From Owenia fusiformis (lineage: Eukaryota > Annelida > Polychaeta > Sabellida > Oweniidae): a stretch of DNA of 64,000 nt. Positions within the stretch are counted from its first letter, which is position 1. The number at the start of each line of letters is the position of its first letter. Where the stretch lies: positions 26,396,822 through 26,460,821 of the forward strand of contig CAIIXF020000008.1 of NCBI GenBank assembly GCA_903813345.2, read 5' to 3'. Made by a program: the position numbers and the translations under genes. Under the pieces are notes generated by a model, which saw only the letters and a program-made list of their open reading frames with translations, was not told the DNA's origin and made no database searches. Below, in pieces: positions 1-64,000 of this stretch.

Positions 1-624
1 CTACTGATCCTACTACAAAAGAATCTGGCCGAGATCTATATATTTATATACTATTTTGAGTACCTAGGCTCGAATCACTTCTCAACAAATTAAGCATTTC
101 CGAGAAAGAATTTCAAATTTCTGAGTTGGGCATGAGATGAGTACACATTGGTGCCTAATTGATCAATTTTGAAATTGTCAAATAGAATAGAACATCATAT
201 TCTTCTAATTCAATTGGTGACACATGGCAGCGAATTCTAAGATAAGTAATCATTTTGATGCAACTGATTTTATTCAAGCATCACCATACGTATTCAATTT
301 TGAACCATGTAAAAGACGTTCTGCATTTCAAAAATGATACACTGACAGGATAACATCAACATTCGAAGTTTATACAACCTAACCTTAAAAATATGTTCTT
401 TATGCTTCCTTTTCAGTAGCTGAAACAAAAATCCATTTATAAAATCAATTGTGTATACAATATATGGTAATTTATAATAGATATCAAGCATCATTCATAT
501 TCAAATATACTATGAACGGTTGAACGGGACGTGTTTTTAGGATAATCATTCCGCGATTCTTTGGGTATTTTCAGAATATGTTATCATTCACATGTTTGCT
601 GATAGGTATATTATAAATAATGGT
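1..624. other. Non-coding, no gene seen
   Basis: AT-rich sequence with no recognisable protein or RNA gene. The short open frame near 294-494 has no recognisable family and no splice context. Confidence 0.5.
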
Positions 625-852
625 TTATTCCAAATGTGGTGTCATTCTCAGAAAATATTGATGCATACGGAATTTTGACGCAGTAATTGAGGCTGACTGA
701 GATGTAAAAAAATCAGTAGATTCCACTGGGGATCGAACCAACGACCATCGTTTCCGGGCGAGTGCTCTACCATGGCAACGGATCAACCTAAAACATGTTA
801 CAGCTGAGTGGTCACTTGAGATGGTTAAGATCTTGATAATATTGATAACCAT
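625..852 (-). repeat. tRNA-derived SINE (minus strand)
   Basis: Read on the minus strand, about 722-790 resembles a tRNA. A D-arm/A-box-like GGTAGAGCACTCG is followed about 25 nt later by a good B box, GGTTCGATCCC. The acceptor stem does not pair as a real tRNA would, and an unrelated AT-rich tail follows. This is the structure of a Pol III-transcribed tRNA-derived SINE, not a functional tRNA gene. Outer limits are approximate. Confidence 0.6.
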
Positions 853-859
853 GGCAACA

Positions 860-1089
860 AAGTAAGGGACTTGAATAATTCTCTAATACTGCACATACTG
901 TATGTGTAACCAGGTGGTTTTATTTTGTCATGTAAAAGCCTGTGTTGTTGTTACTTGAACTGTTGAGCGCCATTTACCTACTATTTGCACTGAGGGATTA
1001 CATTCACACACGCAATTGGTAAAATTTCTGTCACGTCCACCCCCCAAATGTCTACCCCATTCAAACAGTAAGATCTGACAATCATTCGA
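860..1089 (+). repeat. Left arm of a 230-bp inverted repeat pair
   Basis: This 230-bp stretch recurs inverted at 6,271-6,500. The outer ends read AAGTAAGGG and CCCTTACTT. The shared blocks include CAAATGTCTACCCCATTC and TCTAATACTGCAC. Similarity is roughly 85-90% by eye. The pair could be the terminal inverted repeats of one decayed transposon of about 5.6 kb, or two opposed copies of a dispersed repeat. No clear target duplication was seen. Confidence 0.7.
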
Positions 1090-2111
1090 GTCACATTAGT
1101 AGGCTGTGTGTCATTGGATTCTGGGAGAATTCAAACGATCTTAAATAAGGCCTTGTGGCAGAGTAACGCATGTAGGGACCTTTATTCTATTGGGAACATA
1201 TCTTTGAATATGCCATGACTTTTAGCATATTTCTGGTTTGCAATTGTGATGCAACGCACGGCTAACATGATTGTAATAATAAGAGCCTGAAGAGGTACAT
1301 CGAATCTGTTTCCTGTAGTTGATGGTGTTTCGAGGTTAACAAACATGTTGACATTATAACCTTTATGTCGTATGTGCTTCGTGTATGCTCTCGACCAGTC
1401 TTAACTCAATCAACCAACATTACAAAAAACATCCTATAGCAATTAGATTATCTTCGTTTTGTCCTTAAAATGTTAGTGTCACTATCCTCCTCTTGAATCT
1501 ATTTCCTTACGAACTTTATTGGATCTGACGTGACAATCCTGAGGGAAATAACATAAATCATGACACATGATGTCATACATATTTGTTTCAACCCTCCAGT
1601 GACCTGTCAACAATATCAAATATACTGCAACAAACCAAATCCCTCACATTCGTTGAAAACATGTGAATGGAGATCGTCACCTTCAATAAGAAGAGAACGT
1701 TTTCTTTATCGCATATTGATGTTGATGACATAGGCCGATCTTATGCCTGCAAAACAGGCAGTTAACAGGGGCGGTCTTGGAAATCTATTAATCTATAAGC
1801 ATTAGGCCCAAAATAAAGAAGTGCCCAATGTGGCAATTTGTTTTCTATATTGCAGATTTTGGGCCTAATTTTTTCGGGGTCGACCTGGATAAGGCACCAT
1901 TTCCAATAATTTGATTTCGCTTCTTAAAAAGGGCTTCTCCATTGTGATACCATGGATACATCTTGAGAATAACTTTTGGGTATATTATTGCCGAAATACT
2001 GAAATAATCAACAGAACAACCAACCTCTAGAATTAAACACAATCGATTCCTCGGCTAGCGAGGGAAATCCCCATTGAGTCACACAAGCGCCCACAAGCGC
2101 CTTGAACCAGG

Positions 2112-2275
2112 CAGCCAATCAGGTTCATGATAAAAAAATTCAACGACCAATCAGATAACAGGAGGACTTTCCCGGTGGATTGAATTAATTTCGGCGAAAA
2201 TAATCAGATCGGCCAGCACAATCGCAAAATTTACACTGAAAGAGGTGGATTCGGGACTTTTTCTTTGGTAAGTAT
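2112..2275 (+). promoter_or_regulatory. Possible promoter and non-coding first exon
   Basis: Two CCAATCA boxes (near 2,115 and 2,148) are followed about 120 bp later by a strong splice-donor match, TTTG|GTAAGTATAT, near 2,269. This resembles a promoter plus a short untranslated first exon on the plus strand. No downstream coding exon was recognised before POP7, some 30 kb away, so the assignment is speculative. Confidence 0.2.
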
Positions 2276-5200
2276 ATAGATGGGTGATTATGTGGTGAAA
2301 CTCACTATGCAAAAAAGTCCAGAGGGGTCTTGATTGTGCTATCCTATGGCACAGAGCCTCTTTAACTCGTGTAATGTATACCCTCTGTCCAGCACATGCT
2401 GCAGTTCTCCTAGCACATGATCAAATGATATCAAAAAAATGCAGAGAAAACAAAAAATAGCTGAAGCTTGTGAGATAACTCTTCCTAAAAGTCGTGTGGT
2501 TTGTATGATTAGACTCCCATTTATTGATTGTAATACGTACCCATGGCCACACAATACAACAGCGGACTAATCTGTGTTACTGCAACCTCTTCACAGTGTG
2601 TTGAAAATAGGTCTTCTGACAATCAACTCTTTCCGATTATCTATCATCATCAATTAGCGCTAAAATGTTTTTGCTACGTACATTGTTTCGATTCCTGTTA
2701 TATATATATGGAGTCATTCTAGAGGGGGAGAAACACCAAGGTTCAAAGATGACATACGCTTATAATGTAAATCTGTATGAGATGACATCGTCGCTGATTG
2801 GTCAAAAGTCGACAAACAAATGACGTCATCAATGGCGGTTTCAAAATTTTCGAAATACGCTTCGAATAATAGTATGTTAATTTCTGGAGTGTTAACCAAT
2901 ATCATAGCTTCTCATTTCACATCAAGATAAAGAAAGGTTTACGGAATATGCCTATATCAATTAAAACATCCCGTCGAGGTGTAGTATTTGATAACTAGCC
3001 CACAGATATTGGCCAGATCGTTTTGTAGTAGGCTAGCCGATGAAAATTCGAACGAACGAAGGTGGTAAGCAAGAGACGCAATTATGTCTGTCATCTTTAA
3101 ACTCTGGGGCTTACCCTCCTCTTGAGTCATTCGACAACAAGCCATTCTGACGCAATCCTTTTAACTATACTATACATATCTTTTAGACGAACTCGTCTCA
3201 GCTGTTTATTTTTAGCTGTTTATTAAATATTATTTTATAGAAGTTAACCATGATAGCATTTTATCGTGTTGAAAATATGAGAAAACCACACCAAATCTAA
3301 GACCAGGATTTTTTGATCTTGTCACCGAGGTTATGGCAAAAATAACTGAATCGACGTAAAAAAGACGAATGCTATAATTTTTTGCAGATAGAACCAAAAT
3401 GAAGCACTGTTTACAAGAGTAAAATGAAACCATGGTAATCAGAAACAAGAATCGTTTTAAAGAAAACTTGAAGTGGGCCCAAACTGTTTCGCCTCCCCTT
3501 ATCAATCCTGACCCTTGATACAAGTGTTGTTCACTGGATTGGTCATCTTACTGAAAATGACATGATCGCACTTTTTCATGGATATCTATGAATGGAAATA
3601 TTTCCGGGACACTAATAAGCGAAGATAGGTTGACATCTTCAAGACACGTTGTCTTTTCTTTATATATCGTATTAACAACCCGAAAAAATAAAGGAGAGAC
3701 TTCAGGGTTTGGCTTGCTCGCTAAACGTTGCATACGCTCGACCCCCAGTCATGCTCCTCATGCTGGGTCGTTTTTAATGATTTTTCAGTTTTCGACTATA
3801 TGCGCCTTTACATACGTGGAGAGGAAATACAAATCGGCCCAAGGAATACCAGACTGTTTAGTGTGAATGTCATCGAGTTATAGAATCAGTGCAAATGATA
3901 TACATGAACATGCATTCTATTATTTTCTCCATTTCACAGGTAAAAACCAAAAACAGATTGAACCAAAGAAGCTTAATATCGGCTCTATCAAAACACACAG
4001 CGGAGTTAACTAGTGAATTAAAGCAAACAAGAACGAATATTATATTTGATCAAATTGAGGATTGGAGTTGTCAAGAGAAGATTTGTTGGTCAATCGCATT
4101 AACTCGTAAGCTAAATAACACGGGTAGGAGAGTTTTCATTAGAGTTAAGTCTTATTTCTTAGACAGAGGTAACAGGTTCAAATCAACACGTAAATTTTCC
4201 TGCTCAGCAAATCCCTGAATAAAACTGTCATAAGTTGATTTTATCAAAGTACGAAGTCGTGTCACCGTGTACAACAAAATTGAACTGCATCGTTGAGTTT
4301 CACTTCAGATTAGCGTGAGATTAGAAACATTGAACCAATCAACAAAAATAATTCTTACTGACGAGGTCCTAATGAATAAGTACTAACTTGTTTCTGATAA
4401 TAAGGCGGGTGGAGTTTAAGGAGATGCGATAACTTAGATGAATTGTTTGACGATCCCGAAGCCTTACTTCATGTACGGTTTTACACACTGAGTTTATTTA
4501 GTTATTGACAGTAATAGCTTCTGAAAGGGAAATGAATCTCGGCGACATTGCTCTTAGTTGACATCAATGATTCAAAGAAGTGTTCATGCAAAAAGAAACA
4601 TAACACCAAGTTGTGTTGTTTTACTTTGATCCTAAAAACCAATTTCAAGGAAAGCGAACGTCTGATTTCCCTTGTTGCCTCTAAGTAAGCCAATAGTACA
4701 TCCAAACTGTAGATATCGCCACAGGGTATTGGAACGAAGATCTACCTAATGGCAAAATTGTCTTATATTCATTTTTGAAGTCATAACCACCATGGACGTT
4801 TATTTTGAGAAAATTTCAGACTTTTGGTCAGCTTCTAAGAAATATATATGACATTCTCGTTTACTTTTTCTGCAATAGTTGTTTCATGTTTCTTTAAATA
4901 AATCAGTCACAAGTTACATTTAATTTTTTGTTGTTGAATTGATTGGAATGGAAAGTACCAGAACGATATTGATCAGAATAAGTTCAAAAACTCTGGAACA
5001 TGTTCTCGATGTAATAACCGAATGGCGTTCGACGACATACGTGCCGGCAATAAGGGAAATATGCAATGAGTTTCGAAATGCATTACTGCACTTATGATGC
5101 AGTTTCAAGGTGCGCTCCAGTCTTGTATTCTCTAGATGAGGTTATAGATATAAAATAAAATACAATATACGTGACTTCCTCTCGGGTAGATGCGCTATCA

Positions 5201-5400
5201 TTGATGATTTAGCAGCCGTATTTGAAGAATGTACTTTATCCTGTACAATTTAGCTCTTATATGATAGATGTGAGGTTTATTTCTGTCAATTCTGGATTGA
5301 CCTCTCACATTTATTGAGCTTTTTGATCTGATATGCCGGCTTCATCCTAAGGTACATGCCAGAACTCTTGCAATCCACAAATAAAAGCAATTCAATGCCT

Positions 5401-5792
5401 TGGCATTAACATGACAAAATGTCACCACCTAGTTGCTCACAATATTATCAGTTCAATCTTTGATTTGAACTTCTGAGAACTTGAAGATTATTTTGAAAAA
5501 TAAATTGATCAATTTGAAGCACAATGAAAATACTTATTTTGCCTTTTTAGTACCTTGAGAAGGTCATTGAAGGCCAAATCTTAAATCTAAAGTCAGATTT
5601 GAACTTCTGTGAGAACTTGTAGATGATTTTGAAAAATTGAAATCAGTCTAAACAGTATTTGTTGAGTTGTTGAAGTTTTTGGAATTTGTTACAGATGCCG
5701 GACGCCAACCGCAACTACCGTCACAAAAATGGAGACCACACACTGACACAGGCTATTAACAATATGTCACCACTTTTGGTGGTAACATAATA
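5401..5792 (+). mobile_element. GTCACCAC-family MITE, interrupted copy
   Basis: The left end (GGCATTAACATG then AAATGTCACCACC) lies at 5,401-5,428. The body and right end (GTTACAGATGCC, GGAGACCA, then ATGTCACCACTTTTGGTGGT) lie at about 5,687-5,792. The roughly 260 bp between them match no other copy in the window, so this is an interrupted or composite element. Confidence 0.6.
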
Positions 5793-6270
5793 AAATGATA
5801 TCGAAAGTTTTGAAATCTACCACAGTGATGGACCGTAATAGTGCAAACCGTCCTTAAATATGTGTTTTATTAGAATTCCCGGGTCTCCGTTTGCAAAAGA
5901 AGGAATAAGATACATATGAGCGTAGATACATATCTTGTTACATTTGTATTACATTCATTCTTCCGAGGTAAATCTAATTAGATTTCGTATAGCTCAGTTA
6001 TACCTTGGGTTTATATAGCTCTCAAAACGAATCGACCTTTCGGAACAAAGTTACGCCATTAAAAATATTAGAAATAGCCCATCTCGCACTTGAAGAACTA
6101 ATCTGACATTGACTTTAATTCTGCTCTTAGAATTTAAAGGGTTGGAAGGAGTTAAATGTCGTTGGACCTTTAGAGACAGCATTATCGGTTGCTTTCTGAA
6201 ATAACAAGACACTATTTTTTCTAAATAAAGATTTTTACTAAGCATGTTTTAGAATACAAGGTCCAACTTA

Positions 6271-6500
6271 TCGAATGATTGTCAGATGTTACTGTATGAA
6301 TGGGGTAGACATTTGGGGGGCGGACGTGACAGAAATTTTACCAATTACGTGTGTGAATGTAATCCCTCAGTGCAAATAGCAGGTAAATGACGCTCGACAG
6401 TTCAAGTAACAACAACATAGGCTTTTACATGACAAAATAATACCAAATGGTTACACATACAGTACGTGCAGTATTAGAGAACTTACCAAAACCCTTACTT
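6271..6500 (-). repeat. Right arm of the 230-bp inverted repeat pair
   Basis: Reverse-complement copy of 860-1,089, including the GGGGTAGACATTTGGGGGG and GCAGTATTAGAGAA blocks. See the left arm for the two possible interpretations. Confidence 0.7.
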
Positions 6501-6831
6501 AATATTTTAGTCTACTTCGATATTTAGGCCCAGAATATAGATTAAAATAAAGGTAAAAGGTTCACCTCAAATGTGTCAAACATAGTGTATGTAATATGCC
6601 ATATAGAGAGGGTACTTGAGGATCGTGAGCATACGTAAATTATTTCCATATTCATGACCAGTAGTGTATTTGATATTGACATTGCATATAACATCAGTTA
6701 TGTCAGAATTTGCGTTTGGATGAATACTATTTTTAGAAAATCGGTAGATTTGAAGTAAATCCACGATTTTGTTGAATGTTAAATCATGATTTTTTTATTT
6801 GTGATTAGTCCAGCTACAAGCCCTTGTGACC

Positions 6832-7398
6832 CCCTCCCCCTTCATGTATATCCAGAACTTGGATAAAATCAAAAATATCAAAAAATCAAAAATATCAGAA
6901 AATGAATTTAACCCTAACCCTAAGATCATGAATATGTGTTTCAAAAAATCGAAATGAATTCTATAGATACAATAAACTTGTGGGTCAAAAAATCAAAAAA
7001 ATCAAAAGAATATCATAAATACAATAAACTTGTCTATCAAAAAATGAAAAAAATAAATATCATAAAAACAATAAACTTGTGTGTAAAAAATGTACTCATT
7101 AGGGTCTGGTACATGTCCTGTGTCCTCAGCGGGTAGGTCATGGTTAGGTAATCATTTAAAACCCCATCTGGTTTAATAGAGTTAGGGGTAAGGTTAGGGT
7201 TAAATTCTTTTTTTTAAATTTTTTTTGACACACAAGTTTATTGTGTTTATGGAATTCATTTTTTCATTTTTTTCATTTTTTTGACACACATATTCATGGT
7301 CTTTTTGAAATGTTTTGACACAGTTTCATGGTCTTGATTGATGATTTTTTTATTGTTTTGATATTGCCCAAGTTCTGGATATACCCCCCCCCCCCCTT
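6832..7398. repeat. A/T-rich foldback (large inverted repeat)
   Basis: The left edge (CCCCCTTCATGTATATCCAG then AACTTGG) is mirrored at the right edge (CCAAGTTCTGGATATACCCCC). Inside, left-hand runs of AAACTTGTGTGTCAAAAAA type mirror right-hand runs of TTTTTTGACACACAAGTTT type, meeting near 7,110-7,190. Homopolymer C and G tracts flank the right side near 7,385 and 7,425. The whole acts as a long imperfect palindrome, probably a foldback or MITE element. A short CCCTAACCCTAA run near 6,909 is its only telomere-like content. Confidence 0.65.
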
Positions 7399-7439
7399 CA
7401 AGTGTGAGAAGGTATTAACTCATGTAGAGGGGGGGGGGG

Positions 7440-10137
7440 TAACTAGATTAATTTTTTCAATCTATTTATTTTAAAGAAGAGTTGCTCTTTTAATAGTACT
7501 TTTAGTAAAAGTTTTAACAGTTCCAGAATACCCTTCCAACGTAAGTAATTAAAATTATTGGATCAATAGACATTGATTTGTGTTTTAATAATTTTGCGAT
7601 CTGATTTTTGTGTACTTGAACAAAGAATGGCTTAACAGTATGTACCTAAATATAACAACGATGCCACTTTAATATCAACCCTCGTGGTACTCATGGTAGA
7701 GGGAGAATATTACAATACAAGTTATGAAGATTATGCTTTCTATATCTGATCGATACATCATAATATCAAACCGAAATGTATATTAATGAAATAGATATCT
7801 AGCGTGACACAAACTATAATTGTATGCTACTTACAATATTAAATGGAAACGGATGAACGGGGAAAGCTGTTTTTACAGATTTGTATGGAACATATTAATT
7901 TTAACAGATGCACCTATAACCACGTCGAAAGTATTAAAAGTGTTATTTTGTTATCATTGTATTATCCCATCAGTATCTCCTTATGTCCATCCAAGTAGAA
8001 TTCCAATAATACTTGGACTATCAATAACATTTACACCCTCAGTTTGCGTCGCTAGAACAATGATTGATCATGAGTGGAACATGGCTTATGATTTACATTA
8101 TATCACTGCAAACATTGCTTCTACAAGAATTGTCATGTAGCACATTGCATCATATTATCTTTTCTCATTGGAGACCGAGTTCAGCTTTATTATAAAAATA
8201 GTTATAGTCGTCGCGTAAGATCAAATCAAATAAGAACTTGTATTTTGGAATATTTGCTAGAGAAGCTTAGCTACTATATTATTCTAACTCAAATAAAACT
8301 AATTCTTGTTAATGTAACTTGATGATAAAATGTTAAAATCAGTGCATGATTTGTATCCTATATTAATACGTTATGGAGGCCATGGCATCACGATCATGTC
8401 ATCCACGATGTCATGGGATGGCCATGTATGTTAGGTCGGGCTGTTCTATCTATCACATGTGATAAATGTCGCACTAACTCCTTACATCATTGTTGGATAT
8501 ATTATCACATAATGAATGCTGTTGATTTGTGCCCCTGTCACCTACAGTCTCCATCTGCAGTCTCATTTTCAATTGCATATCATGATATACCACGGAATAA
8601 CACAAGAAAAAGTCCCGGGTATTCCGCGTTTTCTACGACTACGTGTTTCGTGCAGTGTATCAACATGGCAGACAACAATAGGCCATAATAAAACAAATAT
8701 TCCATTCTATTAACGGTGTACATGTTCATCTCCATTTCCCCCGGTGGCCAATGGAAATATACTGAGGGAAAAATGAACATGTACTCAACCCAAAATAGTG
8801 TTTGATATTACATGTTTGCAGTACTGGCTAATGTCACGTTATAAAAGTGAAGGGTACCCCGGGGGTGGGGGTATCAAAGAATTTGATGATCCATGTGACT
8901 GAAATGGAACGCACCTCTAGTAATCTCTGGTCAAAAAACTATTGAATACCCCTGCTCTTGTTTGGGCTCAATCAGCAAACGAGATAAATAAATGATAAAA
9001 TCACTAAGGATGTGTCTGACTATTAGACTGATTTAACAGGCTCATCAGCCATGTAAACATGTCATGTATGCGAAGTCTATTAATGATGCAACCAAATACA
9101 TTTCTATTCCATGTTGAATTTCATACTTCAGGGAAATCTTAATTCTTACAATCTCTATCTATTATTCAACGGGGTGATTAACATAAAATCGAAGGCAAGA
9201 ATAGAATGGTATAAAAGAGTAAACATTATTTCTGGTAAATACTTCATTATTGTTATTTGGTAGAATTTATCAGCCATTATCCTTTTATCTATCACAATTT
9301 ACTAAAATATGCTATGCAGATAAGCTCTGATTGTTGCATCGCATGTCGTATGGATTTCACAATAACGGGCTAATAAAAATCGAAACATCAGAGACTACCA
9401 TTTAGCGTTAAGTTGCTTTAATTACTTACCTGATAGCTTTGTATTTGGCTGACAAAAGGAAGGAAGGATGTTTTTGTATGAAGTTACAGGGCCTGATAAA
9501 GTCACGATTCTACTCCAAACACCCACTGTTAGTAACTGGTAATCGATGTTGCTTTTTGTAGCTTTAAGGGAGTGGGCGAGTAATTCTATATTTCTGCAAG
9601 AAAAATTTTAAAATTAAAAAAATCAAATGTTGCTAATTAACTTGAAACGTGTCTACTGAATTAATCCATAAACTAATTAATTATTCATTAATTCCCTCAA
9701 TCATGTACGTGCTCAATTGTCTATTCAGTAGCATAATTTATGGTATTTTGGCGCACGTGTATCATACTTATATAAGATTATTGCATTGTGACGATCTTGT
9801 GAGGTTTCAAGGTTGTACACCTGACCAGGCCAATCTTCTTATTAATCAACATGGGACGAACTATTCATAGAACGCCATTGCCACAGACCACACAGTTGAA
9901 ATATCTTATGTTTACCATGTTGACGATATTTTTAATGGAATTTGACATCTCCACTAATTCCTGATAGTTTTAAAAAACATATTTGTTTTGAAATAGGGCG
10001 GGTGTTAAACTTTGAAATAAAAAAATGACAAGTTCTAGACCATATGATGTATGGCGCTAACAAAATGGGTAAATGCTACACGTCATTGTGTCAGTGACTA
10101 ATAAATGGATTACAGATCAGAATAAGAAAAAATGAGG
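7440..10137. other. Non-coding, no gene seen
   Basis: No protein family recognised. A small hairpin near 8,717-8,784 has arms GTACATGTTCAT and ATGAACATGTAC around a 40-bp loop. Open frames near 7,820-8,140 and 8,413-8,688 lack family resemblance and splice signals that would join them. Confidence 0.45.
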
Positions 10138-10142
10138 TAATG

Positions 10143-10852
10143 CACCCTTGGTATACGCAGCTAACGAAAATTGACCGGTACGGGTCAAAAGCTGGACCGG
10201 CACGGGTTAACGGTTTTATTTGAATTTAAAACAGCCATAACTTGCTCAATATTGACTTCCTCGTGTCTAATTTGAAATATATGATGCCTCCCGATGCTAT
10301 TAAGTACCCCAATTTTTTACAGATTTTTAAACGGACCAAAACTCTCTAAATGCGCATTTATGCTCTTTTCTCTCGAGAACGACTGTCTCATTTTCACGAT
10401 AACTTTTATTTAGTACTTCAAACATATAAGATCTATTTTTCCCCATCAAGGTATGATGTAAATGACATGCTATTTACATCTTGTGAGTTTCAATGACGCG
10501 CGTTTGATTTTATAAAAAATGCCAAACTTTGTGACAAAGAATTTTATCAGCTATTGCCCCGAACCGGTCCGTCTTCTCGTTGCAAGCAGATTGCCCCGAA
10601 CCGGTCCGTCTTCTCGCTGCAAGCAGGATGAAATTCTTTGCGCATTTAGAGAGTTTTGGTCCGTTTAAAAATCTGTAAAAAATTGGGGTACTTAATAGCA
10701 TCGGGAGGCATCATATGTTTCAAATTAGACACGAGGAAGTCAATATTGAGCAAGTTATGGCTGTTTTAAATTCAAATAAAACCGTTAACCCGTGCCGGTC
10801 CAGCTTTTGACCCGTACCGGTCAATTTTCGTTAGCTGCGTATACCAAGGGTG
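10143..10852. mobile_element. Long-TIR foldback transposon (710 bp) with 5-bp TSD
   Basis: The two arms, 10,143-10,356 and 10,639-10,852, are inverted copies of 214 bp with about one mismatch by eye. They begin CACCCTTGGTATACGCAGC. The element is flanked on both sides by TAATG (10,138-10,142 and 10,853-10,857), a 5-bp target-site duplication. The 282-bp core contains a 37-bp direct repeat of CCCCGAACCGGTCCGTC type near 10,553-10,626. There is no transposase. A 5' CAC end with a 5-bp duplication is the pattern of Transib-type elements, but the end does not match the CACWATG consensus, so the family is an inference. Confidence 0.85.
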
Positions 10853-10857
10853 TAATG

Positions 10858-13800
10858 GAGATGTAAAAAGTGACCTGTTCAGATTATCTAAGTTTTGTAC
10901 TCGTAGTATCTGCATACTAATCCCTCGTTGCCTTTTTGAAATGGCTTACTCGAGTGAATGTATTATTATCTGACCAGAACTAATATAACCATCAAGTCGT
11001 GCGTTTTTCCCTGGAGAGTAGTTGAAATCAGAATGTCATTAACCTGTTGTAGCCTAACATTAACTAATACGATTGCAATATCAATGTCTAATCTACCATT
11101 GTTTTAATGTGATAATCGAAACATTTTGCATATGATCTATGACCTTGTGACAGATTTTTATTGCCGAACATCAATCTATCGAGCGAGTAAAACATCAACG
11201 ATTATAATTGGCTCATTTGGGCTTACTTCTAATGACGTCAATATGACACGTGAACAAAATCTAAGTGAATTTTACAGTATTTTCATGACATATCCATTTT
11301 GCTGTTGATGGAAAACATAACTGGTATCATTTTTCTTTCCTCATAACTAACGAAAATAAACAAATCTCAATTAGACCTGATTTATGCTAGAATATAAATG
11401 TTCCATGATTTGGAGAGGGCCATCCGTCACAATAAAAATCGAGATAGCTTTGCACGACTTCACAATGAAGTCATCAGTTTAAAACCTGCGCAGTTTTCCA
11501 TTGTGATATTTTGTTATATCAGGGGCTAGGAATTCGTAGATTATTTTGTCGAGTATGCCACTTTATTCAAAAAATGTTAGATGTAGTTTTATGTTGTCGT
11601 CTGTGAACATTTTTAGTACTTTTCATCTGCAAATACGCTCATCAAGTTCCCAGTAAATCGGGGAACATTCAGTTGTTACAGATTAACATTTTGGTGACAT
11701 TTTGCATTTTAATGTCTTGTCCATACAATATGTTGAACTCATTTAGTATGACCATATTAGAGCCAACAAAAAGTTCTATAAAGCAAGTCTAATGTTATGT
11801 TTATGAAACACTATTCTTACTATTGAAAATGGATTCTAGCAATACTGGTTAGTACTTTATTTCTCAGCCTCATCTATTTGAATCATCGACCTTAAATCAA
11901 CCTAAAAATGGACCATATCGTTTGATGCATATCTACTCTAGAGTTTTGTCAGTAGTTTATTGAAATAAACATCATTATGTATTACTATACTTTGAGATGT
12001 TTTCATAGTGTGTATTGGAATTATGTTGTAACAGATTATTTTTCGAGTAATCACTTTCTACTTAACAACAGTCAACAATGGATACGGAAAGTATCTTGTC
12101 AACTCATGTCTTTAATGCAAATGAAAAATATGACGAGGTTCAATAACTTTCAATTTATCATACTATTCCCATGTGATATTCCTTATTTCTAAATGAGGTT
12201 AGAAGAAAGCTACAATATTTTACTCATTTTTTGACAAAATGTCAACCAATTTTATCCATCGATAGGTATTCGATCGCAAAATTACTCAAATTTGTGTAAA
12301 CATGAGGATTATAGACACGAAGATCAGATGTTTCTCGAATCATATTTTTGAGGGAATGGGGTAGGCTCATCAATATTGACTTATTACAGGTCTAACGCTA
12401 TCGCAGAGTCCAACTTTGTCAACTTCCTGCGACATTTGTTAGAGATGGCTACGTATTTTAAATTCGTTCAGCTGGAATGGTTAATAAGTGAAGGAATGGT
12501 TGACAATGACATATCGTGTAAGGCTTGGTGTAATATGCTTTGTTGGGATTGCGCCTTGTTTTTGAAATTCTGACATCTACAAGATACTAGTAGGTTACTA
12601 ACTTTAATATTTACAAGCTCGATTCACCCTTTGAGTCAGAATTAAGTTGAATAAGTTAGAAATTGCGATTAGAATTACACCAATGACATCAAATGCATTT
12701 GGGATTTGAAACCTTGAGGTATCAACGATTCATTCTTAGTCAGTTACAAATCTCATTAAGAATTGCTGGATTGCTCATGGAATTTGATAAAAGCACTCAT
12801 AATATTTAATTCACCCATTGCCATTCGCCTCTCTCAGCATAGCCTCTGAGCCTCTCAAACATCGATCAGTATTGGGGCTTATTGGGGCATTCTATTGAGA
12901 GCCTCGAACAGGAAATCTATACATGTGATATCATCCATGTATAAAGGATGAGGGATGGGACGGCGAATAAGTGACCCTTATTTATGGCGTCACGACAAAC
13001 CTTGAGTTATAGGAGCCTTTCAAGCGAAAGGTAATACAAATATACCTCGACGAGTTTTCTGTCAGCAGATAAATTTCTTTTGAAATGAAAAGTCACAAGA
13101 GACAATGTTAAACACCTTCAGGGGCAACCTTGAAGTAATGTCAATATCCATTTTGTAGGATCTCGCCAAATTACAATGACAAAATGATTATCGTTCACTG
13201 CCACTGATTGTGTTCCATAAAATCGGGAGCAGCAGTCTTCAGTGGGTCAGAGACATTTTATATGTCTCTGAGTGGGTGAGTATGTCAAGGAATCTGATGT
13301 AATCTCAAGAGGATATATATGAACCATAATTCATCGTTGAGGTTATAATCTCCTCTTCCGTGCACCCTTTCCTTTAGTTTTTTCATTTATTTCTGATGTT
13401 TTTACAGGAGTATTTCGTGCAATTTTCTAGTCTGTGACCCCCTCAACTTGACTAAACACCTTCTCAAAACTCGTGTGCAAAGGTTTGTAGCTAGACTAGC
13501 AAATCTCCTATCATCTGTAATATGAATACTGTATGTTTGTACAAGTATCAAGGGAAAGAGACAGTGTTACAAAATACCAGTATAAGTCATTAGGAAAACA
13601 AACCCCAAACATCCCAAACTATCTAAAGTGTAAAGAAACAATAGTTTGATTTAAAATAACAGTTATGATTTGCTGGATTACACACAAACATTTTGTTGGT
13701 GAAACGTCTTTACAAAATTTGAGTCGTCCATTTTGTTTCTCAACGATGTGATCGATAGCTATTTTTACCAAGCGGCGTTGATATGCTGTGATTGGCTTCA

Positions 13801-16800
13801 GTTATGAACAAATAAAATAGAGTGTCATCTTTAAACGAAGACAGATGGGAGGTTCCCCCCTTCTTCGTGATGCCCTCTTTACCAGGGGATGGAAACGCCT
13901 CAGTATTTTTGTACAACACACTCTACTATACCTAACTCCTAAAAATGCATAACATACTCTGTTTGTCTAATTGTATTGTTTAGTATATTTTTGAAAGTAC
14001 CTTATTAACATCTAACAATCATCCGATAAACCATTAATAAGGAACAGACAAATAAAAACAAATAAATTAATCATTACTAATAAGCCAAATGGGTTGCTTA
14101 TGAACACCAAATGCAAGGTATAGTAGAGTGAACAGGAAATGCATCGAATACCGCCATTTTATTCAAAATAGGTTGGTGTACTTTTATTTTGTCGTCTGTA
14201 AACGTTTTTATTACTTCCTCACCTGCCACTACGCTCATACTGTTTCTAATACATGGGATAAAACATTAATTTTTTACAAAATTACGTCAGTGATAACTCG
14301 GCAGTTGTAGTTGAACTATTAAGTTAATTTTGAAATGTACGTAATTATTCTTCGTCAGTATCAATAAAATGTCAGTTTTTCGTTTATTTGATTAGGCTGG
14401 AACTTGACATGGCAAAATGGTGTTCCGTCTGACACGAAATACTGTATGGGGATACAAAATTCATTACAGGTGGTATTTTCAAGATAGATCTATATACCCT
14501 ATGGCATTGTACTGTTGTACAGTCACCCAAGTTCTTTTTAGACGGCAACATTGAAATTATAACGTGTTAGAATTATGATAAGTTCTGATCTTTGGAGAAT
14601 CAATCTTAGTGTTATCTAATGATGGCTACGCTCGAACTGTTTTTCCAATAGAAGGTAGGTTGGAGAAATAAATTCCGAGACCATTCATCATATTTTAATT
14701 ACTTAATAAAATGACGTCTCTGGTGGAAACTATTGTTGAATCAATCAAAAACACTATCGATGATGCATCTATCTATCTATCTACTCCATTAGTCTGTAGC
14801 ATCTTTAATTGAGTAAATCCCCAACGTTATTGTGTTAGAACTGCAGGGCAGAGTACAAAGGAAGACACTTTATCGTTTAAGCAGATATTATCCCCAATAA
14901 AAATTCTGCTCCGGGGATGAGTACATTACGATTGGCCAGTCGATTAATGAAAAAACACATTTGCCAATCAGGACGCGAAAAACAAGATTGTTGCATCTCG
15001 TGGTAGAGTTCTGAATCATTTTGAATCATTGGTTTCAAACAATGGCCGTTACTTTTTAAGACTACTAATATAAAGAAAATAAAGCAACACGAGGCCTTAT
15101 TTCTATTTTATCGATAGTTTTACAATAAATATAAACTGGTTCCATTAACATTGATTGGATGCAAACGTGTTGAGAATGGAATGCTTCATTAGTAAAAATA
15201 TATGTATGACAATAAATTACTCATCACAGATTGGAAATCCAGAAAAGACTGTCTATTATCACATCTTAATCACTATATGCCAACATCAACATTGAAGTTC
15301 TATGTAGTATCATTGTTTTCAGTTTTCAGACAGTGAGATACAATAGAGATACAATAATATATCCAATTAAGAGATTGCCATTAAAATTGTAAAATTGGGA
15401 ATAAGAACAAATACGGTAATATGTGAAATATTTCATTAACCGCCTTTTAATTTACCCAGCATGCCCAAACCCTAATTGCATCTTGGTACTTGTCTAGATC
15501 TGCTCTTGCATCTGTATTAATTTCAAGAGAAATGGATGAACTATATCTTGCTATTTAGATGACAAGAATTTAGCATAAGGCGATGGCAACATAACGTATT
15601 TAGTTCCTCATCTGTGTGTTTTAAAGTCCCCGTCTAAAGTTTGAAAATATTTTTTTATCATTCATTTACTATTTGTCAGGACTTAAAAAGTAATTTTAGA
15701 GATTTTTGAACAAAAAATATTTTTTGAAAAAAAAGTTATGAGCATTTCATTTCTCAAATATTCAAATTTCCCGCCATTTTTCAAAAAAATTTGAAATTTC
15801 TTAATCATCAAATATTTCTTAATGCATTTCAAAAAAGATTATCTTTTTAACACCAATGCAAAGATTGAACAAAAGACACACTATTTCAGTAATAAAATAT
15901 CATATTTAATGGGCCACTTCAATGTTTTAGCTTATCAAAAATATTTTGAAACATTAGTGATGTCACTAAGGTAACAAAAACTTTTTGAAAAAAATTGAAT
16001 TTTTTTTTTCGACGTCAATCTTTTCTAAATATGCTAGACTTTCATAAAAACCAACTTTGATTGTCTAACCAGGTTAAAAGGAAGAATGAATTATGTTTTA
16101 GATATCATTGTACCATTGGTTTCTATGAGAATTAAAATTTTGAAATGCATTTTTCTCAGAACCATTTTCATGCACTGATAAGTTCATTTCTCGCTTGTTT
16201 ATCAACCGATTTTCTTAATTTTTTCGGCAAAAAACATGGGAGGATGAATGCTATGCATTGATATGAATTGTGGCTTATTAGAAGATATGAGTGACCTCTA
16301 AAAGTTGGTTTTAAATAAATTCACAAATTTTGGAACAAAAAGTCTATCAAAAACCACTTTTTGAAATTTAAAAAAAAAGTTTCACATATCACACTTTGAT
16401 AACATTGGGTAAGACTACAATATAAGCCAAAGTGGTTTAAACTTTACATGGGGCCTTTAACAGGAAGTTATTTTTAGATTCAGTGAAATTGATTACCCTC
16501 ATCAATTTCATAATTTCAATTTGGCAGTGGAATCCTATAAATACTATTGTAAGGAATAGCAGGGCATGAGCTTTTTCAGGTCAAATGTCTGATGGTTAAT
16601 GTTGACCTTGAAACCCTTCCATTTTAAGTGATACTGTACAAAATCCTAAATGCAATGTGTGAATATAATTTGAGTAAGGAATTTTGGAGGATTTAATCCA
16701 CTCATCATATGTCTTGTATCCAAGGCTAAAAACGAGTTTCTGGTAACTAATTTTACACATACGTCCTTCTTACTTATCCAACACAAGTTATTGTGTCTGC

Positions 16801-17401
16801 TTTTACCCGAGACTCACTTCCACTAGAAACGAGTTTCTGAGTTACCACAGATTTGATGACATCATTTGTTTGATGAAACAAGAGGCATATGCTCCATTAA
16901 GGTCGGGCAAGAATAATTGAAACGATCATGGGTTAAAAACTATAATGTTGCCTGTTACACAGTCTAATTGACTGTATTGACTCTTAAAGGAAACATGAAA
17001 CCGTTTTTCCGAAGAGGGCGATGATAATACAACATGAAAAAGTAGAATTCTATACCGTAACTACCAATAATTTTACGATAAATATAAACTGATGCCACTA
17101 ACACTGATTAAACACAAACATTTCAACAATGTAATGCTCCATTAGTAGAATATGTACATGACGATAAATCACTTCGTGATTAAAAATTCAGGAAGACACT
17201 ATCATTTTGTTTAGATCACTGGGTATTTTAACAATACCGACAGTATCAAATGTATCTTGATGACATCATGGTATTCAGCCAACACATTCCTATGTAAGAC
17301 AAAAGCTACAGTCCAGAATTGAGTATTAAAAGCCATTTGGTAAATATATTTGAATGTGAACATAGAGAGGTCCCTTATTTTAGCTGATTTTGCATCCAGC
17401 T
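10858..17401. other. Repeat-rich non-coding stretch, no gene seen
   Basis: No coding exon recognised. Diverged dispersed repeats are visible: about 11,560-11,690 resembles 14,150-14,280 (both contain TTGTCGTCTGTRAAC), and about 15,110-15,260 resembles 17,070-17,215 (both contain ATAAATATAAACTG). A block at about 15,619-16,459 is bounded by TTAAAGTCCCC and GGGGCCTTTAA, a possible decayed inverted-repeat element. A short TCTA microsatellite lies near 14,768. Confidence 0.45.
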
Positions 17402-17406
17402 GTGTG

Positions 17407-18532
17407 TGTTACGCAGTACGATACAAATGTTTATCGTATGATATGTAAAATGAAGCCTTCTGGTTGGTCAGTTCTTGTGCTGTACCAATGTGTATTGCTA
17501 CTGAGACTATTGTCCCATTGATCATCTCCGTCGTAATACAGAAAATATTGGTACGGAGGGGACATTCTCAGTAGCAATACAGAGGATCAGACGATAAAAA
17601 CGTTACAGAACGATTTGAAGTGCGATACAAGATATATTCTGCTCTCGATATTCTGCATTGGCACTCGACTTCTCGAGCAGAATATATCATGTATTGCACT
17701 TCAAACTATTCAATAACTTATAATGTCATATTCCGCAACGAATATGGCATATTCACTTGCGGTATATGGCAGATTCACCCGCGGTATATGGTAGACACAC
17801 TAACCAATGAGAACGTGATATTGAAGTACGCAATTGTCAATTGCACCGATTAAACGAACGAGTAAAAGTTATAAAATGATATCAACAGAACAGTGCATTG
17901 AATATATCAAGTAATACCATTAAAAAACATATCTTCATTTATTGATGCTGTTTTATGTATGTGTTGCACAAACAAATACACACAGGGAAACACTACACCA
18001 TAATAAATATACGAACCTACGTTCGTGGCGCTTATGAGTGACCTTTTAACCAAATCTAAAGTCGACAAAGATTGAACTCAAAAGCTATAGAATCACGAGT
18101 ATTAATGTATTGTTGCACTGGCAATCACGATTTACATATTTCTGATACTTTCAGCAGAAGTATCACTCAGTAATCACACGTAATAAACTTACTCAATAAA
18201 TTCAGGATTTATACTTTAGCACTCGAAGCGCTAAAAGTATTGGTAATCCAGCGTAGTTTTACTTTTAGAGTCGATTCTCACGACCAATCAAATTGAGGCG
18301 TTCTGTATCACGTTTTCACCTGGGGTATATGTCATAGTCACCTGCGGTATATGGCTTAGTCCTCAGGGGAGTGTATTCACTGTAATCAATGTATCGCATA
18401 TTCACTGCGGAATATGCCATGCTCACCTGTAGAATATGCCATATTGAGGCATATTCCGCTGGTGAGTATGGCATATTCATCCGTATCACAGATACCGAGC
18501 AACAATGAATATCTGCCATATTCTGCGTAACA
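17407..18532. mobile_element. TGTTACGC element, long copy (1,126 bp), 5-bp TSD
   Basis: Starts TGTTACGCAG and ends CTGCGTAACA. It is flanked by GTGTG at 17,402-17,406 and 18,533-18,537. The interior carries several hairpins: arms of GTATTGCTACTGAGA near 17,492 and 17,565, and TTTGAAGTGCRATAC near 17,615 and 17,700. It also has many short palindromic units of the type TGGCATATTCACCTGCGG. There is no coding capacity. Ends of TG...CA with a 5-bp duplication would also fit a solo LTR, but the abundant subterminal palindromes favour a non-autonomous DNA transposon. Related to 30,315-30,949. Confidence 0.75.
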
Positions 18533-18537
18533 GTGTG

Positions 18538-19930
18538 CTACATTAACACCGTATACCTCAATTACTAAATATTTCTTTTTATCTATTTATAAGTGGCAAC
18601 AAAGACTGAGTGAGACTGGGATATGTACAAAGCAATCTTCAAAAAACATCCAAATATTTCTCCAAATAATCGTAATTACATCTTATGAAAAAAGAGAAAA
18701 TATTCAGAAAATACTCATGACATACAGTTTACTGAGAGCAAAAAATGAAAAAAATTGAAAAATTGTGACAATTTTAACTTTTCTATATCTGGTATATCAG
18801 CTTTGTCCCTTTCACTATTTATATCATCAAAATATAACTTTTCATGACTTAAAATTCTTAAAATTCTCGATTTGAATTTCCAGCCATTTTAGCAACAGAA
18901 GTTTTCATTTTAGATCATCAATTACAGCAATGTTAACCGTAAATCACAAGCTCCATTGGAGCTTTTGGGGTTTAAGTAATATTTTAAAGATTTTAATTTC
19001 ATTCTTGAGGTTTATGTTTACTTAATTTTCTAGCATTTGAAAAGTGCAATGTCAGGAGTTTACGTTGTGATGACTTAGATGACGTATTCTTTCAAAAACA
19101 TTCAAACATTTTTTCTTAATCTCCCTATACCCTGAGCTAATAACTTCACTAATGAATAAAACATCGCCGCGGCGGATCCTCTGGGAGATATTATCGTTAG
19201 AAATATAATGCAAGGTCAATCGTACATTTTTCTTGCAATTTTGTCACCCCTATAAATCTGATTCTGCCTTTAAGCGTCATAATATACTTAGATAGACTTA
19301 GTAGGTTGCAAAATATCAGCTAAATCTGTTTCGTGGATTTAAAATGCTATTACTGTAAATTCCATCAATCACTACCATTAGAAAAACATAGTGATATTAG
19401 AACAGTTCTTATTGATGGAATAATAATTCTTGAAATTTTGAAAATTAGCAATGAAAAATGAAATGCTTGTGACGTTAATGAATAGGCTCAAAAATCAGAA
19501 GATATTATCAAAAGTATTAAGATAGCTGACATAATATCTTGATATATCTGAATTCTTTCCATTTGTCACTTTGCTATTCAATATACATTACTGTCGGATG
19601 GTGGATTCTGAAGTGTTTCAATTATTAGGGTAGGATCTCGAATTAGATTAATTTAGTCAATCACCATATACTTGCCTAACGATTTTCGGGAAGTGTCCAC
19701 TTTCAAATCATAATTGAAACAGACGTATGCAAAATTAGCAAGTTATCGGTGACCGACCTAGCAGCATTAAGATTGTACAAATTCAAATGTTTGTTTTCCA
19801 TTCTTCCTCTATTCCAGAATTGAGCTCCGGGTTAACAGAAATATTCCGCTTCATCCTTGGTCCAAGGGTATTACACTTCTTTTCTGAATTAAGTAATAAA
19901 TGAAGTCCTTTAATTTTTTGAATAAATGAT
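18538..19930. other. AT-rich non-coding, no gene seen
   Basis: No recognisable gene. Short A- and T-rich tracts only. Confidence 0.45.
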
Positions 19931-19939
19931 GTGCTGATT

Positions 19940-20340
19940 TGCTCCTTAGAGGACCAGTAGATGGACATACACAGACCTTTGAAGATCAGCGAATGGACAT
20001 ACACAGCCCTCGAGAACTAGTGAATTGACATGCACATGCCTTCGAGGACCAGTAGATGGACTTACACAATGCATTCGAGGACCAGTAGATGGACTTACAC
20101 AATGCCTTTGAGGACCAGTAGATGGACATACACATGCCCTGGAAAACCAGTAGATGGACATACACATGCCCTGGAAAACCAGTAGATGGAATTACACAAT
20201 GCCTTTGAGGACCAGTAGATGGACATACACAGCCTTTGAGAACTAGTGAATGGTTAGAAATTTCGCTTGAAGACTAAGTGAATGAACTTGGAAATCACTG
20301 AATGGATATTCACTGACCTTTGAAGATAAGTGAATGGACT
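19940..20340. repeat. Imperfect ~33-bp minisatellite
   Basis: About ten diverged units of the form ACCAGTAGATGGACATACAC followed by a variable 12-13 bp. The central units, with ACTTACACAATGC, are the most regular at 33 bp. Flanking units (AGTGAATGGAC) are decayed. The minus-strand open frame across it reads a Cys/Pro/Ser-rich peptide, which I attribute to the repeat and not to a gene. Confidence 0.8.
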
Positions 20341-22490
20341 AATACCAAGCATAGTTGAGTCTCAAGTCTAGAACATTACTACTTTTTCAAAAATGAGACA
20401 CTAATTATTTTAATAGATTCCATTGATAACGATTAGTCCACTAATTGTGACGATAATTAAAAGAGGTCTGTCGTGCAATACCTTGAAACCTGATTTGAAA
20501 GCAATTGAGATAAGTGACGTTTTCCCTATGTCCCTCGTAAATAGCATAAACATACGAATTGTGTCCGCTCTAATGTGTTTTAGACGAAAACTTTAAATGC
20601 CAAACATCAATATTCTACGACTGGTACTCTTTAAATGGTTAAATAAATACAAACACCAAAAATGTGGGAGTGATTCACTTATCGGTAACCCAAGCTAAGC
20701 TAAGCCATCAGATAGAATTCCTAATGGCGTTGTCCTCCCACCCTCAAGATAATAGCACACCCACTAGAAAAGGCAGTAAACAAGAACGTTTCCTGAATAT
20801 ATATTTATATGGTGTTAATGATCGAATATATCAAAGAAAGAAAAGGGCTTGGCATTTTTAAATCCAACCAATTAGTTCAACCATTCCATCATTACTCCAA
20901 TTGTCATCGATGATTCCCCCCCGAAATTTATTGCTACGACAAATTAACTATAAGTGGTAACGTCCTCGATCTGGAATAGAAACACAAAATAACCCAGGGT
21001 TAAATTGTAATCAGTTATACCTTATACTATGATATATTATACATTGAATCTAATTATCACCCGTCTTATATATGAAATAATTTTGTTATACCGTCAGCTG
21101 TAATTTCATCACAGTTGCTTTCCATTTAATATTGTTCTTCCGCCATTTTGGTCCCATGACAATAAAACTGTGAATTATTAATAATTATTAGGCAGATTAT
21201 TGATCAGGGAAAGGATACCATGCATGGTCTCATTTGTGTTGCATTCTAAGGCATCCACTTCAGGTATGTAACGTCATGGATTTAATAATAAAGTAATACT
21301 TTGTTCCGTATGTCAGGTGTCAAATACCGAAGCAACATGGTGTCATATTTTACTCTCCCGGGACATTATTGCTTTTAAAAGTGGATGTTTTGCCATCATT
21401 AAAGCATCCATTACAATTTTGGAGGTCAATCGTTTGTTTGGTAGCAGATGAAAACCGACGCCCAATCCGGAAGCGTTTGAGATCAGCAAACTAAAGATGG
21501 AGTCGAGTGGTCTCTGTTGTATATTGCATTTTATCGTAGATTTAGATTTATGAACTTTATTACACATGCATACCCATAAAGGGTTAAGTGTACACAAAGT
21601 AAACACTAATTTTACAATATATCAATACAACAGGAAACAGTATATATAACAACACACGCAATTAATAGTTCATAATAAATAAATAATTAAATAAATTAAC
21701 AAATAAATATGTATCATCAATTATTTGACTTATTCGTATGATCTGTAAAATGAAGCCTTCTGATTTGTTAGTTCTTGCGCTGTACCAATCTGTATTGCTA
21801 CTGAGATTGTCCCCATTGATCATTTCCGTCGCAATACAGAAAATATTGGTACGGTACGGAGGGGACATTCTCAGTAGAAATACAGAGAATCACAAAATAA
21901 AAACGTTATAGAATGATTTGAAGTGCAATACCGGATATATTCTGCTTGAGAAATTCCGTATTGGAACGAGACGAAACTTCTAGTATTCTGATCGTTGACT
22001 TATTTTCAAAAGGCGCTTTCAAATTATCAATGTGTAAATGAATCGTTGTTCCATATAAAATTCTTCGTGTTTAATTCTATTGACATTAATGATACATAAC
22101 CCGCTAATGAAGCACAATTAACTCACAAATAGTGTGCTATATTAATAATTAAAAGGAGTAACAACCCATCTACCTAATTCAACTCACTATACTTATGTAC
22201 TATGTATGATGAATTCAAAACGGATGTTCAGATCCCAGAAGGCTTGTGAGAAAAATATTCCCAAAAGACCGAAAGCTCTATTTTCTCAATGCCAAACGTA
22301 CCAAGCAGGAAAGACTATGCTTGTATCACGTTATAATTATCAAGGGTGACGATTTAATCAAAATATCGCAAGCACATTTGGAAACATTCCATTGCAGTGG
22401 TTTTAAAATGAATGAGAACTTTAAAAATTCTACAATAATAGCTCAGTATCATCCTCTGAACAATGGCCTAAACAACTCGTACCTCCTTCC
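20340..22490. other. Non-coding, holds a TGTTACGC-element fragment
   Basis: No gene recognised. At about 21,732-21,990 is a truncated copy of the left half of the element at 17,407-18,532. It keeps TAAAATGAAGCCTTCTG and the GTATTGCTACTGAGA hairpin arms but has no TGTTACGC terminus. Confidence 0.55.
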
Positions 22491-22496
22491 GGAAGA

Positions 22497-23740
22497 AGGG
22501 GGGAACGTGGTGGATGATGTCTGGAGCACTGCGTTCAGAGGATGGAAGGAAGGAACGTAGTGGATGATGTCTGGGGCACTGCGTTCGGAGGATGGAAGGA
22601 AGGAACGTAGTGGATGATGTCTGGGGCACTGCGTTCGGAGGATGGAAGGAAGGAACGTAGTGGATGATGTCTGGGGCACTGCGTTCGGAGGATGGAAGGA
22701 AGGAACGTAGTGGATGATGTCTGGGGCACTGCGTTCGGAGGATGGAAGGAAGGAACGTGGTGGATGATGTCTAGGGCACTGCGTTCGGAGGATGGAAGGA
22801 AGGAACGTAGTGGATGATGTCTGGGGCACTGCGTTCGGAGGATGGAAGGAAGGAACGTAGTGAATGATGTCTGGGGCACTGCGTTCGGAGGATGGAAGGA
22901 AGGAACGTGGTGGATGATGTCTAGGGCACTGCGTTCGGAGGATGGAAGGAAGGAACGTAGTGGATGATGTCTGGGGCACTGCGTTCGGAGGATGGAAGGA
23001 AGGAACGTAGTGGATGTCTGGAGTACTGCGTACGGAGGATGGAAGGAAGGAACGAAGTGGATGACGTCTGGGGCACTGCGTTCGGAGGATGGAAGGAGGG
23101 AACGTAGTAGATGATGTCTAGAGCACTGCGTTCGGAGGATGGAAGGAAGGAACGTAGTGGATGATGTCTGGAGCACTGCGTTCGGAGGATGGAAGGAAGG
23201 AACGTAGTGGATGATGTCTGGGGCACTGCGTTCGGAGGATGGAAGGAGGGAACGTAGTAGATGATGTCTAAAGCACTGCGTTCGGAGGATGGAAGGAAGG
23301 AACGTAGTGGATGATGTCTGGGGCACTGCGTTCGGAGGATGGAAGGAAGGAACGTAGTGGGTGACGTCTGGGCCACTGCGTTCGGAGGATGGAAGGAAGG
23401 AACGTAGTGGATGTCTGGAGTACTGCGTTCGGAGGATGGAAGGGAGGAACGAAGTGGATGACGTCTGGGGCACTGCGCTCGGAGGATGGAAGGAGGGAAC
23501 GTAGTAGATGATGTCTAGAGCACTGCGTTCGGAGGATGGAAGGAAGGAACTTAGTGGATGATGTCTGGAGCACTGCGTTCGGAGGATGGAAGGAAGGAAC
23601 GTAGTGGATGATGTCTGGAGCACTGCGTTCGGAGGATGGAAGGAAGGAACGTAGTGGATGATGTCTGGAGCACTGCGTTCGGAGGATGGAAGGAAGGAAC
23701 GTAGTGGATGATGTCTGGGGCACTGCGTTCGGAGGATGCC
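22497..23740. repeat. 50-bp minisatellite, about 25 units
   Basis: Tandem units of exactly 50 bp (for example CTGGGGCACTGCGTTCGGAG at the start of the 22,621 line), with a few 47-bp variants lacking one GAT triplet near 23,010 and 23,410. Because 50 is not a multiple of 3 and no unit contains a minus-strand stop, the minus strand stays open in all three frames. This produces 150- to 400-codon open frames encoding a 50-residue periodic peptide. I read these as a by-product of the array: there is no start context, splice signal or known family. Confidence 0.92.
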
Positions 23741-24840
23741 CAGTATGTACAAACGACAATATTCTTTGAACTCGGGAAATAGAATATTAAATAATTTCCT
23801 ATATCAGATGAAGTTATATTTTTTAAAAGTATGTAAATAATTCCAATGTGATGTTTTTTTATTGACGATGCCTGTCATATATGGTTTTATACATGTACAG
23901 TATAGTGCTACTATTTCCCAGTGAATAACACAAGGGAACATTATCTACTGATAAAGAAAAATCCCTCTTCAAATACTACCAGGTCGTCCCGGTATTGAAA
24001 ATCATATTCACCTGGTTGTTATTATTTTTCAAAATTTTGATTTGTGTCACACAGTCAAAGGATTATTTTTCTTCGAAATTTTGATTTTTTGTGGCAATTT
24101 GTCATTCTTTCCGAAATGTTCATTTTGCCTGAATTTTCGATTGTTTCACTAAAACGATCCTAAAATGTGATACGATTAGTGCCCCTTTAAGTATGACACG
24201 ACCTGTACCCCTTTAATAAATAGATAAATGATTAACAAACAGGGATCATCCGCAATGATTTACGGCAGAGTGTTGCTATTTGGATTGCATGACACTTGCT
24301 ACCCTTTTCACTTCATCAAATTAAGGATGTTGCTGTAAACATAATTGTTAACAACGCTCGCATGTGCTTGACATGTCCCTAATATCTGTTTATCACGCTG
24401 GGTAATATAAGGAATCAAACTGCGGTGTGGGAACTTGGATTCATTAAGATGAGTATTCCAAAACATCCACTTAGATATCACTATCTCACGGGGATCTAAA
24501 TATTGAAAATATTGTCCACCAAAACATTCAAAACGGCCGTTGACCGGCAAACCGGCAATACAGATATTTTAAAACGCTTCTTGGTAGAGCGCTGGAGCAA
24601 TGACGCAGATGCGAGTAGGTAATTAAATTTTCAAAGTTGATAAAAAATGTTTGAAACCATATTTGTAGATGTAATTGATCCCCATCCAACACATTCATTT
24701 GGGGTGGTTTATTTTGTCTTACGCTAAATTATACGAAATATTTGTTATTTCTGGTAAAATGTCATGCTCTGGCGCTTTACCACCCTTAGACGTTGCCTAA
24801 TCTGTGTCCGCAATAAGACCCAGCAGACCAAAATGACATA
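23741..24840. other. Non-coding, no gene seen
   Basis: No recognisable gene. The open minus-strand frame near 24,308-24,550 (80 codons) matches no family known to me and has no supporting splice sites. Confidence 0.4.
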
Positions 24841-24843
24841 AAT

Positions 24844-25252
24844 TAGGCTTTGTATAAAAGACCTCCTACCTCATACCCACCTACGTGGAACATGATACAG
24901 TCATTGAAGGGTTCAATTTTAAAGATTATAATTATTAACATTTCTTAATGTGTAATGACCCGAGGGCGCCCCGGGGGAATTAATAACTAACGACTGCGAG
25001 CATAGGTCCAACAAGCCAGATAAGGAAATTGAAAGAAAGTGTGCTAAATTCGATGCCCCGAGTGGGAATCGAACCCAGCTGGGATGTAGTAGCAACTTGC
25101 TATCAAGGGTCGTTACAAATGCATTTATAATTCATCATAAAATAAGATTTAATAAACTAAGATCTTTAAAATTGAACCCTTCAAAGACTGTATCATGTCC
25201 CACGTACGCGGGTAGGTGGGTATGAGGTAGGAGGTTTTTTATACAAAGCCTA
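24844..25252. mobile_element. MITE-like element with ~100-bp inverted ends and a tRNA-like core
   Basis: The ends are inverted copies: TAGGCTTTGTATAAAAGACC on the left is mirrored at 25,230-25,252, and similarity runs about 100 bp inward (CATACCCACCTACG, GAAGGGTTCAATTTTAAAG). The core at about 25,045-25,115, read on the minus strand, contains a B box (GGTTCGATTCCC) and a tRNA-like CAGCTGGGTTCGA segment. A related 30-bp piece (ACGACCCTTGATAGCAAGTT) recurs at about 58,447. No target duplication is clear. Confidence 0.65.
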
Positions 25253-26070
25253 CATGCGCTCAACTCTCGCTACAAATATCTTCCTATTTAAGTATACGTT
25301 CTGTTATTTCTTCAATATCTGTTAGTGAGTAAGATACTGCCGATTTTGAATGAAAGTAGGTCAATTCGACAACTTCATACTATTGAAACATTTAAACTGT
25401 ACAGACAAAAATAAGTACGATATTTATCATTTTGTGTCTTCTTTATTTCTTCCATTTCGTTGCAACAAGATGTGCTCTTTGTTTTACTTACAATTAAGCC
25501 TTTCGTGGTTCGCTCTTTAATCGAGAAGGTACGAAAATATGTACCTTAAAAGCCCTCAAACAATACCCTAAATTGGGTGAAGAGGAATAAATAAAATCTA
25601 AATTTGAATCTAAATCTAAATCTAAAAAGGACAAAATTTGATTGGTCAATATTTTCCAACGAACGATACATTTCGCGTAGCTACATGTACTTGCGTGGGC
25701 CGAAAGTTCTAAATCAAACTAAATACGCAATTTTATTTTTACACCCACACGCTAAATAAAACAATGACACCATCAGAAGTATTGTTTTTTGTAATTGCCT
25801 TAAATGGTCAGTCTACCGAGTATAATCAAGAAAAGTTTGTACAATGAACAATAAAATTCGGAAACGAATACTATACTTGGATTTGCTGTCGGACACTGAT
25901 TGACCTAGATAATAGCGACGCGTATTCTTTGGTCAACTGCTCAGTTGTTTGTGGGTTTTCAAAGTAACTCTTATTTGAAGATGAGTACTCTGTTGTTGCA
26001 TCGATGTTCCAGTTTGTAGTGCGTAAGAATGGAATAAAAGTGTTGAAAGTCGAATGAAATAATTTTTTCC

Positions 26071-26113
26071 AATATGGCGACAAGTCACCTGATCACGTGA
26101 CCTTTTTCCGGAA
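26071..26113. promoter_or_regulatory. Promoter-like motif cluster
   Basis: Within 43 bp are an AATATGGCGAC (YY1-like, 26,071-26,081), TCACGTGA (26,093-26,100, E-box/CLEAR core) and TTCCGGAA (26,106-26,113, palindromic ETS half sites). This combination is typical of housekeeping promoters. No ATG-initiated conserved frame was found on either side, so the regulated transcript is unknown. Confidence 0.35.
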
Positions 26114-28580
26114 ATGTTCTCACTTTTCAATCATCGTTTTCACCACGCTATGAATCAAAATCAAAACAATGAAAATAATATATGTTTAGGAGATCAATCG
26201 TTTCTGTGAAAATCCTATGGAGGAAAACAAGGAAGTATGAATTTGTCCCTCCGCGAACTGCATCATGGGAAATATTTTGACCCCAAAAGGAAAATCTTTC
26301 GCGTCTCCACTTTTGAAGAGGGAACAACGAATACGGCAATTATATTATTGTATGGCTTGAAATAAGTGGTTGCTTATCAGGTTATCAGCTCATCTTGGTC
26401 TCCAAAAGCCTACAATATTATGCTTTCTTAACTCTGAGAGGTCTCTCTTTATGTATTATCAATATTTATATATATTTGAGAAATAATCCGATGTCTTTTC
26501 AAGTGCGTGATGTGTTCCTGATTTGATGTCTGGAATTCACCTGGTGCTTCGTTTACATGTCTTACTACCTGATATTACAACCCAAGATGTTACGTAACAG
26601 GATATAAACATATAAACACAGAATGAATGTTGAATCACAAGACGAGTTATGTATGACAACGTTTCCTTTTGGTACTTTGGGAACACAAAATTCTGTCGCC
26701 TCTGACGTCAACGGAGAAGCAACGTCCCAAGAGAAAAGAATTGGACAGAAAATCCCTAATACAATTGTAACATTTAAAAGTAATGAAAGAAGCTAATTAG
26801 ATAATATGACGATCAATATAACTAAAGATAGTTTCTGACTTCAGGTTATAATGAAGATCTAGAAATAACTCTATCTATACCTCCGCCATGTAGAAACATC
26901 ATTCCATGCCAGATCAAATTGGTTATTAATTGCTTTTGGATGCCTTTGAATAGAATATTTCCTGAAAAATTCTGATTATAAATCTAACAAAATTAATTCT
27001 AGAACATAAGAACATACAAAGGTAACAGCATAGAAACATCCTGACACAATCTCCCTTTGAGGTGCAATAACAACCCATTATACATGTAGACTTTTCCTAT
27101 TGATAGCGAGAGATGTGAAGACTACATTTTTAGCTTTCCTAATGTTCTTTTGGGACAAGAAAGGCTGTAAATTGCTCGTAAAATAAGAAATATTCACAAA
27201 AACGTTCATGTGACTCAGTGTAATTAGGACCCCTGCTCGGGGATCAATTGTTGCTATTCGAAAACTAATCACGTAATTCCAAACTATCAAACATTAATGA
27301 CACTGGTCTCTTATAAAGCTAAGCATTGTTTATATTCTATAATATGTTTAAGATGGAATCGCACTGACTATTCTACCCATTTATTGTGAAGATATTATCT
27401 GCTTTGCGTTATTGCGTTGCCTATTCTACCACCTTTCCCTAATATAACCCAGTCCTGATTGGAAAATAGGATGATGCGATGGCTGGGGATGTAATAAATA
27501 AATGGTTATGCACCGTCCCTGTATTAGCTCAACCCAAACACATAATCATCGGATTAAAGAGATGAAAAAAGAGATGACTTAGTGACAAAACAAACAAGTT
27601 TAATACATTGAGCATACTTACAAATAGTTGATCTGTTATTCCAGAAGATTTTATCTGACCTATTCCAAGTTCGGCGTTTTGTACTTCAAAAGGGGCGTTA
27701 TCGCTGTCGATCTATAGAATACAAATAGTATATGAATACATGTGAATAGAGCTTCTACCTTTCGCCTAATATGATTCGTTACCTCAAAACCACGTGACTG
27801 CAAGTCACCAATTATATTTCGGCAAAGCGTCACGAGGACGAACACATAGTGTCTAAGGTGGGGAAGTGTTACGCTGTAAGTGTAGAGGAATATGTTTTGT
27901 ATTGAATTCTAGCTTGTATCAAGAATTATGTGTATAACAATGCATTAGATATCGCCATGGGAGACTGGGAAACGGGTTTTGGATGCTACCAAGACGATAT
28001 TAATAAATTAACCGATTCTACTCATGGTGTTAAGACCATCATTTGCATTAGCTGCATTAATGTAACACGCAATGATTTGGATAATTTCATTACAATAAGC
28101 TATATCGTACCCCGGGGTACTGTATATGTTTATGCTATACTTTATATAAATACGAGGAATACGTATTATAAACTGCATAGAAATAAAGTATATATCTTAG
28201 ATCTAGAGAGATTCAGAGAATAGTGAATATTACTTTTAAACCAGATTGAATGGGAGTGATAAGAAATAAGAAATGATAATTCAAAGGTTGTTTTGTATTT
28301 GCCCAAATTTACACAAATCACTTGTCACACTGTTGAAAATAATATCTATATCTATATAATTATCTATATATTATAAGACACTTTTCCGAAAAAAGTTGAC
28401 TCTCGAAAATAAGCTGTTGCAGTCGGCCTTTTATTTTTTTTATACGAAGGTTGTCTCAAACGTTTTGAAATTCGTACAAATTTTTAAAGATATATGCTAT
28501 GTCATTGTAGGTTTTGTTTACTAAAACATGTAGATGCGTGTGACAACCATATTGTTATTCTAAAAAATAAATTTTCTATT

Positions 28581-28828
28581 AGGTGTTTGAAAATCAAGGA
28601 TTGTGAGTCTCATACTGCATCGTTCTTCTTCAAACTTGTTCCATTAAAAGCAAAACAAAAATGCCTTTCTGTTGGTACTTTATTCTGTTCTACAGAGTCC
28701 CTCCTTTTAGACTCAGTACAATAAAGCAATGCACCGACAGAAAGACATTTTTGTTTTTCCTTGAATAGAACAAGTTTCAAGAAAAACGGTGTAGTCTGAG
28801 ACTCACAATCATTGATTTTCAAACATCT
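28581..28828. mobile_element. Palindromic MITE (248 bp)
   Basis: Left arm AGGTGTTTGAAAATCAAGGA is mirrored by a right arm ending TTGATTTTCAAACATCT. Pairing continues inward through TTGTGAGTCTC, CAAACTTGTTC and CTTTCTGT to near 28,700. The element is a nearly full-length imperfect hairpin with no coding potential. Confidence 0.75.
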
Positions 28829-30314
28829 AAAATTTGAATTAACGGTTGTTTTCGTGTATAGTTGGACCCCGTGATTAAAAAGTCCTTGAAAGAAAACTTT
28901 TTGAGAAAGAAAAGTATCACATTTTGATAACATTGTATAACACATGGAATTGAATTTAAAGAATATCTGTGCCCCCACTTCTATGGTATAGGGGGCGCAT
29001 CTGTTCGCCAGAATAATTTCTAGTGAAACGATATTTTTGGCAGATTCCTAAGGTTTCAAGCATCTGGTTCTTATACCACATAGTTCCAATCCTTTTACCA
29101 CCTAGAACTGATCGTTGTACCACACAGTTCTAATATCTTGAAATCCTCCATAATTGTTGTGTGATGATTATTCCCGAAAGGTAATCGAGGGAGTGTAACT
29201 GTTCAACATTGTTTTTCTGTGCTTTAGATCGTAGTTTGGGATATTGGTGACTTTTATGACGGGTTACGCTCTTATGTTTCTTTTGGATAAGTATTTTTCC
29301 TCTTGGCACGCGTGGTTACATATTCCATGGAGGTAAAAACATTTTCATGAAAGTAAAAAGCAAAATTTCTTATTCAAAATTTTCTTCAGTTAACTTGCTG
29401 CATTAGTTTAGTTTAATGTATTGGTTTCTTATTTCTAGGTTGTAGGCGTTTCAATAATAAAGATCTACGTGGTTTATTGGACATAATTGAAGCGATTATA
29501 TTCCAGTAGCTAATAAATAGTATATCAGTGGCCATGTTGAGTGACACGAGTCTTGGTTGGCAGACAGAAGTAAATGAACATGCACCCGACACCATCTTAT
29601 TAATCGTATTAACGCTTTAATTAAAGATGGGGAATACTATTTTAGCTTGATTGGAAATTTTGTAACCAATTTACGCTCTGAATGGGAGAGAATCCAGGAT
29701 ACACGGTGAACATAAAACTAAAATGAGCAAATCTACATCAACAATGACGTCCGCCATCCGAAAGAATTATTCAAAGTTTGTCTGATATCAATAGAGTTCC
29801 TTGATTTAATTCGACGATTAAAGTGCGAGATCCGTTTTAAACATTTTTCTTCGTGAACAACCTGTGGTTTTGATTTGATTTAAACTGGGATGTGAATACT
29901 GCAAAAAGACATAGACACAAAAGATTCCAAAGAATAGATTGATTTTATCTGTGTCGTGACACCTCTGTCTGTTCTAACTGGTAATTTACGAACACTTTAG
30001 AGCTCCATAAACATTTTTTATCATTTTGATTACTTCTCTCTGACTTACGTGTATATGTTGCATGTGCGCGAAGTCGGTTGCGGACAGATATGCACTACTT
30101 TTTTTATGAAAATGAAATATTCATGAGAAAAATGAAATATGTCAGAGAAAACAACTCTTCCTCTGATCTAGATACGATCGCAATGACATATAATATAACC
30201 CCCTATCCCTAAAATAGTGCACATTATGCCGTTGTTGGTCACATAACCACGGTGACAACAACTTGCTTTTGACTCCTTGAACTGGAATACCTTCCGAAAC
30301 AGGAACGTCATCAG

Positions 30315-30949
30315 TGTTACGCGGTAAACACGATACAAAAATATGTCATATTCCGCAACGAATATGGCATATTCACTTGCGGTGTATGACAGATTCACCT
30401 GCGGTATATGGCATACGAACTAACCAATGAGAACGTGATACGGAAGTACGCAATTGTCAATTGCATCGATTGAACGAAATAGTAAAACGTTATTAATTAT
30501 TGTTATGATTACTGAATCAACAGTACTGTGTATCGAATATATTAACTTAGCAGAAGTATCAGTCACCAATCTCGCGTAATAAACTTAATTACTCAATCAA
30601 TCCAGGATTCATATATTAGTACTCGACGCACTAACTATAATGGTAATACAGCGTAGTTTTACATTTAGAGTCGATTCTCGCAATCAATGAAATCAAGGCT
30701 TTCTGTATTACGTTTTCACCTGCGGTATATGTCATATTCACCTGCGGTATATGGCATATTCTGCAAGTGAGTATGACATATTCCACAGGTGAGTATCGGG
30801 TATTCACTGAAATCAATGCATCGCATATTCACTGCGGAATATCGCATACTCACCTGCGGAATATGCCATATACCGCAGGTGAGTATGGCATATTCACCCG
30901 TATCACAAATACCGCGCAACCATGAATGTATGCCATATACCGCGTTACA
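30315..30949. mobile_element. TGTTACGC element, short copy (635 bp), 5-bp TSD
   Basis: Starts TGTTACGCGGTA and ends TACCGCGTTACA (one mismatch between the inverted ends). It is flanked by ATCAG at 30,310-30,314 and 30,950-30,954. It shares the GGTATATGGCATATTCACC palindromic units and the ACCAATGAGAACGTGATA segment with the copy at 17,407-18,532, but lacks that copy's left-hand hairpin block. No coding capacity. Confidence 0.8.
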
Positions 30950-30954
30950 ATCAG

Positions 30955-33008
30955 CTTCGTCTGGAAGGTAAGCTCTTTTTAATCGTGGCAACTGTCTTCT
31001 AGATACGTTTTGGAATTTTTCCAGTCCGTTTCAGTCCAAGAATTTTTTTTCTTATTGCTAAAATATTTAAGGCAGTGGGCTAAATGCATTCACAAGGCAT
31101 GATGGTATATGAAATTTCAGCCAACCAGAACATAGGATTTAAAATATTTTGCATTCTACTGTATAGACTGGCTATCTTTAGATTCAGTGAAATTGATTAC
31201 CCTCGTCAACTGTACAAAGTATTCTGCAATGGGTTAAAAGGGGTTAAGCACATGACTTGGTGCGGTGAATTGTATACTATGCACCCCGCTATAGCATGAC
31301 GGTTACGCCACCTCTGAATACGAGGTTGGACGGCTACGTTCACTGATTTATCTAATAGAATGGCCGCGATGGAACAGAAAACTAAGGTTGGTGCATTATT
31401 TTCTACTACTGTGTATCAATGAAAGGATGAACGATTTATGTAAGCATTGCATTCGGTGCATTTAGTAATGTATATTTTGAACGTAAGCTAGTCTGCAAAT
31501 TGATGCCCGGGGATAACATGAAATAAGCGAAAAACTGTTGAGTTTGAAATTCAAAACTACACAAAATTAAGTAATTTGTTTATTACCTCGGGGTATATAG
31601 ATGTAACCTACATACGATCATAAAAAGCCAATTGAGCATTGGAAACCACCTTATATGTTCTACTCAAGCCATAATAATGTATTTTGAATTTGCGGTTACG
31701 CCAAAAATTGATGGACGGTTACGCAAACCTCGTTCAAATATGTATCCCCGATTCATTGTTATTAATTTTGTCATATTTATCAGTATTTGATGCTAATTCT
31801 TCTTTTGCCTCTTTTTTTTACCTTTCATTGGTTTCATAAATAAAGCAAGACACAATTTTTTCCTTGCCCTATAGAGGCTCAAACAAGAGCGTCTCTTGCG
31901 GGTCCTGAAAACAAATATAAGCATCGACCCCCCCCCCCCCGGCTAGCTACGGGGCCTGCAAAACATACGTGAAGTTATAAATCCACAATTTATTTCGTCA
32001 GAGATCAGCGCCTTCTGTCAGTCATTTCTATTGCTAGTTTGAAAACAGAGAGATACGTGCAAATGTCGACAATAATGATAGGGTAATTTTAACCAGTGAT
32101 ACGTTCGGTTTTTGACACGCTAAACGACTGGAATTAAAAGAACGAATGTTCGTTTTTAATATGATAATGTGGTGTGTCGTGAGTTTTGAATCACCACGAT
32201 TATATTCTAGGGAAAAACACGGTTTGCTCAAATTTCTCTGATTTCTCTCTGTAGCCAAAGTAACAGTTGTTTACAACACGTGTGACTCCACAAATGTGAA
32301 GAAAGCTGAGAATTAAAAACCATCGGTACGTTTCTTTATAGTTTAGAAGCTGAATCACATTTTTGTGCGTCAATCAAAAAACTAAAAAAGTAAAAAATAC
32401 GAGGCGAGCAAAGGAAAAGCACATTCTATAATATTATTTGAAAAATACATTCATATTTTAGCTACAAAAAAATGAAAATTTTAGATAAATACGTTTTGTG
32501 TGCACTAGCCCTCATTGATGAGATCACCGGAACTTGGTGCACCTGTATGATATCTGAGTCTCAGATGATATGCAATTCAAACTCACATGGAAGTTGTAAG
32601 AGTTTACAATAGACACCGTAAGAATTTGTTAGAAACACTGACAGCCGAACACCAACTGCCAACCGCCATCTCCAAAAAATTGGAGACCATAATAGTATTT
32701 CACTCCACGATATAATACTTCATTTTATTATATTTTAGCTGAGACTTTTGTTAGTCTCAGATTTCAGGTATAGCATAGATGATGCTGATTGTACACACAT
32801 CCCAATTCAATAGACACACACCTACATCATATACATGTATTGTCTTGGTACGCTTTTAAGCATTATGTTCAATACCCTAAACCTTCTTTATCCGTTGTTG
32901 CACTGCAATACTGCCTTTTGTCACTTGGTACAGTATTTTCACTTTGTACTAATTATCACTTGATATTTGTCACTTATATTTTAAAACCAGATCTTTTACA
33001 TATAATTT
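30955..33008. other. 5' flank of POP7, no other gene seen
   Basis: A poly-C run lies near 31,927. A CACGTG lies near 32,278 about 750 bp upstream of POP7, and a partial GTCACCAC-family MITE at about 32,626-32,694. An untranslated first exon of POP7 may lie here, but I could not place it. Confidence 0.4.
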
Positions 33009-33020
33009 ATGTTCCAGAAT

Positions 33021-33452
33021 ATGTCTTCGGAGAAGATAGTCACATCCCCTGCAGCAGATTCTACAGTTGCGCCACCTGGTGTTGAAGCTATTGGACCAGA
33101 GGAGTACACTGTTAGGAAAAGACTCCCTAAGCAAATGCCAAGGAGGACAAATGATATCTATGTTACAAAAAAGACCAATTTCAATTGTCAGTTGAAGCGT
33201 TGTAAAAACCTATTAGATACTGGGAAGCATTGTGAAATATATATTCATGGATTAGGCAATGCTGTGAATAGAGCTGTCAATCTGGCTCTAAAGCTTAAAG
33301 CTGAAAGTGCAGGAACTTTGGACACTGCAGTGAACACATCAACTGTTGAACTAATAGATGACCTTGAACCTAACACTGATGATGTAGAACCAGGAACACA
33401 AACGAGGAACAGTTCAGCTGTTCATATAAAAGTATTTTCTGTAACTAAGTAA
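33021..33452 (+). CDS. POP7: Ribonuclease P/MRP protein subunit p20 (POP7)
   Basis: A 143-residue Alba-like subunit of nuclear RNase P and RNase MRP, which mature tRNA 5' ends and process pre-rRNA; in the family it pairs with POP6/p25 on the RNA P3 domain. Recognised from several conserved stretches: EYTVRKRLPKQMPRR then NDIYV (residues about 28-48), the Alba-type EIYIHGLGNAVNRAVNLAL (about 73-91), NTSTVELIDDLEP (about 105-117) and SSAVHIKVFSVTK at the C terminus. Human POP7 is 140 residues, so length fits. The coding sequence is one exon. I start at ATG 33,021 because TTTATGTTCCAG just upstream looks like a 3' splice site, placing the more upstream in-frame ATG (33,009) in an intron. A 5' untranslated exon is therefore likely. 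The gene lies tail-to-tail with LRPPRC. Confidence 0.95.
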   Translation: MSSEKIVTSPAADSTVAPPGVEAIGPEEYTVRKRLPKQMPRRTNDIYVTKKTNFNCQLKRCKNLLDTGKHCEIYIHGLGNAVNRAVNLALKLKAESAGTLDTAVNTSTVELIDDLEPNTDDVEPGTQTRNSSAVHIKVFSVTK

Positions 33453-35426
33453 AGCAACATCTGCTGTAATTATAGCGCTATTATTAGGATGTGGCAGAAC
33501 GAGGCAACTGGTGTGTTATTAGTTTTGTATTGCACCTTGGTGCACAGTGTAATTCCGGGGCCTCTGGTTAACTTAGCGCCTGCTATATTTTGGTGAATTT
33601 GGCAATTTGAAACATTCTCTAATTTTAAGCTTTGCCAAAAAGAAAAATCCTGGTTAATTGGATCTCAGGAAAGTGTCTTTTATGAATTGACTGATTCCTC
33701 ATTCCCTAAACTCATTGAGTTGTGTGCTTAAATCCTTTCACACATGGTAAAACAGTTTATAAAAAGAAATGCAATTGCAGGCATGCAGGTCATTTTGACA
33801 TCTTCCCAAATAATCCTGTATCCAGTCCTCTTGAATGACTTTGGTGTAGCATTATAGCAGTCTTCTTATTGAAAAAATTATACCATCAAAGGTATATAGT
33901 GTACATCTGTGCCATTTAAATTGTAAAATTGATAAGGTATTTAATTGCACTGGATCTAGGTCAAGGTCAATAATAATAAGTGGCCGTCTGGGATTAAAAT
34001 CTAACCTACAAGAAATCGTTAAATCAACCATATGTTGAATCAAGTGGTTTAATTCTATTCACACATAAAAAAGATGATGTATTAGGGATTTTCACTATAT
34101 TGTGACATGTTTCAGATATACAAATAATTTGTTCATTGGGATGTTCTTAGTGCTACATGTACTCCTATGCACTGTATGGAGTACCATTTTCTAGTTTAGT
34201 TATGATACTATGGTCAGTTCTTTCCCTTATAACCATTCTTCTTTATCGACAAAGCTATTATGAAATATGAATATAGAATGGTTATGATGTGTCCTCATTT
34301 GCTAGAATGTGATTATCATGCCTAGCTACAAGACAAATGATATTTATTCAAATCAATGGTGAAATAACCTTTGTATCAAGTGCTTGTACATGTATATTAT
34401 ATTTGTAAATTGATGAGGTAGAACAAATATTGCTATGTTGTATTGTAACACGGTCTTATGTACTTATAGAATGAGAAATACAATTTTATGAATTAAAAAA
34501 ATGTTTGAAATTAGTTTTACTTACTAGTATATTAAATGTTCTATTTCTGATACAAATTCTGTTGTTATGTCATTCCGTCTCTAGTTGGATCTCTTCCAAC
34601 ATAAATGTCATGATGGGATTTTTTGATTGAAACCTTTTGTTAGTGTATCAAAACATCATTCAGAGATGCTTTGTAGTTCTGATTCAACAAAAAATCAATG
34701 AAGGTTGACATTATATTTCTGTTGGGGGTGTAATTGGAATATAAGTATTGGTATATTGCTTACCATTGTTTTGGTGTCATCAATCAGAATTATTAATTAT
34801 ATTCATTAATTGGTAGAACATTCTTGTTTCTAAATTGAATGCTTGTGGCATTATTCAGGATTAACAAAATTATGAATGGTAGTCCTATAATTTCATGAAA
34901 TACCATATATATTATTAAGTGTGCACTATTGTTTCATCCATTGATCATTTCTGACAATTGCATTTTCAACAATTGTAAAAAGGATAGCGACATCTTGCAT
35001 GTGATGTTTGATGTCATTCAAGTCATTGTTTTATCCAACATTCACCAATTATTATATATTTCAAACACTAATTGATTTTATTTCATTATTGCTATAAATA
35101 TTCATTGTCCCTAGAATTGCTTAGATTATTGTTCCTTGTAATTTTTCGATGCATTGAAATGGAGATTATCATAAAATGGTTTGTAAGAATCAACAAAAAG
35201 TAGTCTTCTTGAGACACCCACATCTTCTATGTTTTAATAACAAATTGTATTTGGATGAAAGTTCAATCTATAATGAGTCATCATTCATGTATATTGGCAT
35301 AAAAACAAAATAGTTAATCATGTTTAACGATTTTTCAAACATTTTTTTGCAGTTGGTGTACAAAAATAAAGGTTTCTGGAAAAATTAAAAAAAATTGTTA
35401 CTTTTGACTGGCAAGTAAGGTAAGTA

Positions 35427-35572
35427 CAGTAAAACCTGTCTTAGTGGAACACATTTAGTACCAGTAAAAAGTGTTCCACTTGCGAGGTGTTGCTCATTTA
35501 ACATTACTTCAATTGATCTATGGACTCTAAAAAGCGTTCTACTAAAAAGGGTGTTCCAAACAGACTTCACTG
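35427..35572. mobile_element. Pogo/Tigger-like MITE (146 bp), TA target duplication
   Basis: Starts CAGTAAAACCTGTC, ends AACAGACTTCACTG, and is flanked by TA on both sides. Both subterminal regions carry GTGTTCCA or its complement. Ends of this CAGTRAAACC type with TA duplication are typical of pogo-group Tc1/mariner derivatives. A second, more diverged relative is at 59,640-59,808. Confidence 0.75.
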
Positions 35573-35759
35573 TATGACTGAGATGTTCAAATTGAGAACA
35601 CAGCATGTCCATCTATTTGACTGAAACCAAAATACAATTGATGAGGCGAGTTTTCTAAAAGATTCCTATTTATTTTGCAATGCCCATGATTCAAAGTTGA
35701 CACTAAGTTCCAACTTTCTTTTTTATCAATTAAATATTTCCGATTCATTGTGTGATGTT

Positions 35760-35888
35760 AATCCATGTGAAATTGTATGTGAACGTGTTCAAGTACAAAT
35801 TCTTTCAAGAAGTTATGTTGAATAATCCATGTGAAATTGTATGTGAACGTGTTCATGTACAAGTTCTTTCAAAAAGTTATGTTGATTA
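35760..35888. repeat. 64-bp tandem duplication
   Basis: Two adjacent copies of AATCCATGTGAAATTGTATG plus the following sequence, with a 64-bp period and only a few differences. Confidence 0.85.
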
Positions 35889-36464
35889 ATCATGGGAAAT
35901 GTAACTCAGGACTATTAACCGTATGTGTGTATACCTCTTTGGATGATATATGGTAATCGTTTCGCACAAATCTGCAGTAGGATGCAAGCCGGGTCTATGA
36001 TTTTATAAAATGATTCCACAATCTGATTTTTAAGAAAAAACAACACACTTTAAGGTTTTTGTTTCATATATATATTTTTATACAATTTCATTATAAATCA
36101 TCTAACAAACATCATGCATCATACAATATATACCTGAATGTTCACTTCAACATTGCTTCAAACATAACCACACATACTAGTTATACTACAGGTACCTTAT
36201 AGTATCATGCACATAAAACAAGTTTGCCCTGTGACAAATATGAGGCACAATAAATACTTCTGGTTACTCAACTTCTCTACTTATATACTTGTTTATCAAT
36301 ATTTGTATTGATAAACAACTTTGAATCACAAAGAGAAGAGATTTGGCAATAAATGAATATGAATAGCACTCAAACTACTGTGGTTAAGTGGCAACAAATC
36401 TGTAAATTGGCACACAGGCTTCTACAACATAACTTTAGATGACATGTTGTTTTAGTCCTCAATT

Positions 36465-36547
36465 TTTTTGTGGCAGCAGTCGGTGGTTGGTGTTCCGTAT
36501 ATGTAACAAATGGAAGGTGATGACATTTTGCATGTTAATGCCTCGTC
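36465..36547 (-). mobile_element. GTCACCAC-family MITE, minus-oriented fragment
   Basis: Contains GTAACAAATGG and GATGACATTTTGCATGTTAA, the reverse complement of the family's left end. Confidence 0.6.
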
Positions 36548-37109
36548 TCTTGTGTGATTGTTAGTATTCCTTGTATTGCAAAAATGAGAAGTGTCTCATC
36601 TAAGCACTATGATTATAAAGTGTGATATTTAGCTATTTCCATTTTGAACCGTGGATTATTTTTCCATTTGATTTGTTCTCTTCTGTTAAAGGTAGGCCAA
36701 AAGAGACAACATATATATTTAGCAATGCGTAGTAGCCTAATATGTAAAAGGTACATTGTACAAGTTTATTGACTCTTCAAGGCCTACCTTAAAGATGAAA
36801 CGAGATGATATATCAGTTTCAATTGAACATTATCAATTAAGTTGTTTAAACATGTTAAATAAATAAAGCTACCAAGAATAGTGCAGTAACGAGGAATAAA
36901 AGTCAATGACCTCAGCCTCACTTCTTGGGTTAAATGCTTGTCTTAGTACAACTGTCACATACATGTAAGTGGTTCCATAGTTAATTGTCCACCTTGTTGG
37001 CAACCATCTACCTTGGTACATGCAATATTTTATGGGAAACCACAGATTAAATCCATATTTTCTCGGCTAGTCTATTTGTCATTCTAAAATTTCCTAATGG
37101 TTGCTATTC

Positions 37110-40100
37110 CTAGCTAGCATGTGCTTCTTGACTAGAAGCAGCAGGTTCTACAGTCCAAGGAACCGTTTGATTATTTGATGTTAAAAAGTCTCCAAGTTTG
37201 TTTCTTATTTCTTTAGAGAATGAACCCTCTGTTACGTCACATTCTAGAGCTTCTTTCACTGTGTCGACTGCCTCAGAGAGCTGGTTCTTTGTAACTGCAA
37301 TACAATATAACCGACAATTATGTAAATTGGTACAATGAAAAATCACTGCAATTTTAGCACTTCAAAATGGCCTACTCTTCAAAATAAAACAGTTAAATAA
37401 AAAAAGATGTGGACAAATATGAATATACATACATACTGACATGTATTAACATCCTATGTATTAATGCAAGCTGAAGAAAATTCATAAACTCTTATTGATA
37501 AAGCTAGGCAAAAATTCAAAAAATGTCAAAAAATAAAAATATATTGAAATGTCACATCAGCTTTACATATGCACATGTAGCAATATGATTTAACAGAACT
37601 TATATACATACTCTGAGCTTTCACCAAACAGACAAATACACTCTCCGTAGCAGCCTTATCTTTACTGAATTTTATAATTGCTTTCACTCGCTGTAAGTCC
37701 TCTACCTGCAACAAAACAAGAACTCCATTTTATAGCAATTATTTAATAAGTACCACATGGTTTATGTTTGTTTTCTTAATGAGTCTTGATTAAACTGTTA
37801 ATCTAACATGATAGTAAACGTATATCAACAGAATGTTTCATGTTCTTGTCATATGGTCTCCCAAAAATTGGTTAATAACTTCTTATAATAAGCAAAGTCG
37901 CATTCGTAATGATCAAACATCAAATCATAATTTTCATTTTAAGTGGGGCCAGAGGGTGATTGCCCCACAATACAATTACTTAAGTTTTTATCGTAAATTG
38001 TTACATTGGTAATTCCATAATAACTTAAAACATGTCTACTTACACTGGTTTTCACATTCTCTATTACTTGCATTGGTTGCACAGACTCGGCACATTTAGG
38101 ATATTTCTAAAAAAGTAAGCACATGTTCATCAATTCTTGATGAATGTCCCCGAAACTGTATATAGTACAGTAATGACAACAGCCTTATTTTACCAAAAAT
38201 ACTCATGTAATTGCTTGCAATTATTCTATGCTTTCTATAATGTATAACTGCCTTTCAGCAAACAACATGGCACACCTCAGTTACACTTTGGCTTAAGCCT
38301 GGAGCCTGTCAGTTTGTAATATTTACATTAACAAAAAATACATAATCTTTGTTATCTATATTGAGACTTAATAATGCTTATATATTGGATTATATTGTAA
38401 GTAAAGGACAGAAGGAAGGGGTACTGAATTATTGCTAGTTTGGTTAGAGACATATAAAACATGTCCCTGGCCATTTAGATGTGTCTGGGTTGGCATAATA
38501 TGATAGATTTGCCTATAACTTGGTAACACTCGCGACAACTACCACTTACATTCAGTAATTCCTCAGCTACATTATATTCCTTTTTGTACATGTGGTATTT
38601 GCATAATGCTGATACAGCACTTTCTGAGCCATGGTCTGCGAATTCCTTCAACATGTCACATACTGTAAAAACAGAAAAAACACCCATGACTGTGACCATC
38701 ATAATTGCAATCAACAATGGAAACCTTCTGGTTGACTGACTAATAGGCATATTTGGATCTAGAAATGAATGAATGGAAAGGGATCTTTGCACTTTCACCG
38801 AAAAAGCTCTAGATCAATTCGTCAAATAAGCCAAGAATCACAATATTTTTGAAAAATGGTCAACAGTTCACTGAAGTTCCTCATGTTATATCTTAATTTC
38901 AATTTTGAACAGAAAGCAAACTATTGTGACTCCATCTTTTCATTTGGAGAACATCCATTATTTAAATTTAATATTGAATGCACCATTGGGCCATCATGTA
39001 CTTGTTCTATACACAATCTGACAATTGCTTTCGCAACACCTACCTTTAGAGAATGTGTCTGTACCCTCTAACTTGAATAGAAATGCCATGCTAACTTTGG
39101 GATTTTCATCTATACTTTTTGAAAGGACAGCCACTGAAGAGTCTCCCTTATTTCTAAAAATGAGATGCAGAGTTGTATATATCTCATACAATTTTAATTA
39201 TCAACAAGGGATTAACATGCAAAATGTCACCACTAGCCTTTAGTTACAAATGCCAAGCGCCGAACACAAACCACTAACCGCTGAACACCATTCACCAAAT
39301 ACTATCCACAAAATGTTGGAAACTGTAACAATATGTCATCACTTGTGGTGGTGACTTAAAAATGCAGATTATATTATGTTATTGAGAAATGCTTCTCTTA
39401 CCCTCCATGTTAGGTTTTCATGTTTTGTCTGCTTGGCTGAGAGCACTTTAGAACATAAGACACCTTCATGATGTTTTGCTTTATATAGCCTATATGTTAT
39501 TAACAAAGTTGCAAGAATAATTTATGTTAGACACGGCTGCAAGGATTACTTACACGGTTACAAGGATTACTTACATGGTTACAAGGATTACTTATAAGGC
39601 TGCAAGAATTACTTACATGGCTGCAAGGATTACTTACATGGCTGCAAGGATTACTTACATGGCTGCAAGAATGATGCTTTCAAAAACCTTTGCATTGTTT
39701 CCTGGTAAAGTTTGGCTGATTTTACACAGTAATTCCATGTCTCGGAGTTCAACAAGATATTCACAAAGTCGTCCAAGTTCTACAAATCATACAATGATAC
39801 ATGTAATACTAAAACGCATATCTAAATCCTGTGGTTTAATCTAAATGAAGATTGAGATGAAGATGACAACCAAGAATAGCATTCCAATAAAACCAAATTA
39901 CTCTTACCTGCTTTATAACGTTGAAGAAAAGCAGCTTTTGCGATATCAGCCAAGACATTATATTCCTTTCCTACATTTGCCCTGAAATAAAACATAAAAT
40001 TATGTCATCATAGACAAGTGTACAAAGAGGAACTAAAGATGACATAAAAATCTTGTGAGAGATAAGACACGTAAATGTTCAAGAAGGAACTAACATATCA

Positions 40101-43100
40101 GTAACTATTAAGCAGACAAATTTTCATTATTACATTAGTCTTTGGCACAATGTCCTTGGCACAATGTCTCAGATAGATTTGCGATTATATTTATGTTACC
40201 AAGATTGTCTTTTCATCAAATCAATTTTTGAGTGAATACTATCCCAATCCCAGTACGATTTTTTTCCTGAGGCAATACAATTTTTCTGAGTGAATATGAT
40301 TTTAAGAGGGACAATACAACAAATTATAAGACAATCTGTTATCCTTACTCGAGTATTTCAATAACTTTGTTCATGCCTAATGTGTTGTAGGCTGCAAGTA
40401 GATCTCTGTCTAGGTCATTCAACATATTCTCATCCATACTTAAAACAACAGGTTTACGGGGTACAGGCTCACGTCTTGCTGGAGTAGGCTGAAGACAAGA
40501 TCAATTATGAGATTGGTCAGGTAATCACAAATGAATCCCTATATTCTATGTATGACTACATTTATAACTGATTTTAGATATACAATCAAAAGATTAAGGT
40601 CTATGTTGCTGTCTACAGTACATGCCAGGGTGATAAAACAATGAGTATGAGTGAGTACATACCATTGCAACATGAGCAAGGAAAGCTGGTTAAGAAACTC
40701 TATCTGCTCACCTTTTCAACTGGCACAGGGCCTGTTTGCTGTCGCTGTCCAGTAGCCTCAACACCAGGAGTGAAGCCAGTCGGTAGCTGCTGGTCACCAT
40801 GGCTTGACTTAACATTTGGCACTTCAAATGGCACATCCATGTCAGCAGACTTGAGAACAGATGCCAGGTAACGAAGAGTTCGTGGTCTGGGGAGGATATT
40901 CTCTTCATCATACATGGTGTACACATCTAGGGCTTTCTCAGGTTGCTTGGCAACACCTGTCAACATTCACTTTAAAATGTTATATCAAACAAACAATTGG
41001 TGTTGTCCCAGAAGATATATTTTAGGAACACATCTGGAAATATTTTGTACTATCTCATACAGCCTCATGACTCGACTCTCCACCTTATATTTTGTTCTGT
41101 CACTTGTTTGATCTCGCATTGTTTGAAAATGATTTGATTTTATGCATGTTTACATAAATACCTTGAAAATAATATTTCATTTTATTTGAAATGATAAGCC
41201 ATGAACATATCCCAAAGCAACCAAATCTAATCTAGTGCTCCACCCCTCAGTATTAAGGCAAACAATTAAAGTATCTGAAGATCTAGTGGTTTGTCCTTCA
41301 ATACTAAAAAAAGAACTTACCATATCCCTTGATCAGCATAAACAACATATTGTCTCGGTCAACACCATAGAAATCTTTAGTTATGTCCACTAGATTGCGC
41401 AAATGTGTGACCTGAAATCAAAAAATAAAAAGAGTATAAATTTACAGTAAATTCCTAGACTAATAGGTAAGAAAACTAAAAAACAGAAGTATTGAGATAC
41501 TGGTGGACCTTTGGCTGTTTGATAACATAACCCCATATCACTTTAAGACAAAATCTAGTTTTATTGGACACAATATAATATGGATTATAATGTGCCATTA
41601 ACTGTGCCATTGATTAAATTTTGGCAAGATACATTAAGTTTAGGTTGGTCCTATCAAACATAGAGAAAAGTATGAAGATCTAGAATTGTTCCTACCTCAC
41701 GGTTGTCAATGTATCTGTCACAAGCACTAAGATGAAGGTCTGTTATGGCTCTCAGCCCTGGAGTCTGAAACAATTAGTAAATAATATATAATATATACAA
41801 GCAATTACATGCAAAATGTCACAACTTGCCATTTATTACAAACACCAAACAACAAACATCAAACACCAACTGCCAAATGCTGCCACTGTCCACAAAAAGA
41901 TTGGAAACCATAACACTTGTGGTGGTGACATAATAACAAAGCAGTATGTGAAAAATATGCAACAGGAATATTTTTGGTTTTGTCTACATCTAAAACTTAA
42001 GTAATTGCTCATAGTGATACTTCAGTCCTCATAGTCATTTAGTACATGTAAAGATGCATTTATATGTAATGTAGTTGCAATTCATGAACACTTACATAAG
42101 AAGTACAACACAATACTAGTAATTACTAATTACACACATACACGTCGTATCTAACACACCATGATACATTTACAACTTAAAATAATAAGTGGATTGTAGT
42201 TTACCTCCATGACTTTCCTGGCCTGATTCATGAGACCACATTCAACAAAACATATGGTAAGTTGGTTCAGTACAGCCATCTCTCCAAACAACTTTATACA
42301 CATGTCCATCACTGAAACACAAAACATATGGTAAGTTGGTTCAGTACAGCCATCTCTCCAAACAACTTTATACACATGTCCATCACTGAAACACAAAACA
42401 TATGGTAAGTTGGTTCAGTACAGCCATCTCTCCAAACAACTTTATACACATGTCCATCACTGAAACACAAAACATATGGTAAGGTGGTTCAGTACAGCCA
42501 TCTCTCCAAACAACTTTATACACATGTCCATCACTGAAACACAAGGCATTAACATGCGAAATATCACCACCATTTGTTACAGATGCCAACCACCGATCAC
42601 CAACCGCTGTCACAAAAAATGGAGACCACAACAATATGTAAACAAAACTTTTTGGTGGTGACATAAAACAAAACATAGATTTTGCTTGGCATGAATGCAG
42701 GGTGATGTCATTTTGACTCATGAGACCTGTTCGAAATGAACAAAAATGACACTACTGTATTGTTCTTGATAACTGGTATATTTTCTTCAGTTCTTGCATA
42801 TCTTCAAAAACATTTATCATTGATTTATCAATATCATATTATAAATATTATACTTTTTAATTTCTTGTAAACACAGAGGAGTTAACAGAAAATTACTAAC
42901 CTTTTTGTAGTTCATCTGATTTGTTCTGTTTTATGAGAAAGTTGAAGACATCTGGGTACAAAGGAAGCTTGTTGAAGTTGCGGACACAATACTCTGTTGC
43001 TGTTACTAGACCCTCTGCATCAGCCCTGGGAGAATGGAAGACACATTTAGATATTATCTATAAAATAACACTTGTTGAAGTTGCGCACGCAATACTCTGT

Positions 43101-46100
43101 TGCTGTTACTAGACCCTCTGCATCAGCCCTGGGAGAATGGAAGGCACATTTAGATATTATCTATAAAATAACACTTGTTGAAGTTGCGCACGCAATACTC
43201 TGTAGCTGTTACTAGACCCTCTGCATCAGCCCTGGGAGAATGGAAGGCACATTTAGATATTATCTATAAAATAACACTTGTTGAAGTTGCGCACGCAATA
43301 CTCTGTAGCTGTTACTAGACCCTCTGCATCAGCCCTGGGAGAATGGAAGGCACATTTAGATATTATCTATAAAATAACACTTGTTGAAGTTGCGCACGCA
43401 ATACTGTTGCTGTTACTAGACCCTCTGCATCAGCCCTGGGAGAATGGAAGAAACATTTAGATATTATCTATAAAATAAGACTTGCTGAAGTTGTGCACGC
43501 AATACTCTGTTGCTGTTACTAGACCCTCTGCATCAGCCCTAGGAGAATAGAAGAAACATTTAAATATTATCTATAAAATAAGACTTGCTGAAGTTGTGCA
43601 CGCAATACTCTGTTGCTGTTACTAGACCCTCTGCATCAGCCCTGGGAGAATGGAAGACACATTTAGATATTATCTATAAAATAACACTTGTTGAAGTTGC
43701 GCACGCAATACTCTGTTGCTGTTACTAGACCCTCTGCATCAGCCCTGGGAGAATAGAAGAAACATTTAAATATTATCTATAAAATAACACTTGTTGAAGT
43801 TGTGCACGCAATACTGTTGCTGTTACTAGACCCTCTGCATCAGCCCTGGGAGAATGGAAGAAACATTTACATATTATCTATAAAATAACGCTTGTTGAAG
43901 TTGAGGACACAATACTCTGTTGCTGTTACTAGACCCTCTGCATCAGCCCTGGGAGAATGGAAGAAACATTTACATATTATCTATAAAATAACACTTGTTG
44001 AAGTTGAGGACACAATACTCTGTTGCTGTTACTAGACCCTCTGCATCAGCCCTGGGAGAATGGAAGACACATTTAGATATTATCTATAAAATAAGACTTG
44101 TTGAGGTTGCGCACGCAATACTCTGTTGCTGTTACTAGACCCTCTGCATCAGCCCTGGGAGAATGGAAGGCACATTTAGATATTATCTATAAAATAACAC
44201 TTGTTGAAGTTGCGCACGCAATACTCTGTAGCTGTTACTAGACCCTCTGCATCAGCCCTGGGAGAATGGAAGGCACATTTAGATATTATCTATAAAATAA
44301 CACTTGTTGAAGTTGCGCACGCAATACTCTGTAGCTGTTACTAGACCCTCTGCATCAGCCCTGGGAGAATGGAAGGCACATTTAGATATTATCTATAAAA
44401 TAAGACTTGTTGAGGTTGCGCACGCAATACTCTGTTGCTGTTACTAGACCCTCTGCATCAGCCCTGGGAGAATGGAAGAAACATTTACATATTATCTATA
44501 AAATAAGACTTGTTGAAGTTGCGCACGCAATACTCTGTTGCTGTTACTAGACCCTCTGCATCAGCCCTGGGAGAATGGAAGACACATTTAGATATTATCT
44601 ATAAAATAAGACTTGTTGAAGTTGCGCACGCAATACTCTGTTGCTGTTACTAGACCCTCTGCATCAGCCCTGGGAGAATGGAAGACACATTTAGATATTA
44701 TCTATAAAATAAGACTTGTTGAAGTTGCGCACGCAATACTCTGTTGCTGTTACTAGACCCTCTGCATCAGCCCTGGGAGAATGGAAGAAACATTTACATA
44801 TTATCTATAAAATAAGACTTGAAGTTGCGCACGCAATACTCTGTTGCTGTTACTAGACCCTCTGCATCAGCCCTGGGAGAATGGAAGACACATTTAGATA
44901 TTATCTATAAAATAAGACTTGCTGAAGTTGTGCACGCAATACTCTGTTGCTGTTACTAGACCCTCTGCATCAGCCCTGGGAGAATGGAAGACACATTTAG
45001 ATATTATCTATAAAATAAGACTTGTTGAGGTTGCGCACGCAATACTCTGTTGCTGTTACTAGACCCTCTGCATCAGCCCTGGGAGAATGGAAGACACATT
45101 TAGATATTATCTATAAAATAAGACTTGCTGAAGTTGTGCACGCAATACTCTGTTGCTGTTACTAGACCCTCTGCATCAGCCCTGGGTAAATGGAAGACAC
45201 ATTTAGATAGGGGTGAGACGACAACCCGATGAGTCGAGGACTCGCGGGTTTGGGGCTTCGAGTCAAGTCGAATCGAGTCGAAGTTGATGAATCGAATCAT
45301 TTTCGAGTTGACAAAAAAATTCGAAAAAATAAAAAAAATCTGAAAAATACTGTCAATATGCATGTTTTTACTCGATATTGCGTTGAATATATAAGTTTCA
45401 ATGACTTGGATATGCTTGTATTAAATTATTATATTGTATGTACACATAAATGAAAGAATATATGTAATAAAATCAGAATAAACTTACGACGAATTGTGTT
45501 TGTTTATATTTCCGGCTTTCCACCATTGATGCATTAAAAATACGAACGGTCAAAAGCGATGTTGTTCGCACTTCGCGCGACTCGAAACGGATTCGAAACT
45601 CGAATCGTCATTTTCTGACTCGAATCGGATTTGACTCGAATCGGATTTTTTCGACTCGTCTCACCCCTACATTTAGATATTATCTATAAAATAAGACTTG
45701 AAGTTGCGCACACAATACTCTGTTGCTGTTACTAGACCCTCTGCATCAGCCCTGGGAGAATGGAAGACACATTTAGATATTATCTATAAAATAACACTTG
45801 TTGAAGTTGCGCACGCAATACTCTGTTGCTGTTACTAGACCCTCTGCATCAGCCCTGGGAGAATGGAAGACACATTTAGATATTATCTATAAAATAACAC
45901 TTGTTGAAGTTGAGGACACAATACTCTGTTGCTGTTACTAGACCCTCTGCATCAGCCCTGGGAGAATGGAATAAACATTTAAATATTATCTATAAAATAA
46001 CACTTTCCCAGGGGTTTCACTAGAATTTCTACAACAGGCTAAAAATGAAAACAACAGGGAAAATTAATATGGAAATCATAAAAGAGTGATATTGATATGG

Positions 46101-49100
46101 AGAACTGAATTCAACAATGTTTTTCTCTTAAACCAATCATTGAAAACATTCTGTAAAAAAACACAGTATTTTATGTAATGTTGACTGATTGACAACAATT
46201 TAATGCGAAAATTATTTAGAAATATTTTATATAACTGTTTTTTTTTTTTAGTGCAATTGTTTTTGCTCCTTTCTACGAATTCTTGAATATGAAATAAAAT
46301 GTCTTTCCGAACCTTGTTGGAACAAAATAGCATATACAACATGTTTTTACCTCTCAATATTATAGTTATACAAAGGAATTTTTGGTTGATCTTAAAAAAG
46401 CATTAAAAAAATTAAAACAAACCCCCCCCCAAAATTTCCTTTGTACTGGTACAATTGAGAGACCTAAACATGTTGTGTTTATGTCGTTTTGTTCCAATGA
46501 GGTTCGAAAAGATGTTTCATTTCACTCTGGAAACATGATACCAAGAACAAAACAAGTGTTTGATGTGTTTTCTAAAACAATATAGATGAAAGATTATATG
46601 TATTTTTCAAATTATATTGTTACCATTCAAAAGATGTCCATTAAATTGACGGTGTGTTAAATTTTTAGATTTTTTTCATGACTGATTTAAGAGAAACGTG
46701 TGTTCAAAAAGGTCTCCATATCGATACCACTCCTTTAACAAGGAAAAGTTGAAAAGGCCCTAAAAAGATCCGGTTGATTTTGGGAAAACAACCGGTGAAA
46801 ATCGCCTGTTGCATGCTGCTAATGAAACCCCTGCTTTCCATAAACTGGAAGGATTTTAGATGAATAATTTATAAGAATGTTGTTTTACGTTTCATGAATC
46901 TGGTTTTTACCTCAGATAATTTGCTCTGGATAGTGAATTTAATATCTTAACAATGCATAGGAGTCCTCCTTAGTCAATGAAAGACCTACCTCTCTATAGC
47001 TGACTTTATGTAAGCCTCAAGCAGGTTGTATGAACCTTTCTTTATAAAGCCTCCTTTGAACAACGCCTCAAGCATCTCTGCTCCTATCTTTGCATCTTTG
47101 CATGCATTTATCAGGTCAACACATGGCCGTTCCAGTTTGTGGCCCTCCCCAAAGGCAGAATCATGCAGATATGCACCATGTGTGTTTGTATACTGCTGGA
47201 GAGCATCTAGAGCGTCTGAAAATCAATGACAAGTATTGTTGATCATTCTGCAGTGGATATTAATGTTGATGTACATACAATTACCTTTTCAAGTCACACA
47301 CAAAAAACTACAATTTAAAACCAACTGTCACCATTGAAGTTGACAAATGAGACACTAATGATATTTTAAATATTCATTTTTACTGATTCTGCCGACGTCA
47401 TTTGTAATTTTAGTAAAGTCATAATACTGCAGAAATGTAGAATCATCATCTATAGTGCATTTACATTTATCAAAATCAAGTACATGTGGTTCTGAAATTT
47501 CACAAACATGGAATTTTTCAGTGATTTCATCAAAGCAAATAATATATTGCATCCCCAAGTGTGAGATGGTCTCAATAACATCAACATTCTTAGATAGGAA
47601 ATGAAAATATCTTCCAGTTTCAGCCCTCCTTCAATAGAAATGTTCCACCTCAAACTTGAGGATTGATTACTCTATAATTAATACAGCTTGTTTGATTGTT
47701 TGACATGTTTGCTTCTACCTACCTTGGACGAGATCATTCTTCACAAAGCATTTTGCCAAAGATATCGTCATGGATGTAAAAACGTTGTAATCTGGAAAAT
47801 CTGAGTACCTGAAGAAATAAAGAAACAAAATTTTAGTTGAAAAAGATGAATCCAAAGTAATCATCGTGGATGTAAAAGCATTGCATTTTGGAAGATCTGA
47901 GTACATGATGAGAAGATTTAAGTGTTGTTATGCAAAGTTATAACTGATACAACTTCAGTACTTACAACATGTCATTGTGTTTACGTGCCAGCTGTGGATC
48001 ATTCATGAAATTGGCTGCCATGAAAGCCATCTGTCTGTGCATCTCCCCATTCATTACAAACCCAGTTTCCTCAAACTCCTTCACTAATCCCATTGCTTCT
48101 TTGACTTTCTGTAATGAATGATATGTACAAGTGGGCTTAAACCAAAAAAGTGATTATTCAACAATAAAATTGGCAGCCATTTTGAAATTCTGCAGACACT
48201 TTTCCCTTAAACAGTGTAGAGAGCATGGACTCATTCAAATTGAGTTGATTAAAACATGCCACAAATATGACAGAGACAAATTAGTTGATACTTGAAACGT
48301 GGTTGACTTATGTCCTAGAATCTGTGCATTAACTGATGAAATGAGCAATATATTCGACTATCTCAGCTTACCCCTTCCTTGGTGTAATGAATAAAGAGAT
48401 ATTTCCTGACAGAGATTTGATTCGCTTCAGGGTCGTCACGAAGGATTTCTAGCTCACTGGCAGTCTTCTGGTGATAGAGTATGTTTTTTCTATTCTGGGT
48501 TCCTTGTGGAAATTGATAGGCATATTCATCTAGGGCGCCAGCATCTATTGATGGTAGAACCTACAATTAAGGCACTTTTATGTTTAGTTCATGTTGTAAT
48601 ATATAACTAACATGTTCTACTTCACTGATCGTCCTAGTATTCAAATTTTACAAAACATTATGCCATCTTGCTAACTATTTGCTTGTCAAAACTACCCAGA
48701 TAATATGACCAAAATTAATATTATTTGCACCCATAATTAGAAAACATAATGACTGTAGTGAACTCACATTCATCAGATAAACTTTCAAACTACTAAAATA
48801 TTATTGTTATGTTATGTAAGGCTTCATCTGTTGCCGGGACTATAGTCATGGTACAAGATTTAGTGAGGCCCATGAGTGGTAAAAATAGTCTAAATTAATC
48901 AATTTCATAATTGTAAAATGTCACATGCATCTAGCCATCTTCTGTCATATTGTTCTGAACTAAACTGACTAGACAAAATCCAAGTCAGATACATCCTAAC
49001 AAAATTGAGTTAAGAGCATAATAGGGTAAACCTGACACAGCATGAACTGGTTTGAATAAAACATTGAATAGTGATGAACATTAAATATCAAAATAATATC

Positions 49101-52100
49101 TCTCATGAAGATGTTTACTATTTAGTAATGGAGTTTGAACATGAATCCTCTTAATGTACATGCTTACCTCTAAAATGTCATCAGTGACTTTATCTGAACT
49201 CTTCACATTACCCAGGTCCCCCCTGAAGACCTTCAGGTTATGATCAGCATACCATCTGACCACCTTGTGGATCGTGTCTGTATCACTCATGTACACTATC
49301 GTCTTCAAGAAGTCTCCACAAAGGAATATGTGGCCGTTTTGTTTGGGATTTGGCCAATTCTTGCTTATGTTGAGTAACTGAAAAGTTAATTTATGACTTA
49401 TTGAAATGGCTTATTTTTCATTAGGTTTAAGAAGCTCTTATGTCTTGATTTGTTACTGATCAATCTTCATCTTATTTTCTCTAAGTTACAATTAAAGCAT
49501 TTAATGAAAATAAAATCATTGGATGCTTATTTAAAACCATGTACCATAAAACAATTCCTTTTCATTTAATCGGGATTGTTCAACGTTGAACAGTGTAAGT
49601 GACAGCTTCACCAAGTCTTATAACAAAGAGTAACTAGGATCTAAACCTATTATTTTAAGAATCATAGCTACCTCAAGGACAGAGTCCAAGTCTGGGTTGG
49701 TCTTGTAAGCTTGGACAAAGTATGGCCTCAAGGCAGCTGACAGGAGTGCTGTAGGGGAAGATGTATCGGCACCTACAACATATTGTTTTATTTTATATAT
49801 ACAGGGCACTCTGCAATGCTTAACAAAATCACTCATATTTTCAAGGATATAAAAACAGTTTAGTTATCAAGATTTTCTAACTGGCCATATTTGACCTGAA
49901 TATATTTTTTCTGAAGTTTTAAAAGAGGATATTGAGACAGAAAATCTTACCTATTTCTACAGCTTTCTTGAAGTCGTTCATTTTTATAGCATCTATCACC
50001 ATGACACCCTTCACTATACCAGATCCTATCTGCACGGGCTGGAGAACAAATGTTTCAATACAATACATTAACCTTTGCTACTCACTCACCATTGGAAGAG
50101 ACAAAGTCATAGCTCAGAGTATAGCTCATCCAAAATGGTGGACAAAATTCATTACATATCGATAAACCTTTGATTTCAGCTAAACCAAGTAAAATTTCTA
50201 TTCTGAACATTTCGACATGCAAACTCATAAAGCTTATAAACTACAATGTATAAAGAAATGCTCATCCACCTCATTTCTTTAAAGTTGTTTACAAATAGCA
50301 AGATATTGGACATCCATTACTCCAGTAAGTTTCATCCTGATGTGGACCAATGAACCATGTTTTAGAAAACTACAGATTTTTTCACAGATATAGTACTTTT
50401 TTCTAGCTGATACTAATTATCAAATTATCTTTTTTTCAGAAAATTGTGAATACGGGCCTCTGATCACAATTAAATATGCATTTTATAGTAAATTACCAGT
50501 TTGTCTTGAATTTCACGAATTGTCTCTCCAATATTCGTCAGTGCTGGAATGACATACTCCTGCAGTGTGATAATCATCTCCTTATGCTCCACGTGCTTCA
50601 TACTCCAAGTAAACAAGTCATAAATCCCTAAACATAAAAAACACATTGTCAAGTGGAGTTTGATAATTTTTAAAAGGCATGTTGGATCATGTTAAAGTTT
50701 ATAGAAAATTATTGGGTCTAAAATGATTCCAAATGTCTTTGAAATTGCATTGGCATTTGAAATTGCATTTAAAATTGTTCATGCTGAATGTGAATATACA
50801 TTTATTTACCGAAAGTCACATGTACGAAGTCAAACAATCATGTTATTGAGTTTGCTAGTAACCTCCGATTTTTGAATATTACTTTAGGAATCATACCCTT
50901 TGCATCATTTCCCTTCTCTAAAGTCTTGTATATGGGCCACAAGTAATGTTCTCGAATCTCTATACCCTGTAAAAGATCATCACATTTAACAGATAAAAAT
51001 AAGGCATTAACATGGAAAATGTCACAACTTACCACTTGTTACAAATCTGGTGGTGACATAAGGAAATACAGGACATTATGAGAGGACTTTTTTTAAATAT
51101 TCTTGGCACAAAATGTTCAATGTACACAGGTTTAACTGTATATGGAATAATTAATATAACTATTACCTTCTTCTCAATAATGTCCATCATCTCTCGTGCT
51201 TTCTCTGAAACAGAATATGAGTTCATTCATCATTACGTTCACATTCTTGCACTCTTGTAATGATGTCGTTATAAATTCAGATATAATAGCATCAGTTCCC
51301 CATTCATAGATATTGAGGATAGAGCAGTGAACAACTTTAACATTCACGTTGCAGCAGTTATCAAGAACCGAGGAACACGGATTGAGCACATCATCCATTA
51401 ACCGGGCATGTCTGTTGATGCCACATAACTTCTGCAAGATTTAAGACTGGGTGACATTTATGGTACCCACAAAAACTTTAGACCATTCACTAAAATATGT
51501 GAGAATATAAGCCCATTAATGTGGGTTGCGGGTAATACAGGAGATATAGCTCCTAGCTAGTAGCAAGGGTTCACTTTTTTACCACCCTGTACCTCACCTA
51601 AAGCCTTGAAGCAAGACTAATCATCTCAATACACATGTAGTTCATTAAACAAATTAGTGCCTCCTGTACATATTTGAAATGATTTAAAGCAGCATATACA
51701 GTATTTCAAGCATACAATAATAACTATTTTTAAAAACTTTTGAGTTATACATAATCATAGTCATTGTTATAAGACATCTTTATCTAAAAGGACAATAAGC
51801 TGCTACAGGAGGACTCACAAATCATCAGTACAGCTCTTCAATGCTATTATTATGGAGGTAGTAGGGGAACTGTATAATTTCATGTTATTATAGAGGTTTC
51901 ACACAACAGTTGATAGCTAAAATGTATCCACAACCGAATCTCATTCTAAGTGAATTGCTACACAAAAATCTGGTGAATATGTTACTGATTTTAGATACAT
52001 TGAGCTTTGTGAGAACTAGAAACATATGTATTAAAAATGTGATCATACCTATGTTCTTTGCATTGAGATACCAGAACAAGCCATCCAGAAGGCCTTGCTC

Positions 52101-55100
52101 CATAGTCTTGTTCCTGTACATCTCTGGTAGGAATTCAATCATCCGCTCTACAGGCTGTATTAAGGCAATTAACATCATTTAACATATAAAGTGTAAGATA
52201 CAATATATGCATGGCAATATATAGCACAGGCGCAGCAGTAACAAAATACAATCTACAGGTAAAATACTGTGTTGTTTATTGATGAAAATATATGAATAGT
52301 CCACTCTTTCAAGATATCTCGACTTACAGCATTATTTCTGCAAAGAGCTTTGAGGAAGAATGCTCCCACAGCCAGATCTCTGGTGTTAAGAGTGTCCTCC
52401 CCCATAGTCTTGTACACCTCAAAGGCAACATCATAATATCCCTTGGCAACAAGTTGTAGAATGGCACTGATGACATCATGGTTGTATCCCACTGATTTGT
52501 TCACTAGATCTATAATCTAAAAAAACACACAATAAACTACTCAAAGCAGTTTCGATGAGGCATTAACATGCAAAAATCACCTGCCATTTGTTACAGATGC
52601 TGAATGATGAATGTTGAACACCAACTGCCAAACACCAATGCCAACAGCCTAACACTGTCCACAAAAAAGTTGGAGACGTCGATATGTCATATGTGGTGAT
52701 ATGTGGTGGTGACGTAAGATATTAAGATGTTTACATTTTTAATAGTATAACAATAATGTATTCCACTTTTTGGACAATTCATCGTCAACATGCCTCCAAT
52801 TTCACAGTTAAGTCTCATCTCAATAACAATGTTTCACAAGGCATTAACATGCAAAATGTCACCACCTTCTATTTTTTACAGATGCCAAATTCCAAACGCT
52901 GACCGCCAGAAGCCGAACACCATCAACAAAAGAGTTGGAGACTATAACAATATGTAACCACTTGATCAGAAAAGTAATCTAAATCTACTCACAGTTTGTA
53001 CATGCTCTGGGTGTCCAACTTCTGTCAACCGTATTATCACATCCATATAGACACGTCCATATAAGGTAACTTCACTCTGCTCTGCCGCTGCAAATGTTTC
53101 TTTAATTGCATCTATGTTGTTATTAGATGCATTGCCAAGTAACAAGGCAGAAAAGGTGTCAGCGCCGGGCTCTACTCCAGACTCTGACATCATCTTAAAA
53201 GTATTTTCTGCTCCATCAATGTCCCTGAAGTGAAGAGAATTATAAAACTATGAAAGATTTCATTCTGGTAAACACTATTTCTATGGACCTATATTAAATT
53301 GTTACACCATAGATGTATATCTGCGTATATATATCCCTTGGGCAGATATATTATATTGGCCTCGGGATAATCCCAATATCCTGAACCTCATATAGGATAA
53401 TCTCTATATCTACCCGGTGGTGAAAATATAGGTTTTTACAAACCTGCTTTATGTACCTGTAACAAGTCCAAGTATGGAAATTTATTTTATCTTTTTCCGA
53501 CACAGGTTTTTCTACTTTAATATAATATTATGTATATTGTGTATAAATGAAATAAATGGGATATAGAAGCCAGAAAAAAAAGAAGTCCAAGTATGGAATA
53601 AACATGTATACATACCCAGCCTTGAAGTGTGCAGTGATGAGTGCATTGAAGACAGGTTCTCCTATTGGCATATCTTCCTTCTTCATCAACTCAAGTATGT
53701 TCCTGAAAGTATTTACAGATAAAAAGGTAATGAACATCATTGTGTTTTCTAATTTAAATATGTGTGTCACCACCTGCGATTTGTTATAGATGCTGCAAGA
53801 CTTTGTTAAAGGTACCAAGAATTTATTACAGACACCAACTGCCAAACGCTGAACACCAACTGCCAAACACCAACTGCCATCCACAAAAAAGTGAAAAACA
53901 TACAGTATGTAGTTTTTACGCTTACATGGCTCCCTGTATGTCTCCTTCCTCAGCGAATCGCTCAACTAGACGTAGATATGTAACTCTATTTGCCTTCAGA
54001 CCTGACTCTTCAAGTTCAGCCAGTAAGGTGTCAGGCTTGAACAGATGACCATTCTGGTTATACATGGCCATCAGCGAGTTGTAGTGAGCAGTTGTCATTT
54101 TAACTCCTGAAATGTATCAATTCACATGTGTATTGACTGAATATTATCAATTTTTTGGATGGAATGCTTTGATAGCTGATTAGACTAAAGGAGAATCTCT
54201 CCAGTTGTTTTTATCAAATCACATGAGGAATAACGTTTGTGTTTTGTTTCCATTATTTTAACCTGTCTCAGTAATTTTGATGAAATTCCTGAACAAAAAA
54301 GAGTAGTATGCATGTTACTTTGCCTAAAAGTCCAAATCACGACCACGCCCAGTGATCGGAAAAACATGACAGGGGGTGTGCAGCCAATTTCTACTAGAAA
54401 ATTCAACAGATCTGGAGAATTCATTTTTTCAAGAGAATGATTACTATTGAATTGCTTCAATGAACAAATGCACATTATTTTAGCAATTAAAACTTTGTCT
54501 TAAAAAATATATATTCCAGATTTGTTGAATTTTCTTGCAGAAATCGCCTACTCCCCCATCCATCCCGTTTTCCAATCACTGGGCGTGACTTCTGTGATCA
54601 AACATTACCTTGTTCTTTAAAGAACTGCCACATTGTGTTCAACTGTTGCGTACGTGCCTCACCCGTCAACTCAGGCATCTTAGAGCCCATACACCGCAGT
54701 AATAACAGAGCCTGTTCACTGGTAGCATTGCCTACAATATAAGGGTTATCCATGTTTTCAAATATCCATGTAAGGATGGACAATTTGTAAAATACTTGGC
54801 TTACAAGGGAAGGTACTTTTAACAAAGTAGCAGGCATCTTAAAATTTAACAAGAATAACACTACCGTATATGTATTGTTGGACCTAAAACTGAGTTTTTA
54901 TTACTTTTTTGAAAATATAAAAATCATCTCTCTATATGAACTACTTAACTGGCTTCAGGAATGACTTTTTGAGCATTTAAAGTCAATATCTTACCATGGT
55001 GTTTGAGCAAGCCAATTATTTCTGACACATCTATACTTGAGACTCGGCCAGTTCTACGAACAATGCGGTCGAGGTTTGATAGTTTTCCGTCTGCCTCCTT

Positions 55101-57188
55101 CGAGGGGTAGGTCTTTGCATTTCTGGCATATCTAGGGGCAGTATCAAGGTTGCTGCTGCAATATCTACAAAAGCACAATCATAGATACTACAGAACATAA
55201 GTAAGTAGCAAAAAGTTAAATTACAGAAATGTAATAATGGAACAGCCTTAAACAGGAAGAGTCTACCCTCTCCAAAAGAGCAGTAAGAAAATCAGAGCTT
55301 GCATTAAGCTCAGAAGATGTCCCAAAAAAATTAAAAAAGTGAGTCCTGACCAAAAAGTGTGTTTCCTAATAATAGCTTATTATGGGCTATCAAAGTTCAA
55401 CTAAAGGACAGAGAGGCAATGTTGTCCATGTAGGTAACTGTTGGATACTCAATGCAGGGCTTCCTTTGTCCAAAATGGACGATATATTGCTTCCCTATAC
55501 TCTATAAAATAAAATTAGTGCAATAAGACATAAATCTGTACATCCCTTTATAACACAGACCTATTGCAGGGCTACATGTAGTTCAAGGTGATCCCCCAAC
55601 TTCCCCTTGGCTTACTGAACAAAAGCCAGCTGAGGGTAAGTTCAAATATACCGTTTTGTGTAGTGGTTTTTTCCAACTTCCAGCCGGCATGCTGGGATAA
55701 GTAACAGTATTTAGGAAGATAATTGAATGTAATTTGCCTTTTTCATGACTTCTGGTGACAATAAGTCCTATTCATTGTGTAGTTTGCAGTTAAAATGGAG
55801 TAATATCAAATCTCACGCACACCATTTTTATTTTTTTGCATTTGATTTTACATGCGTATGGGCATTGTCGTTAAAAGATCACATGACTATTCATATTTAG
55901 CTAACGCAAGTTATTTTGTAGCAAATCTTTACTTTCGAAAGTCACAAGATCTCGCAAGACCTTAAAATGGCTGCAATCTAATTTCAAAAGTTTTGCTGTC
56001 TAATAGAACATTGATTTACGACAACTACAGACTGTTGAAGGAACAAAATAGGGTAACAACAAATAAATTATGTATTGATTCAAATATATAGGGTATTATA
56101 AACGCTACTCAGCACAGCGTTTAGTCAAAATGGGCTCGATTTTTTCGCTTCAAGAATTTTCAATCCAGCTTCTCAGAGCTGACTTCTGTCAGCTCGGTAG
56201 AGTAACACTTGGCCAACTCTGGGAAATAGCAGCTTATGCAACACAAAAACAACAATATGATGTACAGTGGGGATCATAAAGAATTGCAAAAGCTATGAAA
56301 ATTACATGCTGTCGCACATGTAATAAATTCTTACCTCAGTGTATTCAGTGCTCTATTTTCTCCGTCTGAGTAAGTCCAAATATAGTGGAATTTGTGTCCC
56401 TAATGACAAATAAGAACTTCAAAAAATGAAGTGGATATTCACATGTTATGCCGACTCTTCAAATGTTGAGGTGATTTTGTCGCCCGATTGCGCCGGAATG
56501 GAGGATTGGCTCCCAGAATGCAACATGACACGTGCCAGCTTTCAAAATGCTGTTCCGCCATTTTGAAACCTGTCATGAGTAAATACGGTAACTGATGTTG
56601 CATTCTGGGAGTCAACCGTCCTTGGATAACAAACATGGCGATTCATGAAAACATTCATTCGATTTGGTAGGGATTTATCCATTATTTGCAGGTATGAAGC
56701 TTTGGATTCATTTATTGTGCTATTTTAGTGAACGGGAATTATTTTTCTACCGCTTGGGAGAGTTTGAGACACGAAACTTGGAAATTAGCTCATTGTGACA
56801 ACTTGTGAACATTGAGTTTTATTTTTGTCCCCCACTTTAAGTAAATTTGAAAATGACATAACACCATATTATTTTTGAATGTGGCACAATATTGCTGTCG
56901 CCGAGCTTTAGGGCCGCATAGAAATAAGAGTCTAGGGCTTACGTGTTAAGATTTTAGTGGGCAAAAGTAAGTTCAAGTTGAACCTTGAAAATTATGAAAA
57001 AAATTCTCAGAAAAACTAAAAGCAAATTATTACTCTTACCTTTTGGAGAAACTAGTCGTTATCCTACTATCATTTTGTTTTAATTTTATTTGTCTAGCTG
57101 ATTTCACAGTATTAGCATGTATGTACTTGTAATTGTGTAGATATTTCACAAAAACCGGCGTGCGTGTGAATTTAAAGAGCGCAGCCAT
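37110..57188 (-). CDS. LRPPRC: Leucine-rich PPR motif-containing protein, mitochondrial (LRPPRC)
   Basis: Mitochondrial RNA-binding PPR protein; in vertebrates it works with SLIRP to stabilise and polyadenylate mitochondrial mRNAs and is needed for cytochrome oxidase. I resolved 31 coding exons with consistent phases (4,056 nt, 1,351 residues; human 1,394): 57040-57188, 54995-55164, 54609-54731, 53926-54106, 53616-53702, 52993-53224, 52328-52516, 52049-52154, 51167-51204, 50897-50966, 50497-50627, 49951-50038, 49672-49772, 49168-49377, 48372-48560, 47966-48108, 47723-47808, 46990-47215, 42901-43025, 42205-42311, 41696-41764, 41321-41411, 40712-40956, 40349-40488, 39908-39981, 39659-39779, 39044-39153, 38550-38662, 38044-38106, 37612-37705, 37110-37294. 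Exon 1 (MAALFKFTRTPVF...) is basic and hydrophobic like a mitochondrial presequence. Diagnostic stretches are DRIVRRTGRVSSIDVSEII, a PPR pair near residues 185-270 (VFNALITAHFKAGDIDGAE), and LPRPRTLRYLASVLKSADMD (human [20 protein letters not shown]). The exon 1 to exon 2 join is the least certain. Confidence 0.93.
39210..39358 (+). mobile_element. GTCACCAC-family MITE in an LRPPRC intron
   Basis: Full-length copy, antisense to LRPPRC. GGGATTAACATGCAAAATGT at the left, AAACTGTAACAATATGTCAT in the body, and the terminal hairpin CACTTGTGGTGGTGAC at the right. Confidence 0.75.
39535..39670 (-). repeat. 21-bp array of the LRPPRC exon 26 donor site
   Basis: Six 21-bp units at the 3' end of exon 26. 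In transcript orientation each reads approximately ATGTAAGTAATCCTTGCAGCC, containing a consensus donor (GTAAGT) and an acceptor-like CCTTGCAG. The first junction, next to the exon, is the one that keeps the reading frame. Extending to a later donor would read GCC ATG TAA, an immediate stop. Confidence 0.9.
41804..41936 (+). mobile_element. GTCACCAC-family MITE in an LRPPRC intron
   Basis: Carries the family body (ACATGCAAAATGTCACAAC, ATTGGAAACCATAACAC) and the right end TTGTGGTGGTGACATAA. Confidence 0.75.
42247..42545 (-). repeat. 75-bp amplification of the exon 20 acceptor region
   Basis: Four nearly identical 75-bp units. The lowest-coordinate unit is the 5' part of exon 20 (42,205-42,311); the other three lie upstream in intron 19. 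Each carries TGTTTCAG|TGATGGACATG, so each has an acceptor and the first 60 or so bases of the exon. Reading from an upstream acceptor through the junction gives ...TGT TTT GTG TTT CAG TGA, a stop. Confidence 0.93.
42543..42668 (+). mobile_element. GTCACCAC-family MITE in an LRPPRC intron
   Basis: Begins GGCATTAACATGCGAAATAT, ends TTTTTGGTGGTGACATAA. It abuts the 75-bp array directly. Confidence 0.75.
43026..46005 (-). repeat. 103-bp array derived from the LRPPRC exon 19 acceptor region
   Basis: About 24 copies of a 103-bp unit fill much of intron 18, next to exon 19 (42,901-43,025). In transcript orientation each unit has the intron end (CTTCCATTCTCCCAG), the acceptor, and the first roughly 65 exon bases (GCTGATGCAGAGGGTCTAGT onward to AACTTCAACAAG). 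It then jumps to TGTTATTTTATAGATAATAT and the next unit. Translation of a unit starts ADAEGLVTATEYCVRNFNK and hits a stop within about 8 codons of the jump. The array is interrupted at 45,208-45,669 by a transposon. Several units are 99-101 bp. Confidence 0.95.
45208..45669. mobile_element. Non-autonomous hAT-like element (462 bp), 8-bp TSD
   Basis: Starts TAGGGGTGAGACGA and ends TCGTCTCACCCCTA. It is flanked by CATTTAGA at 45,200-45,207 and 45,670-45,677, which is one duplicated octamer of the 103-bp unit. The 8-bp duplication and YAGGGGTG ends are hAT hallmarks. Internally rich in GACTCGAATCG-type subterminal repeats, with no transposase. Its insertion postdates the array. Confidence 0.9.
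47822..47900 (-). pseudogene. Partial duplicate of LRPPRC exon 17 start
   Basis: Just upstream of exon 17 (47,723-47,808), a diverged copy encodes YSDLPKCNAFTSTMITL, next to the true exon's YSDFPDYNVFTSMTISL. The bases before its GTACTCAG are AT, not AG, so the copy has no usable acceptor at the equivalent position and looks like a dead tandem duplicate. Confidence 0.7.
51001..51063 (+). mobile_element. GTCACCAC-family MITE, short copy
   Basis: Left end GGCATTAACATGGAAAATGT joined almost directly to the right end TGGTGGTGACATAA; the body is deleted. Confidence 0.65.
52558..52713 (+). mobile_element. GTCACCAC-family MITE in an LRPPRC intron
   Basis: Begins GGCATTAACATGCAAAAATC, contains GCCATTTGTTACAGATGC, ends TGTGGTGGTGACGTAA. 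Confidence 0.7.
52838..52968 (+). mobile_element. GTCACCAC-family MITE, right end decayed
   Basis: Left end GGCATTAACATGCAAAATGT and body GAGTTGGAGACTATAACAAT are intact; the terminal hairpin is missing. It abuts exon 6. Confidence 0.65.
53763..53908 (+). mobile_element. GTCACCAC-family MITE, decayed
   Basis: GTGTCACCACCTGCGATTTG at the left and several CACCAACTGCCAAAC repeats; the right end is lost. Confidence 0.6.
56500..56640. promoter_or_regulatory. Hairpin with paired ZNF143-like and YY1-like sites (LRPPRC intron 1)
   Basis: TCCCAGAATGC (56,511-56,521) and its reverse complement GCATTCTGGGA (56,600-56,610) sit in the arms of a 24-27 bp inverted repeat. TCCCAGAATGC is the core of the ZNF143/THAP11 promoter motif. 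Between or beside them are CACGTG (56,529-56,534), a minus-strand AAATGGCGGAAC (about 56,551-56,562) and a plus-strand ACATGGCGA (from 56,634). This motif set is typical of housekeeping promoters, so it may be an alternative start for LRPPRC or an unrecognised bidirectional promoter. Confidence 0.45.
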
Positions 57189-57466
57189 TGTGACACGCCA
57201 GACAGATATTTTAGACCTGCGTCAAAAATACGAACAAGAGTTGATTCAATATATAATGTCTTTACATTTTCAGTTTGACGTAAACAAAAAGATATCAAAA
57301 CGAGTTTACTAGCTGTCATGCACACGATCACTAAACTGCTAAAGGCTGAAATAAACGAAGGGCCATTTGATACGTTCGAACATTTATGAGATATTGGATA
57401 ATAATCAATTCTTGATCGTTCATACAATTAGTCTAGTGTAAAATTATTCCAAACAAAGCAGGAAAC
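57189..57466. promoter_or_regulatory. Shared LRPPRC/PLD head-to-head promoter interval
   Basis: The 278 bp between the LRPPRC ATG (minus, 57,188) and the PLD ATG (plus, 57,467). It contains a TTTGACGTAAAC CRE-like site near 57,276. No TATA box is obvious. Divergent start codons this close normally share one bidirectional promoter; this is inferred from position. Confidence 0.55.
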
Positions 57467-60400
57467 ATGGAAAGTGTAAGTCATTTGTTTGATTTTGTCA
57501 CAGGAAGTTGTATTAAGTCCTTTTTGGGCCCTAGCGGCCTTCTGCCCTACCCAATCTCACACAACAGACGAATCTATTATAATAGATTCGTCTGTTGTGT
57601 GAGATTGGGGGAGGGCAGAAGGCCGTTAGGGCCCAAAAAGGACTTAATAATAGGCCTACAACTTCCTGTGGATTTTGTTAGCTATCAAATGTGATCACAG
57701 GCACCGGAACATATATTACAGTTGTCCCAACAAGAAAATCAAGTGAAAATGACACTAGAAAAATACGAAGGCCATAATGCTACATGTATTTTGACAAAAC
57801 TGATCCACTTTTTATGGAAATACCACAGAGAAAGACAATATGAACAAACTACATTTTACTGCTTGTTTTCTGTTGGCTAGGTAACATGTTAATGACGTCA
57901 CAAATTAAAATATAATAAACACTGTGATGTGTGACGTTTAGCTTTCTTGTCTGTTTAGTTGATAGGGCAATAAGTAACTGATGTCATAGTTTATGTTATA
58001 TTACGTCATATCTTCATCACAAACACATCATATGACGTCGTGATTGTTGCTTTGATGATTTGCCATATAAGGTGATAATGGCGGACTTTTGGTCACGTGA
58101 CTGGTCGACAGTCGGTCCATAGAACGAATGGCTCCGCCCACTTCGTGGGGGGCCTTCGTAAAAATAATAACAACCGTCCCCACTCTCTGAGTACATGCGT
58201 TCCTTGCTACACAGACCATGGGAAGGGGGGGGGGTCATCTGTGTTCTTGGTGCATAAATATCAGACTTAGAGTTAGATCTATAAGGTCTATAATAAAGGC
58301 CAGGGGAGTATAACTCAGAGGGGGTTGGATCTTTTCGGACTCTCTATCTGTTCCAGAACTTATAATCAACAAGTCAGTCTCTGGGAGTACGTGTATATAT
58401 GTTGGCTTTATCTAATTCCAAACCACATTCTGGAAGGGTTTGTAACGACCCTTGATAGCAAGTTGCTTCTACGGCCCAGTTGTAGTAGTTGCATGAGACT
58501 TTATAGGGTTAAAACCTTAACCTTGTATAGTCACATAAAGTCTTAATGATGGTCTTTAAAAAGTGATCTACAATAACTCAATGATGGTCTTTGAAATAGT
58601 GATCTATAATAACTCAATGATGGTCTTTAAAATAGTGATCTATAATAACTCAATGATGGTCTTTAAAATAGTGATCTATAATAACTCAATGATGGTCTTT
58701 AAAATAGTGATCTATAATAATTCAATGATGGTCTTTAAAATAGTGATCTATTATAACTCAATGATGGTCTTTAATATAGTGATCTATAATAACTCAATGA
58801 TGGTCTTTAAATTAAAATAGTGATCTATTATAACTCAATGATGGTCTTTAAAATAGTGATCTATTATAACTCAATGATGGTCTTTGAAATAGTGATCTAT
58901 TATAACTCAATGATGGTCTTTAAAATAGTGATCTATAATAACGCAATGATGGTCTTTAAAATAGTGATCTATTATAACTTGAGTCAATGATGGTCTTTAA
59001 TATAGTGATCTATAATAACTCAATGATGGTCTTTAATATAGTGATCTATTACAACTCAATGATGGTCTTTAAAATAGTGATCTATTATAACTCAATGATG
59101 GTCTTTAAAATAGTGATCTATAATAACTCAATGACGGTCTTTATATAGTGATCTATTATAACTCAATGATGGTCTTTAAAATAGTGATCTATTACAACTC
59201 AATGATGGTCTTTAAATAGTGATCTATTATAACTCAATGATGGTCTTTAAAATAGTGATCTATTACAACTCAATGATGGTCTTTAAATAGTGATCTATTA
59301 TAACTTGAGTCAATGATGGTCATTAATATAGTGATCTATAATAACTCAATGATGGTCTTTAATATAGTGATCTATAATAACTCAATGATGGTCTTTAAAT
59401 AGTGATTTACGAGGAACTGCAGAATAACACAATAATGAAATATAAAACCATTGAAAGTGCTATACTTGCATACAGTTGCCAAAATTAATATTGTAATCAA
59501 GATAAAAGAAAAATATTCATCCCTTTAATCAAAAACATAAATTCATTCTGTGAGATACATTCATTTAATGAATAAATTCAACTGGACTAATCCTGAATCT
59601 TAGAACCACATAATGAACCACATAATATGATTACATGCACAGTAAAGCCTTTGTATATTGAACACTTTTTTGCTGAGAAAAAACATTCAGTGTTGATAGG
59701 TGTTCACTACAGAAATCATGGTAATTCATAAAGTAGCCATAGAGTATGTGCGGAGGAAGGGTGTCCACTAGAGACAGGTGTTCACTAACTTAAAGACAGG
59801 TTTTGCTGTATATAATAACTTATTACAGCTCTATCTATAATTCTGATATCTGCCATGTATTCTTCCAGCCACCAGAATATTGTGAAGTGGACCCAAATAC
59901 TTCAATGATGCCTGATCTTTTTATGGACCTACAACAACATAGACACATTGACATGCAAGAACTTTTATCAGGCAAGAGAAAAATCAGATCTCCCAATAAG
60001 CAAGACAGATGTAACAAAACTGCAGGATACATTGCTGTGTGTGTTCTGCTCCTGTTGACCCTGCCTGTTATAGTGATTCCACTCTTAGAACGAGGCCTGG
60101 CGGCTAGAAATCTGGAAAGAGGGAAATCTCAGTCACATTTTGTGATGGATTCAGATCATAGAAATCACCAAAAATGCAAGGACCAGTGCAGGTATATTGA
60201 ACTTGTCTATATTTAGAGGCATTTTTCATTAAAATGGAGACATTCATGTATGTGTCATGTTTATTCATGCATGTGACTTGTCTATTTAGAGTATCTGATA
60301 TACAGTTTTGTAGCACAATGATTCTGGTCATAAAGATAACCCGAAACTTTTATCATTTATTTAATTTGAAATGTTTACCTATGCAAAAGCAGAGTTGCAG

Positions 60401-63400
60401 AAAGAAATCAGATTACGTTTCGGGTACTGGGTGGCTATTCTCAACTTTTCTTTAATCTTGCATTCTTTCTTGTCATCACAATACTCATAAAATAGCTAAT
60501 CAGATTTACTTTAACGTTTCTTGTAAATCGATCCTCTGGATGGTATTGATGAATGCCATTCTCTTAATAAGGAGTATGACCTATTAGCATGTTGATAAGC
60601 CATTGTCTGAATTAAAATATTACATTTTTATAGTGTTTTTTGTTTGAATCTTTATTTTCAGAGTAACTTTAGTCGAAAGCATTCCACAGAATCTCACATA
60701 TGCTCCTGGATCACCTTCCCACCCCTCAACGTTCTCAGGGTGGAAGAGTCTAATACAATCAGCCAGGCATAGTATTGACCTTGGGGTGTTCTATTGGACC
60801 CTGAGAGGGGTGGACATCTATGAAGACCCTAGTGCTTGGCAGGTATGATTAGTTTCTCTTACCCCTTGTCACCCAGTCAACTACCAATTCAGGGTGACTA
60901 GCTGATAGCAGAAGGGGTGAAATGGGGACGGGGGTTTAAAATTAAAATATTTTGATTTAAATATGTTCAAGTAATTTTACTTATTTGAGCATCTACGAAA
61001 TAAAAGGCCTGGTTTAAAATAATGATTTATTAAAATGAAAATATGAATAAATTACAGTGTACATGAATAATAAACTGAAATATACCAAATGGTATTTTTG
61101 TATATATACAGTGTGTGTCAATGGAAAGTGTAAATCTGTGGAGAGTCCAAACAATGTTAACATTTATAGTGTACATGTACTCCTTTGTTAATTTTGAACT
61201 CGAAAATGTTTCTTTTATCTTTTATATAGGGTGAAGACATATTCAATGAGCTACTTAATGCAGTTAGCCAAAGGGGGATTAAAGTGAGGATAGCCCAGAA
61301 CAAACCTCAGAAAGGACAACCAGCCAAGGACTCTGAGATTCTGGCTGAGGCAGGTAAGCTAACATTGATGCTCACGTGACTATCATTCTGGGAGGATTCA
61401 AAGTCCATTATTCTTTTGTGATGACATCATTATATCTATGACAACTGCTGAAGGAGGGGCCAAGGGGTTGGTGTTTGCCATCTGTAACAAATGGCGGAAA
61501 GGTCCATTTTGCATGTTAATCCCTTGTTTGACATTTAAGTCAGATAATTTTGAAATGTTCACCAGAATCACCAGCCTGTAGCCCTTAATAGCAGCATTGA
61601 CATTTGTATCCCAACAGTCTCCATATAGAAAGGAGAAATACCAAGTGTAACTTATAATATGTCACACATGTAGGTGCCGAAGTTAGGACACTAGACTTTG
61701 ACCGATTTCTTGGGAGTGGTATTCTGCACACCAAGCTATGGATTGTGGATGGCCAGCACTTCTATGTGGGGAGTGCCAATATGGATTGGAGATCTCTCAC
61801 CCAGGTGCGTATCTATAGTGAAACATTAACTCAGGTGTGCAATTTTACCTGAATTTATCTGAATTGCTCTGTAATGATGAATTCACTTTTCGAAACCTTA
61901 TTCATTGTTTTTTGTTAGATGAGATTTGGTCCAGAAAAATTCCTTAAAAGGCCTATATTTTAACCTTTTGACTACACAAAGTGACAAGATTTCTCGTCAC
62001 CCTAACTTTGAAACCCAGAGTGACGAGATATCTGTCAACATTTTTCACTAAAATTGCTCTTATTTGAAAGTTTTCATCCAATTTACACAAAATATGTTTT
62101 AGAATGTGTAGAAATTATCTCTGCCAACTAATTTTACTAAATTAACCATCACCTGTTGTGTATGTATGTAGTTAAATGTCAATAGCTGGCAAAAATGAAA
62201 ATGAAAAATTCTCTATTTGCAAAAGGATTTCAGAGCCTGGAATTCAAGAGGTTAAAATTTATTTTTGTGTTTTAGGTAAAGGAACTAGGCACAGTGAGTT
62301 ACAACTGTAGCTGCCTTGCTGGCGACATTCAGAAGATATTTGATGTCTACTGGTACATGGGGACCCCTAGCAGTAGTATCCCTTCATCCTGGCCAAAAGA
62401 CTGGGGCACACAGTATAACAGTGTTACACCACTACAGCTGGACATCAATAATATTGAAACAAGTACTTATTTATCTGTAAGTTTAAATGTCAATTGAGGT
62501 TTTTCCATATAGCTTTGAAATCTCGTCTGAAGATCTCATTTTTAGGAGGTCTGCATTTTAACCACTAAATACCAACATTTTCTTCTTTTTGATTGCATAT
62601 TTGAATTCTATGTGTTATTTTCTATCAAAACAACTTTGGCAGTTATTTACCTTTATTCAGGATTTTCAGGTTTCTGAAAAATGTCGGGCTATATCCCCAT
62701 TGACAGAATGTTGAAAAAGCTTTAAATACCCATTTACTCTTTTGAGGGTAACAATTTTAATGTTGAAACACAATTCACATGTCAACAAGGTCAAATAGTC
62801 ATGCCAATGGAGTTTCAAGTGAATCCAAATGGAAATATTTGAAAAAGTAAAAAATCTATTGATTTTCTGCTAGTTCTCTGTCATCTGTATACTTGTAATG
62901 TACCAGATCTCACACTGCCATCTATTAATCCTTCGCTATAGAAAATGGTCAATTAATTGCACTCTGGATGAGTTGTATGAAAATAATTTCACATTGTTTT
63001 TCAGAGTTCTCCCCCAGAGTTCTGCCCTAATGGAAGGACAGTGGATGTAGATGCCATATTAGACATAATAGGGAAGGCACAGAAGTTCATATACATTGCA
63101 GTCATGGACTACTTTCCCACCACATTGTACACAAACCCTAGAAGGTATGCATTTTGCTCTACAGTATTATGCAGTAGCAATATACGAGGGGTGATCAAGA
63201 AGTAATGTATGGTTTTTACACAGCGTCTTTTATTTGATCAATTATTTTGTTATTATTACAAGGAATGCTTCCGTTACTTATTGGTCACCCCTGGTATATG
63301 TGACATCAACATTGAACATTTTTTTCTACAATTCATTTTTGATGTCTTCTATTCTGCCATTAATATTTACTTTATAAAAGGCATTATTAAGAAGTAAACA

Positions 63401-63684
63401 CAACAACATGAAAGTTCAACACTATTTGGAGTACAAAACCTGTAGAATTTCAGATGTTTTTGTTACACTTTTCTGAGTAATAGTGTAGCTAATATAATAT
63501 TGTTGTCTTTCCTTGTTAAAGGTTCTGGCCAGTGATTGATGATGCTCTACGCAAAGCCAGCATGGATAGAGGTGTCGAGGTACGTTTGATGCCAAGTCAT
63601 TGGAGTCATTCGGAACCTGACCTACCTAATTACTTGCAGTCTCTTATGGACCTCACTGGAGCTCTTCGTGCCAATATATCTACA
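57467..63684 (+). CDS. PLD3: PLD3/PLD4-type phospholipase D family protein (partial, runs off the window)
   Basis: Type II membrane protein of the endolysosome; vertebrate PLD3/PLD4 are 5' exonucleases acting on single-stranded nucleic acids, with lipid roles also reported. Exons: 57467-57475, 59869-60191, 60662-60842, 61230-61353, 61674-61804, 62276-62476, 63005-63144, 63522-63684. All phases join, giving 424 residues before the right edge. A transmembrane segment spans about residues 56-76 ([20 protein letters not shown]). LVESIP and FYWTL follow, then the first HKD motif HTKLWIVD (His 231), [37 protein letters not shown] and [12 protein letters not shown]. The second HKD motif lies beyond the window. 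The tiny first exon (MES) is inferred from ATG with an A at -3, a perfect AGT|GTAAGT donor and phase 0. PLD3, PLD4 and the inactive PLD5 cannot be fully separated without the C-terminal half. Confidence 0.92.
57499..57670. mobile_element. Loopless palindromic MITE (172 bp), 8-bp TSD
   Basis: The two halves are reverse complements almost throughout, meeting at CTATTATAATAG near 57,580. Outer ends are CACAGGAAGTTG and CAACTTCCTGTG. GATTTTGT flanks both sides (57,491-57,498 and 57,671-57,678). The right arm has a 10-bp insertion (AGGCCTATTA). It lies only 23 bp downstream of the PLD exon 1 donor, so the nascent PLD transcript would carry a long hairpin. Confidence 0.92.
57893..58040. promoter_or_regulatory. 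Cluster of CRE-like sites in PLD intron 1
   Basis: TGACGTCA (57,893-57,900, perfect CRE), TGACGTTT (near 57,932), TTACGTCA (58,001-58,008) and TGACGTCG (58,033-58,040) occur within 150 bp. The CREB/ATF role is inferred from motif identity only. Confidence 0.45.
58078..58138. promoter_or_regulatory. CLEAR-type site with YY1-like and GC boxes
   Basis: ATGGCGG (58,078-58,084), then the perfect palindrome GTCACGTGAC (58,092-58,101), then CTCCGCCC (near 58,132). GTCACGTGAC is the consensus CLEAR element bound by TFEB-type factors at lysosomal genes, which suits a PLD3-type enzyme. Binding is not shown by sequence. Confidence 0.5.
58540..59405. repeat. 36-bp minisatellite in PLD intron 1
   Basis: About 24 units of roughly 36 bp, of the type ACTCAATGATGGTCTTTAAA followed by ATAGTGATCTATAATA, with 34- to 40-bp variants. 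Because 36 is divisible by 3, early units form an 85-codon repetitive open frame, which I attribute to the repeat. Confidence 0.93.
59640..59808. mobile_element. Pogo/Tigger-like MITE, diverged copy
   Basis: Begins CAGTAAAGCCTTTGTA and ends ACAGGTTTTGCTG followed by TA. Internal GTGTTCACTA repeats resemble the copy at 35,427-35,572. Confidence 0.6.
61446..61532 (-). mobile_element. GTCACCAC-family MITE fragment in a PLD intron
   Basis: Contains GCCATCTGTAACAAATGG and CATTTTGCATGTTAATCCC, the reverse complement of the family's left half. Confidence 0.6.
63185..63294. mobile_element. Mariner-like MITE (~110 bp) in a PLD intron
   Basis: Left end CGAGGGGTGATCAAGAAGTA and right end, reversed, CCAGGGGTGACCAATAAGTA are inverted repeats with a few mismatches. 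TATA flanks each side, consistent with a TA target. CGAGGGGTG-type ends are typical of mariner elements. No transposase remains. Confidence 0.7.
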
Positions 63685-64000
63685 GTGAGTCTTACTTAGT
63701 TTGTAAGTGATGCAGCTAGCCTGAAGGTGTCAATCATTGTCTCTCGTGATCCACAATATTTAAGACTAGAAGTTTTCACATTTTTGGTGAACTGCATCAG
63801 AGTCTTCATAACATCTACATGTGTATACAATCTTGATTGTCTTTGTTTTATTTATGCATCATGCCTAGTTGATTCTGAGTTAGTTGTGAGTGAAATATAA
63901 TTATGGCCATTTATAAAAATTTGGTCAGATTGGATACTGCTTCTTCTTTTGCAAGGTCTTTCTTGTATCCCCAAATCTTCTCCCATTGATAACAATAATT

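What the first reader, a model, noticed from the sequence alone, without database searches (positions are those of the whole stretch)
43026..46005. About 24 tandem copies of an exon's own 3' splice site inside an LRPPRC intron
The 103-bp array is not random satellite. Each unit reproduces the acceptor and the first ~65 coding bases of exon 19, repeated up to the real exon. The spliceosome must pick the last acceptor of about 25 near-identical ones. Reading through a unit meets an in-frame stop, so array-acceptor use should trigger decay and could tune LRPPRC output.
Basis: partly seen in the sequence, partly recalled or inferred. Interest (0 to 1): 0.85.

Follow-up and report, generated by a model that had tools for sequence, protein, structure and literature searches.

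The report
Tandem copies of an exon's edge
A gene in what looks like an annelid worm carries 24 extra tandem copies of the edge of one of its exons, a repeat type ("mirage") already described in lancelets, so this is most likely a by-product of DNA duplication that splicing ignores, and not a switch built to control this gene.

Summary
The LRPPRC gene (31-exon model, open throughout) has 24 units of about 103 bp upstream of exon 19, each 46 nt of intron tail plus the first 57-58 nt of the exon. All 24 keep the acceptor AG, and splicing to any of them gives a stop within 73-82 nt. The finding missed three things. (1) The same gene has two more such arrays: exon 20's acceptor (3 extra copies, 74 bp) and exon 26's donor (21-bp units). 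(2) In 17 myosin stretches of the same genome, 7 of 24 arrays straddle exon edges, 4 at donors and 3 at acceptors; in 9 dynein stretches, 1 of 19. (3) A 459-bp dispersed element sits inside the exon-19 array, which argues against an assembly artefact. This is the "mirage" minisatellite known from amphioxus. The genome is probably an annelid's, perhaps Owenia (mir-2 cluster, haemoglobin-linker domains), and not amphioxus. I found no earlier report outside cephalochordates in the papers I could search. A gene-specific tuning role is unsupported: the trait recurs in other genes, and published amphioxus data suggest normal splicing. Enrichment of arrays at exon edges is suggestive but was not replicated in the dynein sample.

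The parts
43026..46003 (-). Exon-19 acceptor array: 24 units (100-103 bp where uncut), each 46 nt intron tail + 57-58 nt exon start (54-55 nt in four units); acceptors at 45957, 45854, 45751, 45181 ... 43128; interrupted by an inserted element
42901..43025 (-). LRPPRC exon 19 (125 nt), with the real acceptor as the 25th and last copy
   Evidence: the reading frame is open through the joined CDS
45210..45668 (-). 459-bp element with short inverted ends (AGGGGTGAGACGA / TCGTCTCACCCC), inserted in the array between units 3 and 4, with a direct repeat of about 10 bp (ATCTAAATGT) on both sides; 40 full-length places listed genome-wide, this one included
46990..47215 (-). LRPPRC exon 18; donor of the 3,964-nt intron that holds the array
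42312..42541 (-). Exon-20 acceptor array: 3 decoy acceptors (42533, 42459, 42385) before the real one at 42311; 74-bp units of about 8-9 nt intron + 65-66 nt exon
   Evidence: TRF 42245-42544, 4.1 copies, 99%
42205..42311 (-). LRPPRC exon 20; the 20 nt before its real acceptor are duplicated exon sequence plus 8-9 nt of intron
39531..39669 (-). Exon-26 donor array: 21-bp units CTTGCAGCCAT|gtaagtaatc, 6.6 copies; real donor at 39658, further GTAAGT at 39637, 39616, 39574, 39553; one unit between them has lost GT
39659..39779 (-). LRPPRC exon 26 (the first donor copy is the real one; use of any of the 4 later GTAAGT sites brings an in-frame stop)
37110..57188 (-). LRPPRC coding region, 31 exons, 4056 nt
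   Evidence: PDB relative 8any_A5

Best explanation
The array is a "mirage": a minisatellite that began when a DNA segment straddling the intron 18/exon 19 boundary was duplicated in tandem and then grew by further slippage or unequal exchange, including multi-unit blocks. By geometry, a tandem copy of an intron-exon edge leaves the intact exon at the last copy (acceptor arrays) or the first copy (donor arrays), and all other copies fall inside the intron. Exon definition most likely picks the outer copy, because only there does a complete exon with a partner splice site lie across about 125 nt; the decoys have no usable donor of their own. The decoys are therefore normally removed with the intron, and the array is nearly neutral and free to expand, contract and receive transposon insertions. 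Occasional leaky use would give transcripts with an early stop. Shown: anatomy, stops, presence in several genes, inserted element. Inferred: duplication mechanism, exon definition, near-neutrality.
For: The unit is exactly one boundary segment, and the intact exon is the last copy. Array blocks 12-14 and 22-24 differ at 2 of 309 bp, which points to block duplication. A dispersed element lies inside the array. The same geometry holds in the other two LRPPRC arrays, in 7 myosin arrays (4 donor-side, 3 acceptor-side; exons checked by Pfam) and in 1 dynein array. Donor-like sequences at the end of the 24 array units score -1.5 to -6.6, against 5.3 to 11.9 for 29 other donors of the gene (those 29 trained the matrix). 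Amphioxus mirages have the same anatomy at both 5' and 3' boundaries and are reported not to interfere with regular splicing (PMC3087553; PMC3902484).
Against: No RNA was examined, so actual splice choice is unknown. In IFI6, two downstream repeat units are used as donors (PMC4526556, passage, citing Turri 1995), so array sites are not always silent. 16 of 24 decoys score as high as or higher than the real acceptor on a small own-gene matrix, so site strength alone does not choose the right one.
Confidence: 0.78

Rival explanations
1. Regulatory decoy array: the 24 acceptors compete with the real one, divert a share of transcripts to decay and so set LRPPRC output, with array length as a tuning knob.
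For: 24 of 24 decoys keep AG and give a stop within 73-82 nt; at 23 of 24 the last 20 nt of intron differ from the real one at no more than 2 positions, and 16 of 24 score at least as high; a donor minisatellite with used repeat units exists in human IFI6.
Against: Arrays of the same kind sit on other exons and unrelated genes. 10 of 46 intronic and about 11 of 57 exonic unit positions vary, and 7 of the 10 intronic ones lie at -17 to -3, so the tract shows no extra constraint. AG retention in young, homogenised units says little.
Confidence: 0.12
2. Chained mini-exons: each unit is spliced as a 57-nt in-frame mini-exon using the GT at its end, giving a protein with repeats of 19 residues.
For: The exonic part up to the terminal GT is 57 nt (a multiple of 3) in most units (20 of 24, counting the one without GT).
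Against: Terminal GT sites score -1.5 or -3.9 where GT is kept, one unit has lost GT (-6.6), against at least 5.3 for 29 other donors; the introns would be only about 46 nt; four units have exonic parts of 54 or 55 nt, two of which (55 nt) would break the frame.
Confidence: 0.02
3. Assembly artefact: repeat units multiplied or collapsed by the assembler.
For: Tandem arrays are error-prone in assemblies; PMC3087553 reports an aberrantly assembled mirage in the lancelet draft (supplement legend).
Against: 20 of 23 uncut copies are distinct; a dispersed element interrupts the array; similar arrays recur in independent genes. The exact copy number may still be wrong.
Confidence: 0.05
4. Ordinary cluster of duplicated, mutually exclusive exons.
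For: Candidates for such clusters exist in this genome (myosin; dynein).
Against: In LRPPRC the units hold only the acceptor side or only the donor side; none is a complete exon with two good sites.
Confidence: 0.01

Closest known systems
Amphioxus "mirages" (Adh3, globins BflGb6 and BflGb9, TnC, PGBD5)
   Same: Minisatellite-like tandem copies of an intron-exon boundary, at 5' or 3' sides; many but not all copies keep AG or GT; units 10-160 bp (PMC3087553 and PMC3902484, passages).
   Different: Here the genome is probably an annelid's; up to 24 extra copies against 3 and 6 units in the two BflGb6 haplotypes; three arrays in one gene; polymorphism and RNA not examined.
IFI6 (6-16, G1P3) minisatellite
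   Same: A minisatellite supplying multiple splice sites (title of Turri 1995 as cited in PMC4526556).
   Different: Donors only; two downstream units are actually used to make mRNA variants. Turri 1995 itself was not opened.
Polyubiquitin UBC and dual-specific splice sites in tandem repeats (PMC10809524, passages)
   Same: Splice sites embedded in tandem repeats; proposed route to new introns.
   Different: Units are complete coding monomers delimited by AGGT sites that serve as donor or acceptor; here units are partial exon plus intron with one site type.

Membership tests
Amphioxus-type mirage | Tandem repeat unit spans an intron-exon boundary | tested here: met
   Exon 19, 20 and 26 arrays
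Amphioxus-type mirage | Authentic exon is continuous with the outermost copy | tested here: met
   Exon model with open frame
Amphioxus-type mirage | Many copies retain splice signals | tested here: met
   24 of 24 extra AG at exon 19; 3 of 3 at exon 20; 4 further GTAAGT at exon 26
Amphioxus-type mirage | Length instability or polymorphism | not testable with these tools
   One assembly only; block 12-14 / 22-24 near-identity suggests past change
Amphioxus-type mirage | Regular mRNA splicing undisturbed | not testable with these tools
   No RNA data
Amphioxus-type mirage | Found in cephalochordates (where it was described; not part of the structure) | tested here: not met
   Genome has a mir-2 cluster and domains of the annelid haemoglobin-linker family; that these are limited to protostomes and annelids is recalled. 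GFP searches were empty but uninformative
Poison exon | Cassette exon with its own acceptor and donor plus a stop | tested here: not met
   Acceptor and stop present; donor-like sites score below zero
Mutually exclusive exon cluster | Complete exon copies with both splice sites | tested here: not met
   Exon-19 units end after 57-58 nt of a 125-nt exon

The most novel reading that the evidence does not exclude
Some process in this genome makes or keeps tandem duplications preferentially at exon-intron boundaries, on both sides, in many genes. Mirages would then be a recurrent genome-wide mutation class in at least two distant animal groups and a continuing source of decoy splice sites and new introns. 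The exon-20 array shows exon sequence already placed as the region upstream of what must be the working acceptor.
Probability: 0.3. Interest if true: 0.7.

Novelty: new member of a known kind. Interest (0 to 1): 0.5.

Why it matters
It would move mirages from a lancelet curiosity to a trait also seen in a protostome, with an extreme case (25 acceptors) that tests how the spliceosome picks one site among near-identical ones when sequence strength cannot decide. The arrays are natural intermediates for models of intron gain by tandem duplication. A genome with many of them also warns that gene predictors may call false exons inside such arrays.

Tried and rejected
Taxon. I first recalled amphioxus from its mirages and genome size. 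A GFP family search and a GFP-type protein query found nothing (no positive control, so weak). COX1 found nothing and the rRNA search failed. A guanidino-kinase family search and PDB comparison were inconclusive. Mollusc haemocyanin gave nothing (no control rang). The mir-2 cluster (4 matches, 3 over the cut-off, one control bacterium rang below the cut-off; 3) and the annelid haemoglobin-linker domain (3 matches over the cut-off, E 5e-7 to 5e-4, no control rang) point to a protostome, probably an annelid. That mir-2 is limited to protostomes and the linker domain to annelids is recalled; in two papers that I checked for mir-2 (PMC3772069, PMC6957206; passages) the sentence shown does not name it. 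Owenia rests on 12 chromosome-scale scaffolds and 505.8 Mb in PMC9977687 (passages), against 498.3 Mb here and large contigs with numbers up to C12 among those seen; I did not check for large contigs beyond C12.

Enrichment at exon edges. Myosin: 7 of 24 arrays, 1.74 expected by random placement, P 5e-4, or 0.03 with the expectation doubled. Dynein: 1 of 19, 1.12 expected, P 0.70, so not replicated. Pooled with the two LRPPRC arrays that were not in the finding: 10 of 45, 3.1 expected, P 4e-4; expectation doubled, P 0.06. Left as suggestive. Arrays with period under 15, under 2.9 copies or under 75% match were dropped and overlapping rows merged. Classification was by my reading, and the myosin exons that I recognised this way were added to the homology segments before the test. 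Two of the eight counted cases are borderline: L012 5165-5300 holds only 4 nt of exon per unit, and L029 3304-3681 about 7-8 nt. The 17 myosin stretches were taken from the places before any repeat search, leaving out some very long genes and isolated hits. The 9 dynein stretches were chosen from about 18 gene places (my count) by number of matched exons, which can slightly favour duplicated exons.

Dropped candidates: a 60-bp two-copy repeat in L020 (no open frame); a 29-bp array with GTGAGT in L009 (no open frame by my reading); arrays near but not across acceptors (L010 5696, L012 5433, L030 6081). A guessed exon at 51431 broke the LRPPRC frame and was removed.

None listed a report of mirages outside cephalochordates; most listed papers were not opened. 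Two non-lancelet papers that hold the word mirage (PMC7710358, PMC9912274) use it for other things (passages). The original Adh3 paper is not held. Only CC-licensed papers are covered.
Full report
What is there. On the minus strand the window holds a complete LRPPRC gene model: 31 exons from 57188 to 37110, 4056 nt, one stop at the end. A 252-residue stretch matches LRPPRC in the PDB (8any_A5, E 1.4e-31). Intron 18 runs from the donor at 46990 to the acceptor at 43025. Upstream of exon 19 lie 24 copies of the exon's own edge: 46 nt of intron tail and 57-58 nt of exon. With the real site that makes 25 acceptors, all with AG. A 201-bp query matched the genome only at this locus (23 overlapping matches; only best candidates are scored).

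Composition of the array. The 23 uncut copies (22 array units and the real one) average 95.9% identity (minimum 91.3%), and 20 are distinct; units 3 and 4, cut by the insertion, were left out of these figures. Units 12-14 and 22-24 differ at only 2 of 309 bp, so blocks of units have been duplicated. Ten of 46 intronic and about eleven of 57 exonic positions vary, some of the latter through small deletions or the cut units; seven of the ten intronic ones lie between -17 and -3, so the polypyrimidine tract is not specially conserved. Between units 3 and 4 sits a 459-bp element flanked by a direct repeat of about 10 bp; 40 full-length places at 98-100% were listed genome-wide, this one included, which is a lower bound.

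Consequences for splicing. Splicing exon 18 to any of the 24 decoys meets an in-frame stop 73-82 nt into the unit (24 of 24). On a small matrix trained on 28 other acceptors of the gene, the real acceptor scores 2.9 and the decoys 0.3-4.6; 16 of 24 decoys equal or exceed the real one, while the training sites themselves score 5.8-16.3 (they are scored on their own matrix, so biased upward). Strength alone therefore cannot select the right site. The terminal donor-like sequences score -1.5 to -6.6 against 5.3-11.9 for 29 other donors (also training sites), so the units do not look like mini-exons. The likely selector is exon definition, which is inferred.

More of the same in this gene. Exon 20 has acceptors at 42533, 42459, 42385 and the real one at 42311 (74-bp units, 99% alike). 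All three decoys give a stop at 77 nt. Because each unit carries only 8-9 nt of intron, the sequence just upstream of the real acceptor is duplicated exon. Exon 26 has the mirror case: 21-bp units holding the donor CAT|gtaagt, the real one first at 39658 and four further GTAAGT at 39637, 39616, 39574 and 39553; use of any of the four brings an in-frame stop. In the gene span these three are the only arrays that pass the filter (the exon-19 array in two rows), apart from one inside the inserted element. The chance that a random unit of 103, 74 or 21 bp straddles a boundary is 0.278, 0.199 and 0.042; the first was the given finding, so only the other two count as independent.

More of the same in this genome. 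In 17 ten-kilobase stretches around myosin genes, taken before any repeat search, 24 arrays passed the filter. Seven of them straddle an exon edge: donor side L010 5813-6934, L012 5165-5300 (only 4 nt of exon per unit), L019 2290-2881, L022 5156-5321; acceptor side L012 9525-9915, L019 3019-4089, L019 5427-6523. As short peptides, five of the seven exons match the myosin head profile on their own (E 1.3e-12, 1.4e-9, 2.1e-5, 0.0028 and 0.019; two of them over Pfam's cut-off), and the two adjoining L019 exons do not alone but do when joined (E 1.6e-6). L019 has a donor array and an acceptor array in one intron. In 9 dynein stretches 1 of 19 arrays does so (L029 3304-3681, with about 7-8 nt of exon per unit). 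Myosin shows an excess (1.74 expected, P 5e-4); dynein does not (1.12 expected, P 0.70). Pooled with two LRPPRC arrays, 10 of 45 against 3.1 expected (P 4e-4; P 0.06 if the expectation is doubled to allow for unannotated exons). These tests assume uniform placement, and classification was by eye.

What it is. [quoted passage not shown] PMC3087553 (abstract and passages) describes them in globin genes, cites Adh3 and other loci, reports them at both 5' and 3' boundaries, with 6 and 3 units in two haplotypes of BflGb6, and says Adh3 data and RT-PCR suggest no interference with regular splicing. PMC3902484 (passages) adds PGBD5 and TnC. The original Adh3 paper is not held. The anatomy here meets every structural feature I could test; polymorphism and RNA could not be tested.

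Which animal. A mir-2 cluster and domains of the annelid haemoglobin-linker family (three matches over the cut-off in one cluster) point to an annelid; that these markers are so limited is recalled. Owenia fusiformis fits in size and chromosome number but is not proven. If so, mirages occur in two very distant animal groups. Seven literature searches that bear on the question listed no report outside cephalochordates, in a library limited to open licences.

How it most likely works. A duplication across the boundary, followed by slippage or unequal exchange, places all extra copies inside the intron and leaves the exon intact at the outer copy. Selection on the protein is blind to the copies as long as exon definition finds the complete exon. 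That makes them nearly neutral. The decoy-regulation idea remains possible but has no support beyond the presence of stops and acceptors. The human IFI6 minisatellite, where two repeat units are used as donors (PMC4526556, passage), shows that such arrays can be used, so RNA is the decisive test.

Noticed in passing
G000:C9:37986009-37994334: Twelve separate matches to the same part of the myosin head profile (about positions 18-84) within 8.3 kb: a large cluster of probably mutually exclusive exons in a myosin heavy chain gene.
   Followed up: no
L026 2563-2880, 3729-4031, 7075-7470 (gene orientation): Three tandem versions of the same roughly 100-residue dynein motor exon, each open and different in sequence; candidate mutually exclusive exons.
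   Followed up: partly
L030 1498-1814 (gene orientation): A two-copy, 140-bp duplication of a dynein exon end with its donor (DVEL|gtaagt), 96% alike: perhaps the first step of a mirage.
   Followed up: partly
L019 2290-4089: One myosin intron holds both a donor array (83 bp, 7.2 copies) and an acceptor array (91 bp, 11.8 copies).
   Followed up: partly
window 42540-42600 and several other LRPPRC introns: An interspersed repeat ending in ...tgacattttgcatgttaatgcctt recurs in LRPPRC introns; one copy ends right at the first acceptor of the exon-20 array.
   Followed up: no
window 22495-23738 and 58545-59406: Two further long minisatellites (50 bp x 25 and 36 bp x 23.7) outside LRPPRC, not linked here to any exon edge.
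   Followed up: no
G000:C1:48609719-48611518 and C10:18524507-18525148: Long uninterrupted frames of a mitochondrial-type creatine kinase, apparently retrocopies, two of them side by side on C1.
   Followed up: no
window 33006-33452 (+): Open frame matching Rpp20 (POP7), in one uninterrupted frame.
   Followed up: no
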